Shown here in pieces: positions 1-64,000 of a stretch of DNA of 64,000 bases. Each line of letters opens with the position of its first letter. The first letter of the stretch is position 1. Made by a program: the position numbers and the translations under genes. This DNA is from Malus domestica (lineage: Eukaryota; Streptophyta; Magnoliopsida; Rosales; Rosaceae), in the NCBI RefSeq assembly GCF_042453785.1, contig NC_091670.1, positions 36,901,501-36,965,500 of the forward strand. The letters are read 5' to 3'. Under the pieces are notes generated by a model, which was not told where the DNA came from, searched no databases, and saw nothing but the letters and a program-made list of their open reading frames with translations.

Positions 1-265
1 AAACACAAATATAATTTTAGGAACATTTTGATATTGATGGCTTATATTTGAATTGTTTTAATCAAACATCAATAATTTTGAAACTTTTGATCAAACATTG
101 TTCGGTTTATAATATCCTTAAAATTTTGATTTTTATTGTAAATAATTGACCAACTAGTTCATAAAATATTATGATAAATATTCTAAATTCACCACAAATA
201 TTCTATCTTAACTTATCATTATTCGTTTAAAATGAATTTTTCTTATGCAAATAATTTGTTGTATT
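1..265. other. AT-rich flank of the satellite array
   Basis: This is single-copy-looking AT-rich DNA with no ORF and no feature I recognise. It ends where the first satellite unit begins, at a TTGTATTAAAACGAT junction that replaces the usual TATTCCATCAAAACGAT of the array. Confidence 0.5.
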
Positions 266-3200
266 AAAACGATACATTCACTAACACTTAAACAGTTTAT
301 TCATACTTTCATTAAGTATAACACAAGATTTTGGGATATCCACTAGTGTAAATATTTCAAATTGAAGATCGCATTCATTCACCGTATTCATATAGGGTGA
401 AGGAGTGTACATATAAAAAATCATCAAAATCGGAGTTAAAATAACCGTTACATCGTGATTTTTCGTTAATAACCGTCGAATAAGTTTTTCCCGTTACTGT
501 GTCTCAGAAAGTTTTTTTTTTTTAATTTTTGGCGTATGCGATCTCGAAGTATACACAAACATGTTTGACGGTTCGATCGTTGAAATTAGTTTCGTAGAGT
601 TCGTATTCCATCAAAACGATACATTCACTAACACTTAAACAGTTTATTCATACTTTCATTAAGTATAACACAAGATTTTGGGATATCCACTAGTGTAAAT
701 ATTTCAAATTGAAGATCGCATTCATTCACCGTATTCATATAGGGTGAAGGAGTGTACATATAAAAAATCATCAAAATCGGAGTTAAAATAACCGTTACAT
801 CGTGATTTTTCGTTAATAACCGTCGAATAAGTTTTTCCCGTTACTGTGTCTCAGAAAGTTTTTTTTAATTTTTGGCGTATGCGATCTCGAAGTATACACA
901 AACATGTTTGACGGTTCGATCGTTGAAATTAGTTTCGTAGAGTTCGTATTCCATCAAAACGATACATTCACTAACACTTAAACAGTTTATTCATACTTTC
1001 ATTAAGTATAACACAAGATTTTGGGATATCCACTAGTGTAAATATTTCAAATTGAAGATCGCATTCATTCACCGTATTCATATAGGGTGAAGGAGTGTAC
1101 ATATAAAAAATCATCAAAATCGGAGTTAAAATAACCGTTACATCGTGATTTTTCGTTAATAACCGTCGAATAAGTTTTTCCCGTTACTGTGTCTCAGAAA
1201 GTTTTTTTTTTTTAATTTTTGGCGTATGCGATCTCGAAGTATACACAAACATGTTTGACGGTTCGATCGTTGAAATTAGTTTCGTAGAGTTCGTATTCCA
1301 TCAAAACGATACATTCACTAACACTTAAACAGTTTATTCATACTTTCATTAAGTATAACACAAGATTTTGGGATATCCACTAGTGTAAATATTTCAAATT
1401 GAAGATCGCATTCATTCACCGTATTCATATAGGGTGAAGGAGTGTACATATAAAAAATCATCAAAATCGGAGTTAAAATAACCGTTACATCGTGATTTTT
1501 CGTTAATAACCGTCGAATAAGTTTTTCCCGTTACTGTGTCTCAGAAAGTTTTTTTTTTTAATTTTTGGCGTATGCGATCTCGAAGTATACACAAACATGT
1601 TTGACGGTTCGATCGTTGAAATTAGTTTCGTAGAGTTCGTATTCCATCAAAACGATACATTCACTAACACTTAAACAGTTTATTCATACTTTCATTAAGT
1701 ATAACACAAGATTTTGGGATATCCACTAGTGTAAATATTTCAAATTGAAGATCGCATTCATTCACCGTATTCATATAGGGTGAAGGAGTGTACATATAAA
1801 AAATCATCAAAATCGGAGTTAAAATAACCGTTACATCGTGATTTTTCGTTAATAACCGTCGAATAAGTTTTTCCCGTTACTGTGTCTCAGAAAGTTTTTT
1901 TTTTTTAATTTTTGGCGTATGCGATCTCGAAGTATACACAAACATGTTTGACGGTTCGATCGTTGAAATTAGTTTCGTAGAGTTCGTATTCCATCAAAAC
2001 GATACATTCACTAACACTTAAACAGTTTATTCATACTTTCATTAAGTATAACACAAGATTTTGGGATATCCACTAGTGTAAATATTTCAAATTGAAGATC
2101 GCATTCATTCACCGTATTCATATAGGGTGAAGGAGTGTACATATAAAAAATCATCAAAATCGGAGTTAAAATAACCGTTACATCGTGATTTTTCGTTAAT
2201 AACCGTCGAATAAGTTTTTCCCGTTACTGTGTCTCAGAAAGTTTTTTTTTTTTAATTTTTGGCGTATGCGATCTCGAAGTATACACAAACATGTTTGACG
2301 GTTCGATCGTTGAAATTAGTTTCGTAGAGTTCGTATTCCATCAAAACGATACATTCACTAACACTTAAACAGTTTATTCATACTTTCATTAAGTATAACA
2401 CAAGATTTTGGGATATCCACTAGTGTAAATATTTCAAATTGAAGATCGCATTCATTCACCGTATTCATATAGGGTGAAGGAGTGTACATATAAAAAATCA
2501 TCAAAATCGGAGTTAAAATAACCGTTACATCGTGATTTTTCGTTAATAACCGTCGAATAAGTTTTTCCCGTTACTGTGTCTCAGAAAGTTTTTTTTTTTT
2601 AATTTTTGGCGTATGCGATCTCGAAGTATACACAAACATGTTTGACGGTTCGATCGTTGAAATTAGTTTCGTAGAGTTCGTATTCCATCAAAACGATACA
2701 TTCACTAACACTTAAACAGTTTATTCATACTTTCATTAAGTATAACACAAGATTTTGGGATATCCACTAGTGTAAATATTTCAAATTGAAGATCGCATTC
2801 ATTCACCGTATTCATATAGGGTGAAGGAGTGTACATATAAAAAATCATCAAAATCGGAGTTAAAATAACCGTTACATCGTGATTTTTCGTTAATAACCGT
2901 CGAATAAGTTTTTCCCGTTACTGTGTCTCAGAAAGTTTTTTTTTTTTAATTTTTGGCGTATGCGATCTCGAAGTATACACAAACATGTTTGACGGTTCGA
3001 TCGTTGAAATTAGTTTCGTAGAGTTCGTATTCCATCAAAACGATACATTCACTAACACTTAAACAGTTTATTCATACTTTCATTAAGTATAACACAAGAT
3101 TTTGGGATATCCACTAGTGTAAATATTTCAAATTGAAGATCGCATTCATTCACCGTATTCATATAGGGTGAAGGAGTGTACATATAAAAAATCATCAAAA

Positions 3201-5898
3201 TCGGAGTTAAAATAACCGTTACATCGTGATTTTTCGTTAATAACCGTCGAATAAGTTTTTCCCGTTACTGTGTCTCAGAAAGTTTTTTTTTTTTAATTTT
3301 TGGCGTATGCGATCTCGAAGTATACACAAACATGTTTGACGGTTCGATCGTTGAAATTAGTTTCGTAGAGTTCGTATTCCATCAAAACGATACATTCACT
3401 AACACTTAAACAGTTTATTCATACTTTCATTAAGTATAACACAAGATTTTGGGATATCCACTAGTGTAAATATTTCAAATTGAAGATCGCATTCATTCAC
3501 CGTATTCATATAGGGTGAAGGAGTGTACATATAAAAAATCATCAAAATCGGAGTTAAAATAACCGTTACATCGTGATTTTTCGTTAATAACCGTCGAATA
3601 AGTTTTTCCCGTTACTGTGTCTCAGAAAGTTTTTTTTTTTTAATTTTTGGCGTATGCGATCTCGAAGTATACACAAACATGTTTGACGGTTCGATCGTTG
3701 AAATTAGTTTCGTAGAGTTCGTATTCCATCAAAACGATACATTCACTAACACTTAAACAGTTTATTCATACTTTCATTAAGTATAACACAAGATTTTGGG
3801 ATATCCACTAGTGTAAATATTTCAAATTGAAGATCGCATTCATTCACCGTATTCATATAGGGTGAAGGAGTGTACATATAAAAAATCATCAAAATCGGAG
3901 TTAAAATAACCGTTACATCGTGATTTTTCGTTAATAACCGTCGAATAAGTTTTTCCCGTTACTGTGTCTCAGAAAGTTTTTTTTTTTTAATTTTTGGCGT
4001 ATGCGATCTCGAAGTATACACAAACATGTTTGACGGTTCGATCGTTGAAATTAGTTTCGTAGAGTTCGTATTCCATCAAAACGATACATTCACTAACACT
4101 TAAACAGTTTATTCATACTTTCATTAAGTATAACACAAGATTTTGGGATATCCACTAGTGTAAATATTTCAAATTGAAGATCGCATTCATTCACCGTATT
4201 CATATAGGGTGAAGGAGTGTACATATAAAAAATCATCAAAATCGGAGTTAAAATAACCGTTACATCGTGATTTTTCGTTAATAACCGTCGAATAAGTTTT
4301 TCCCGTTACTGTGTCTCAGAAAGTTTTTTTTTTTTAATTTTTGGCGTATGCGATCTCGAAGTATACACAAACATGTTTGACGGTTCGATCGTTGAAATTA
4401 GTTTCGTAGAGTTCGTATTCCATCAAAACGATACATTCACTAACACTTAAACAGTTTATTCATACTTTCATTAAGTATAACACAAGATTTTGGGATATCC
4501 ACTAGTGTAAATATTTCAAATTGAAGATCGCATTCATTCACCGTATTCATATAGGGTGAAGGAGTGTACATATAAAAAATCATCAAAATCGGAGTTAAAA
4601 TAACCGTTACATCGTGATTTTTCGTTAATAACCGTCGAATAAGTTTTTCCCGTTACTGTGTCTCAGAAAGTTTTTTTTTTTTAATTTTTGGCGTATGCGA
4701 TCTCGAAGTATACACAAACATGTTTGACGGTTCGATCGTTGAAATTAGTTTCGTAGAGTTCGTATTCCATCAAAACGATACATTCACTAACACTTAAACA
4801 GTTTATTCATACTTTCATTAAGTATAACACAAGATTTTGGGATATCCACTAGTGTAAATATTTCAAATTGAAGATCGCATTCATTCACCGTATTCATATA
4901 GGGTGAAGGAGTGTACATATAAAAAATCATCAAAATCGGAGTTAAAATAACCGTTACATCGTGATTTTTCGTTAATAACCGTCGAATAAGTTTTTCCCGT
5001 TACTGTGTCTCAGAAAGTTTTTTTTTTTTAATTTTTGGCGTATGCGATCTCGAAGTATACACAAACATGTTTGACGGTTCGATCGTTGAAATTAGTTTCG
5101 TAGAGTTCGTATTCCATCAAAACGATACATTCACTAACACTTAAACAGTTTATTCATACTTTCATTAAGTATAACACAAGATTTTGGGATATCCACTAGT
5201 GTAAATATTTCAAATTGAAGATCGCATTCATTCACCGTATTCATATAGGGTGAAGGAGTGTACATATAAAAAATCATCAAAATCGGAGTTAAAATAACCG
5301 TTACATCGTGATTTTTCGTTAATAACCGTCGAATAAGTTTTTCCCGTTACTGTGTCTCAGAAAGTTTTTTTTTTTTAATTTTTGGCGTATGCGATCTCGA
5401 AGTATACACAAACATGTTTGACGGTTCGATCGTTGAAATTAGTTTCGTAGAGTTCGTATTCCATCAAAACGATACATTCACTAACACTTAAACAGTTTAT
5501 TCATACTTTCATTAAGTATAACACAAGATTTTGGGATATCCACTAGTGTAAATATTTCAAATTGAAGATCGCATTCATTCACCGTATTCATATAGGGTGA
5601 AGGAGTGTACATATAAAAAATCATCAAAATCGGAGTTAAAATAACCGTTACATCGTGATTTTTCGTTAATAACCGTCGAATAAGTTTTTCCCGTTACTGT
5701 GTCTCAGAAAGTTTTTTTTTTTTAATTTTTGGCGTATGCGATCTCGAACTATACACAAACATGTTTGACGGTTCGATCGTTGAAATTAGTTTCGTAGAGT
5801 TCGTATTCCATCAAAACGATACATTCACTAACTCTTAAACAGTTTATTCATACTTTCATTAAGTATAACACAAGATTTTGGGATATCCACTAGTGTAT
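266..5898. repeat. 347-bp tandem satellite array, 16 full units plus a partial unit
   Basis: The anchor GATACATTCACTAAC recurs at 271, 618, 961, 1308, 1654, 2001, 2348, 2695, 3042, 3389, 3736, 4083, 4430, 4777, 5124, 5471 and 5818. The period is therefore 347 bp, with two exceptions of 343 and 346 bp caused by a shorter poly-T run. By eye the units are otherwise almost identical. The only substitutions I noticed are in the last units (near 5748 and 5832). Each unit holds a poly-T tract, TTTGACGGTTCGATCGTTG and GGGATATCCACTAGTG. No ORF runs through it. The unit is about two nucleosome repeats long, as in many plant satellites, but I do not recognise the family. The array stops mid-unit just after CCACTAGTGTA. 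Confidence 0.95.
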
Positions 5899-6463
5899 AA
5901 AATTGTTAAAGTTTTTTGAAGTATAAAATTGTTAAATAAAAAGAAAAATAGTGTAATTAACAGCTCAAAAAATTTCGTGAACTTTAAATAAGAATAAATA
6001 ATCATCCTTTCTTCGCATTAATACATATAATTCACAACAGGTTTTTAACTTGCGTCGAAATAGACTGACATTGCGTCGAAATAGGCTTATATTGCGTCGG
6101 ATCAAACCGACGTAATCTGACAGTCTGCGTCGAAATAATCTTAGTTTGCGTCGGTTTAAACCGACGCTAAAATGACATTGCGTCGAAATAAGCTTTCATT
6201 GCGTCGGTTAAAACCGACGCCAAATGAATTAAAAAACCGCGAAAAATGCCGCCCAAAATATTTTAATTAAACCGACGTCGGTTAAAAGCGACAGGAAACA
6301 AGCTAAAAAAAAAAAAAAAAATTATAACCCAATATTAAAAATAAAAGGTTTAACTTATATTTAATACTTAATAAAAAAAAACAGAAATATAATTTTGATA
6401 ATAAGATATCATAACATACGAAATGAAAGATAAGATAATTAATACATAAAATAATTAACATAT
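5899..6463 (-). repeat. CACTA element, left subterminal region with GTCG palindromes
   Basis: From about 6047 to 6290 the motif TGCGTCGAAATA alternates with near-palindromes such as GCGTCGGTTTAAACCGACGC. Short repeated motifs of this kind are the usual transposase-binding subterminal repeats of CACTA elements, and the right end (11750-12100) has related ones. A terminal CACTA..TAGTG sequence is not visible on this side. CACAACAGGTTTTT near 6034 could be a decayed end, but it does not match the right terminus well. The 5899-6030 stretch is AT-rich, with a short direct repeat of GTATAAAATTGTTAAA next to the satellite. Confidence 0.6.
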
Positions 6464-9400
6464 TTATTCTCCTTCATCATCTGTTAGCTCATCGTCGACA
6501 TTGGCATGATTAACGAACTCGGTAGGCAGCGCTAATGATTCAAGAAAAGGAGTCTCTTCCACGCCAACCCTTGTATGAAAATTTTCATTATCAAGAATTC
6601 GATCATCCAAATTCGGTATGGCATAATCATCAATAGCATCACTATCCTCTAGTACGTCAAACAAATCCCTCGGCTGAGTTCGAACAACTACGTACCAATC
6701 TTTTTCAATTGTGTCCTCCACATAAAATGCTTGTAATGCTTGTGATGCTAGTATGAAAGGATCCTCTTTAAATCCCAATTGATTGAAATTCACCATAGTA
6801 AATCCATATTGATCGGTCTTCATTCCTCGTGGACTTTCACTATTAACCCATTCGCACTTAAATAACATCACAGCTCGACCCCTATCTTCCGCCTCAGTAG
6901 GACCACAATATTTAACCTCGAACATATCAACAACTCTGCCATAACAATTCACTTGCCCAATTGCTCCAGGAACATTTGCAGGTACAAAGACACCACAATT
7001 TTGATTCTTATGCTTATCATCCACAGATTTTATACGAAATCTAAACCCATGAACAATGTGACTTTTATATCTACTCACAACCCTACTAGGATAATTAGCT
7101 AGCCAATGCAAGTCTTCAGATATCAACGTGTCATTAGCATGATAGCTTGAATTCATCTGTAATAAGTATGAAGATAAAAATTGACAGAATAACTATAACA
7201 TGTTATAATTAAAATGCAAAACAATAAATAAATAATGTGATTGTTATATCAACTCACATGTTGCTTGAACCATTCTGGAAATTCTTTCTTGCTTAGCTCC
7301 TTAATTTGGCGCATAGTTAACCTTTCTCGACGATGTTTAGTTTTCAAGAATTCCTCATGTTGGCTACACAATTATGTCGAAATTTAGATAATTAATTTTT
7401 CAAAGTTAAGAAAATCAATAAAACATTAAAACGTGTGATTAAACGTTATTACCTTCTAAATGGGTTCACTTCATCACAATTATTTAGAATATATCTATGG
7501 CACTGATCAAGAGTATTTAGATCGAGCTCCACATGTTCTCCTGAACCCATATAACATCCTTTGGAGTCAAAAATTGATAACCCACCAGACACTCCACGTC
7601 CAATACCATCTTCATTTCGGCCTCTACGGTTACGACGAGACTCGACACCTCTAAGATACATGGAACAGAAGGACAAGCACTCATCCACCAAATTTGCTTC
7701 AGCCATAGAACCTTCAGGACGACCTTTATTACGAACATTGCGCTTCAACGTTTGCAAATACCTATAATTATAAATTAAAGTTATGACTACAATTGTAATA
7801 ATTATAAATTAAAGTTATGACTACAATTGTAAAAAATTTATAAAAAATTATTAATTACCGTTCAATTGGATACATCCATCTATAGGGAACAGGCCCTGCA
7901 AGAGCTGCTTCATCTGCCAAGTGAACTGGAAGGTGCACCATTATATCAAAAAATGCAGGAGGAAATATTTTTTCAAGTTGACATAATGTCAAGGCAATTC
8001 TTGAACTCAGTTCCTTGAATCCTTCATCAGACTCCTTCTTACTACACAACTGTCTGAAAATTGCACTCAACTCTAATAATACCATAGTAATAGCTTTAGG
8101 CAAAACCGGGCGTATTGCAAGCGGGAGTAACTGCTGCATTAAAACATGGCAATCATGACTTTTCAACCCATGTATTTTTCGTTCATTCACGTGCACACAT
8201 CGCGATAAATTTGATGAATATCCATCGGGGACCCGAATAGTAGACAACACATTGCAAAACGCAGTTTTTTCTTCTCTTTTCAACGTGAACAAAGCTGGAG
8301 GTAGAAATGTTCTATTTCCTTCTCTACGTGGGTGTTGACTGCGTCTTATGTTCAAGACTTCAAGATCTGCACGTGCAGCCAATCCATCTTTAGACTTTTC
8401 TATACCTAGCAATGTTCCCACCAGACTGTCACATATATTCTTCTCGATATGCATAACATCAAGATTGTGTCTAATCAACAGATGCCTCCAATAAGGTAGT
8501 TCATAAAAAATAGATTTCTTCTTCCACTGACTGTTACCACTTGTACTGCTCGAAGTTCTTTTTCTGCGTTGCCCGACTGAAGCATTTTTCTTTGGTTTTC
8601 CAAAAGTAAATCTCAATGTACAAAGTTCTTCAAGACATTGTAAACCAGTCCACTGCCTTGGTGCACTACGATGCTCACGACGACCATTAAAAGCTGTGGT
8701 TTGCCTTCGAAACCTATGATTATCTTCAAGAAACCGTCGATGGCCCATATAACAAATTTTACGACTCGCCGGCAAGTAAATAGATTCTTTATCATGCATG
8801 CAATGTGGACATGCTTTATAGCCATGTGTACTCCATCCTGACAACATTCCATAAGCCGGAAAATCACTTATAGTCCATAAGACAACAGCCTTCATCATAA
8901 AACTTTGGTTGGAATACGCATCATAAGTTGGAGTGCCCACCTCCCACAACTCATTCAACTCGTCAATCAGTGGACGCATGTATACATCAATCTCTTTACC
9001 AGGACTGCGCGGTCCTGGTATTAAAAGAGACAACAACAAATTTGGTTGCTTCATGCACATCCAAGGCGGCAAATTGTAAACAGAAAGCACCACCGGCCAT
9101 GTGCTATGATCATTCCTCATTTTTCCAAAAGGATTAAATCCATCACTGGCCAACCCTAATCGAACATTTCGAATTTCTGACGCAAAATCCGGATATAAAT
9201 TATCCAAATGCTTCCATGCTGGAGAATCTGAAGGATGTCTCATAAACTCATCTTTAGGACATTCAATTGCATGCCACCTCATATGTTCAGCCGTATGCTT
9301 CGACATAAAAAATCGTTGCAATCTTGGTTTTAAAGGAAAATACCACATAACCTTAGCTGCGATCTTTTTTCTCGACCTATCCGCTGCGTTGGTAACTTTA

Positions 9401-10125
9401 TATCTTGATTCACCACAAACCGAGCACACGGTCAAATCCGAAGTATCTTTCCAATAGATCATGCAATCATTGGGACATGCATCAATTTTCACATACGTCA
9501 GACCCAAGTCATTTATAAGTTTTTTTGCCTTATAACATGATTCAGGCAAACAATCCCCTTCAGGCAACATTCTTTTAATTAACTCCAGTAAAGTTGTGAA
9601 GATGTCGTCTGGCATTCCCGCTAAACACTTGATCTGATACAGCCTTACAACTGCTTCTAATTTCTTAAACTCCTTACACCCTGGCCACAAATCTTGATCT
9701 GCCTCTTCAAGCAACCTAAAAAAAGTCTCCGCCTCTTCTGGACGCCCTTCCCCAATAGACGGTTCAGTAGACGGCCCAACACCTTCTTCTGTTAATGGTT
9801 GGACAAATACATCATTAAGAAAGTCATGCATACCAATCACCTCATCTCCTGTTTCTTCTTCTCCAATTGCCACATTTTGCTCTCCAATGTTTTGCTCGCC
9901 ATGATGTCGCCAGCAAGCATTTTTATAATCTTTATCCATATCATACAATATGAGATGTTCAATAATAGTGTTCCTAACAAAAGTATATCGATTACAACAT
10001 CTTTTGCAATGACATCTAAACTTATCAGGACCAACACCATTTGCAACTGCTTGATCCAAAAACAAATTAATTCCAGCTGTATACGCTTCAAAATTTCGAG
10101 GTATCGTCAACCAACTCTTGTCCAT
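6464..10125 (-). CDS. CACTA transposase (TNP2-like), four exons, apparently intact
   Basis: This encodes the transposase that would cut and paste CACTA elements. I infer exons 10125-7859, 7761-7453, 7363-7258 and 7156-6464. Every junction has GT..AG and keeps frame, giving 3,375 nt (1,124 aa plus stop). Visible domains are an N-terminal transposase-associated domain starting MDKSWLTIPR with a Cys/His cluster (about residues 4-75); the TNP2/Transposase_21 core around 200-500, including FNPFGKMRNDHSTWPVVLS; a DUF4218 region running across exons 1-2 (WMYPIERYLQTLKRNVRNKG); and DUF4216 in exon 4 (about 965-1040, VDMFEVKYCG). The acidic C-terminus ends DDELTDDEGE. The start is the first Met, which matches the conserved family start. 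No internal stops were seen, so the element may still be autonomous. I see no separate TNPA-like second gene. Confidence 0.9.
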
Positions 10126-11500
10126 GTTTTACCAGTTTACGAGGGTAAAATATTACGCTGACACTAAGATGCCTACAATCTTGCAATCCCTATCATGTAG
10201 GCATAACTATTAGAATTTTCAATTTCTATCTTTCAACCCTCGAACTCTATCACGATCACGATTGCAATCTTTTAATTTTCAACACCTATTGTAGTAAAAA
10301 CAAATTAAAATAACAACAAAAAGTTATCAAAATTATGCTCATCTAATCCATTCTAGTAAATAACAACCAAAAGTTAACAAAATAACAATAAATTAAAATA
10401 ACAATTATAGTGCAAAAGTTATATTTAATATTGTTAATTTAACATAAATGCTTATTTAAATTATTCATTCCATTTTCTCATAACAATTCAAATTGTAAAA
10501 AAAATTAATTTAACATAATATATTCTTATATTACTAAAAATGATAAGTTTATGTTATATTAATATTGTTAATTTAACATACATGCTTATAAATATTATTC
10601 ATTTCATTTTCTCATAACCATTCAAATTGCAAAAAAAAAAATTTAATTTAACATAATATATTTTTACATTACTAAATATTATAAGTTTATGTTATATTTA
10701 ATATTGTTAATTTAACATAAATGCTTATAAATATTATTCATTCCATTTTCTCATAACAATTCAAATTGCAAAAAAAAATTAATTTAATATAATATATTCT
10801 TATATAACTAAATATTAGAATTTTATGTTATATTTAAGATTGTTAATTTAACATAAATGCTTATAATTATTATTCATTCCATTTTCTCATAACAATTCAA
10901 ATTATTCTCATCTAATCCATTCTAGTAAATAACAACAAAAAATTATCAAAATAACAACAAATTAAAGTAACAATTAAAGTGCGAACAAAATTAATTTAAC
11001 ATAATATATTCTTACATTACTCAATATTATAAGTTTATGTTATATTTAATATTGTTAATTTAACATAAATGCATATAAATAATATTCATTCCATTTTCTC
11101 ATAACAATTCAAATTATTCTCATCTAATCCATTCTAGTAAATAACAACAAAAAATTATCAAAATAACAACAAATTAAAATAACAATTAGAGTGAAAAAAA
11201 AATTAATTTAACATAATATATTCTTAAATTACTCAATATTATAAGTTTAAGTTATATTTAATGTTGTTAATTTAACATAAATGCTTATAGATAATATTCA
11301 TTCTATTTTCTCATAACAATTCAAGTGACAAAATTAATTATTTCGCCTAAATATGAAGTAATTTAACAAAAATAATAGAAATTTATCTAACTACTTAAAT
11401 TACAATTTTTAAATAAATAAACTTGTGTATTATACAATTTAAAAATTAAAGAATTTAGTGATAGAAACCTGAATTATAGAAGAATTCCGTCGTCGATCAA
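10126..11500. repeat. AT-rich internal tandem repeats upstream of the CACTA transposase
   Basis: Between about 10300 and 11330 a module containing TTAATTTAACATAAATGC and TTCATTCCATTTTCTCATAA recurs about six times at 135-205 bp spacing. The longer versions add CTCATCTAATCCATTCTAG (10338, 10913, 11117). This non-coding region probably holds the transposase promoter and 5' untranslated part. A 28-bp direct duplication around AATGAACTTGGAAGAACTCG lies further out at about 11615-11670. Confidence 0.7.
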
Positions 11501-11749
11501 TTCTTTATATACTCAACCAGCTCAAATAAATTCCCTACAACAATAAATTGTATCAAAATATTAAACATAAGAGGAGAAAATAAAAATACTACAAGCAAGA
11601 AAAATTTACCTTTGTGAAGAATGAACTTGGAAGAACTCGGAATGTGAAGAATGAACTTGGAAGAACTCGGAAGGTGAGAGAGAGAAGGTTTGTGAACCGT
11701 GAGAATGAGATAAATGCAAGAGGAAAAGATGAACACGGGTGAGTGAATA

Positions 11750-12124
11750 TAAAGACGATCAATCTGTCGCTTACAACCGACACTGGGTTTCAAAATATTT
11801 AAAAAAATAAAATATATGTCGCTCAGAACCGACGTAGGATTTAAAATATATAAAAAAATCAATTAGTGTCGCTTCTATATGCGACACGCATACTTAATGT
11901 CGCTTAAAAGCGACACTGTTTTATTAAAAGCGACGCCAGTATTTAAAATTATTAAAACGTGTGTCGGTTATAAGCGACATTAAGTATGCGTGTCGCATAT
12001 AGAAGCGACGCAGACTTTCTAAATCCGACGTCATATTCAGTGGGTGTCGCAACTCTCTTGTGCGCCACTATATGATATTAAACCGACGCAACAACTGACA
12101 CTATAGGGTCCTTTTGTAGTAGTG
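11750..12124 (-). repeat. CACTA right subterminal repeats and terminus
   Basis: Multiple GTCGCTT...AAGCGAC half-palindromes and TGTCGGTTATAAGCGACA-type motifs occur here. They are followed by the terminal sequence that reads CACTACTACAAAAGG on the minus strand. The TGTCGC(T/A) motifs differ from the TGCGTCGAAATA class at the other end. Confidence 0.8.
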
Positions 12125-12127
12125 AAG

Positions 12128-12628
12128 CATACTTGATTCAATTATGGAGGATATTTCATTGGAAGAGCTTCTTTATTTGTTTGCTTTTGGAAGAGTTTTC
12201 CACTTTCCCCATTTTCTTAATATTAGTCTACTAATGCAAAGCCTCTTTTCCAAATTCCATATTAAAATAGATCAAGTTTTATAAAATAAAATAAAAACTG
12301 AAACCGTACCAAAACTGAACCGAACAAAATCAAATCGAAAAAACGAAAAAAAAAATTGAACCGAACCTAACTGAACAGAAGTTTTAGTTCGGTTTCGGTT
12401 TTGACAAAAAACTGAACTGAACCCACCTCTAGCTGCAACAAAACTGCATTTATCTAAACCATATATATATGTGACTGATCATTACCAACGCTTATTGGCG
12501 ATGTTCATATGGAAGAAGAAGCTATAAGTACAGACAGCTCACTCGTGACTGCGCTCCGATCCCGAGCTAATTACATAAAACGAATGAGCGAAGAAGATGA
12601 AGAAAAGAGTGACGGTGATCGTGAAAGT
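12128..12628. other. BAG 3' flank with a low-complexity CCGAAC-rich patch
   Basis: This is non-coding. At 12290-12430 there is a dispersed-repeat-like stretch of AAAACTGAACCGAAC motifs and their inverse (GTTCGGTTTCGG). Short ORFs here are not gene-like. Confidence 0.4.
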
Positions 12629-15190
12629 TTAATCGAAAAACTCCCATTTAGCTGTGGTTGGAGGAGGGTCGAAAGTCTCCCACTTGGTTGTCACAACAAC
12701 AGGCTTTACCTTTGCATTTGATATCTTCAGCACATCCAGACTTTCAACACATTTCTGCACCCTCTTGCCCTGGAAAAAGCAACTTCGAATTAGAGTTCCG
12801 TTTTGGATTAAAGCCTTTATAAACTACTACAACGAGTCGACACACTGCCTGGCCAACTGACCTAACCAACGTCTGCAGTTAAAGCCTTGAATATATGATC
12901 GCTGAAGATATATTATTACCTGCAAATTCTTTTGAGCAGAAGCATCTCCTTCTGCAGAAATTTTGTCCAGCTTGATTGCTTGTCTCATTAGCATCTCAAT
13001 TGGTGTGGTTATCTGAAGTTCTGGTACTTTGACACCATTTGATATGGAATTTTCAATTGCCGAGACCTGTGAAAGCGAAAATTAATTAATTAATATTCAT
13101 ATGGTTGATTATCTAACAATTTTTCATGGTTAAACGTATGCATGCATGGGAGAAAACATCTATGGTGCTCTAGAATATATTTGAAATTTTCAGTCGTTAG
13201 ATCTTAATTTTTATGGTTTGATCAAAGATCGAACTGTTAAAAAGTTCAGAGTATCCAATACTCCAGAACACTATAGACAATCCAATATATGAATCCTTAG
13301 AGATATGCAATATAAGAAAAACTTCTAGATTCCAAGTTAAGGGACGTGAGAAACCAATCGATTAGTTTTCTCACATCCCACGAACGGAATCTAATGAATG
13401 TAAACCTTGGTATTTCTGGTAAATGAGTAACTTATAAGGTTCAAGCAAACATACCCCAATACAATGGACAGTAGTTCAACTGATTTATAATTATATATCA
13501 CTAGGAAATGCACATCAAAATCAAAACCTTATACTTGTAAGAAGCTTAAACACCAAAACAATTGGCTTACAATCCCTAATTATGATCTAAAGCTTGTAAT
13601 GTGATCCGAACTTCCAAACCATATTTACCAAGTCAATTACATGATTCAACAACCGCACCAACCAGAGGTTCACTCACAGTTTCAACTGGGCATTCACCAA
13701 ATCACCACTTAATGACTATCGTGTTTTCAAATCACTACTTAACGGAGAGAAACTTATATGAAATTGTGAGACCAACACACTAATAAGATGGTATTTCAAG
13801 TTTATCGTGATTATTTCTAGGCTTTAATTTTCTCATGTCATTTTGTTAATAGGTTAAACTACTACTCCATTAACGCATTAGTTGCATGTAAGTTTTCTAC
13901 TCCGAGACCCTTACAAAGCAATTATGTTTAGATGAAGATATTTTTCAATTAGCCTAAAACACAAGTCGGTACGCCGTGTAACTGAATCATCAAGCCTAAG
14001 GACCCCATTAAACCCAAACTTGATGGTCAAGATTCTACACTCCAAACCCAGCTGTCTCACCCACTTTTGACCGAATCATCACACTCCACTCCAACGGCTG
14101 ACCTTACTCCATACGATTTTTGTCCCACCAAAAAACAATCCAACATAAAACACACGCATTACAAAAACAACAAAAGTGAACAGGGATCAAGTGACGAAGT
14201 GGAAGTTTGCGTTTTGCTCACCTGCTCCGCGAGCTTGTCAACCTCCATGGACACGTTCAGTATGGCGCGATGTGCGGTCTGGATCCTGGCATTCCTACGC
14301 ATCTCAACGGCCCTCCTCTCGATGCCCGTTGGGTCCTCCATCAGTACGACTTTTGAACGATCTTTGACTCCGCACATGTCCAAGTACTCGCCGTTTTCTC
14401 GCTCTTTTCCTCTGAATAGCAGCCTCTGCTCGCCAGGCTGTAGCCCTGCCTTCGCCGTAAGAGCCTTCTTCAACTCCCCTGTAGAGTTTGGTTTCAGTCA
14501 ACTCCCTCGTCAATTTACCATTATACCCTCACGGTTCGCCACCACCCTCCGCCACCAACATTGCAAGTAGAGTATTCTAATCATAATAACCTATGAAGTG
14601 GGATGCTATTGTGTCGGTATTCTAAAGTCAATTAAGCATAACAATTAGGTCAAAGAACCATCACAGTAATGCTCCACCACGGACATTGCATCTAATCAAC
14701 TTTCCCTCCATGTTATACGTAATGTGGTGTCATGGTGTCGTTATTACATGTCAATCACTCACAACTATGTTGACAAATTCAAAGCATAACACTGAGTGAT
14801 TGACTCGGAATTCGACGACAATAACGTTATGTAATGTGTTTTGTTGCGAGAGAATGAGACAATAATTCATAATTTTCCTCCATTTTCTTGGGAGCCAGAT
14901 AGAATCAGAAAGCAAAAAACAAAACAAAGAATACGAAACGTTAGATCAAGGTCATTTTTACCGAATGTGGACTGAGCGCTGGCCGACATCTCGTAACGGA
15001 GAGCGCCGAATGAAATCCGGAGACACAAATTCGGAGCCGGAGCGTCGGATTTCTCTCCTCTTTTCTGGACCAGCATTCCTCCGGGCCTCATTTCCCACGC
15101 AACTTCCTCGTCCCTCGACGTCGAGGACTGCGCCATATTATCACGGCTATCCCCCGCTCTGCCTTTCCCATTGGACCTCCGCTTCATCAT
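12629..15190 (-). CDS. BAG-family molecular chaperone regulator (BAG1-4 type), four exons
   Basis: This is an Hsp70 co-chaperone: the BAG domain binds the Hsp70 ATPase domain and promotes nucleotide exchange, and the ubiquitin-like domain can dock to degradation machinery. Exons are 15190-14962, 14478-14222, 13066-12920 and 12769-12629. All have GT..AG junctions and the frame is kept, giving 774 nt (257 aa). Residues about 30-110 form the ubiquitin-like domain (EMRPGGMLVQKR, then ALTAKAGLQPGEQRLLFRGK). The BAG domain follows at about 125-215 (VDKLAEQ|VSAIE, TPIEMLMRQAIKLDKI). The C-terminus ends VVVTTKWETFDPPP then KWEFFD, as in plant BAG1-4. The length is close to Arabidopsis BAG4. Two Met codons open the ORF; the first is taken. 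The most similar Arabidopsis member cannot be decided without a search. Confidence 0.92.
14716..14840. repeat. Small foldback (MITE-like) sequence in BAG intron 1
   Basis: GTCAATCACTCA (about 14751) pairs with TGAGTGATTGAC (about 14795), with weaker outer complementarity (ACGTAATGTGG / GTTATGTAATGTG). It sits wholly in the intron between exons 1 and 2. No target duplication was established. Confidence 0.45.
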
Positions 15191-15613
15191 TTTTCCGTTG
15201 GGAAATTCGGCTGAAATTTTCCGGGAAAATGTCTCAGCCGGCGCGGGATTTTCTCTGGAAAATATCTTTCGACGGCATGAATTAATGCGCTGTTTTCTGC
15301 CGACACTTAGAGGGTGTCGTGTGGGGGGTTTATATTAGTGTGGTTTTTCGTTCGAACCCATGCGGGGAAAATACATGGGAGATTTTTTACGAATGGGAAC
15401 GTGACACGTGTCTTGATATCGCTGAGCAGAGAGAGAACTTGCCGACAGTCGAAGGAAGAGAAGTGAAAACAAGGTCCACTTTTCTCGTTTACACGTGGGC
15501 AATGGTAATTGGTTTTCTTAATATGTGGGGCCTACGGTTTCGTTTTTCATTGGAGGGAAAGGTTTGCACGTGAAGTTAAGTGGGACCAACAAATTGATGC
15601 CTGCGATTTTAAG
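15191..15613. promoter_or_regulatory. Presumed BAG promoter and 5' UTR region
   Basis: About 420 bp immediately upstream of the BAG start codon, with higher GC than the flanks and no convincing ORF. CACGTGTC- and ACACGTGG-type G-box cores occur around 15405-15500. The regulatory role is inferred from position only. Confidence 0.4.
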
Positions 15614-15897
15614 TATCATTTGGTATGCAGACGGGACGGGACAGGATGAGACGAAACAGAGAGGGAATAAAGATGCCCTCGGATGGAAACAAGGAGGAAG
15701 AAGAAGGAGATGGAGAGGTTATAATTTTGTGTTCCACATATGTGGAACGAGTCATTCCAGTGGGTAAGACAGAACGAAAATTCACCCAAAATTTGTCCCA
15801 TGGAACATCGCGTTCCATCCGTTTTAGGGGGACCAAACATGGGACGAAACGATTTGTCCCACTCCGTTCCGTCTCGTCTCACGTACCAAACGGTAGC
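15614..15897. mobile_element. MITE-like element with imperfect terminal inverted repeats
   Basis: The left end TATCATTTGGTATGCAGACG matches the reverse complement of the right end, TACCGTTTGGTACGTGAGAC, with a further roughly 15 bp of imperfect match (GGGACGGGACAGGA). The interior is non-coding. TTAAG borders both sides and may be part of the target duplication. I could not assign a superfamily. Confidence 0.55.
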
Positions 15898-16164
15898 TTA
15901 AGGATGGAGAAGAAAAGAGTAGGATTCACTCCCCTTCTATTCTCATCTCTTTCCATACTCTCCTCTCACATATTATTTTTTATCTTATTGTCTTTATAAA
16001 AAAAAATCAATATAAGATGTTGACATGGCTAAACCATAACTGTTCAAATAGGAGGGGAGGGAAGTTGAGAGATATTAGAAAGGGAGAGAATCCTCATCCG
16101 AGAAGAAATTGTGTAAGAGGGTTGTCACTTAGTACTATGGTTTAGTAGTATTTATTTTGGGAAG

Positions 16165-16275
16165 TGTTGTTGGCACTCCAAAAATCTTATTCTACATTAT
16201 TCACAAGTGTATTTTTCTTTCCAAATATAGAAAGTTTGGAGTGTAGAATGAGATTTTTGGAGTGTCAATAACAAT
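16165..16275. mobile_element. Foldback MITE, family A copy 1
   Basis: The left arm TGTTGTTGGCACTCCAAAAA folds on the right arm TTTTTGGAGTGTCAATAACA, with CAAGTGTATTTTTCTTTC and AAATATAGAAAGTTTGGAG inside. Two further copies of the same design are at 19349-19460 and 54444-54549. Confidence 0.75.
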
Positions 16276-16324
16276 TCTCTTTATTTTTGTTTATAAGTGA
16301 GATTTTTTAAATTTGATTTTCGTT

Positions 16325-16410
16325 AAAGAACCACATTATTGCTAGTAGCCCATTGTGATGTTCAGCTAGTTCCACCTCTCTTTAGCGTATATAATATTGT
16401 TTCTTAAAAA
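16325..16410 (+). mobile_element. SINE 3' fragment
   Basis: The stretch from AACCACATTATTGCTAG to GTATATAATATTG followed by poly-A matches the 3' half of the SINE seen in reverse at 32771-32949. The tRNA-like 5' half is missing. Confidence 0.6.
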
Positions 16411-16567
16411 AAAACTTGTGTATGAGGGAAGATTAGAGCTGTAGGATGGAGTTTAAGTCGTTTGATCAAAGAGTAGCGAATGAGTGTTTAGTTTCAAATA
16501 TGCCACAATTTGTTGCTTAGAGATTTGTATTATGAAGGGATAATTAAGGGTTAGCAACATATTAGTG

Positions 16568-16735
16568 GTTATTCAGTACTACAGTCTAGTGATATTTCTC
16601 TTCGTTTAGAAGTGAGAGGTCTTAGGTTTGAATCCTGTGGATGGTGAATTCGATACCAAATTAAGCTGTCCATTGTGTAGTTTAGCCTAACTTCTCATTT
16701 CCCTTAATGTAAAAATATGGATATACTAAAAAAAA
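16568..16735 (+). mobile_element. tRNA-derived SINE, full length, with 12-bp TSD
   Basis: The body starts near AGTACTACAGTCTAGTGATA, carries a box-B-like GGTTTGAATCC and ends in poly-A. The target duplication AACATATTAGTG is at 16556-16567 and 16736-16747. This is the typical structure of a plant RNA-polymerase-III SINE. Confidence 0.85.
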
Positions 16736-16849
16736 AACATATTAGTGAGATAAAAATAAAAATGAGTAGGCCTTTGACCAACCCTCATCTTTCTTCGTGA
16801 CTCTTGGGAGGGTGGTCCCTTGATCGTGTAGCTGAAAACCATTAAATTA

Positions 16850-16998
16850 AGGGAGCTTTTCACTGTTCACTTTAACGAAAAAAATCATATTTTTACACTA
16901 AAAAGTCAATTATGGTACTATTCACTTTACCCTTTATTTTGTTCTTATCGTTAAAACTCAAAATTTTCAAGCCATTTTCATTAGTTTTCTTTTAAATT
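16850..16998. repeat. Dispersed repeat with 9-bp flanking duplication
   Basis: A roughly 140-bp AT-rich segment (CACTGTTCACTTTAACG ... CATTTTCATTAGTTTTC) is bounded on both sides by TTAAATTAA. From memory, closely similar repeats are abundant in apple-type genomes. The class is undetermined, since terminal inverted repeats are not clear. Confidence 0.45.
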
Positions 16999-17690
16999 AA
17001 ATGGTGGTAGATTATATGGAGTAACTTATTATTTGTAATATTTGATCTAATTTTTGTTTTGGAGAATGAGTAAGTGATGTAAGACAAGATATAGGTCAAT
17101 TTTGACAAATAAAGAAAAATAAAATAAAACATTTCAAATTCTTACAAAGAAAAATTAAAGTTGGAAAATATCAAATTCAATTGATATGACAATAGAAAAG
17201 CCAACAAGAAATATTCTGATGTTAGAATTGAGCGTATAATATGTCAATTTTGAAGAGAATCGCAAGGCTAATGGTACCATAAGCCCTTCGTGTTTAAGGA
17301 CGAAAAAGATCGTTTAGCCTTCAAAAATGCAGTTTTAATTTCTGAAATAAACCTTTCAATTTTATTCCGATTAAAGTCGTTTTAATTACCAAAGCTTTTG
17401 AGTTGTCCCAAGCTGATGTAAATGACTTAGTCATGACTGTTATTTTATATATAATCTCTATAAATCAATTAAACTCTATAAAATCCATGAATTTATAAAT
17501 TCATTAAAGTCTCTCAAATTATCAATTGAATACATCCCTTTTTGTATGCAAAAACTAATCCTTTTGGATATTGAAATTTATCGGATTTGAAGTTTGTGTC
17601 CAAAAATAATATAATCTTATGGGCTTTTAGCCCAAGAAGTAAATAATAAGCCCATGTACCGCAGCGGCCCAATATCTCAACAGGTTTTCG
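16999..17690. other. AT-rich intergenic region upstream of MED19
   Basis: No gene or recognisable repeat seen. The downstream end grades into the presumed MED19 promoter. Confidence 0.4.
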
Positions 17691-17831
17691 TCGGTCAAAA
17701 CACCAAACCTAATATAACTTTCCCTCTCTGTCCCTAATCAACGATTGCCGGCGATCAGCGCCCCCGCACCGCCGATCTCCAACGGTCATTTCTCCACCGT
17801 TTGCTGTTTCTCCACGACGCGTCGTTTTCAG
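17690..17831 (+). promoter_or_regulatory. Probable MED19 5' UTR exon
   Basis: This is a GC-richer, CT-rich stretch ending CGTCGTTTTCAG|GTCTCTC, typical of a plant 5' untranslated leader with an exon-like end. The coding start is 470 bp further on, so one or more leader introns are likely. Inferred. Confidence 0.4.
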
Positions 17832-18299
17832 GTCTCTCTCTCTGCTGGAAACTTCGATTTACGACTGCCATAATGTTGCACAAGAACATATTGAACTCCA
17901 ATCAAGCAGTAATTTGTGTTTGTTAATTTATTTTTTGTTTCACAAGAAGCATGCGACGTGATTTTTTTTGTTTTGAAGTTTTGGTTCCTTTAGATTTATT
18001 TGTTTTTTTTTAATTTATTTTTTTCTTGGTAACATATGTATTGGGTTTTGCTCGATTTCTTCAGATATAATTCATTGGCTTCAGGATGAAACATTGACAT
18101 TGTTTTGCTTGATTTTTGAAGAATTTGATTTGTGGGTTTTGCGTTTTACGCATTGGTTTCGTGTTTCGTTCGGTGTATTCGATCGACAGGCCTCGGATAA
18201 AAGCTTGATAGCTGCTGAATTTACATTCTTTTTGGTTAAATTTTGGGACTTGGTAGAGGAAGTTGACTGGAACTTTGATGTGTCTGTGTCACTAAACAG

Positions 18300-20831
18300 A
18301 TGGATCTTGAAGCCAAGAGGTTTGGAAGTGGTAAGAAGAAGCTTAGACAATGAGAGGTTTTAAGTTTATCGATTGTTTCCGCTACTTATGTGTTTGATTG
18401 CTTTGAAGAGGTTATATTATTGAGGCATGATATCTGATTTTTCACACAGAGATGATAAGTTTTGTTCCAAGTTTTAACTTTTAAACCATGTTTGTGTTCG
18501 TGTGGTGTTTATGTTGTCTTTTGGATGCACAAATGTTATATCTTTGGCATACCCATTGGCGCAGATATATTTTAAACCATGTTTTCTCAACATGATGTCT
18601 TGGATAATAATTTCTCACTTCACATTGTGGTAGAGCTTGTATTGGTCTCCGTATGCGGTGCATTTTCTGCATGCTGAAGGGTTTAGAGTCTTTAGACTGT
18701 CTATTATATGTATTTTTTTTGTTATTCATGTGGAGGACTTGTTTGCACTTAGTGTATATGTATTCACTATTCAGAGCTTCACGTCTGAAGAGTAGAACGT
18801 GAAGTTTAAACGCAGTGATATAGCAATCAGAGCTTTCTTCAACCCATTTGATCCTGAAATGGTCACTTGGGAGAGTCCTGAGATGGTCACCACTCAAACA
18901 TATAAAAACTACATGCTAATTCTCTTACAGCAATTTCTGTTCAATAATTTGTATATAATGATTCATACATTTGTAGACACAAATATAAAATAAGTGTCTC
19001 TAATTTTGATTCCCAATTTGAGAAATAATTCTCTTATAAAAGATATTCGAGATTTAGAATGCTGTTCACTTGCATTTAACAATTTTCGTGTTTCCTAGTT
19101 CCTTTGCACATGCGCGTGCGCACACACACGCACCCACATCCGCGCACGCACAATTAATATTTCAGTGTAAAACATGCACACACATACCCACTAAGATTTC
19201 GCTTGTTTTCTTTCTTTTTTCTAGATAATTTTTTTCTAATTGTTGTGCGGGAAACCATCTCTGTGCAGATTCATGGTACTTGAGTCTGTGTCATGGACTA
19301 ATCTTTTTGTGATGGAATTTTTTGTATTTGTGAATTCTCGTTTTGGAATTGTTATTTGCACTCCACAAATTTCATTTTGCACTCCTCGCAAGTGTATTTT
19401 TCTTTCTAAATATAGAAAGTTTGGAGTGCAAAATGAGAATTTTGAAGTGCCAATAACAAATCCCTTCTCGTTTACACAGATATCACTGGTAAATAGCTGG
19501 CTTAGAATTTCTCTTTCTTACCATTATGAATGATTTTCGGGTACTTTGTAAAGAAGCAAATGCTTCATCCGCAATTAGTTTCTTCATCTGTGTTTTGACA
19601 TGTAGTAGTTTAAACTCTTTGCAGTTCTAGAGTTTGATCGGTGTGCTTGTTGGCAACTTTTAAATCTAGCAACCTTTGGGTTTTAGTGTTTTCTTGTTCT
19701 GCAAATGATATGGTTTTTAGTGTGTTCTTGTTCTCTGAATTATATGATTTTGATTTGCAAAGTAAATTATCATAGCAATCTAGGTGCTTTCTTAAATGTT
19801 AAATGATTATCAGGGCCTCGGGAACTTGGCGGTGCTGCTGATCTCATAAATCAGTATAAGCTTTGTCATCATCATGAATTCTTTTGCAAGAGATCACTGC
19901 CCTTGTCAATATCAGAGACTCATTATCTACATAATGTGGTGGGAGACACATCAATCAGGAAGGGGGAAGGGATGGAATTAGATCAGCTTGTTCAGAAAAA
20001 CCTTTGTACGAGAGAAAAAAGTGGACATATACATCCTTTTGATTTGGGTATACTTCATGAAGCTTTTCCATTAAGGGAAACAACTCGTGTTAAATTGCCT
20101 TCTGTAAGTCATTTCCTACATACGTGTTTGCTTAGTTTGGTCAGTCATTTTCTTTTTCAAGGGGGGTAGAGGGTTTGTTTGGTCGTGTAAATTCTGATAT
20201 ATAAAGCCATTTTTGAATGGTTTTAACAGGCAGAGAAGGGGATCCGTACCTCGGGGAAGTCAAAAAGTGAGGTTGATAAAAAGGAGAGGAAGCATAAAAA
20301 GCACAGAGACAAGGATACAGATCACAAGAAACACAGAAACCGTCACAAGGACAACAATGGCGATGCTGGTATGAACAAGAATACCGCTCATGGCTTGACA
20401 ACTGAGCAGTTGAAGGAACAAAAAGATTGGGTAAGAACTTGACAGCCGGATTCCATGATCCTATTTTTAGCACCGGAGATAGTTGGTCATCTAACCTTGT
20501 ACGAGCTGTGTTAATGAATTTGATGGATATACCCGATTCATTTTTTAACATGAAAAGTAAAGAAAAGGAGGTCTATTGAATTCCACATCTCCTTTGGATC
20601 TACATTTCTGATCCCTATTCTTTTTATCTCTGGACAGTCCATCCAGAAGAGGAGGCTTGCTGGTTTTGAAGATCCTCCCGTCTCCGGACATAAAAAAGCC
20701 AGGTAACAGTTGCTTCTGTACCCTTCCTTTCGCGAGTCGTGTTTTCAGCATACTTTTTTTTTCCCCCTTCCATTTACTTAATTCTGACTGGCTTCTCTTT
20801 CAACTTTGTCATCCTCAGAATCAAACGCTGA
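18300..20831 (+). CDS. MED19: Mediator complex subunit 19 (MED19)-like, five exons
   Basis: MED19 is a subunit of the Mediator head that bridges transcription factors and RNA polymerase II in the nucleus. Exons are 18300-18330, 19814-20103, 20230-20430, 20638-20702 and 20819-20831. All introns are GT..AG and the frame holds, giving 600 nt (199 aa plus stop). The N-terminal half carries the family core: GPRELGGAADLINQYKL, HHHEFFCKRSLPLSIS, ETHYLHNVVGDTSIRKGEG. Residues about 115-150 are the Lys/His/Asp-rich tail (KKERKHKKHRDKDTDHKKH). The end differs from the Arabidopsis form as I recall it: the short last exons give LAGFEDPPVSGHKKARIKR instead of a longer Lys-rich tail. The short first exon starts MDLEAKRFGSG, matching the MEPERLKFGG-type start. 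Intron 1 holds MITE family A copy 2. Confidence 0.9.
19349..19460. mobile_element. Foldback MITE, family A copy 2 (inside MED19 intron 1)
   Basis: TTGTTATTTGCACTCCACAA pairs with TTTTGAAGTGCCAATAACAA around the shared core CAAGTGTATTTTTCTTTC..AAATATAGAAAGTTTGGAG. Confidence 0.75.
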
Positions 20832-21174
20832 AACACGTTGCGGATTTTAAACTAGCAAAAGTATTGTGAACCGTGTTTATCATGAATCGCATGTTACAGA
20901 CTCACATTGTCAATTGACAAAATGACAGAAAATGCAACACCCAAAACATTATTGTTTAATTTATTTTTTCCTATGTTGCTTTGTTTAATTTCATGTTCGT
21001 AATTTTTCTTGTGGTAGCAATCTTGTTGGTCCTACAGAAGATTGGATTGGAATGAATAGCGCTCTAAATCCAAAGCGTATTGAAGGTTAAGGAGAATAGT
21101 TTTTTGTTAAGAAAACTAATAAAAAAGACCTCAAACGTTAAATTTGAACCAAAAGTCTTTAATAACATGTGCGT

Positions 21175-21349
21175 CTGTCATTTAGTACTACGGTCTAGTG
21201 ATATTCTTCTTCACTAGTAAATAAGAGGTCTAAGATTTATTCTTGTTAAAGATGAATTTTAATTAAATTATTGTTAGTAAGGTTAAATTCACTTATTCTC
21301 TCTTCGTTTAGATAATATCGTAATATCGTTTGTTAAAAAAAATAAAAAT
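21175..21349 (+). mobile_element. tRNA-derived SINE copy with imperfect TSD
   Basis: This has the same family start as the SINE at 16568 (AGTACTACGGTCTAGTGATA) and an A-rich tail. The flanks AATAACATGTGCGTC and AATAACTCGCGCGTC look like a mutated 15-bp target duplication. Confidence 0.75.
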
Positions 21350-22195
21350 AAATAACTCGCGCGTCCTTACCACTTTGCCCCCTGCCTCCCTGCCATTAGA
21401 GCAGTTCCAGCCTTGTAAATAGGCCGGGGGACAGGGGAGAAGAAAAGGCCCGAGGGCCTGTCAAGTTGCTCCAGCCATGAAGAACCCGAGCTCGTGGAGA
21501 AGGCCCGAGCAGGGGGCCTGTCAATTTGTGACAGCCCCGGAGCCCGAGCTCCAAGCCCATTTTTTATTTTTTTCTGTCAGGCGCGTGCACCCCACTCGCG
21601 CGTGGGGGCGCGTCGCACGACAGCTTTTCAGAAAAGCAGACGACTTTTCAGAATGTCACAGTTACCGTTGGGAAGCCATGTGGCTTCCCACGATCTGTTC
21701 GATCTCAACAGCTCCTTCATTTGGACCGTTGGATCTCAACGGTAAAAAAAATAAAAAAAATCTTATTTAATATCAACCGTTCGATCTGAGATCAACGGTC
21801 GATATTAATATGCTTTATAAATAAAGAAAAAATAGTTTTAAAATTAAGAAAAGTTACCGTTGTGACACGTGGCACAATCTGGAGTGTTGGAATTCAATTT
21901 TTTTTAAATCCAACGGCATAAATTAATTATTTGAAAAAAAAATTAAAAAAAAATGGAAAAAATCCGAAAAAATTGTAAAAAATCTGAAAAAAAAATTTGT
22001 AAAAAATTGTTTTTACTTTTCTATAAATACGACTTCTTCTCCATCTACCTTACACCACAATTTCATATTTTCTCAACTACTTTCAATCAAATTCTTATAT
22101 TTCTCTCAAAGTTTCAATCCAATTTTTGTTCCACAAGTTAAAATCTGATCAAAATCTATCGTCAAAGATTCTCAAAAGATAACGACACGTGGCAC

Positions 22196-24813
22196 TGACA
22201 CACCCCGTCCCGAAGGAGGGCATGCTGGCCGTCACGTGAGAGTGACGTAACCATTTGCACAGTACGGAAGCTTTAAGATACAATTTATAAGTTGATACAC
22301 CCGAAGGTGAGTCCTAATTTTGTCCAATCTGTCAGAACCCCGCTGTATTCCTCGTAGTCACCACACCTTTGTGATTCCTGAACCTGGAGGGGCGCAAAAC
22401 CAAAATTCAGTGGGTCAGTAAAACAATTATTTTCCAAATCCAAACATTTTTCAAAACGTTGTAACCCCTCTCTGTAAAACCTGTATATTTTCCCAGAAAT
22501 GTAAAATATAAATATACATATATATTCTCAATACTTTAATTCATTAACTCAACATTTTTTCTTTATCAATCATGCCATGCCATGTCTAATTCAACAGTTA
22601 AGTATGGATGCATCAACAATAATCATATCAGGTGCAAGAAAGTAATCAACCGGAGGCCCTCTAATAGCCCTGTACGGTTGAACCTAGAGCTCAAAATCTA
22701 TCACTATCACTCTACCGGAGTCACCTCTGTGACCCGTCCGGCCTTCTGCACACAAGTTACGCTCTAGTGCTTCTCATAAATCATCTGTGCACATAATCTA
22801 AGGTCACCCACCAGTCGGAATCTCACTAACACTCTCGCGACTGGCCTGTCGTACCCACTCCGCGTGGACTGTACGACTAGCATCTACTTGGATCCAAGGC
22901 GAGCGTGCGATGCGGTGAATACTATAAGCACTAAACCATGGTGCAGGATTTGAGCTCAATATATATCATCATCATCATAACAGTAATTAAATACTCACCT
23001 GTGCGTCCACCGCACCATTTCATACATATGCATCATAAATCAATTCTTACCTGTGCGTCCACCGCACCAATTCATACATATGCATCATAAATCAATTCTT
23101 ACATGTGCGTCCACCGCACCAATTCATACATATGCATCATATATTAATTCATGCATGGCATTTCAACTCACATTTCTATATACTTTTCATATACTTTTAT
23201 GCATTTTCATTTAAAGCATAATTTCATGCATTTTCAATTTCTGGGAAACGTCAAGTATATATATATATATACGGAAAACAAAACTGCCCACTCACCTGGA
23301 GTTCGCCCTACAACTCCCTAGCACAATACGCCAAGGCGTCATGACGATCGGCGCCTAAAACAATAATCAATTCCAACCTCAGAATTCATATCGATAGAAT
23401 ATATAACTTATATAAAATACGTCACTACGTAGATTGATCCGGAAGATCCACCACTCAGATTTTAATCCATAACTTCCAGAGGTCCACATTATACCTCTAG
23501 GACAACATCCTAAAATTTCATTACCATCCAACGGTCGGATCTCCGTCAATTTCCAAAACTAAGTGACGGTTAACATTTTATATTATGGACTTACAATTCC
23601 AATTCCGGAAGATCCGTAACTCGGATTCCCAATCCGTAAGTTCCAATAATCCTCAAATATTACGTATTACAACGTATCAAAGTTTGGTGACGATCCAACG
23701 GTCGGATCGTCAATTCACATTTTCACCTAAATGTGAAAATTATAAAACGTTATTTGAACACCTAACCAACAATCCTCAATAACTTTCTCATACGGTGTTC
23801 AATTTAGGTATATGAATATACCATAGTGATCTACTCGACGTCACGGACGTCGACATATTTTTAAAATAATTTTATTTTTATTTTTTATTTTTACTGTAGC
23901 ACCTTCTTCTTCCTTGGGTCGCCGGACTGGTTTTTCCGGCGGCCGTTTTCTGGGCAGTTTTTCAAATTGCCATAACTTTGTCATTTCTCAACGAAATCAA
24001 GTGATTCAAAAACGAAAGTTGTAGCCCTTGAAGAGACAAAGAGAATGGTACCTTGCACAACACCTAGTTAGCCGTTGTTTGGCCGGAAACTGCCTCGAAA
24101 GCCTCGGAGGTCGCCGGAAACTGGGTATTTTTCAAATGAGTATAACTTCTTCAATACTCAACGAAATTGAGTGAAACAAAAATGAAAGTTGTAGTACTTG
24201 ACGAGACGAAGAGATTGATACCTACCTCGACTCCTAACTCGCCGGGGATTCGCCGGAAAACGCCTCGAAAGCTCCGGCCAAACTTTGAACTTGTCGATCT
24301 CCGTGTTCTTACGTCCAAAAACTTCCAACGAAGCACTCCGAGCTTCCTTGGGACATCCTAAAGCTCACTATGAGCTTGGTTTGGCCTAAAACACAACCAA
24401 TTCAAAGCTCATGAACAGTACACATTCACGGCAACTTTAGAAACTAGGGTTTTCGAAGTGAAACTTACTTGAAATGGGTATCATCGTGATCGTATGGTCT
24501 TCAGGAGTACGATGGCACTCTTAAATCCGTCGTTGGTGGAAGTTTAGGGTGTTTTTGTGGTGGTCTTGGTGGTTGCCGTGTGTTCGAGAGGGTGAGAGAG
24601 AGAGATCTGAAATGGAAGAAGAAGAGAGAAAAGGAAAGGTTACGGAAAATGGGGAGGAAATTAGGGTATAGGACCCTACCTAAAGTCCAACACAACAATA
24701 GCTTAGAAATTTTAGGTAAAACAAACACCAAAATTACGCACCTTAATCCCGTTTAAGGGCGTTTTTGTAATTTCACGTCCTCGGAATTAAAAATTCCGGG
24801 ACGGGCTGTGACA
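22196..24813 (-). repeat. 3' LTR (2,618 bp) of the gypsy-derived element
   Basis: Direct repeat of 28837-31454. It includes three short units around CTGTGCGTCCACCGCACC at about 23000-23120 and a (TA)n tract near 23258. The small ORFs inside are non-coding duplicates present in both LTRs. Confidence 0.95.
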
Positions 24814-27800
24814 ATCTCCCCTCCTTATAGAATTTCGTCCCCGAAATTCCAGCCACCAACCAAACTCTCAATACTAAAAAAATAGCCTCGGATACATATC
24901 TCTCATCCGTTCTTTTGTCTCCCAAGTAGCTTCTTCTGCTGAATGGTTCATCCACAATACTTTTACCAAGCTCACGATCTTATTCCTCAGAGTCTTATCT
25001 TTCCAATCCAGTATAGTCACTGGTTCCTCATCAAGTCGAATCCGGATTAATCTCCAAAGGTTGAACCAGAATCTTATGCGACAAATCTGCCACCTAGTGA
25101 CAACGCATCGAACACAAAATACATTATGTGCCTTAGCCAATTCTGAAGGCATCACAAACTTGTATGCAACTTCATCGATTCCTTTAGTGATCAAAACGAT
25201 CTGATGTGTCTAAGACTTATCTTGTCTTCCTTTCCAAATCTTGCTATTTCTTTTCATGGTGAAATTTCCAAAAATATCAAACCATTTACCTTACACACTC
25301 GATTAGTGGCATATCCATCTGTTGATCTCTTTTGCCATTCATGGTTACTTCAGGTTAACTTAATCACCTTAATACTTTGAGGAGACTCATCCATAGTCTC
25401 AGGGTCTACTAAAACTCTTTCTTGATCGAATCTTTCTCTACCCAGAAACGTTCCATTCACAAGTCATCAAAAACCGACTCACATGACACATTTCATGGTC
25501 CTTATGGCGTTACTTCGGAAACTGCACAACCAACATACTTAAGAAACTTAGCAGTTCCGTAATCTAATTCTCTTTTCCATAAAACAAATAAGTAGTGTTG
25601 CACTGTCTGGGAAAGGTTGTTACTCAACACTGGAGTAAATGTACTAACTTGTTACTTAACAAGTATAACTTCTTCTCGATCTTCCATTCTTAATTTTTCT
25701 TCCGTTGGTTTTCAATCCACAAGATGATACTCTTGGCAACGTGCCAGATATTAATCTTACTGTAGTCTTCTCACCAAGTGCTTCAACTAGAACAAACTTT
25801 ACGATCACCCTGATCGTACAATCATGTTCATTAAGCAATACAATTCACTTTCGCTGCCTCATATCAAAATCCTTCCAAGTAATGGATATTGAAGACTTTT
25901 TGGATTCGTAAAAAAAATCTTGCATTCCTACTAAAATATAATGTCTCCATAACTTCACAGCAAGAATGGTAATCGTGACTTCCAAATCACCAGTAGGGTA
26001 ATTCATCTTATGAGATTCCATTCATCGTGGAACGTATGCAATCACCCTAACATTTGCATCAACATGCCTCCAATACCATTCAAGAAACATCACTAAAAAT
26101 TTATGATTACCACTATTCTCTGGGAATACCAAAATACGTGCATGAGTGAGGAAATACTTCAGTTGTTGAATCCTTTGCTCACAATTTCCTTCCCACTCAT
26201 ACATGACCTCTTTTCTCAACAGTCTCGTCAATGACAAAGCAATGACTGAAAAATCTTTCACAACCATCCAAGATAGCCTGGTAAGCTAAGAAATTCCAAA
26301 TCTCAATTACGACTCGTGGTTGTTCCAAATTCTCAATTTCTGCTATCTTTTAAGGATTCACTTGAATACCTTAAGAATATATAACAAATCTCAGAATGCC
26401 ACCTGATTCATCTAACTTTAGCATTTGCTACTTAGCATACAACCGACATTCTTCCAATCTTTGTTCCACCGACTTAATACGTTTACATGCTCTGCTCTGG
26501 CTCAGAATATGCCAGAATATCTTCAATGAAAATGATATCTATTTATCAAGGCATTATTGGAATACTTCATCCAATAACTCATAAAATAGCATGAGTATCC
26601 ATATAGCATCACCAAACTTCATAAAGACTATAACGAGTCCAGAAAACCATCTTATGATCAACGTCACTTATAATATTCAATTGGTAGTAACCAGATCTCA
26701 ATTCAATCTTTGAATCTTCGCAATTACTTCTGAGCTGGTTAAATAAACATCAGTACATTACCATGGATAACGGTTCTTAATCGTTACCCGACTCCATTGT
26801 CTATAATCAATGAACAATCTCTAAGTCCATTTTCTTTCTCACCAACAAACTGGTGCTCCTCAAAAGTGTTGTACTAGGTTGAATGAAACTTTTATCAACC
26901 AATTCTTTCAACTGAATTTCCAATTCCCTTAACTCATCCTGAACCAATCTTTAACATAGATTTATACCTGGCAACAATTCAATAGTGAACCTCATATCTC
27001 TGCCCGAAGGCAATCCAGGTATACTTTCAGGGAAGACATCAAGAAAGTCTAACCCCTTTTGACATTATTCACACTACTCCAAACAACATCATTTAGCACC
27101 ACATGAGCTAATATTTTTGACAGCCTTTCAAAAACAATCTCTTTGCTCTCACAGCGTAAATAACGGCCTGACTCAATCCACTTTGCATACTTACAAAAGT
27201 AATCTCTGGTCATCCAGATCGATGGAAAGTGACTGGTTTCCCGTAACAATCCATTTAGTCACAATTATAACCAACCAATCTAATGGAAATAATTTAACCG
27301 ACACAATATATATTCTATTATTATTAAGCATTCTAAATAAGTACAATACTAACATAAAATAATCTACCAGGTTGCTTGCTTAACGAATCCACGAATGAGT
27401 TATTAATATTACGGTCTGCAGCCCGCAATACTGATAAATCATCGTTGTCTCGATAAGTAGGCAACCACTCTCAAAGATATAACATTACTATTTTGTTACT
27501 CAATGCAAAATACATACACTCGTCTCAACTACATTTATTTACTACTTTCTAGGTAATAACATACATAATAAGAAATATATCAGCCGAAGTCAACTAGAAT
27601 GACCAATACGGTTGATTCAACTCTTATCTTAATAATACGTCGGCCGGATCCACTTCGCGTGGTCGGTACGGCCGAGCCTATAACTCACTAATTTCTCATG
27701 GTCTGTACAGCTGAACATATAACTCATCAAATCTCTCTGTACTCACGGTCAATCCGACCAAACTACTAAGTCCATAACTCTGCTGAATCGACACTATGAT

Positions 27801-28836
27801 ATCATGGAAAATTATTGAGTACAACTGATTCTAGGGACGATTCACAATTCTGTGTCCCCTCTGTTCACATAAACACATTCATTAATTTCACACTTCCCAA
27901 AGTGTTAATTTTTGTACCTGCTGCACAAAGTACATTTCCTTTACTCGAGACACCTTGTCTCAAATATCTGGGATTACCAGTATATCCATCACTTTTACTC
28001 TGACCAGCGACATTAAAACCTCAACTGGAAAAATTAACTCTAGCTTCACTTCTTTTGAAGCTCTGAGTCTTTCGATATTCTTGATATGACGAATCATTAA
28101 CTTTATCGTTCTTTCATCTAATTCCCATTCTTTTCTTATTCATCTTTACTCTCGCTGATCATATTCTCAGAGTCCTCAAGGCTCAACAACATCTCATATA
28201 CTCCTGGTAAGAAATACCATGGATAGGGGTCACCCAAAAATACCACTTCCTTTTGTCACCCAGCCTAAAACAACATAACACCTCCACCAAATTCACAACA
28301 ATATCTGGATGGAACGAGGCAAGTCTGAAAACTTTCTATAATATCCCTCGATCATCACCTTCCTTGTCTCATATTTGTAAACTCTTGTTTACTACCATCA
28401 ATAAATGCCAGAGGGATAAACTTTTCCTTAAACAATTTTAAATCGGTTGTTCCTCCGATGACAACAAATCATACTCCTGTTTCCACCAGGATACAAATTC
28501 ATACCCAAAACCAGGTAGTCGTCTCGACCCCCTGTCAGAAGGAAGATTCCTTTGACTTGCATAATCTGAAACATCTTTTCCAAATGGTTAAACCGTTACT
28601 TCGCTCCCTCAGGTTCATCATTTCATAAGGTGATTCAAATTCGACTCATAACCCGTCTTAAAATGTCCCTTTTTATAATAGACTGAATCACCATAATAAT
28701 AGTTTTCCCTAAACCACTATATTAGGGAGACTAAATTCCTCTAACTAAGTGGCTTGCTACAAGACAGTGTAGTTCTGACAGAATTCACTAGAACTTCTCA
28801 AAATGTCCAAGATTGCAACCATGCTCTGATACCAAC
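24814..28836 (-). pseudogene. Degenerate gypsy pol remnants (RT, RNase H, integrase C-terminus)
   Basis: The order on the minus strand fits pol. RT-like remnants lie about 27060-26600 (frame broken many times; FPESIPGLPSGR-like start). The RT/RNase H join is at 26267-26022 (FSVIALSLTRLLRK, YFLTHARILVFPENSGNH). The integrase C-terminal/chromo-like tail is at 25194-24874 (PVTILDWKDKTLRNK, VKVLWMNHSAEEATWE). Stops and frameshifts are throughout. The part nearest the primer site (28836-27300) should be gag, but nothing recognisable remains. The decay is much greater than that of the flanking LTRs. Confidence 0.85.
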
Positions 28837-31454
28837 TGACACACCCCGTCCCGAAGGAGGGCATGCTGGCCGTCACGTGAGAGTGACGTAACCATTTGCA
28901 CAGTACGGAAGCTTTAAGATACAATTTATAAGTTGATACACCCGAAGGTGAGTCCTAATTTTGTCCAATCTGTCAGAACCCCGCTGTATTCCTCGTAGTC
29001 ACCACACCTTTGTGATTCCTGAACCTGGAGGGGCGCAAAACCAAAATTCAGTGGGTCAGTAAAACAATTCTTTTCCAAATCCAAACATTTTTCAAAACGT
29101 TGTAACCCCTCTCTGTAAAACCTGTATATTTTCCCAGAAATGTAAAATATAAATATACATATATATTCTCAATACTTTAATTCATTAACTCAACATTTTT
29201 TCTTTATCAATCATGCCATGCCATGTCTAATTCAACAGTTAAGTATGGATGCATCAACAATAATCATATCAGGTGCAAGAAAGTAATCAACCGGAGGCCC
29301 TCTAATAGCCCTGTACGGTTGAACCTAGAGCTCAAAATCTATCACTATCACTCTACCGGAGTCACCTCTGTGACCCGTCCGGCCTTCTGCACACAAGTTA
29401 CGCTCTAGTGCTTCTCATAAATCATCTGTGCACATAATCTAAGGTCACCCACCAGTCGGAATCTCACTAACACTCTCGCGACTGGCCTGTCGTACCCACT
29501 CCGCGTGGACTGTACGACTAGCATCTACTTGGATCCAAGGCGAGCGTGCGATGCGGTGAATACTATAAGCACTAAACCATGGTGCAGGATTTGAGCTCAA
29601 TATATATCATCATCATCATAACAGTAATTAAATACTCACCTGTGCGTCCACCGCACCATTTCATACATATGCATCATAAATCAATTCTTACCTGTGCGTC
29701 CACCGCACCAATTCATACATATGCATCATAAATCAATTCTTACATGTGCGTCCACCGCACCAATTCATACATATGCATCATATATTAATTCATGCATGGC
29801 ATTTCAACTCACATTTCTATATACTTTTCATATACTTTTATGCATTTTCATTTAAAGCATAATTTCATGCATTTTCAATTTCTGGGAAACGTCAAGTATA
29901 TATATATATATACGGAAAACAAAACTGCCCACTCACCTGGAGTTCGCCCTACAACTCCCTAGCACAATACGCCAAGGCGTCATGACGATCGGCGCCTAAA
30001 ACAATAATCAATTCCAACCTCAGAATTCATATCGATAGAATATATAACTTATATAAAATACGTCACTACGTAGATTGATCCGGAAGATCCACCACTCAGA
30101 TTTTAATCCATAACTTCCAGAGGTCCACATTATACCTCTAGGACAACATCCTAAAATTTCATTACCATCCAACGGTCGGATCTCCGTCAATTTCCAAAAC
30201 TAAGTGACGGTTAACATTTTATATTATGGACTTACAATTCCAATTCCGGAAGATCCGTAACTCGGATTCCCAATCCGTAAGTTCCAATAATCCTCAAATA
30301 TTACGTATTACAACGTATCAAAGTTTGGTGACGATCCAACGGTCGGATCGTCAATTCACATTTTCACCTAAATGTGAAAATTATAAAACGTTATTTGAAC
30401 ACCTAACCAACAATCCTCAATAACTTTCTCATACGGTGTTCAATTTAGGTATATGAATATACCATAGTGATCTACTCGACGTCACGGACGTCGACATATT
30501 TTTAAAATAATTTTATTTTTATTTTTTATTTTTACTGTAGCACCTTCTTCTTCCTTGGGTCGCCGGACTGGTTTTTCCGGCGGCCGTTTTCTGGGCAGTT
30601 TTTCAAATTGCCATAACTTTGTCATTTCTCAACGAAATCAAGTGATTCAAAAACGAAAGTTGTAGCCCTTGAAGAGACAAAGAGAATGGTACCTTGCACA
30701 ACACCTATTTAGCCGTGGTTTGGCCGGAAACTGCCTCGAAAGCCTCGGAGGTCGCCGGAAACTGGGTATTTTTCAAATGAGTATAACTTCTTCAATACTC
30801 AACGAAATTGAGTGAAACAAAAATGAAAGTTGTAGTACTTGACGAGACGAAGAGATTGATACCTACCTCGACTCCTAACTCGCCGGGGATTCGCCGGAAA
30901 ACGCCTCGAAAGCTCCGGCCAAACTTTGAACTTGTCGATCTCCGTGTTCTTACGTCCAAAAACTTCCAACGAAGCACTCCGAGCTTCCTTGGGACATCCT
31001 AAAGCTCACTATGAGCTTGGTTTGGCCTAAAACACAACCAATTCAAAGCTCATGAACAGTACACATTCACGGCAACTTTAGAAACTAGGGTTTTCGAAGT
31101 GAAACTTACTTGAAATGGGTATCATCGTGATCGTATGGTCTTCAGGAGTACGATGACACTCTTAAATCCGTCGTTGGTGGAAGTTTAGGGTGTTTTTGTG
31201 GTGGTCTTGGTGGTTGCCGTGTGTTCGAGAGGGTGAGAGAGAGAGATCTGAAATGGAAGAAGAAGAGAGAAAAGGAAAGGTTACGGAAAATGGGGAGGAA
31301 ATTAGGGTATAGGACCCTACCTAAAGTCCAACACAACAATAGCTTAGAAATTTTAGGTAAAACAAACACCAAAATTACGCACCTTAATCCCGTTTAAGGG
31401 CGTTTTTGTAATTTCACGTCCTCGGAATTAAAAATTCCGGGACGGGCTGTGACA
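28837..31454 (-). repeat. 5' LTR (2,618 bp) of the gypsy-derived element
   Basis: Near-identical to 22196-24813. Differences seen: one A/C near 29068, two close together near 30707-30716 and one G/A near 31156. Confidence 0.95.
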
Positions 31455-31782
31455 GGCACGATAACATTGGATAAAAATCTTATCGAAATCCATCGCTAAA
31501 TAATTGTTTTTTTTTATAAAATGACACGTGGCGCAACGAGAACGATTTAAAAAATTTTATCCGAAATTACAAATAATTTTATTTTGTATTATTTAAACAA
31601 ACAAAAAAAACTAATATTTTATTGTCTATTGCCAGGGGGGAGGGCTCCAAGGGTGGAGATGCAAATGGCAATTACTGTTCATTAATGGCAGTTACTATTC
31701 ATTAAAGGCAGTTACTGTTTAAAAAGGTGAATTCAATAGTGGATTGCCAGGGGGAAAGACTCTATGGGTGGAGTTGCTCTTA

Positions 31783-32168
31783 CCTGTGTCTATCTCCCTC
31801 CCCCACCTCCGGGTCCCAGTCTCTGGGTGTTCTTTTTGTCACTGTTCTCTCTCGTTCTCATTTATCACCAGCACTATCAACCTTCTGTTCATATACACGG
31901 TTGCCATCACGGTTCACGTGTCATATGTCAAGGGTGGTGCATTTCCTCTCAAAATATAAAAAAATTAATTAAACTTAAAGTTTCAAACAATACTGGCACT
32001 ATTTGGAAATGGAGACCACTTCGGTAAAATATATGGTTTCAAGAAATGTTGACCACCATTTCTAGAAATAGAGACCATTGAGCCATTGTTGCTAGAAATA
32101 ATATCACTGTCTATAAATGGTAATAGTAACCACTATTTTCTAGAAATAGTGATACTGTTTCTAGAAGT
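31783..32168. other. Intergenic stretch, nothing recognised
   Basis: The 31790-31980 part is CT-rich. The 32030-32165 part has several TTTCTAGAAATAG-type short repeats. No gene seen. Confidence 0.4.
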
Positions 32169-32579
32169 AGTTTTGAGAATGAATTCCACATTGATGGGAG
32201 AAGGGACATTGCATGTGCTTATAAATAATTGGACTACTTCTTATATTGCCATTTAGTTTTATAGTGGAACCCAACTTCTTCATGTTATTAGAGCAGGTTA
32301 TCATCCCACATGTGAAGCCCAATGGGCAAATGTGCTTCACGTCACCCGAGTTGTGTTGTTCACGTGTTACACTTGAAAATTCGCCACACGTGAGATGAGT
32401 GTTGAGAATGAATCCCGTATTGATGAGTGTTGTTCACGTGTTACACTTGAAAATTCGCCACACGTGAGATAAGTGTTGAGAATGAATCCCACATCGATGA
32501 AAAGAGGGACTGTGCATGTGCTTATAAGTAGTTGAACTACTCTCCATATTGCCAATTGGTTTTATGGTGGAATCTCAAC
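32169..32579 (+). mobile_element. TRIM-like element (tiny LTR retrotransposon)
   Basis: Two short LTR-like copies start TTGAGAATGAATTCCAC and TGTTGAGAATGAATCCCAC and end GTGGAA(C/T)C(C/T)CAAC. After the first comes TTATTAGAGCAGGTTATC, a degenerate methionine-tRNA primer site. A roughly 70-bp piece (GTTCACGTGTTACACTTG ... TGTTGAGAATGAATCCC) is duplicated in the middle. The total is about 0.4 kb without coding capacity, which fits a terminal-repeat retrotransposon in miniature. A related 3' half is at 51235-51460. Confidence 0.65.
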
Positions 32580-32770
32580 TTTTTTCAAATAGTATCTCTT
32601 GATTTGTTCTAAATGAGGCATAGTTGTATTATTTAAATCAGATGAATTAGGATTTGGAAGGGTTTTAAAAGATTTTTGTAAATGATAGATTTGATAGGAT
32701 TTGTTAAATCTTCAGGATTTTTATATGGATTTTGGAAGAGTAGTGTGGACTTTATCTATATATTTTGATG

Positions 32771-32949
32771 GATTATTATTATTATTTTTTTAACAAATGA
32801 TGTTATCTACACTAAGAGGGAGGGGATGGGTTTAGCCTTACAATGAGCTAGCAATAATGTGGTTCAAACTTGCCTTTGGCGAGAATCGAACCTAAAACTT
32901 TTCACTTACAAGTGAAGAGGAACATCACTAAACCGTAGTAATAAGTGAT
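32771..32949 (-). mobile_element. tRNA-derived SINE with 12-bp TSD
   Basis: On the minus strand it starts near TTACTACGGTTTAGTGATG, carries GGTTCGATTCTCGCC (box B) and ends near TAACATCATTTG with an A-rich tail. TATATTTTGATG flanks both ends (32759-32770, 32950-32961). Confidence 0.85.
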
Positions 32950-32961
32950 TATATTTTGATG

Positions 32962-34295
32962 AATTTGGATAGCCTTTCTTTTCATTTATATAGGTAATTT
33001 TTTTTAATACAAAACATAAATGAATTTTTTTTTCTCTTCCCCTTCCCCTTGGGGCCTTTGTACCCCAAAACATGATTCCACAGACTTCAAGAAAAAATTT
33101 CAACCTACAAAATGCTGTAGCAGAGATTCGATTTCCCAATGAAATAAATTTTCATTTTTGATGATTGAATAATAAAGTTTCAATTTGCCATCAACTAATT
33201 AGGTTTTAGAAGAAATTTGAATTTGCTTAATCAGTAATAAAAACCAAAACATGAGGGCGCGAGGCAAAGTCTCGATTTGGAGACCATATCTACTGGATGA
33301 ATTTCGTTTATCAAGTTCTGCAGAAAGTTTTCAAAAATTGAAGGCCAAAGTCTTCAATTCAATCAACACAAATGTATTCCCGCTTGTTGAGTTTCAAACC
33401 TCGCACGTACAATTTATCACTTTTAGTATCGCAGAAGATAAAAAATACAAAGGGAAAAGAAAAATATTAACAAAAAAACATTCCAAAACAGAAGATTTCA
33501 GACAGTGTGATGCCTAGTGGTGATGAAGACGAACTGGAAGCCCTTTCTTCGGTGTTGGCATCAAAGCATTCACAAGTGAAACATGCAAAGCCATAAAACT
33601 GAAAGTAATTGTTGGATTTGAAATCCTAGGGGGTAAGGTGCCAATTTTTTCTTCTTGGTTATATATACTTGTTGCTCCCGAATTCATTAAAATCCTAGCA
33701 AATCTTTAGAATTTTCATTACACCTAGACTTGTGTGAACTTTTTTAAAATCATAATCGACTACCTCTTGATTTGAATGTATTCTTTAAAGTTCTTTAAAA
33801 TCCTAATTTGACTACACTATGATTTCAAAATCTTTATTTAAAATCCTAATTGACTACAACCGAATTTTAAATTATATTAAAATCTTATCAATTCCTAGTT
33901 TGACTAAACCCCCACTGTTTTTAAAACTCAAAAATAAAAGTTTTTCTTCATTTTTTTATTGTAATATTATTACTTAGCTTGTCCTAAAGGATGCAAGGTT
34001 GTATTATAACTCAGATGACAGACAGAAACACAAAAAAATTTGCCCAAACTAAACTGTTGTTTCCAAATTAAAGTGAGCTCCGTTTATAAAATTACTGTTT
34101 TCAAATTAAGGTTTGTTCTAAATGATGAATAATTGTATTATTTAATTATTATTTTTTAAATGTCTGTTGATAACAACTTTGTTATATTTTAGTATGTGAT
34201 TAATAAATCATGTTATTATGTCGTGGAAAAAATGTGATAACACACCAAATTAAATACTACGTAGAATAAAAAACTAATAATAAAAAGGTCAGTGG
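32962..34295. other. AT-rich intergenic region without recognised features
   Basis: No convincing gene. The ORF beginning at 33251 (88 codons) has no recognisable motif and lies in AT-rich sequence. The repeated phrase AAAATCCTAATTGACTAC at 33740-33910 looks like local repeat debris. Confidence 0.4.
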
Positions 34296-34309
34296 AAATG
34301 GTAAGGTTT

Positions 34310-34482
34310 TTTTTTTTTTTTAATACATCGATATTTTTACATTAAGAAGAGGGGAAATTCGGCTAAGTTATACAATGAACAACCTAATTTGGTATCGAAT
34401 TCTCTATCCACGAGATTCGAACCTAACATCTCTCACTTCCAAATAAAATTGAATACCACCAGACCGTAGTATTGAGTAACGA
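34310..34482 (-). mobile_element. tRNA-derived SINE with 14-bp TSD
   Basis: This is the same family on the minus strand. Box-B-like GGTTCGAATCTCG, poly-A end (poly-T on the plus strand) and target duplication AAATGGTAAGGTTT at 34296-34309 and 34483-34496. Confidence 0.88.
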
Positions 34483-34496
34483 AAATGGTAAGGTTT

Positions 34497-35385
34497 AGTT
34501 TTTGCTTTTTTCTTATTTAATCATACTATGGCCCTATGAGAATTTGTGCCTGGGAACAAAATTACTTGTCAAGTGAAAATGACGGTGTGGACAGGCGAGA
34601 GTGAGGAGAGGAAAGGACAAGGAACTTCCAGATATTTTTGTGGGGATCTGAGGATTAATCAATTGTGTTCATTCATTGTACATCATGCAATCAGTTTTTG
34701 TTACATATTAATTTATATTCAAATTAAAATTTAAAATTTAAAATAATTTTTAACTGCACGATATAAGATAAATAGAGATAATTAATTAATCTTCTGGATC
34801 CTCACAAAAAGGATCCGGAGAGGATCCTATTCCAAGAGGAAAGATACAAAAAAAAAAAAGAAAAAAAAAAGGGAAATAAACAGGAAAGAGAGAAGAGGAA
34901 ATGACGCGTATGAATTATTGTCCTGTGGGTTGTAAGACTTTAGCTTTATTTGTGTATATTTGTAATTTTATTTAAAATTTAAGTTTTTTTTTCATTAAAA
35001 TTCAAGTGTTTTTTTATTAAATAAAGTTATTAGTTGGTTTTTAGTTAAGAAAAAATTTGGAGAAGCCTCCATTTTTATTTGAAGAGGATTAGTAGGGGGT
35101 TAGACATAAAAAGCCCAATGAAACTACAACGACTCATACGGTACAAGGACTATTTGTGTTATTTGGCCTAAATTTTATATACAAACAAGTAATCAAATAA
35201 TATTTATTGTTCAAATTTGATGTCTGTAGCGTTACTAAATAAGTGTATCAATTGTAAATCAACATATTGAGCTCTAACCTTGCAAGAGGTGATATGTCAT
35301 TACTTGCATTCTATTCGAATAGTGGAGAGAGATCCAAACGTGTGCATTTGAGCGCAAGCACGTATGGGAATTCCACACCAAACTC
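34497..35385. other. Upstream region of the decarboxylase gene
   Basis: AT-rich with no gene. GGATCC-containing direct/inverted repeats and poly-A/poly-T tracts lie at 34790-34870. It probably contains the promoter of the downstream gene. Confidence 0.4.
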
Positions 35386-35393
35386 CTATATAA
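35386..35393 (+). promoter_or_regulatory. TATA box of the decarboxylase gene
   Basis: TATATAAG about 80 bp before the ATG at 35465, followed by a CA/CT-rich leader. It implies that the upstream in-frame Met codons (from 35267) are outside the transcript, which decides the start. Confidence 0.7.
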
Positions 35394-35464
35394 GCTTACC
35401 TTACGCACTCTTCTCAAGTGCAACTCAACTCATCAACATCCACTCCAACTCTTCCAATTTCCAA

Positions 35465-37027
35465 ATGGGTAGCCTCATTTCACAAGAAAACAATTCTCCC
35501 AACGTACCCACAAACCCTCTAGATCCTGAGGAGTTCAGGAGGCAAGGCCACTTGGTCATAGACTTCATTGCAGATTATTACAAATCTATAGAGAAACACC
35601 CAGTTCTAAGCCAAGTCCAACCAGGCTACCTCAAAAAACGCTTGCCGGATACCGCCCCATACAACCCTGAACCCCTTGAAACCATCCTCCAAGATGTTCA
35701 GGACCATATTGTCCCTGGCATAACACATTGGCAAAGCCCTAACTACTTTGCCTACTTCCCTTCCAGTGGTAGCGTCGCGGGGTTCCTTGGAGAAATGCTT
35801 AGCTCGGGATTCAATGTTGTGGGGTTCAACTGGATGTCGTCGCCAGCTGCAACTGAGCTTGAAAGCACAGTCAGGGATTGGTTTGGAAATATGCTCAAAC
35901 TTCCCAAGTCTTTCCTTTTCTCCGGCAATGGTGGTGATGTGATACAAGGGACTACTTGTGAGGCCCTTGTTTGTGCAATGGTAGCTGCCAGGGATCAAAA
36001 GCTAAGCAAATTTGGTAGACACAACATTGGGAAGCTAGTTGTGTATGGATCCGATCAAACACATAGCGCACTTCAAAAAGCTTCCCAAATTGTTGGAATT
36101 CACCCCGAGAATTTTCGTTCCATAGAGACAACAAGATCTACATCATTTGCACTTTCACCCGAGTCCCTAAAAGTGATTATATATTCAGACATAGAAGCTG
36201 GTCTTGTCCCATTATTTCTATGTGCCACAGTGGGAACAACCGCGATTGCTACTGTTGATCCATTGGGGCCACTCTGCGGCGTAGCGGGAGATTATGGCAT
36301 GTGGGTTCATGTGGACGCAGCATATGCTGGGAGTGCTTGCATTTGTCCCGAGTTTCGACATTTCTTTGATGGCGTCGAGGGTGCAGATTCATTCAGTCTC
36401 AACGCGCACAAATGGTTCTTCACCACTCTCGACTGTTGTTGCCTTTGGGTTAAGAATCCCAACACGTTGGTAAGTTCACTCTCAACGTATCCTGAGTATT
36501 TAAGGAACAAGGCCACAGAATTGAAACAGGTGGTGGACTACAAAGACTGGCAAATAGCCTTGAGCCGGAGGTTTCGGTCCATGAAGCTATGGCTTGTGCT
36601 TAGAAGCTATGGGGTGGCTAACCTTAGAAACTTTCTTAGAAGCCACGTAAAAATGGCCAAGATTTTTGAAGGGCTTGTGGCGATGGACAAAAGGTTTGAG
36701 ATTGTGGCTCCTAGGAATTTCTCTTTGGTCTGTTTTAGGGTTTCGCCATCCTCGATTAGCAACAAGGCTTCAAGTGATCAGAATGGCAAGACGGATTATT
36801 GCTGTGATGCTAATGGTGATGAAAATAGTGTAATTATCAACGAGGTGAATCGCAAGTTGTTGGAGTCCATCAATGTGTCCGGTCATGTGTACATGACTCA
36901 TGGTGTGGTTGGAGGTTTGTACATGTTACGTTTTGCAGTTGGTGCAACTTTGACTGAGGAACACCACATTGCCTTGGCTTGGAAGGTGGTGCAAGAGCAT
37001 GCAGATCAAATCTTGACCAAGTATTGA
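35465..37027 (+). CDS. TYDC: Aromatic L-amino acid decarboxylase (tyrosine/DOPA decarboxylase type)
   Basis: This is a group II pyridoxal-phosphate enzyme of the cytosol. It converts tyrosine or DOPA to tyramine or dopamine; sister enzymes with one changed residue make aromatic aldehydes instead. It is intronless like plant TYDC genes and 520 aa from the ATG at 35465, a normal length. Visible are the N-terminal [32 protein letters not shown], substrate/cofactor segment [19 protein letters not shown] lysine K316 in SLNAHKWFF, and loop tyrosine Y345 in TYPEYLRN. Tyr at this loop position is typical of true decarboxylases (Phe marks aldehyde synthases). Asp158 in [10 protein letters not shown] replaces the third Gly of the usual GGG. 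It ends [13 protein letters not shown] broken paralog lies in inverse orientation at 57036-60931. Confidence 0.93.
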
Positions 37028-39200
37028 GTCGATTGATGGAAATTAATTAGAGATATCATATTTTTGTACTACTCTAGTATATCATTTTATGCGTATAAAC
37101 GTCGCATCAATTAATAATGTGGTATGAAAATATGTTCAGTATATCCTATATTAATATATTTGGCTTGGAATGTGTAACATGCGAGAACTGTGATCAGTTC
37201 GAATGGGTTGTTGTAACTTGTCTATGTTTCATTCTCCATGCATGTCTGGAATTTTAGGGTTTTATATTAATTAATAAAAATAAAATTATCCAATTTATGA
37301 GAATTAAACATTACTTGTCAAGACCAGTTGCAGTGACTACTAAAAATGTTTGCCAATTAGTAATGGCTTGGGGTGACCATTTCAACCATTGCGCATTTAC
37401 TCGTTAGTTGGGAAGCCAATGGAGGGATTAAGATCCTCTGTCGGTTGTTTTATTGTGCAAATTCACTTGAAATTAATTTGTTGATTATTGAAATTATTGT
37501 ACTTAATTGACAATTCCTGTAATTATTTGTAAAAATCAATGAAATACCATTATATTATTTCTTATAAAAAAAAAATTTCATCACCAAATCTTTTTATCCG
37601 GAGTCTTGGAATCCTAAAATCATAACCGTTTAATCGAATTGTGTGGCCAGGAATGCGCAATCTTTCCCTCTTCACTCCACCCCCTTTTTAAATAATAACA
37701 CACCACCCAAAAAGGGAAGAAAAAGAAAAAGAACCCATCCTTTTTCTTCTCACTTTCCCACTGATTTCCATGTTTATTCCCTGCCTGCCTCCTGTTTTCA
37801 TCACAAAAAGGGAAGAAAAAGAACCCATCCTTTTTTATTCCACCTTTTATTCACTGTTATATTTCTCACCGATTCTGCTCTAATTTCCCAGACAAAAATG
37901 GGATTTTTTTTGGAAAATCTCAACCGAGGAATCACATAGACTTCGGTTCTGAGCTAATGGAGTCTGAGATCAAGTCTTTCAACAAAGAGAAAAAAATGAG
38001 GCCTAAGGAATTTTACCTTGAAAATTGAAAGATTGAGTCACGACCGTTGGATCATTAGTGAACGGTCATATCAATTGATTCCTAGGGTCCTCACATCAAT
38101 TATCATTATCTCAAAAAAAAAAAAAGGTAAAATAGGAAAAATAGGGATATAATCGTCATTTTGTCAAAAGGTACAAAATTACTATTTTGCCCTCCTTTTG
38201 TCAATAGTATGTATCAAAAGTAAGGGCAAAATAGGAAATAAAATTGACAATGAGGGTTTTCTTAATAATAGTATAGATTTTGTAAGTACTGCATATATAC
38301 ATATATATCACATGTCTTTTATTAAATTTTGCAAGATCTCGGGTTTCCTTGATCATGGACCTAAAATAAACTCTTATGAAAAATGTACGAGACCTAAAAT
38401 ATGTATTGCATGATACACATTTTGTTTATGTTGTAATATTATTCTGTATTTCAAGATTGTCCCTGAATCAAGTGTCAATTTTTGAGTCATGTGTTCCATG
38501 ACTTAAGTCACTGCAGCCAAGAGAATCTGCAAATCATATTCGACAAAGATTACCTCGAACGAAAAAAAAAAGTCCAATGCGGTTTCTTTTATAGGATACT
38601 TTTGCAAAATCATGTACCAACTCCCACTACGTGAAACTAAAATGAAACGAAGAATAGTACTGCAAGCAAATGCAATAATGCATGCATTATTGAAAGAGCG
38701 TACTAAAATGGAACCATCCTTTGTGTTTATACCCAGTTTTCATTGTTGTCGGACCAATATCTGGAAAGCTTTCCATTCTGCTTTCTTATCACTCAACCAA
38801 GCTTTCTTATCACTCAACATACAATAACTCAGGTAATAGTATTACGTACAGTCAATCACATACGTGCATGCATGCATGAAAGGATTTAGCCGCTAATGTA
38901 TTGATGAGTTTGGTGGATCTAACGAATTATTGAGCTACAAGTACAATAATACTGAACCAAACTGAATTATATAATGAAAAAAAAAAAAGGTTTTCATTCC
39001 TATTTTTCCTATTACATTGATTAAAACCTTATTCATTTTTAATTTTTTTTATCAAGGTCCTTAGATTTTAATAAACGTAATTAATTATTTCAATAATATT
39101 TTTTTATTTCTAAATATATTCATTTAGTGTTAGAAACATTACATTTGGTATATTTATGTTTATGGCTAAATTTTTTATCATACATTTTTATTTTTGTTGT
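37028..39200. other. Intergenic region, no recognised gene
   Basis: The decarboxylase 3' flank (AATAAT- and poly-A-signal-like motifs around 37110 and 37270) is followed by AT-rich DNA. A GGGAAGAAAAAG..AACCCATCC block is duplicated at 37709 and 37810, making the 98-codon ORF there look like repeat rather than gene. CAAGCTTTCTTATCACTCAA is duplicated near 38785-38815. Confidence 0.45.
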
Positions 39201-42200
39201 AGGCATAATTTACTGAACAATTATGGAGGGCAATTGAGAGAGGAAGAGAGTGTGGCAAAAACCCAAGGTGGGAGAAAAACCCATAGACTAAGGAGAAAAA
39301 TGAGAAGTTGCATTAAGTCAAAACTATACTTCTTTTGGATGTAAGTAGAAGAGCTCACAAGGGTATGATCAGCCCAGGATGGGTGTCTCGTTAAAACCTA
39401 GTTAGGTAGCGAAAACCCAGTAGGAAAAAATGCTCCTAATCCTAGGGAAAAAAAGTACATTAAGATAAAGTGAGTATACTTCTGGATACTCCCCTTGAGT
39501 TTGACATAACTTCCAAATGAGAACTACAAGCATTGCATATGAATAGTTAGGCATACCAATTCCTCGAACAAGCTTCTGCAATGTTGACTTCGGCAGTGAC
39601 CTCGTGTAGAGGTCGGCAAGGTTGTTTGGGATTGGGTTGCATGACTTTAATCTCCTGATGCTTTGTTGATGTAGATATGGACGCAATATGTCTTGGCGTT
39701 GACTTCGTAGATGTATCATGGCTTGGTCGGGTTAATACATGCGGCATAATCTTCATGGATCGTCGTCGGGACTCAACGATGGATGAAAACACAGCAAGTA
39801 CTTCAAAATATGCTCAACAAGAACTTCTAACCATGTCTCACTTGTGGCGTAGTGAAGTGAGGTGAGTCTTGGAACGATTCGAAGGTTTCGCAACTAAGGT
39901 CATATTATGGACCTCCAAGATATTATGATATCCTTAATGGTAAAGACATAACCATTTGGGGATTTTGCCTTGTGCGGGTTTGATAAGTAACTAGCGTCAG
40001 CATAACAAACAAGGCAAGCATCATTTCATGGATCAGGGGGTTGGATTCGCTCGAGATGCATCGGGATTTGATTTGCCTAAATTCGTAGTACCTTTAGGGT
40101 ACGTCTTTAATACCAATTCAGTGGTTGCGTGTAGGCGCGGTACTGCATCTTTACCAATATATCAACAATGAAGGAGATGTCCTGTCTAAATACAATGAGC
40201 TAAGTACAATAAAGCGCAAAGTTAAACTTAGATATGGAATTTCAGATTCCATAACCTCTTCAAAGGGTCTCATTTGTATATAACCTATGGACGATCAAAG
40301 GTATACTCAAAGGTGACACCTTCGGAGTGTAGTTCGACTGGTAGACCAAGGTACCGCCAAAACAACGCTTGAACTTCGGGTCAAGGCATAAACGAGTTTT
40401 CCTAAGATCATTCATCTCAAATTCCATCTTCAAGTGCGAGGCAGTTTTCTCAAGCTCTTCCGGAGTCTTAGTGAGATGTATGTCAACGACATAAACTGTA
40501 ACTCTAGCAATTTGGAATAAGACTTCATAGTTTAACACGCAATGACATAATTCATATCCCTGACTGATTAAATAATCACTTAGACGGGTATACCACATTC
40601 GTCTGATTGTAAGTGAACACCTCAAACAAGTTAAGAATGTGTTCCATGGTTTGGAACTATTTGAACCAGTCCATGTAATTTTTCAGAAACTTACATGTAA
40701 ATCTCCGTATCAATATCCCTATGGAGAAAACATTAACCACATTTCATAATACTGCTATCAATCACAAGACGTTTGAGAGAAACCTTGCGTTATAAGGCGT
40801 GCATCATATCGCACTATTTCATTCATCTCATAACGCTTCCTTTTTCACTTGTAACATAACAAGGTTACCTTGGGCAGTGTAGGAACGACAGGTCCAATAC
40901 ACACTTTGGTAAGGAATTTGACTTGGATTGTAACTTCAGTTGTCCAATCAGTTATACGTTATCACTTAATCAATGGAACACGGTTCGATATCGTCACTTT
41001 TCATTTATGTTGGTAGCTACCATATAACTGAAAACATCATCGATGGTAATCTCATTTCAATTCCATTTAGCTCACCCAAACTAGTATATTGAACCAAGAA
41101 CTTCATGTCTCGAGAGTAATCCAGATTAATCACATAAGATGAAAATGATTTTAAACAACTATCAAGTTTAGATTCATTGTTGTGTCGTGTCTTTCTCTTC
41201 TAGGGAAGTGAATCTTACGAACTAAGTGATCTGTCGTGCTCTAAGCCAAGACAGATTGATTGGTTATCCACCGGTGTACTGGATCGTCCAACAGGGACGT
41301 CCAAACCGTCCAATAGGGATGACACACCCTTCGAGGATGTTGACTTGACGTCCGTTAAGTATGTCTATCCTTGCATGCATGTTTGCAGCTAGTATATGAT
41401 CTTGTCACTTTAGCTAGATCAGATGAATGCATATGGAGCAACATTCTGAAAGCTAGAATTTCATCGCACTTATTTATTATACATGTGCGGTACGGGAATT
41501 AAGATGAGACATAGTGGGTAACGTCCACGCAAATTCGTGCAGATCTATAGGAAAGTTGACATTCTTATCTCCCCCTAACAGCGAGAAGACTGTTTCATTA
41601 AAGTGACAACTCGCAAATAAACGGTAAAGAGATCGCATGCAAGGGTTCTAAGATAGCTAATGTGAAGGAGAATCATGATCGATAAAGATTCACATCCTTT
41701 TTTGAGGATCCATGTTGGTATGTTGTGGCAATGCGACTTAGCACATGGAATGCACACTCAAATGGGTAAATACGAAAATCGTCAGGTTCATACCCAGTAA
41801 CCAACTGTAATGTCAAGTAGGTTGGGTGGCAACATAGTTTCGTACAAGATTGCATAGCCCTAGGCAAAAATAAAAAACTTGGTACGTTCACCAAAATCCG
41901 GGCGATCATTTAAATTTGCGCTTTATGATCACTAGGCGAGGCTATTTGAGGTGAACATGAGAATTCGATGTTCAATTATAAACCCAAAATACATGCAATA
42001 CTTTATCGAAAACTGTCGATATAAACTCTCTGGCATTATCCAGTCTCTCAGACCTTAAAGGATAAGTAGGGTGGTGAGCCCTTAATCGGCCATGAAGTTT
42101 ACCAGCAATGTGTGTAGACAAACATACGACCAGTTTATCGATTGATCAACCAAAACCATAAGTATTTATATGGTCCGCATTTTGATTGGATTAGTCCACA

Positions 42201-43620
42201 TATATTCCCTTGAATCCACTATGAAAAAATGGTGATTTCGTATCTTTGCAAGAAATGATATAAAAATCAATTTTCCTAATGATCAGGCTTGGCAAAGTGT
42301 GCTTGTAGGCACAAGATCCTTAGTTCGGGTAAGAAGATGCGTAGTAGCATCATTGTTTGATCTAAGTGTCCCAAAAGGTCGTGCCAAAACAAGTAAACTG
42401 CTCAATCACTAGGCTCTAGGTCAGCCACATGTTGTGTGTTTCTAGTTGGGAGACAACCTACTAGCCCCAATCAAAGTTTCAGGCTCATTTTTGGAGGTGG
42501 TGCAAAGATTTTTCACTCTATTTTCTTCAATGGTTTCATTGATGATCATTGTCATCTCGAATATCCTTAAAAACTCAACGACGGGGAGAATTTAAGGTCC
42601 CTTAAATGGTAATTTAGTACCATTTATACAACGAGGAGCGTGCCAAATGCTCTTAATCAGGTTGGATGGACCTGAAGTCATTGTTAGAGATGTGATTTAG
42701 GTGTAAAGTTAGTAAGCGTAGTACGCATTCATCCAGACAACTAACTTTTCCACAATCCTACCTAATCATGTGTTTAATTGAATCGGTCACATGTATTAAG
42801 AAACATGATTCAATTAACTCATATTCGAGGACAATATCAATAAGATTATCCATAACTAAAACATAGGCCAAACTTGAATCCAAGAACATGGAAAAGTGTT
42901 CACAAAGTAAACCAAAGTTACTAGGGTGGATTCGGCCAACAAGGTCATTCATGTCAAAATTCTACTCTTCCAACGGTGTTCAATAGAGCAAAATTGATCT
43001 CACATATTGACTATGAGAATGGTACTCCTCAACAACATTGGTACAGGCACGAACAGGTGCATAACCAATGATCTATTCCATCTAGACAGAAATAGATTCT
43101 GCAAGGTTAAGGTTTCAGAACAACATCCCTTATTCTTGAAGTTTTAGGTCTTAGGTGCCAAGAATCACGCTTTGGGCATGATGCCACACCTTGGCAGGCC
43201 CTGATTCTACCATATGTTTATGGTAGTAATTAGATCCGAGAATTTGGTAAACTTCCACTTTCTACACTTGTTGCTTCAGGAGCAAGTTAGAAGCAAGGAC
43301 GAGAAAATTATTCTCTAGTAAAAAATCGATCGGATTTATAAACTTCAGAATTGTACTCATTCATGGACGTAGTCATGGTGTGCTTCGGGCAATATCTTTC
43401 ATGATTAGACGGTCCATGGGAGCAAGCCAAAGAGCTATGGAATCCTCGTTTAGGATGTATTTCCATTTGTAATACTTTGGGCATAAGTCTTCGAATGAAG
43501 ATTATGACGGAGGCTTATTCAGCTCTTATATGCCATTATTGGCTTCAATGGTTTCTCAGCTTCTTGATAGTCAAGTGGAGATTCACGTCTTGTACCCACA
43601 TATATCTAACGACATCAGGT
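39200..43620 (-). pseudogene. Degenerate Ty1/copia retrotransposon, pol remnants
   Basis: Minus-strand order is integrase, RT, RNase H, as in copia. Integrase-like sequence is at 41909-41673 (LQLVTGYEPDDFRIYPF). RT is at 40625-40260 (MWYTRLSDYLISQGYEL, VYVVDIHLTKTPEELEKTA). The RNase H end is at 39719-39402 (LADLYTRSLPKSTLQKLVRG), followed by the polypurine-like TCAAGGGGAG and LTR-like sequence. Many stops and frameshifts mean no intact product. A second copy of the 3' part is at 48800-49950. Confidence 0.8.
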
Positions 43621-43790
43621 GAGACGTTTTCGGAGGACGAGCGCAGCTAAACGAGACTTGGGGGTTACGACCCAACTATGTACCTGTGAGTAACCTTTTG
43701 GTTTTATAAATATACGTATATATATGTTCTACGTTTTCCAGAAACTATTTAAAATGGAATTTCGTTAAAATGCCATGTCATATTTGCTTA
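43620..43790 (+). repeat. Left part of a truncated gypsy-type LTR, interrupted by the 43791-47783 element
   Basis: The sequence GGGGTTACGACCCAACTATG ... GTCATATTTGCTTA continues at 47784 (GCTTACATATTAGC) once the inserted element is removed. The right part ends GGTCGGGGTGTGTCACA near 48797. No coding sequence. Confidence 0.6.
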
Positions 43791-44164
43791 TGTTTGTACC
43801 ATATTTAAGGTCTCCGTATTTATACCTCGTATAAATACTTGGGGAATTCAAATGTAATTATGTAATAAATGAAGGGGCAAATATGTAATAAGTGAGGAGC
43901 CCTTATTCTATAAAATGACTCCTTACTCTCCTCATTAGGGGAGGTCAAGGCTTAGGCCATGAGAAGAGAGAAAATAGGCTAGAGAGCACACTGCCTCTAG
44001 CTTTCTTGTATATTCATCATTCAGAGTGAAACAATATCAACATCAATGTGGACGTAGCCCAAACATTGGGGTGAACCACGATACATCTTGTGTTCTTTAC
44101 TTTCTTTCAGATTCACGGTCGGGTTTACGTTAGTCTAAGACCCATTCGGTTTTGTGCATCAACA
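43791..44164 (+). repeat. 5' LTR (374 bp) of the gene-carrying element
   Basis: Contains the TATA-like TTATTCTATAAAATGACTCC at about 43903-43922 and an internal CAACATCA..GGACGTAGCCC stretch. It matches 47410-47783 over its whole length. Confidence 0.92.
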
Positions 44165-44184
44165 TTTGGCGCCGTCTGTGGGAA
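44165..44184 (+). other. Primer binding site of the gene-carrying LTR element
   Basis: TTTGGCGCCGTCTGTGGGAA directly after the LTR. TGGCGCC starts are characteristic of tRNA primer sites in plant LTR elements. Confidence 0.8.
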
Positions 44185-44269
44185 ACGACACGAAAAGCTA
44201 TATTGGTTCTCTTTCATTTTTTTTACCTCCGTCGTGGATCTGCAAAATCCGCACAGAGACACAGACACA

Positions 44270-44800
44270 TATATCTCTCTATCTGAAACTTCCAATTTAT
44301 AGAGCTGTTTCATCTTCCACTGTTTCCATCTCCCAAAATCTCTCTTCCATCGACACACTTCGTCTAAAAAATTCTCTCTCTTGCGTTACTAGTCAAAGCA
44401 AAACCCTAGTAAGCATGGTCGGACCCTCGCCTGACCTCACCAAGGTCATCAACATCAAGTTACTCTGCAGCTATTGCAGCAAAATCCTCCCCTGTTACCC
44501 CGACAGCAAGCTCCGTTACCTCAACGGGGAAACCCGTGTCCTTGCCGTTCCCCGCTTTATTTCCTTTTCTAAACTGTCTTCCAAGATGACTGAGTTGTAT
44601 GGGCCATCCATAACGGCCTTCAGTCTGCACTGTCAATTGCCCACCGAGGATCTCGACGCCCTCGTATCCATCAAGTCCGATGAGGATCTCGTTAATCTCA
44701 TTGAAGAATACGACAGAGCAGCCTCTTCCTCTAATCTGAAGATCAGAGCCTTCCTCTTACTCATCCCCATTAGCAGGACACCTAAAAGCATTTCATCCCC
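44270..44800 (+). pseudogene. Captured PB1-domain gene fragment (5' leader plus PB1 domain)
   Basis: A leader-like CT-rich stretch precedes ATG 44415. The reading frame then gives a PB1 domain of the plant type: INIKLLCSYCSKILPCYPD, KLRYLNGETRVLAV, LPTEDLDALVSIKSDEDL, NLIEEYDRAASSS. PB1 domains mediate protein-protein pairing in many plant kinases and transport or signalling proteins. After about residue 125 the frame passes without a stop into SCAI-like sequence, so a chimeric ORF exists. No introns are seen. The parent gene is not in this window. Confidence 0.8.
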
Positions 44801-44811
44801 TTCTTCCATTT

Positions 44812-45245
44812 TGGCCTACAGATGCCTCCACAACCAGCACTACTTTCGCAAGGTCTTCAAGGCCTGCATGCGCCTGTGGAAGTACCAACAGGAGAACCGC
44901 TCTAAGCTCGTCGTTGCCGGCTTGAACCGTTGGGAAATCGATGAGATCGCCAGCCGGATCGGCCAGCTCTACTTCGGCTAGTTCATGTGCACCAGCGAGG
45001 CCCGATTCTTTCTCGAGGCCTACGTCTTTTACGAAGCCATTTTCAGCCGCAGCTACTTCGACGGCTTCACCGGTTTCGAAGGTTTCAAGAAGAAGGATAT
45101 CGGAGTCCGCTTCAAGGAGTTGAGATTTTACTCCCGGTTTCTGCTATTTTCCTCGATTTTGAACCAGATTGAGACGGTTCATCTTCTTGCCGAGCTGTTC
45201 AAATCGCTTGTTGATGACTGCAAAGCCAATTTTCAGGAAATATAG
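44812..45245 (+). pseudogene. SCAI: Captured SCAI-like gene fragment
   Basis: The translation resembles plant homologs of SCAI (suppressor of cancer cell invasion, a transcriptional cofactor in animals): YFRKVFKACMRLWKYQQENR, RWEIDEIASRIGQLYFG, then TSEARFFLEAYVFYEAIFSR and LLAELFKSLVDDCKANFQE. A TAG stop at 44979-44981 replaces the expected Gln codon, and the same frame continues to 45245. The homology then ends abruptly, so only the N-terminal third or so is present. It is joined in frame behind the PB1 fragment. Recognition is from memory of the family. Confidence 0.75.
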
Positions 45246-45249
45246 TGTT

Positions 45250-45980
45250 TTTGTGTTCTTGTGCATACTCAGGCCCCAGACTCTCCTCGAACCAAAGCTC
45301 CACTCAATTTCACCATGTGAGGCAGGACAAGCAATAATTCAGAGAACTCAGTGACCCATCCCCTACATCTAGGGTGGTAACCATGTAAAATCATTTTCTG
45401 AGAAATCAAAAGTAGAAAGCAAAAGTAGAAAGCCAATAAGCTGTAAATGCAAGTGTGGGAGATCATTGCAAGCATCCAATGTAGTCTCCTCAAATTCCTT
45501 GGGCATCGACCACCAGTAAAGCCAAAGAAGAAAGCAAAAGTAGAAAGCAAAAGAAGAAAAAAATAGATCAGGAAAAAAATAAGAAAGCCGAGATATGTTT
45601 TTCAAACAAAGAGTCAAGTTGGTATACTTGATGATGGCTTTTGTCAACACAGAGAGACCATACTTGCTGACCAAACCTGCTTCCCCGTGAAGTTTTCCTC
45701 CAACAGCTGGACCACTGAGGTTGATGTGAAGGGAGAAATCTCGCTGTTGCCAAGTCCCAGCAGTTTTTTTTTCTTCTTCTTTTGAATGATGTGATTTACT
45801 TTTCTTATCTTTTGGAGACATCTGTATAACCTCACAAGAGGGTAATCATAAAAAAAATAAATAAATAAAAAGTCTGCAAGCCCATAATAGTGGGCTGGAA
45901 TGTAATAGCGAAGGTCCATATGCCTAAAAGAACCAAGCCCTATAGCTTCAAACTCCAACCTCCATCCCTCACTTAAGGTT
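45250..45980. other. Interior of the LTR element, unidentified reverse-strand ORF
   Basis: A 150-codon minus-strand ORF (45821-45369) starts MSPKDKKSKSHHSKEEEKK with two hydrophobic parts further on. I do not recognise it. It could be a third captured fragment or chance. Confidence 0.3.
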
Positions 45981-45983
45981 CAC

Positions 45984-46580
45984 CATCTATTATCACCAAC
46001 TAGGTGATCAAAAGTACGTCCAGTACTCCAAAATTATTCGGTAGCATGCCGCTATTATCACCAACTAGGTGATCAAAAATACGTCCAGTTCTCCAAAATT
46101 ATTCGGCAGTCCAAAATTATTCGGCAGCTTGCCGCTATTATCACCAACCAGGTGATCAAAAGTACGTCCAGTACTCCAAAATTATTCGGCAGTCTGCCGC
46201 TATTATCACCAACTAGGTGATCAAAAGTACGTCCAGTACTCTAAAATTATATATGAGCATCACTCATGTCAATCATACATAAACATTCATAAGCATCACT
46301 CATGTCAATCAACATAAACATTCATGAGCATCACTCATGTCAATCATACATAAACATTCATGAGCATCACTCATGTCAATCAACATAAACATTCATGAGC
46401 ATCACTCATGTCAATCAGCTTCGAAAGCTTCATTTACAAGAGCTCCAGCTTTGAAAGCTTAATTTACAAAGCTCCGACTTCAAAGCTTCATTTACAAAAG
46501 CTCTAGCTTCAAAGCTTCACTTTCAAAGCCTCACCTATAAAACTTCACTTTCAAAGCTTCACATACAAAGCTTCAGTGCA
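45984..46580. repeat. Three families of short tandem repeats inside the LTR element
   Basis: Four imperfect copies of a roughly 65-bp unit (ATTATCACCAACTAGGTGAT ... CCAAAATTATTCGG) occupy 45984-46250. Five copies of a roughly 34-bp unit (CATGAGCATCACTCATGTCA) occupy 46250-46415. AAAGCTTCA/CTTTACAA motifs repeat to 46580. Non-coding. Confidence 0.85.
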
Positions 46581-46739
46581 TGGTATACAAAGACCGTCTC
46601 CGAACAACTGCAACTTCGGCCCATACATGGATTGAATTTGAAGTCTCCAGCCAACATACCCTATTGACTGAAGACTTGAGGGACTACACTATGTACAATA
46701 TATTGGGTTTCCGCAACTGGGCCTTATGAAAAATACTTG

Positions 46740-47190
46740 GGGGACTTAGCCCATTATTTATGTACTGAGGAGCGAACCTTTATTCTATAAAAATGACTCA
46801 TTCACTTTCATTAGAGAGCACCCATTAATCATATATTGAGGAGCAAACCCTTATTTTATAAAATGAACTCATTCTCATTCACCTTCATTAGAGAGAGACT
46901 TTTAGCCCATCACTTATGTATTGATGAGCGAACCCTTATTCTATAAAAGGGACTCCCTCATCTTCATTAGAGAGCATTGCCGCCAGCTGAACAACCACCC
47001 CGTCGCGAGCATCACTCCTAACCCATCACTTATGTATTGATGAGCGATCCCTTATTCTATAAAATGGACTCTTTCACCATCATTAGAGAGCATCGCCGTC
47101 TGCTGAGCAACCGCCTCGCCGCGAACATCAACTTTAGCCCATCATTTATGTATTAAGGAGTGAGCCATTATTCTAAAAGGGACCCCCTCA
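46740..47190 (+). repeat. Internal repeats mimicking the LTR promoter segment
   Basis: Five degenerate units contain TTATGTATTGAGGAGCGAAC, CCTTATTCTATAAAA and TTCATTAGAGAG at roughly 65-125 bp spacing. The same order of motifs (GAGGAGCCCTTATTCTATAA ... CTCATTA) is the TATA region of this element's LTR. A second LTR-like junction (GACTGAAGACTTGAGGGACT) is at about 46665. Confidence 0.7.
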
Positions 47191-47409
47191 CCTTCAACAC
47201 CACAGGCTGAGCCAACCAAGGCAACATAAGCCACAAGCCGAGCAGCCTCGCAACATGTGCTACTTCTAGTTGAGCATCATTTCACATTGAGCACCGCCTT
47301 ATATTGAGTATTCAATTCTAGACGACATCTAGTTACTTCGGCCCACACATGAACTGAATTTCAAGTCTCCAGCCAAAAGACTTTCTTGACTGAAGACTTG
47401 GGGGACTAC

Positions 47410-47783
47410 TGTTTGTACCATATTTAGGGCCTCCATATTTAGACCTCGTATAAATACTCGGGGGACTCAAATGTAATTATGTAATAAATGAAGGGGTAAA
47501 TATGTAATTAGTGAGGAGCCCTTATTCTATAAAAGGACTCCTCACTCTTCTCATTAAGGGATGTCAAGGCTTAGGTCATGAGAAGAGAGAAAATAGGCTA
47601 GAGAGCATACTGCTTCTAGCCTTCTTGTATATTCACCATTCAGAGTGAAACAATATCAACATCAGTGTGAACGTAACCCAAATATTGGGGCGAACCACGA
47701 TACATCTTGTGTTCTTTACTTTCTTTTAGATTCACGGTCGGGTTTACGTTGGTCCAAGACCCTTCCAGTTTTGTGCATCAACG
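47410..47783 (+). repeat. 3' LTR (374 bp) of the gene-carrying element
   Basis: Second copy of 43791-44164, followed by the GCTTA duplication. The terminal base is G instead of A. Confidence 0.92.
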
Positions 47784-48797
47784 GCTTACATATTAGCATA
47801 TGCTTAAGTATAGCTTTACATAATATTGTATGATGTTGCAGAGGCCTAGGTAAGTTTAGGTGAGTACTTATTGATGGTATGGTTGCATAGTAGTTGGTTA
47901 TGAGTTGATGCACTTAGAGATTTATGTCCTGCACCCTGGTGTTAGTGCTCCACTCGAGGCCTAGCCTTCACGTGATCGTTCACCTCTCGCACCACATGCT
48001 CACTTTAGATCCAATGCATGTGCTAGCCCGTCATACATACCACATTAGGTGATTCCGACTCGTAGGTGACTTGCGATATTTCGCACAGCCTTCACATGAT
48101 CGTAGCACTTTAACATATTTATTTATACCTAGACTGTCGTACAGACCACATTAGGTAGTTCCGACTCGTGTGCATGATTCGATTGTTGAGCTATAGACTC
48201 AACCGTACAGGTCACGTTAGGTGACTACGGCTATAAGGTCATTTTATATTGATTCATTTTACCTGACTTACTTATTTCATTGCTAAGATACTTGACATGG
48301 CATATGCTTTGTTTTCACTACTCTTGAGTAGGATTTCTATATGCATACGTATTATTATTTTCTAGGAAAATTATTTGGATTTTACGGTGAGGGTTATATG
48401 TTTTGAAAGTGAAATGGTTTTGAAAAGTTTTATTTTTGCCTACTCACATTTTCTGTTTTGTGCCCCTCTAGGTTCTAGTTAGAAGTTCATGTTGGTGGCT
48501 CACAAGGACTATACAGCGGTTCTGACAGATATCTATCAATGTAGGGTTTTCTTTCATATCCTGTACAATTAGTATTTAGCCCGTTGGATTGCACTTTGGT
48601 ACCTACGCTCTGATTATGTATATCTACACTCTAATACTTCCACTCATATTTATATACTTACCTAGTGTAGAGTAGCTAGTTCGGTTTTTATTTACCCACA
48701 TTATCTTATCACCTTTACTTCCGCACAACGCACATGGCTACGACACCCTCACATGACGTCCATCATGCCTTGATTTAGGTCGGGGTGTGTCACATAT
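47784..48797 (+). repeat. Right part of the truncated gypsy-type LTR
   Basis: This continues 43620-43790. It has ACCACATTAGGTGATTCCGA-type repeats at about 48040, 48150 and 48205 and ends GGTCGGGGTGTGTCACA. The reverse complement, TGTGACACACCCCGACC, resembles the LTR start of the 22196 element, suggesting a related family. Confidence 0.55.
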
Positions 48798-49950
48798 CTA
48801 TTAGGATTTACACAATCACATTCCTAATCTAATAGGACTGCAACACTCCCCATTGAGTGTGTAAATACTCAAGTAAATGGCGCATCAGGTCTTCAGTGAT
48901 GAAGTAAGTACAGTTGATGAAGTTGTCGGCACAATGAGTGAATGCGAGTCTCAAATCAATGGAAGAATGCATAAAAAGTAAAACTCACAAAACTTCGCTA
49001 TGGTAAAACCCAAGGTGGGAGAAAAACTCATAGACTAAAGAGAAAAGTGAGAAGTTGCATTAAGTCAAAACTATACATCTTTTGGACGCAAGTAGAATAG
49101 CTCACAAGGGTATGATCAGCCTAGGATGGGTGTCTCATTAAAACCTAGTTAGGTAGCAAAAACCTATTGGGAAAAATGCTTCTAATCGTAAGGAAAAAGA
49201 GTTCATTAAGATCAAGTGAGTATACTTCTGGATACTCCTCTTGAGTTTGACATAACTTCCAAATGAGAACTACAAGCATTGCATATGAATAGTTAGGCAT
49301 ACCAATTCCTCGGACAAGCTTTTGGAAGGTTAACTTCGGCAGTGACATCATGTAGAGGTCGACAAGGTTGTCTGGGATCGGTTTGCATGACTTCAATCTC
49401 CTGATGCTTTGCTAATGTAGATGTGGATGCAATATGTCTTGGTGTTGACTTCGTTGATGTATCATGGCTTGGTCAAGTTGATACATGCGGCATAATCTTC
49501 ATGGATTGTCATTGGGACTCAACGATGAATGAAAACACAGCAAGTACTTCAAATATGCTCAACAAGAACTCATAACCATGTCTCACTTGTGGCGTAGTGA
49601 AGTAAGGTGAGTCTTGGAACAATTCGAAGATTTCGCAACTAAGGTCATATCATGGACCTCCAAGATATTGCGATATCCCTAACGGTAAAGACATAACCAT
49701 TTTGGGATTTTACCTTGTGCGGGTTTGATAAGTAACTTGCATCAGCATAACAAACAAGGCAAACATCATTTTGAGGATTAGGGGGGTTGGATCTGTTGAG
49801 ATGCATTGGGATTTGCCCTCGTAGTACCTTCAAGGTACGTCTTTAATACCAATTCAGTGGTTGCGTGTAGGCGCGATGCTATATATTTACCAAGATCAAC
49901 AGTGAAGAAGATGTCTTGTCTAAATACAATGAGCTAAGTACAATGGAGCC
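48798..49950 (-). pseudogene. Second Ty1/copia 3' remnant
   Basis: This parallels 39250-40200. RNase H pieces are at 49833-49645 (CYADASYLSNPHKVKSQNG) and 49396-49145 (LVDLYMMSLPKLTFQKLVRG), with the same LTR-like sequence at 48990-49240. It is cut at 49950 by an LTR. Confidence 0.75.
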
Positions 49951-50351
49951 TGTTTGTACCATATTTAGGGCCTCCATATTTAGACCTCGTATAAATACTC
50001 GGGGGACTCAAATGTAATTATGTAATAAATGAAGGGGCAAATATGTAATAAGTGAGGAGCCCTTATTCTATAAAATGATTCCTCACTCTCCTCATTAAGA
50101 GAGGTCAAGGTTTAGGCCATGGGAAGAGAGAAAACATCTTAGAGAGGGCAAACACAGAAAATAAGCTAGAGAGCACATTGCCTCTAGCCTTCTTGTATAT
50201 TCACCATTCAGAGTGAAACAATATCAACATCAGTGTGGACGTAGCCCAAACATTGGGGTGAACCATGATACATCTTGTGTTCTTTACTTTCTTGCAGATT
50301 CACGGTCGGATTTATGTTGTTCCAAGACCCCTCTGGTTTTGTTCATTAACA
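49951..50351 (+). repeat. Isolated LTR of the 43791 family
   Basis: It starts TGTTTGTACCATATTTAGG and ends TTTGTTCATTAACA, like the 374-bp LTRs, with about 27 extra bp near 50125-50165. No primer site or polypurine tract adjoins it, and the flanks GAGCC and AATTC do not match. It is therefore a solo or recombined LTR. Confidence 0.75.
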
Positions 50352-50984
50352 AATTCTGTTTTGGAAAAAAAAAATTTGGTGAATTTGTCTTACACCCAAA
50401 TTTGAAAATGCTTCATCGCACTAAGATTTCTGCATTCCCCAGCCCCACCTTGGATCTGGATCCGTCCACAACCGTACACCGCAAAAAAAGAAAAGGCTGA
50501 TGTTGTAGGTTTGCACAGAAGGAAAAAAAGGAAGGAAGAAGGAAGGAAAAAAAGGGGGGGGAAGAAGAAAAAAATGGTCGTTTTGGGGTTTTGGCCCACA
50601 CGGGCAAAGGGAAAAAAATGGTCAAGCTAGTTTTTGGATCCACACAAGTTGTTAACCTGTTTGGAATTGTTTGTGACTGTTACTCAAGTGCTTGGATTTG
50701 TGATCATTAAAGTGATAGTTGTTTTTTAATTTTCGTCGTTTGTTGTTACAATTGAGATATGGAAATCTCGTCCGTTTAATGACGGGTTTTCTCCATACTC
50801 TCAACACTAGCCAGTTTGAACCAAAATCAGTTTGCCATCAAGAATCAAGAATCAGTTTGCCAATTTGCAATCAAGAATCAAGTTAAGTCAAGTCAAGAAT
50901 CAAGTCAAGTCAAGTTTGCATGTCTGCTAGTCCGCATCAGCTTTTTTGCAAACCCATGTCGTATACCGTCATGAGTTTGATGGG
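50352..50984. other. Intergenic debris with purine-rich and AAGTCAAGTC repeats
   Basis: A GGAAGGAAGAAGG-type purine tract is at 50510-50575 and ATCAAGAATCAAGT repeats are at 50838-50925. No gene. Confidence 0.4.
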
Positions 50985-51225
50985 GGGTATTGGAATATAT
51001 TAGTATTTTAGGTATTATATTGTTTGGGTTTTCTTATAAGTTTAGTTTGGGCCTAACCTGTTAGCATTAGGGTTAGAGTTAGTTTATTATAAATAGAGTG
51101 CTTTGTTATCATTAGAGAACAAGTTATTCACAATGTAGGGTTTTGTAGCCGTTCTGGTATTCTTGTTTGTTTAATAATATTCCTATTATTTTTGTTAGTC
51201 TTGTTCGTTACGCACTTTGATATTC
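50985..51225 (+). repeat. Copia-type LTR fragment
   Basis: GAGTTTGATGGGGGG (polypurine-like) is followed by TATTGGAATATATTAGTATT and a TTATAAATAG TATA-like site. This looks like the 3' end of a copia element. Confidence 0.5.
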
Positions 51226-51234
51226 AACTATCTC

Positions 51235-51460
51235 TGTTGAGAGTTGTCCTCGTGTGAAGCCAAACGGTCACACGCGCTCAACGTCACCCTGTTGTGCTGT
51301 CCATGTGTATGCTTGAAAATTGGCCACACGTGGGAGGGGGCGTGTTGAGAGTTGTCCCACATCGGTGAAAGACAAAATTTGCTATGTGCTTATATGGTTT
51401 TAGACTACTTCCCATATTGCCAATTGACTTTATGATGGAACCTCAATTTCATCAAAATCC
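51235..51460 (+). repeat. TRIM-like 3' half
   Basis: Sequence like the 32169-32579 element: GCTTGAAAATTGGCCACACG, a purine-rich GTGGGAGGGGGCG, then TGTTGAGAGTTGTCCCACA up to GATGGAACCTCAA. Confidence 0.6.
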
Positions 51461-51990
51461 CTTTTTTCTGCTGGGTTCTTGCGATGAGAGCATAAACAAA
51501 AATTCAGAGACCCAAAGAAGATATGAAGATCCCAAGTCTCACCTTCGCCTTCCGCTACAAACGAAATTTGGGATATGGGTTATGTAACCCACTTTTGGAT
51601 TCAAATAAAACGTTTCAGGATTAGGAAGAAAACCCATATAGGATTTCAAGACAACCCCAAGGCCACTCCATCAATTTGCCTTAATAGGAATTGGAAGGGG
51701 TTCATACCGTACCGAACCAGGATAGACGTAAATACATGCCTTTTAATTGATTTACCACAGCTGAACGATGGGTAGTCACTTTTCATGAAAATGAAACCCT
51801 AAAATTTTGTTCTAAACTTTCATAACAGCACTTTAGTTGATGCTCCATTATAGCTTATGTGTGAAAATATTGAATTAAATGATGCTCATTTATAGGGTAA
51901 ACGCATCTATATATGCATCACAAGCCTTTAAATTTAAAGACAAGGGTTCCTTTAACAATAGAGTTGACGGTCTCATCATAATCAAACTTA
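51461..51990. other. Intergenic stretch, nothing recognised
   Basis: AT-rich with only short ORFs lacking motifs. Confidence 0.35.
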
Positions 51991-51994
51991 TGTT

Positions 51995-52690
51995 GTTGAT
52001 CAGTGGCGGAACCAGGAATTTAAAACATGGGGTAAAAAAATAGCTTTAAAAATTCCATCATACTTTCATTTATAATTGTCCACGGTGTGTTCTCATATTT
52101 TAGAAACATAGAATCAGAACATTTTTATCAATAGAACCAAAAACATCTTTCTCAATGTACACAACCAAACTATCATTCAACCCATCTTATTAAGATGTGG
52201 ATTCTTCATAATTTTCATCACCGAAAAAACTATTTCAACTGAAGCAGTTGCAACAGTTAAAATCAATGTTAATTTCACTAGCAAGTACACCAAGGGATAT
52301 TGTCGGTCCCTCTTTGTCTCCGTCAACTTTTGTGCAAGGCTACTAATCCCTTTCAACGCAGAAAACTCATTATGCAAACGACGTAGCTTTGTTAAATTAG
52401 AAAGGTATTAATTTTTTTTAAGGGATAAGTTTAGAAAAGGATAAGTTTACAAGTAAAAGGTTATTGGGATAAGTTTACAAAGCAACGTGCTGCTGCAAAG
52501 CTGCTGTTGCAGGCTACTATACGGGTTCATAAAATTTTCAAAGGGATAACTTGACAAGGTTATTGGGGTCAAAGGATGCCAATGCCCCCGCGTTGGCTCC
52601 GCTAGTGTTGTTGATGACAACTTTTGGCAACAAGGCAAACTTCATAGCATTTATTGGTGCCAATGCCATTTTAATTGCGCTTGATACGGA
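51995..52690 (-). pseudogene. hAT-like transposase C-terminal remnant
   Basis: The ORF at 52377-52177 reads LAQKLTETKR, YPLVYLLVKLTLILTVATAS, VEIVFSVMKIMKNPHLNKMG, matching the hAT dimerisation domain of plant TTF-type/zinc-finger transposase-like proteins. The rest is fragmentary. Confidence 0.75.
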
Positions 52691-52928
52691 ATAGAGACTT
52701 GAAAACTCTCATCACGTCCCTAATCAAATTTCGTGAACAGAAAGAGGAATATGGAATGTCTTGTTAAGTTTATTATAATCAAGTTTCATATGGTTAATAT
52801 GGTACGTACTATATATATGTATATACCTTATACATTATTTTGCCTAAGTATTTTCTATATTAACATGTGAACTCCCCATAAGAAATTTTTGGAATGCTAC
52901 TAACAACACCCATTAACAAACATATATA

Positions 52929-52930
52929 AC

Positions 52931-52962
<32 letters not shown>
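52929..52962. repeat. (AT)n(AC)n microsatellite in the LBD promoter
   Basis: Compound dinucleotide run ending directly before the TATA-like box of the LBD gene. Confidence 0.9.
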
Positions 52963-52964
52963 CA

Positions 52965-52972
52965 TATATAAA
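52965..52972 (+). promoter_or_regulatory. Probable TATA box of the LBD gene
   Basis: TATATAAA about 600 bp before the ATG. The gap holds a CT-rich leader (53010-53160) and probably a 5' UTR intron ending at the CTCTTTGCAG acceptor at 53534. Confidence 0.5.
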
Positions 52973-53568
52973 GATTCTGCCAGTTATATTTCTTATCAGT
53001 AGCAGAGGCCCCGGAGGAGAAAAAATAACTAGTCTCTCGCCTCCCCTCTTCACTCTCTTAAACACTTCCCTCTTACTAATTCATCTCACTTCTTCTCATC
53101 GAAAGACAGAAAGACGAGGAGGCAACAAAGGGAATTCGAAATTGTGGAGATATCGCTTCGCCTATCTATATAAAAAATTCTTCCTCGCTGCTTTCTTGAT
53201 TGTCTAGCTAGGGTTAGGGCTTTCTTTTTCTTTTCTTTTTTTTTTTTTTGTCAAAGGTTAGGGTTTTCTTTTTCCAATAGACTCAAAATTTAGCTATAGA
53301 ACTCTAAAATTATTCTCATCGTGGGTTAAAGAATAAGGATCATAAATAAATGTATTAAATTTAGGGTTGATTAATTATGAACGAATTATTTTCCTTTTCT
53401 TAATCCCAAAGGGTGTATTCAATTAGGATTTTAAGGATTTTAATTCTTTTTATGAATATTTATCGTTCTCTGACCATTAATTTATGCAAATGAAATGATC
53501 ACTGATTCTTGTTCTTGTTAATTCCTCTTTGCAGTTTGTTGTGATAAATCAAGTAAAACCTAAAAAAA

Positions 53569-54312
53569 ATGTCGTCAAACACTCATTCACCGTGCGCTGC
53601 GTGCAAGTTTCAACGGCGAAAATGCACGCAAGAATGCGTGTTCGCCCCCTATTTCCCACCAGACCAACCTCAAAAATTCGCAAACGTTCACACGGTTTAC
53701 GGTGCGAGCAACGTCGGCAAGATCCTGAACGAACTCAATGTTGCATACCGTGAAGATGCGGTGACGTCATTGGCCTATGAGGCAGAGGCTCGTCTTCGGG
53801 ACCCGGTGTATGGTTGTGTTGGTTTCATCTCATTTCTCCAGAACAGGCTTAAGCAAGTCCAGACTGATCTCTACAATGCCAAGAAAGATCTGTATGCCTA
53901 TGTTGGCCCTCAGGCATTGATGATCCCTCTGTTGGGGGCTACCACTGGCCCTCCGCCCCAGCAGGGCTGCAGGGGAGGCCAGCTTTTGATTCGCGACCAA
54001 CATCAGCAGCAATTGTTCGAGGCTCATCAGCAAGAGCTTGTCAGGTTCAATATCAATGGGATGGACGCCGCAGCGAGTTTGGTTAATGGAAATGGGTTTA
54101 GTCAGATTCCCGCAGCTGCTGCTAGTACCGGTGTGGTGTCTGGTTCATTGGGTTTGGGTGGAGCTTTTGATAATAACCATTATAACCAGATCCAACAAGA
54201 AGCAGCTGCACATCACCAGAATTCCCTAGACCATCAGCTTCAGGCTCGGCTGATGCTCCAACCACACCCGGCCCAGGAATCACAGCAGAAATCAGAAGGC
54301 GAGGAGAGTTGA
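53569..54312 (+). CDS. LBD36: LOB-domain transcription factor, class I, LBD36/ASL1-like
   Basis: This is a plant-specific nuclear DNA-binding protein of the AS2/LOB family, which shapes lateral organs and organ boundaries. It has 247 aa in one coding exon. The LOB domain (residues about 6-107) has the zinc-finger-like C-block CAACKFQRRKCTQEC (C-x2-C-x6-C-x3-C), the GAS block FANVHTVYGASNVGKIL and the leucine-zipper-like coil ending in LKQVQTDLYNAKKDL. YNAKKDLYAYVGPQA after the domain is what I recall for LBD36/ASL1 rather than AS2. The C-terminal half is Gln/Ala/His-rich and disordered-looking, as in this subgroup. The start fits the conserved MSSN(S)PCAAC opening. The TATA box at 52965 and a probable leader intron lie upstream. 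Confidence 0.92.
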   Translation: MSSNTHSPCAACKFQRRKCTQECVFAPYFPPDQPQKFANVHTVYGASNVGKILNELNVAYREDAVTSLAYEAEARLRDPVYGCVGFISFLQNRLKQVQTDLYNAKKDLYAYVGPQALMIPLLGATTGPPPQQGCRGGQLLIRDQHQQQLFEAHQQELVRFNINGMDAAASLVNGNGFSQIPAAAASTGVVSGSLGLGGAFDNNHYNQIQQEAAAHHQNSLDHQLQARLMLQPHPAQESQQKSEGEES

Positions 54313-54443
54313 GATTCTCCATTGCATGCCTGCCTTCTTCAATAAACAATTGCCCATCCTTGGTATGTACTATGTACGTAGTACACTTTATTAATTCATC
54401 CATTGATCGATAGAGTAAAATTGTACTATAAATTATAAGAAAG

Positions 54444-54549
54444 TTGTTATTAGCTCTCCAAAATGATTATCCTGCACTTCAATTTATAAACATACGAATA
54501 AAATTTGTATAGAAAGAAGTGTGTGATTCTTTTTGAAGTGTCAATAACA
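54444..54549. mobile_element. Foldback MITE, family A copy 3 (LBD 3' flank)
   Basis: TTGTTATTAGCTCTCCAAAA pairs with TTTTTGAAGTGTCAATAACA. It shares termini with the copies at 16165 and 19349; the core is diverged. Confidence 0.65.
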
Positions 54550-56591
54550 GCTCCAACACCAAAATAAAAAAATTAAAATTCTGGTTATTTTTCCTGTTTG
54601 GTAGTTTTCTACTGTTTATATTTGCATTAAGTGATTGTGGTCTTAGGTTTAAGTTTGTGCCCATGAAAGTGCTTCAGAATTAGACGTATGCTTTTCTTAA
54701 ACGGGCAAATGTTATATAATGCTTTGACGTGCAATTCGAATTAATGTTCCACGACTAAACTTGTAGCCATATCACCTTCTCAATTCTGTAAGATTTTTTT
54801 TGACGATAATTGGCATTATATATGGATTCTTACTGGCAAAATATATAATCGGTGCCCTATTATATGATACATATTCTTCCGTCAGTAACACATCATTTGC
54901 ATGCCAAAGTGTGTGTGGGAACAAAACTGATTAGAAATATGGACTTCTTACTTTATTTTTCTAACAAAGGGTAGTTGAAGTACCAATTGTTTGGTATTTA
55001 ATTTGAAACCAATTTATAGTTTTAGAAATGATGAATGAAAATATTGAAGCTAATACTCCTTGATTTCAAAAACAAAAAAATATAACCAAAAGGATACGAA
55101 ACATGACCTAAACTTCGATCGTAGAGGGCTTCTTAGGATTCATAAACAATATTTGATCACCAGTGTACTCTTAGTAAGTTTGTTGCCCTTTATCATTTCT
55201 TCAAGGTCTACGTGTTTACGTATTTGCTGTGCAAAATCAGTTCTTTAAATTTCTTTTCGATTTCCCTTTTTGGAGAGAAGAGTGTCTTTCTTTGCTCATT
55301 GTGGTGAGAAAGTTTGTTTCTGTGCTTTGAATTTGTCCTGAATTTTAATAGAAGTTTGAATTTGCCTTAGTCACTTGAGTTGCAAGCTCTTAGCCCAGTT
55401 TTGTGCATGCTTTGTATTTGTAATTTATCCTTTTTATATTGGAAAGGCTCACACATAAACCACTCACAACCTAGAGCTCCAACTACACCATTGTACTCTA
55501 TCAAATTTCTCACACGTTCATGATGAGTAACAATCTTTGGCTCTCAAGTTTCTCCTACATTCATTAATTTGGTGTTTTCTTAAACCTTTGCACCCTTTTG
55601 TGTTGGGTTCTCCTGGCACAATCACTTTCTCTTGACAGCAGCCGCCCCTTGACAGAGACACTCTCTCTTGCCCTTGATACGGGACCTTCTTGTGTGCTCT
55701 GGAGTACTCGGTACTACCAGTGTTTTAACCGTTAGATGTACTCATGTACTTCTGTGCTTTATCTTTTGTATATTGTAGTTTTCCTTCGGGTTTTATCTTA
55801 TATAATTTTGTTGATGAATGCAAGACATCATGACAAAAACATAGAAGGATGCTATATGTATCGAAGGAAAATTTTGAATTTGCTACAACATAGAGGTTTA
55901 GAACTGTGGAATGTCTTTCAGTACATTGTATAACTACTCCCGTGATTTGTTAATTAAATGATTATTTCTTTACTTATTTCCTCTATTCCCCTCCATTCTT
56001 TGCAGTTTAATTTGTAAGTCCAGCACAGAGGTGAAGATACATACTGAAAGATAACTCCATTTATGAGACTCCACTAAGATGTGCAAGTGTAGCCAGACAC
56101 TATAAGTTGGTGAGGGATTGGTTTCGAGCTTAAAGAAAAACTCTGATTGGTGATGTGATTGAATTGTAAAATTATGTTCTTGAGCAAAGACTTTCTTCCG
56201 ATGTGCATTCTCCATTGGTTTTCTAGTTTATTACTTATGTTGTAGCAGTGGTTGGCTGGTTGGTTTTGACATTTTGCAACGACAATTGTTGTTATTGGTA
56301 ATAAGCAGTAGTTAATCGTTGTAGTAGTTCTTAGATCCCACTTAATGTGACAGTCGTACTATGTGTTCTGGAGGTCCTATATATGTTTTTAACAAATAAG
56401 AGACTTTCATCATGTATTAAGATGAGTTGGGAACCACAATTTGAAAAAATTGTTACTGCATACCTTTACATTCATTGTGATTCTCGTTTAGTTATGTATG
56501 GAGTATCTAAACATCTTTTTATTTCTTGTATGCCAATTTTACATGTATTAATCAACTTTTTCAGAAACATTTAAAGCTCTGGACCCTAAAC
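54550..56591. other. Long intergenic region, no recognised gene
   Basis: AT-rich. Only short ORFs without motifs on either strand, and no clear repeat ends. Confidence 0.45.
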
Positions 56592-56799
56592 CACTACTAG
56601 AAATCTTGGCATAGGGCACCTTTTTTGAAGTGTGGATATGGCATGTTAGACATCTGTTAAAGGTGCCCACTGAGCATTAGGCACCAAGTGCGCACCGTAC
56701 CATCAAGAGTTCCCTATAACATAGTTTCTAAAGATCATTAGGCAACAAAACCATCTTTGCGTAAGAAAGCCTTGCCCTATGCCAACATTTCTTGTAGTG
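56592..56799. mobile_element. Miniature CACTA element with AAC target duplication
   Basis: It starts CACTACTAGAAATCTTGGCA and ends GCCAACATTTCTTGTAGTG, giving about 25 bp of inverted repeat. AAC flanks both sides (56589-56591, 56800-56802), the 3-bp duplication of CACTA elements. It is 208 bp and non-coding. Its ends differ from those of the large CACTA element at 12124 beyond the first nine or so bases, so it belongs to another family. Confidence 0.9.
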
Positions 56800-58097
56800 A
56801 ACCCTTAGCAAATAAACTTTCATGATAACAAGATTGGAAACTTTTCGGTTGGCACTTGTGATAACACCTATCATGTTACATTCCACTCAGCAATAAAATT
56901 TTCGATTGTCACTTTAAAAAAATTATTGTGCATCCCACTTTATTTATTTGTATAAGAAAAAGTACAACTCATCCCTGATATAAAGGGTTTAGTCGCTGTT
57001 GAATTTCTACTAATACAAAACACCCCTAGACATATCTAGCAATACATGCTGAGGATGGCATCTGCATGCTCTTGCACCACCTTCCAAGCTATGACTACGT
57101 GTTTTTCCTCCGTGAGAGTTGCACCAATTGCACAACGTAACACATACATACCTCCCACCACAGCATGAGTCATGTACACACGACCTGACCCATTGATGGC
57201 CTTCAGTAACCTGCAATTTACCTCGTTAATTACACCGTTTTCATCACTTGGAATTGGAGTATTGTTGCTAATTGCCGACGGTGAAACCCTGAAACAAACC
57301 AAAGAGAAATTCCTCGGGACAACAACTTCAAACCTTTTTTCCATCCCCACAAGCCCTTCAAAACGCTTGGCCATTTTTACATCACTTCTAAATTCTAATA
57401 AAGTTTCTAAGGTTTTCCACTCCATAGTTTCTAAGCACAAGCCATAGCTTCGTGGCCGGAAACCCTCGGGTTAAGGCTATCTGCCAGTCTTTGTTGTCCA
57501 CCATTTGCTTTGAATCTGTGGCCTTGTTCCTCAACCCCTCAAGATTCACAGACATTGAGTTTGTCAATGCACTTGGATTCTTAACCCAAAGGCAGCAACA
57601 ATTGAGAGTAGTGAAGAACCATTTATGCGCACTGAGACTGAACGAATTTGCACACTCAATTCCATCAATAAAATGACGAAACTCAGGGCAAATGCAAGCA
57701 TTCCCGGCATATGCAGCGTCCACATGAACCCACATGCCATAATCTTTTGCAACATTGCATAGTGGCCCCAATGGATCAACGGCAGCGGTTGCGGTTGTTC
57801 CTACTGTGGCACATAAATAAAATGGAACCAACCCAGATTTCACGTCTGAACAAATCACCAATTGTAGCAATTCGGGTGAGAGTGCAAATGATGATGATCT
57901 TGTAGTCTCAATGGCCCAAAAAATTTTCGAGTGGATTCCAACAATTTGAGAAACTTTTTGGAGTGCACTATGTGTTTGATCTGATCCATACACAACCAAA
58001 TTTCCTATATTCTCTTTACCGATTTGACTTAAGATTTGATCTCTTGCAGCTACCATGGTGCAAACTACGGACTCATGCGTACTCCCATGTAACACAC

Positions 58098-60442
58098 TGT
58101 TGTGCCTTGGTCCGTTCATCAGTGCGGAAACGAGATTCAGATTACAACCTCACCAAAATCACACTCAGTTGAACAGAATAAAATACAAGAAATAAAGACA
58201 CCGAGAAATTTACGAGGTTCGGCAAAAATCCTGCCTACGTCCCCGGAGAGATATTGCTCTTCACTATGAGAATAACAGTACAAGTACACATGAGTTAAAT
58301 CAACATAACCCAATCCCAAATCCCTTGCACACCCACTCATAGAATTTTCCCAAGAGCCTCACTCTATCCCAAGAGTTCTTTCACTAGAATACTTTTCACT
58401 CTAGCTCTCTTGATTTTTCTCTCACCCATGCCCATGCTTTCCCATGGGAGAGCCGAATGCTCTCCCCCTTTAGATGCTCTCTGATGCCTTCTCAGGAGAG
58501 AGCCGAATGCTCTCTCTCTCCTTTCTCCACTTCGGCTCCTTGCAATTAAATGGACAGAAAAGTGAGTCAACTTCTCCTTTTTTTCATAGACACAATGATG
58601 ATCCATCATGCTCCCTTTTCTCAAAACCCAAAACCACTTTCGGCATGCAAATGGGAAATGAATAAAAAATGCCAAAACAAAGGAATCCCATGAAACATCA
58701 TCATTGTCTTCCACTATTAGCCAAAATGAGATATGGACATATTTGGCCACTATTCTGAAAGCATAACACACAAAGTCACTTAATTGTTAACAGCTCAAAA
58801 TATGAGCCAATCACAACAATCTCCACCTTGGCGAATATACTGTGCAAAAAATCCTTGCACCCAGCATACACACACTAAATAAACCTCGTTGGTCCTGTTC
58901 CGATTCAGTCACTGCCAATGCATGTGCAGCTGCTGCAAGCTAAAAATCACAATTTAGCTTCAGACAGGATCTCGACACATCCTCGTCTCCTCCAATAGGT
59001 TTTCCTCCTCTTCATTGTCTGCAACCTGGAAACTCGTCAGCGCGCCCGTTTCCAGCAACAACCCATCGAGCCAGACAAAATTCCCACACTTCCTCCTACC
59101 TCAGGACCATCTGATCACCTGTGAATCCTATAGCTCCACCTGCTGCAAAACCCCTGCAACACTTGAGACTAAACATCACCAGGAGAAGTGTTGCTTTTGA
59201 GTACCTAGAGGACATACTCGAAGTCTTCCACCACAAACTTGCTACAACTCGGTCTAGCACCTGTAGCACTGTGGACCCTTGCCTCCGGAACCGGATCTGA
59301 ACCTGCTGTCTCTCTCAGATCCTCTTTCCAATTTTCTTCCACGATTCCAACCTTTAATAACTTAAGCAGTCTTGTGCCCACCATTATCCATGGTCTCCTT
59401 TGTGTATCATTCCACACCAAAGAAGCTTGCACCTGCTCCAAACTTACTGTAACTTTCCATGCAGTAAAGTTTCACAAGGTTCTAAGACAAATCTGAAAGT
59501 GAGGTAAGAAGAAAGAGGCCTTTGTCTTCTTCCTCAACATCAACTTTCGTAGTTGATCTAAGCATCCCTGAACACGGCTTCCATTTCTTCAGGCTTCCAT
59601 TACTCTCCATTACCAAGAGTAAAATCGCCTCTCCCTTTAAACTGCTCAACTGAAAATTCCATGGTGAACAACAAATCTGGACCTCCAACGAACCAAGCTT
59701 CCAACGATGCTCTGATACCAATTGTTGTGCCTTGGTCCGTTCATCAGTGCGGAAACGAGATTCAGATTACAACCTCACCAAAATCACACTCAGTTGAACA
59801 GAATAAAATACAAGAAATAAAGACACCGAGAAATTTACGAGGTTCGGCAAAAATCCTGCCTACGTCCCCGGAGAGATATTGCTCTTCACTATGAGAATAA
59901 CAGTACAAGTACACATGAGTTAAATCAACATAACCCAATCCCAAATCCCTTGCACACCCACTCATAGAATTTTCCCAAGAGCCTCACTCTACCCCAAGAG
60001 TTCTTTCACTAGAATACTTTTCACTCTAGCTCTCTTGATTTTTCTCTCACCCATGCCCATGCTTTCACATGGGAGAGCCGAATGCTCTCCCCCTTTAGAT
60101 GCTCTCTGATGCCTTCTCAGGAGAGAGCCGAATGCTCTCTCTCTCCTTTCTCCACTTCGGCTCCTTGCAATTAAATGGACAGAAAAGTGAGTCAACTTCT
60201 CCTTTTTTTCATAGACACAATGATGATCCATCATGCTCCCTTTTCTCAAAACCCAAAACCACTTTCGGCATGCAAATGGGAAATGAATAAAAATTGCCAA
60301 AACAAAGGAATCCCATGAAACATCATATTGTCTTCCACTATTAGCCAAAATGAGATATGGACATATTTGGCCACTATTCCGAAAGCATAACACACAAAGT
60401 CACTTAATTGTTAACAGCTCAAAATATGAGCCAATCACAACA
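58098..60442 (-). mobile_element. Non-autonomous LTR element inserted in the decarboxylase paralog
   Basis: LTRs 58098-58818 (721 bp) and 59723-60442 (720 bp) begin TGTTGTGCCTTGGTCC and end CCAATCACAACA. The duplication CACAC is at 58093-58097 and 60443-60447. Orientation is minus: on the minus strand, ATTGGTATCAGAGCATCG (initiator-methionine primer site) adjoins the right LTR and AAGGTGGAGAT (polypurine) adjoins the left one. By eye the LTRs differ by about four substitutions and a small indel. The interior is only about 0.9 kb with no recognisable gag or pol, so the element depended on another's enzymes. Confidence 0.95.
58819..59722 (-). other. Interior of the non-autonomous LTR element
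   Basis: Two minus-strand ORFs of about 79 codons (59721-59482 and 59441-59205) contain phrases such as LKKWKPCSGMLRSTTKV, possibly gag-derived. I cannot assign them. They overlap no known domain visible here. Confidence 0.4.
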
Positions 60443-61182
60443 CACACCACCACCATTGTCAGAAAAAAGAAAAGACTTGGGAAGTTTGAGCATGTCTCCA
60501 GGCCAATCCATGACTACGGTTTCAAGCTCAGTTGCAGCTGGTGATGCCATCCAGTTGAACCCCACGACATTGAATCCCGTGGTGAGCATTTCGCCGAGGA
60601 ATCCTGCCGTGCTGATAGTTGCAGGAAAGTAGGCAAAGTGGTTAGGGTTTTGCCAATGTGTTATGCCAGGAACAATATGGTCCTGAACATCTTGGAGGAT
60701 GGCTTCTATGGGTTCAGGGTGATATGGGGCAGATTCTGGCAAACGTTTTCGAAGATAGCCCGGTTGGACTTGGCTTAGAATCGGGTGTTTTTCTATGTTT
60801 TGGTAATAATCTGCAATGAAGTCTATCATCATGTGTCCTTGTCTCCTGAACGCCACAAGGTCCAGAGGGTCTTTAGTCATGTGGTGGACAGAGTTGTTTT
60901 CAGGTGGATTGTCAATATTTAAGCTACCCATTTGGATATTGAGGACGTACTAAAACTTAATTACGAAAACACTACGTAGAAGACGAAATCAAAATGGCTT
61001 TTGAGTAGTACTTGAGTTCCAAGGTACGAGGATATATGTATTGGTTTGTTTATATAGATGTATTTTAGAATAAAATCCAATCACACAAATAATTTGGCGA
61101 CATGTGCTCCACATCACTCAATATAATTATGTGTTCGCCTTATTTTGGCCTCACACGTGAGTAAAATCTTCAAGGACTTTCT

Positions 61183-61587
61183 GTTTTTATTTTTTGGAAG
61201 CAGGGATTCATTACCCAGGCAAAGATGCCAGAAATACAGAGAAAGCCCACAACAAGGCAAGCAAACAGGAAAGAAACAGAAACAGCGGACAGAAGAGGGA
61301 GTTACAAGGAAGACATAATAGCCAAGCTAGCATGTCGCCCCCTCCACTGCACCCAAAAAAACCTTACGGAGGACAGGGTAATCCATCACTATGGAGCACA
61401 AAAACCAGAGAAGATGGGGGTCTATTGACCCATGAAACATCGCACATCTCCACACACCGATGCGACGCCAGAGAGTCCGCCGTCATATTGGCTGATCTTG
61501 GAATCCAAGACCAGCGACAGTCCTGGAAAGACTCTCCTAACCTTTTAGCTTTCACTAATGAAGGAAAGGCTTCCCATCTGCCCATCC
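61183..61587 (-). mobile_element. 5'-truncated LINE with 12-bp TSD
   Basis: CAAGGACTTTCT flanks both sides (61171-61182, 61588-61599). On the minus strand the insert codes for the end of a LINE RNase H domain (FQDCRWSWIPRSANMTADSL, CDVSWVNRPPSSLV) and ends in an A-rich tail (CCAAAAAATAAAAAC). This matches target-primed reverse transcription that stopped early. Confidence 0.88.
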
Positions 61588-61775
61588 CAAGGACTTTCTT
61601 TTGTAATACTAAGACTTGCATGCATTGCAAGGCTTGAATGCTCTAACATTAACAAGGAAATAAAAATCTGGCCAAACTCAGGTACTTTGCCTATAGTAGA
61701 ATTAATCAAAATTCATATCTTAGTACGTTGTTGTGTAGTACAATTCTCTCAAGGGCCAAATCAAGGCACATATAG

Positions 61776-61858
61776 TAGGTGGGCAATTGCTTCTGCCGAG
61801 AGTTTTGGACGTTTTGTTAATTTGTTTGGCTGGAGAATAATGATATGTCTTGTCCAAC
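61776..61858. repeat. 83-bp direct repeat, copy 1
   Basis: GGTGGGCAATTGCTTCTGCC ... AATGATATGTCTTGTCCAA matches 63776-63858 with few differences. The two copies bracket the MULE. Confidence 0.85.
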
Positions 61859-61869
61859 AAATAGTTTTA

Positions 61870-63412
61870 GGCTAAAAGACTGTTTATTACCTTCATGTTT
61901 TGTGGTTTTCAACATTTAATACATCAAGTTTTTTTCGTCTCAGATTCATACCTAAAGTGTAAATTTTGGGACAGTCTCATACATCCGTTAGTCAAACTAT
62001 TAAATCTGACGTTAATTGTGACGTGGTGCCATGTCATCCACGTTTTTTTTTTCTTTTCTTCTTTCTTCTTCTTCCTTCTTCTGCAACTTTTTTTTTTCTT
62101 CCTTCTTCTCCTTCTTCCTTCCTCCTTCCTTCCCCTTCTTCTCCTTCTTCCTTCTTCTTCCTTCTTCTTCATTCTCCTTCTCCTTCTTCTTCTTCTTCCT
62201 CCGAATGTAGGGAAAAATTTTTTTTCATTTTTTTTCATTTTTTTCATTTTTTTCATTTTTTCTTTCTTCTTCTTCTTCTTCCTCCGACTACAACATTTTT
62301 TTTTTCTTTTCCTCCTTCTCCTTCTTCCTTCCTCCTTCTTCCTTCCCCTTCTTCTCCTTCTTCATTCTTCTTCTTCTTCTTCTTCTTCCTCCGAATCTGG
62401 GGAAGATGAAGGTTTTTTATTTTTTTTATTTATTTTTTTCTTCCTCCTTCTTCTCCTTCTTCTCACTCTTCCTTCCTCCTTCTTCTCCTTCTTCTCACTC
62501 TTCCTTCCTCCTTCTTCCTTCCCCTTCTTCTTCTTCCTCCGAATTTCTTACTCCGAATCTGGGGAAGATGAAGGTTTTTTTTCGTTTTTTTTTTCTTCTT
62601 TCTTCTTTCTTCTTCTTCCTCCTCCTTCCTCCAGCTGCAACTTTTTTTTTCTTCCTTCTTCTTCCTCCTTCCCCTTCTTCTTCTTCCTCCGAATTTCTTA
62701 CTCCGAATCTGGGGAAGATGAAGGTTTTTTTTCGTTTTTTTTTTTTCTTCTTTCTTCTTTCTTCTTCTTCCTCCTCCTTCCTCCAGCTGCAACTTTTTTT
62801 TTCTTCCTTCTTCTTCCTCCTTCTTCTCCCTCTTCCTTCCTCTTCTTCTCCTTCTTCCTTCTTCCTTCTTCCTTCTTCTTCATCTTCCCCAGATTCAAGG
62901 AAGAAGAAGGAAGAAGGAAAAGGAGGAAGAAAAAAAAAAAAAAGAAGTTGCAGTCAGTGGAAGAAGAAGAAGAAGAAGAAAGAAGAAGGAGGAGGAAAAA
63001 GGAGGAAGAAGAAGAAAGAAGAAGAAAAAAAATAAGAACAAAACAAAACTTCCCCAGATTCGGAGGAAGAAGGAGAAGGAGAAGGAGAAGGAGAAGGAAG
63101 AAGAAGGAAGAAGGAAGAAGGAAGAAGGAGAAGAAGGGGACAGAAGAAGGAGGAAGGAAGAAGGAGGAGGAAGAAAAAAAAGTTGCAGAAGAAGGAAGAA
63201 GAAGAAAGAAGAAAAGAAAAAAAACGTGGATGACACGTGGCACCCAGTCATGGCGCCACATCACAATTAACGGCAGATTTAACAGTTTGACTAACGGATG
63301 TAGGAGACTGTCCCAAAATTTCCACTTTAGGTATGAATCTGAGACGAAAAAAACTTGATGTACTAAATGTTGAAAACCACAAAACATGAGGGTAGTAAAC
63401 AGTCTTTTACGC
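61870..63412. mobile_element. Mutator-like foldback element with 9-bp TSD and CTT/GAA core
   Basis: ATAGTTTTA is duplicated at 61861-61869 and 63413-63421. The ends GGCTAAAAGACTGTTTATTA and the reverse complement GCGTAAAAGACTGTTTACTA continue as inverted repeats for about 180 bp (including TTTTGTGGTTTTCAACATTTA and CGTCTCAGATTCATACCTAAA). Between them lies about 1.15 kb of CTT/CTTC-rich (62040-62890) then GAA/GAAG-rich (62890-63225) sequence. The long ORFs there are pure low-complexity artefacts of (TTC)n and (GAA)n. Long TIRs with a 9-bp duplication are typical of MULEs. No transposase. Confidence 0.88.
62040..63225. repeat. Polypyrimidine/polypurine microsatellite hairpin
   Basis: The plus strand is (CTT/CCTTCTT)-rich up to about 62890 and (GAA/GGAAGAA)-rich afterwards, so the halves are complementary. 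A roughly 150-bp module with CGAATCTGGGGAAGATGAAG and CCTTCCTCCAGCTGCAAC is tandemly duplicated (about 62540-62690 and 62695-62830). It may form triplex or cruciform structures. Confidence 0.9.
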
Positions 63413-63421
63413 ATAGTTTTA

Positions 63422-64000
63422 TTCCACTTATTTTTCAAATGTTAAGATAATTTTGTGAACCATTCACTTTTTATATGCTTAACAATATGGGTTTGTACCT
63501 AATTAGTAGGGCAATAAAATAAGGGTTGTGCTATACACACAATTATCTTTACTTCTCACACACCCTCTCAATTTTCGGCCCTCAAATAGAATGAATTGAA
63601 GAAGATTAATCACAAAAAACTAACAAATATGTATGAGAGAAAAAAAAAAGGTGTGGAACAGCATTATCCTAAAGTAGTTGATTATACGAGAAAATCGAGT
63701 CTAGCTCTAGGCCAACAGGACACTCTACCCGCCACGGGAAGGTAGCAAACACCAAATGATTTGAAATATGATAACTGGGTGGGCGATTGCTTCTGCCGGG
63801 AGTTTTGGACGTTTTGTTAATTTGTTCGGCTAGAGAATAATGATATGCCTTGTCCAATATGGTGTGCAAAATTCTCATCCATTAATCGGAGTGGTCTCGC
63901 AATAAAATCCCACACCGAACAAGAGTTTACAGTCGCCCTCGACTCTTGTATGGCAGCTTTGGTTGTTATTCTCCAGTTATTTTCGTCATGGTTATCATTA
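63422..64000. other. Right-edge intergenic sequence
   Basis: No gene recognised. It includes copy 2 of the 83-bp direct repeat (63776-63858) and a run of TACACACAAT/ACACACCC at 63530-63570 that resembles the end of a dispersed repeat. Confidence 0.4.

What the first reader, a model, noticed from the sequence alone, without database searches (positions are those of the whole stretch)
43791..47783. LTR retrotransposon that has captured and fused two host genes (PB1-domain and SCAI-like)
Seen: complete LTR pair, GCTTA target duplication, primer site, and no gag/pol. Inside, a plus-strand PB1-domain fragment with its own leader-like sequence runs in one frame into a SCAI N-terminal fragment, interrupted only by one TAG. 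Known: LTR elements can package and template-switch onto cellular mRNA. Inferred: intronless joined pieces suggest capture of spliced transcripts, giving a mobile chimeric gene family.
Basis: partly seen in the sequence, partly recalled or inferred. Interest (0 to 1): 0.78.

Follow-up and report, generated by a model that had tools for sequence, protein, structure and literature searches.

The report
Retrotransposon family carrying spliced host genes
This stretch is one copy of a mobile element whose sampled relatives in the same plant genome mostly carry other intron-free pieces of ordinary plant genes, some of them stitched together, so the family looks like a natural generator of chimeric gene copies.

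Summary
Window 43791-47783 is an LTR element with paired LTRs, PBS, PPT and GCTTA duplication, and no gag/pol domain in the ORFs scanned. It fuses a PB1-domain gene (one parent intron missing) to part of SCAI exon 1. Two other LTR elements with their own target duplications carry the same PB1-SCAI join, so the chimera moved.

The larger result is the family. Its leader core occurs at 1,291 places (control 0). In 32 leader-bearing 5' ends read, the shared ~90-nt leader gives way to other sequence. Of 8 elements chosen without regard to cargo, 7 gave a host Pfam family above cutoff (triosephosphate isomerase, 14-3-3, FKBP and others); of 19 chosen by LTR similarity, 10 did. In those 19, 114 sense ORFs gave 14 host families, 113 antisense ORFs none. 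Nine parent introns were recognised in four elements; all nine are missing.

Best explanation: repeated template switching between element RNA and packaged spliced mRNAs, enzymes supplied in trans. Gene capture by LTR elements is well known; a family of this size with mostly different, sometimes multi-gene cargo was not listed in ten paper searches. No RNA or particle data were available.

The parts
43786..43790 (.). left target-site duplication GCTTA
43791..44164 (+). 5' LTR (TGTTTGTACC...CATCAACA)
44165..44184 (+). primer-binding site TTTGGCGCCGTCTGTGGGAA
   Evidence: LTR end plus this PBS has 4,627 genome matches with up to 3 mismatches, control 0, including another, gag-bearing family
44165..44250 (+). 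family leader; other sequence begins at or shortly after its end
   Evidence: 24 elements aligned; 1,291 genome matches to its core with up to 3 mismatches, control 0
44251..44384 (+). second leader-like piece, shared with L016 and L018, its first part with L037; origin unidentified, possibly another gene's 5' UTR
44385..44812 (+). PB1-domain gene fragment: part of the 5' UTR, ATG at 44415, PB1 domain; one parent intron missing near 44569-44572
   Evidence: parent L014 (C16:7.02 Mb) 94% and 91% identical on the two sides
44808..44813 (+). PB1/SCAI join with CGGC microhomology between the parents
   Evidence: same join in L011 and L012
44813..45241 (+). SCAI exon 1 fragment in frame with PB1; TAG at 44979-44981; stops within a few bases of the inferred parent exon 1 end
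   Evidence: parent L009 (C15:32.6 Mb) 90%
45242..45651 (+). unassigned interior; 45414-45651 shared with at least three other places, 45275-45417 with one and in part with two more
45652..47387 (+). family 3' domain with tandem repeats at 45987-46250, 46253-46417 and 46742-47178; its first ~110 bases are present in only part of the copies compared
47388..47409 (+). polypurine tract region GACTGAAGACTTGGGGGACTAC
47410..47783 (+). 3' LTR
47784..47788 (.). right target-site duplication GCTTA
49951..50351 (+). single LTR of the same family, no clean TSD

Best explanation
The element belongs to a non-autonomous LTR-retrotransposon family built as LTR, PBS, ~90-nt leader, host cDNA cargo, tandem-repeat 3' domain, PPT, LTR. 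Inferred mechanism: its RNA is packaged together with spliced cellular mRNAs by proteins supplied in trans. During minus-strand synthesis the reverse transcriptase copies the 3' domain, jumps into one or more mRNAs, and returns to the element leader next to the PBS. The product keeps both LTRs, integrates with a 5-bp duplication, is transcribed again and can recombine again. In the window copy this gave leader, PB1, SCAI. Shown: anatomy, TSDs, missing introns, predominantly sense cargo, fixed leader, shared and reshuffled joins, gag/RT elements with the same PBS. Inferred: packaging, jump order, helper identity.
For: (1) Nine parent introns recognised in four elements searched against the genome, all missing: PB1 one, L030 syntaxin two with splice sites inspected, L033 exportin-like three, L057 triosephosphate isomerase three. 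(2) 14 host Pfam families in 114 sense ORFs of 19 elements against none in 113 antisense ORFs, whose two hits were retroelement domains. (3) 24 aligned elements share the leader and diverge at or shortly after its end; 8 more read by eye. (4) Same PB1-SCAI join in L011 (TSD ATATC) and L012 (TSD CCCTT); leader-PB1 join shared with L016 (TSD AAGTT) and L018, which continue into other sequence, in L016 a carbon-nitrogen hydrolase (23.6 bits, cutoff 23.2), in place of SCAI. (5) Of 11 exact LTR-end/PBS sites taken about every tenth along C1, 4 carry this leader (3 by script, L051 by eye) and each gave a host family above cutoff: TPP_enzyme_N, RING, TIM, ADH_zinc_N; 7 carry, by eye, another leader and a gag-type ORF, one followed to Retrotrans_gag and RVT_1. 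Of 4 sites from the leader list, 3 gave FKBP_C, Ribosomal_L10, 14-3-3. (6) CGGC microhomology at the join.
Against: SCAI has no intron within the captured piece. An intronless PB1 paralog exists (L015), less similar than L014. Orientation is not strict: in L057 two short pieces (query 290-335 and 253-347) match places on the strand opposite to their neighbours. Cargo is not always unique: L029 and L039 share 331 bp, L057 has three relatives over 675-777 bp, and groups share leader extensions. Nine of the 19 LTR-chosen elements and L065 gave no Pfam family above cutoff. The interiors were read for ~1.5 kb only, so gag/pol further on is not excluded in the 19. The window PB1 piece starts well downstream of its parent's TATA-like box. 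The gag/RT group shares the PBS and LTR end, but in the one copy compared only ~47 bp of LTR at 81%. No RNA or particle data.
Confidence: 0.85

Rival explanations
1. Ordinary retrocopies (LINE-made processed pseudogenes) landed one after another inside LTR elements.
For: Retrocopies are also intronless; an intronless PB1 paralog exists outside the family (L015); the two short opposite-strand pieces in L057 could be separate insertions.
Against: Other sequence starts at or shortly after the same leader point in 24 of 24 aligned elements; host families only in sense ORFs; by eye no internal duplications or poly-A at the PB1 and SCAI edges (no systematic search made); the join lies inside coding sequence with microhomology.
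Confidence: 0.04
2. A few old captures that only spread and decayed: known gene transduction as in maize Bs1, not a repeated process.
For: The PB1-SCAI join arose once and is shared by three elements; L057 and L029/L039 also have relatives with the same cargo.
Against: 14 host families each hit one ORF in 19 elements, with others in the unbiased samples.
Confidence: 0.05
3. Read-through transcription from an element into a neighbouring gene, spliced and then retrotransposed (3' transduction).
For: Would also give spliced, sense cargo; described for plant retrotransposons in PMC13317346 (section 4 read).
Against: Cargo lies between the leader and the family 3' domain, not beyond the 3' LTR; matches to pieces of one element lie on different chromosomes.
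Confidence: 0.05

Closest known systems
Maize Bs1 LTR retrotransposon
   Same: LTR element with segments of three host genes inside it (as described in PMC13317346, section 4 read).
   Different: Bs1 is described with one gene set; here most sampled copies have different cargo and the leader core has 1,291 matches.
LTR-captured genes in rice, sorghum, maize and pepper
   Same: Host sequences inside LTR elements, hundreds per genome; about 72% of retroduplicated pepper NLRs lie in elements without gag or pol (PMC3726574 abstract and passages, PMC5664825 passages, PMC2774510 passages).
   Different: In maize 425 intact elements spread over 81 families held gene fragments and, under the conditions employed, none held more than one nuclear gene (PMC2774510 passages); here one family holds many genes and at least some elements fuse two or more.
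TRIM and LARD non-autonomous LTR elements
   Same: PBS, PPT and LTRs kept, no gag/pol found, presumably mobilised in trans (definitions recalled).
   Different: Interior is not one conserved family sequence but mostly a different host cDNA in each sampled copy.
Pack-MULEs and gene-carrying Helitrons
   Same: Transposon families whose copies carry fragments of many host genes (PMC13317346, section 4 read).
   Different: Those are DNA transposons; here the cargo lacks introns, so it passed through spliced RNA.

Membership tests
LTR retrotransposon | paired LTRs, PBS, PPT, short target-site duplication | tested here: met
   window, L011, L012, L016; the 3' LTR of L018 is truncated. For L028-L046 only the 5' part was read
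LTR retrotransposon | own gag and pol | tested here: not met
   no such domain in four window ORFs or in 114 sense ORFs from the first ~1.5 kb of 19 relatives; hence taken as non-autonomous
Retrotransposon-captured retrogene (retroduplication) | parent introns missing in the captured copy | tested here: met
   PB1 in the window; three relatives. SCAI piece has no intron to test
Retrotransposon-captured retrogene (retroduplication) | cargo inside the LTRs and in sense with the element | tested here: met
   exception: two short opposite-strand pieces in L057
Retrotransposon-captured retrogene (retroduplication) | copy is transcribed or functional | not testable with these tools
   no RNA data; in-frame TAG; pairwise dN/dS against parents 0.88 (PB1) and 0.39 (SCAI)
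Bs1-like multi-gene transducing element | fragments of two or more unrelated genes fused in one element | tested here: met
   Pfam above cutoff for both genes: window PB1+SCAI, L033 Sod_Fe_N+Xpo1; by DNA matches to several places also L030 and L057
Helper pair with a gag/pol element | autonomous partner sharing PBS, LTR ends and packaging signals | tested here: inconclusive
   gag/RT elements share the LTR end and PBS, little other LTR similarity in the copy compared; packaging signals not tested
LINE-made processed pseudogene | poly-A tail and own target duplication at the gene copy | tested here: not met
   PB1 and SCAI edges read by eye; A-rich stretches exist elsewhere in the interior; no systematic search

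The most novel reading that the evidence does not exclude
A single plant LTR family, with over a thousand leader-bearing copies, has become a general mRNA-capture and gene-fusion system: most copies carry a different set of spliced host transcripts entered at a fixed point beside the PBS, which would make it an RNA-level counterpart of Pack-MULEs and Helitrons.
Probability: 0.6. Interest if true: 0.85.

Novelty: new variant of a known kind. Interest (0 to 1): 0.72.

Why it matters
Gene capture by LTR elements is already reported in hundreds of cases per genome, but spread over many families; the maize survey read here found no element with more than one gene. One family with a fixed 5' switch region and mostly different spliced cargo per copy would supply many datable template-switch junctions in a single genome. 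That makes open questions testable: which mRNAs are packaged, where reverse transcriptase jumps, how much microhomology it uses, and whether chimeric retrogenes become genes. Practically, such elements can be annotated as host genes and inflate gene families.

Tried and rejected
Considered and rejected: independent retrocopies, a few old captures, 3' transduction (see rivals). A third host gene on the minus strand of the window (ORF 45369-45821) was suspected, but it had no Pfam family and only PDB matches at E 0.5 or worse, and 45652-46000 is shared with most of the 40 family places scored. A PDB search with the PB1-SCAI ORF gave PB1-domain chains at best E 0.016. The gag-bearing element beside L041 was tried as a same-LTR partner, but its LTR end matches over 41 bp only. 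The 413-aa ORF of L049 and one ORF of L050 gave no Pfam family at E 0.001; the gag domain appeared only when the next stretch was fetched.

Not reached: the parent search for the third cargo of L011 did not complete. The search with the window's third piece was answered at the ninth try. L026, which holds two more leader copies, was not examined for cargo. Whether matched places are genes or other elements was checked by sequence only for the syntaxin parent (L047). The species is my inference (651 Mb; paired hits on contigs such as 13/16, 4/12, 5/10, 1/7, which fit recalled apple homoeology).
Full report
What was checked. The window lies at C10:36901501-36965500 of a 651-Mb, 19-contig genome, a plant by its genes and probably apple-like (inference). 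The element at 43791-47783 has two LTRs aligned over 374 sites with 31 differences and no gaps (K2P 0.0895), TSD GCTTA, a PBS and a PPT. At recalled rates of 1.3e-8 or 4e-9 per site per year this divergence means roughly 3 or 11 million years. Its ORFs match PB1 and SCAI in one frame with a single TAG inside the SCAI part.

Parents. The PB1 piece matches a gene on C16 (L014) at 94% and 91% on either side of a ~93-bp intron (GTCAGT...AACAG) that the element lacks; the C13 copy (L017) has an intron at the same place. The SCAI piece matches two genes (L009 90%, L010 86%) without a break and ends within a few bases of the inferred end of exon 1, so splicing cannot be tested there. At the join the parents share CGGC. 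An intronless PB1 paralog (L015) exists but is more distant.

The join is mobile. Of 22 matches to the PB1-SCAI stretch, three extend well into both genes: the window itself, C1:13.87 Mb (L011) and C1:12.78 Mb (L012). Both others are LTR elements with their own TSDs (ATATC, CCCTT), younger LTRs (K2P 0.041, 0.048), different 5' pieces and different sequence after SCAI. Two further LTR elements (L016, TSD AAGTT; L018, 3' LTR truncated) share the leader-PB1 join but then leave PB1 for other sequence, in L016 a carbon-nitrogen hydrolase just above the Pfam cutoff. So cargo is exchanged piecewise.

The family. A search with LTR plus leader had 4,103 first-look candidates, of which 40 were scored and 20 cut out, one being the window. 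The other 19 (L028-L046) share LTR, PBS and ~90-nt leader and diverge at or shortly after it; some share longer leader extensions, and L029 and L039 share 331 bp. I picked 33 ORFs by eye from them: 10 of 19 elements gave a host Pfam family above its cutoff, namely Syntaxin_2, LRRNT_2, Ribosomal_L28e, Sod_Fe_N with Xpo1, Cir_N, CoaE, DUF538, BES1_N, Alfin and an ML domain (three more ORFs without a hit). To remove my choice, all 114 sense ORFs of 58 aa or more in the first ~1.5 kb were scanned: 14 families at E up to 0.001, each in one ORF, none gag or pol; two of them are LRR models and two (MRP-L47, EPF) are weak. The 113 antisense ORFs gave two families, both retroelement domains (gag_pre-integrs, Pol_BBD), and no host family.

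Unbiased samples. The LTR end with PBS has 4,627 matches (up to 3 mismatches, control 0). Eleven exact sites were taken about every tenth through the 100 listed, all on C1. Four carry the cargo-family leader (L054, L057, L058 by script, L051 by eye) and all four gave a host family above cutoff: RING, TIM, ADH_zinc_N, TPP_enzyme_N. Seven begin, by eye, with a different leader and a gag-type ORF; one, followed further, showed Retrotrans_gag and RVT_1. The cargo-family leader core has 1,291 matches (671 + 620, control 0). Four exact sites from that list, one each on C2 to C5, gave FKBP_C, Ribosomal_L10 and 14-3-3, and one without a Pfam family (L065). Thus 7 of 8 elements chosen without regard to cargo carry a recognised host gene; the ORFs sent to Pfam were chosen by eye.

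Introns. Four elements were searched against the genome. Nine parent introns were recognised and all are missing: PB1 one, the L030 syntaxin two, with splice sites inspected, the L033 exportin-like gene three, the L057 triosephosphate isomerase three. For L033 and L057 the introns are read from exon-by-exon matches, without looking at splice sites, and the other pieces were not annotated for introns. L033 matches about four separate groups of places, L030 and L057 several, on different chromosomes; which of these are genes and which other elements was mostly not checked. In L057 two short pieces match places on the strand opposite to their neighbours, so orientation is not strict.

Mechanism. 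The fixed leader, predominantly sense cargo, missing introns, complete LTRs with TSDs and short microhomology fit template switching between element RNA and packaged mRNAs during minus-strand synthesis. The syntaxin cargo starts roughly 30-40 nt after a TATA-like box, close to an expected mRNA 5' end, as copying to the mRNA end and then returning to the leader would give; the window PB1 piece starts further down and is preceded by a second leader-like piece shared with other elements. Gag/RT elements with the same PBS are candidate helpers, but LTR similarity in the copy compared is short. Coding potential is decaying: TAG in the window, other stops in L011 and L012 (read), pairwise dN/dS 0.88 for PB1 and 0.39 for SCAI against single parents; 28 of 42 SCAI differences read C to T or G to A from parent to element.

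Literature. LTR gene capture is established: a 2026 review (PMC13317346, section 4 read), rice and sorghum with 672 and 1,343 captured genes (PMC3726574, abstract and passages), pepper (PMC5664825, passages), maize (PMC2774510, passages), extra ORFs in plant LTR elements, which states that transduced genes usually lie in sense (PMC7264820, passages). Chimeric circles joining an LTR element and a gene are reported in Arabidopsis mutants (PMC10462705, passages). A Rosaceae TE survey holds no word beginning with captur (PMC11197308, term search). Ten searches listed no family like this; most subscription papers are not held, so it may be in print elsewhere.

Verdict. Kind: known (LTR capture of spliced host genes). 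Variant: a large family with mostly different, sometimes multi-gene cargo in the copies sampled.

Noticed in passing
window 263-5904: Tandem array of a ~347-bp unit, copies about 99.7% alike; looks like a satellite.
   Followed up: no
window 22194-31454: LTR pair of 2,620 bp, 99.85% identical, TSD GGCAC: a very young LTR element.
   Followed up: no
window 58098-60442: LTR pair of ~720 bp, 99.3% identical, TSD CACAC, interior under 1 kb: TRIM-like.
   Followed up: no
window 39258-40210 and 49005-49944: 954-bp direct repeat, 90% identical, flanking the element; the second copy abuts a single LTR of the cargo family at 49951-50351.
   Followed up: partly
L015 (C16:20.98 Mb): Intronless PB1-domain paralog with an open frame and no family LTR found nearby: a possible retrogene.
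   Followed up: partly
L049, L060 (C1:56.3-60.5 kb): Gag/RT element with the same PBS and LTR end and a 928-aa open frame in the stretch read: candidate helper, described only.
   Followed up: partly
L057 (C1:19.1 Mb) and C1:26898497, C13:22128468, C16:39981376: Four places share ~675-777 bp of the same multi-piece cargo at 81-91%, another chimera that seems to have multiplied; L057 also holds two short opposite-strand pieces.
   Followed up: no
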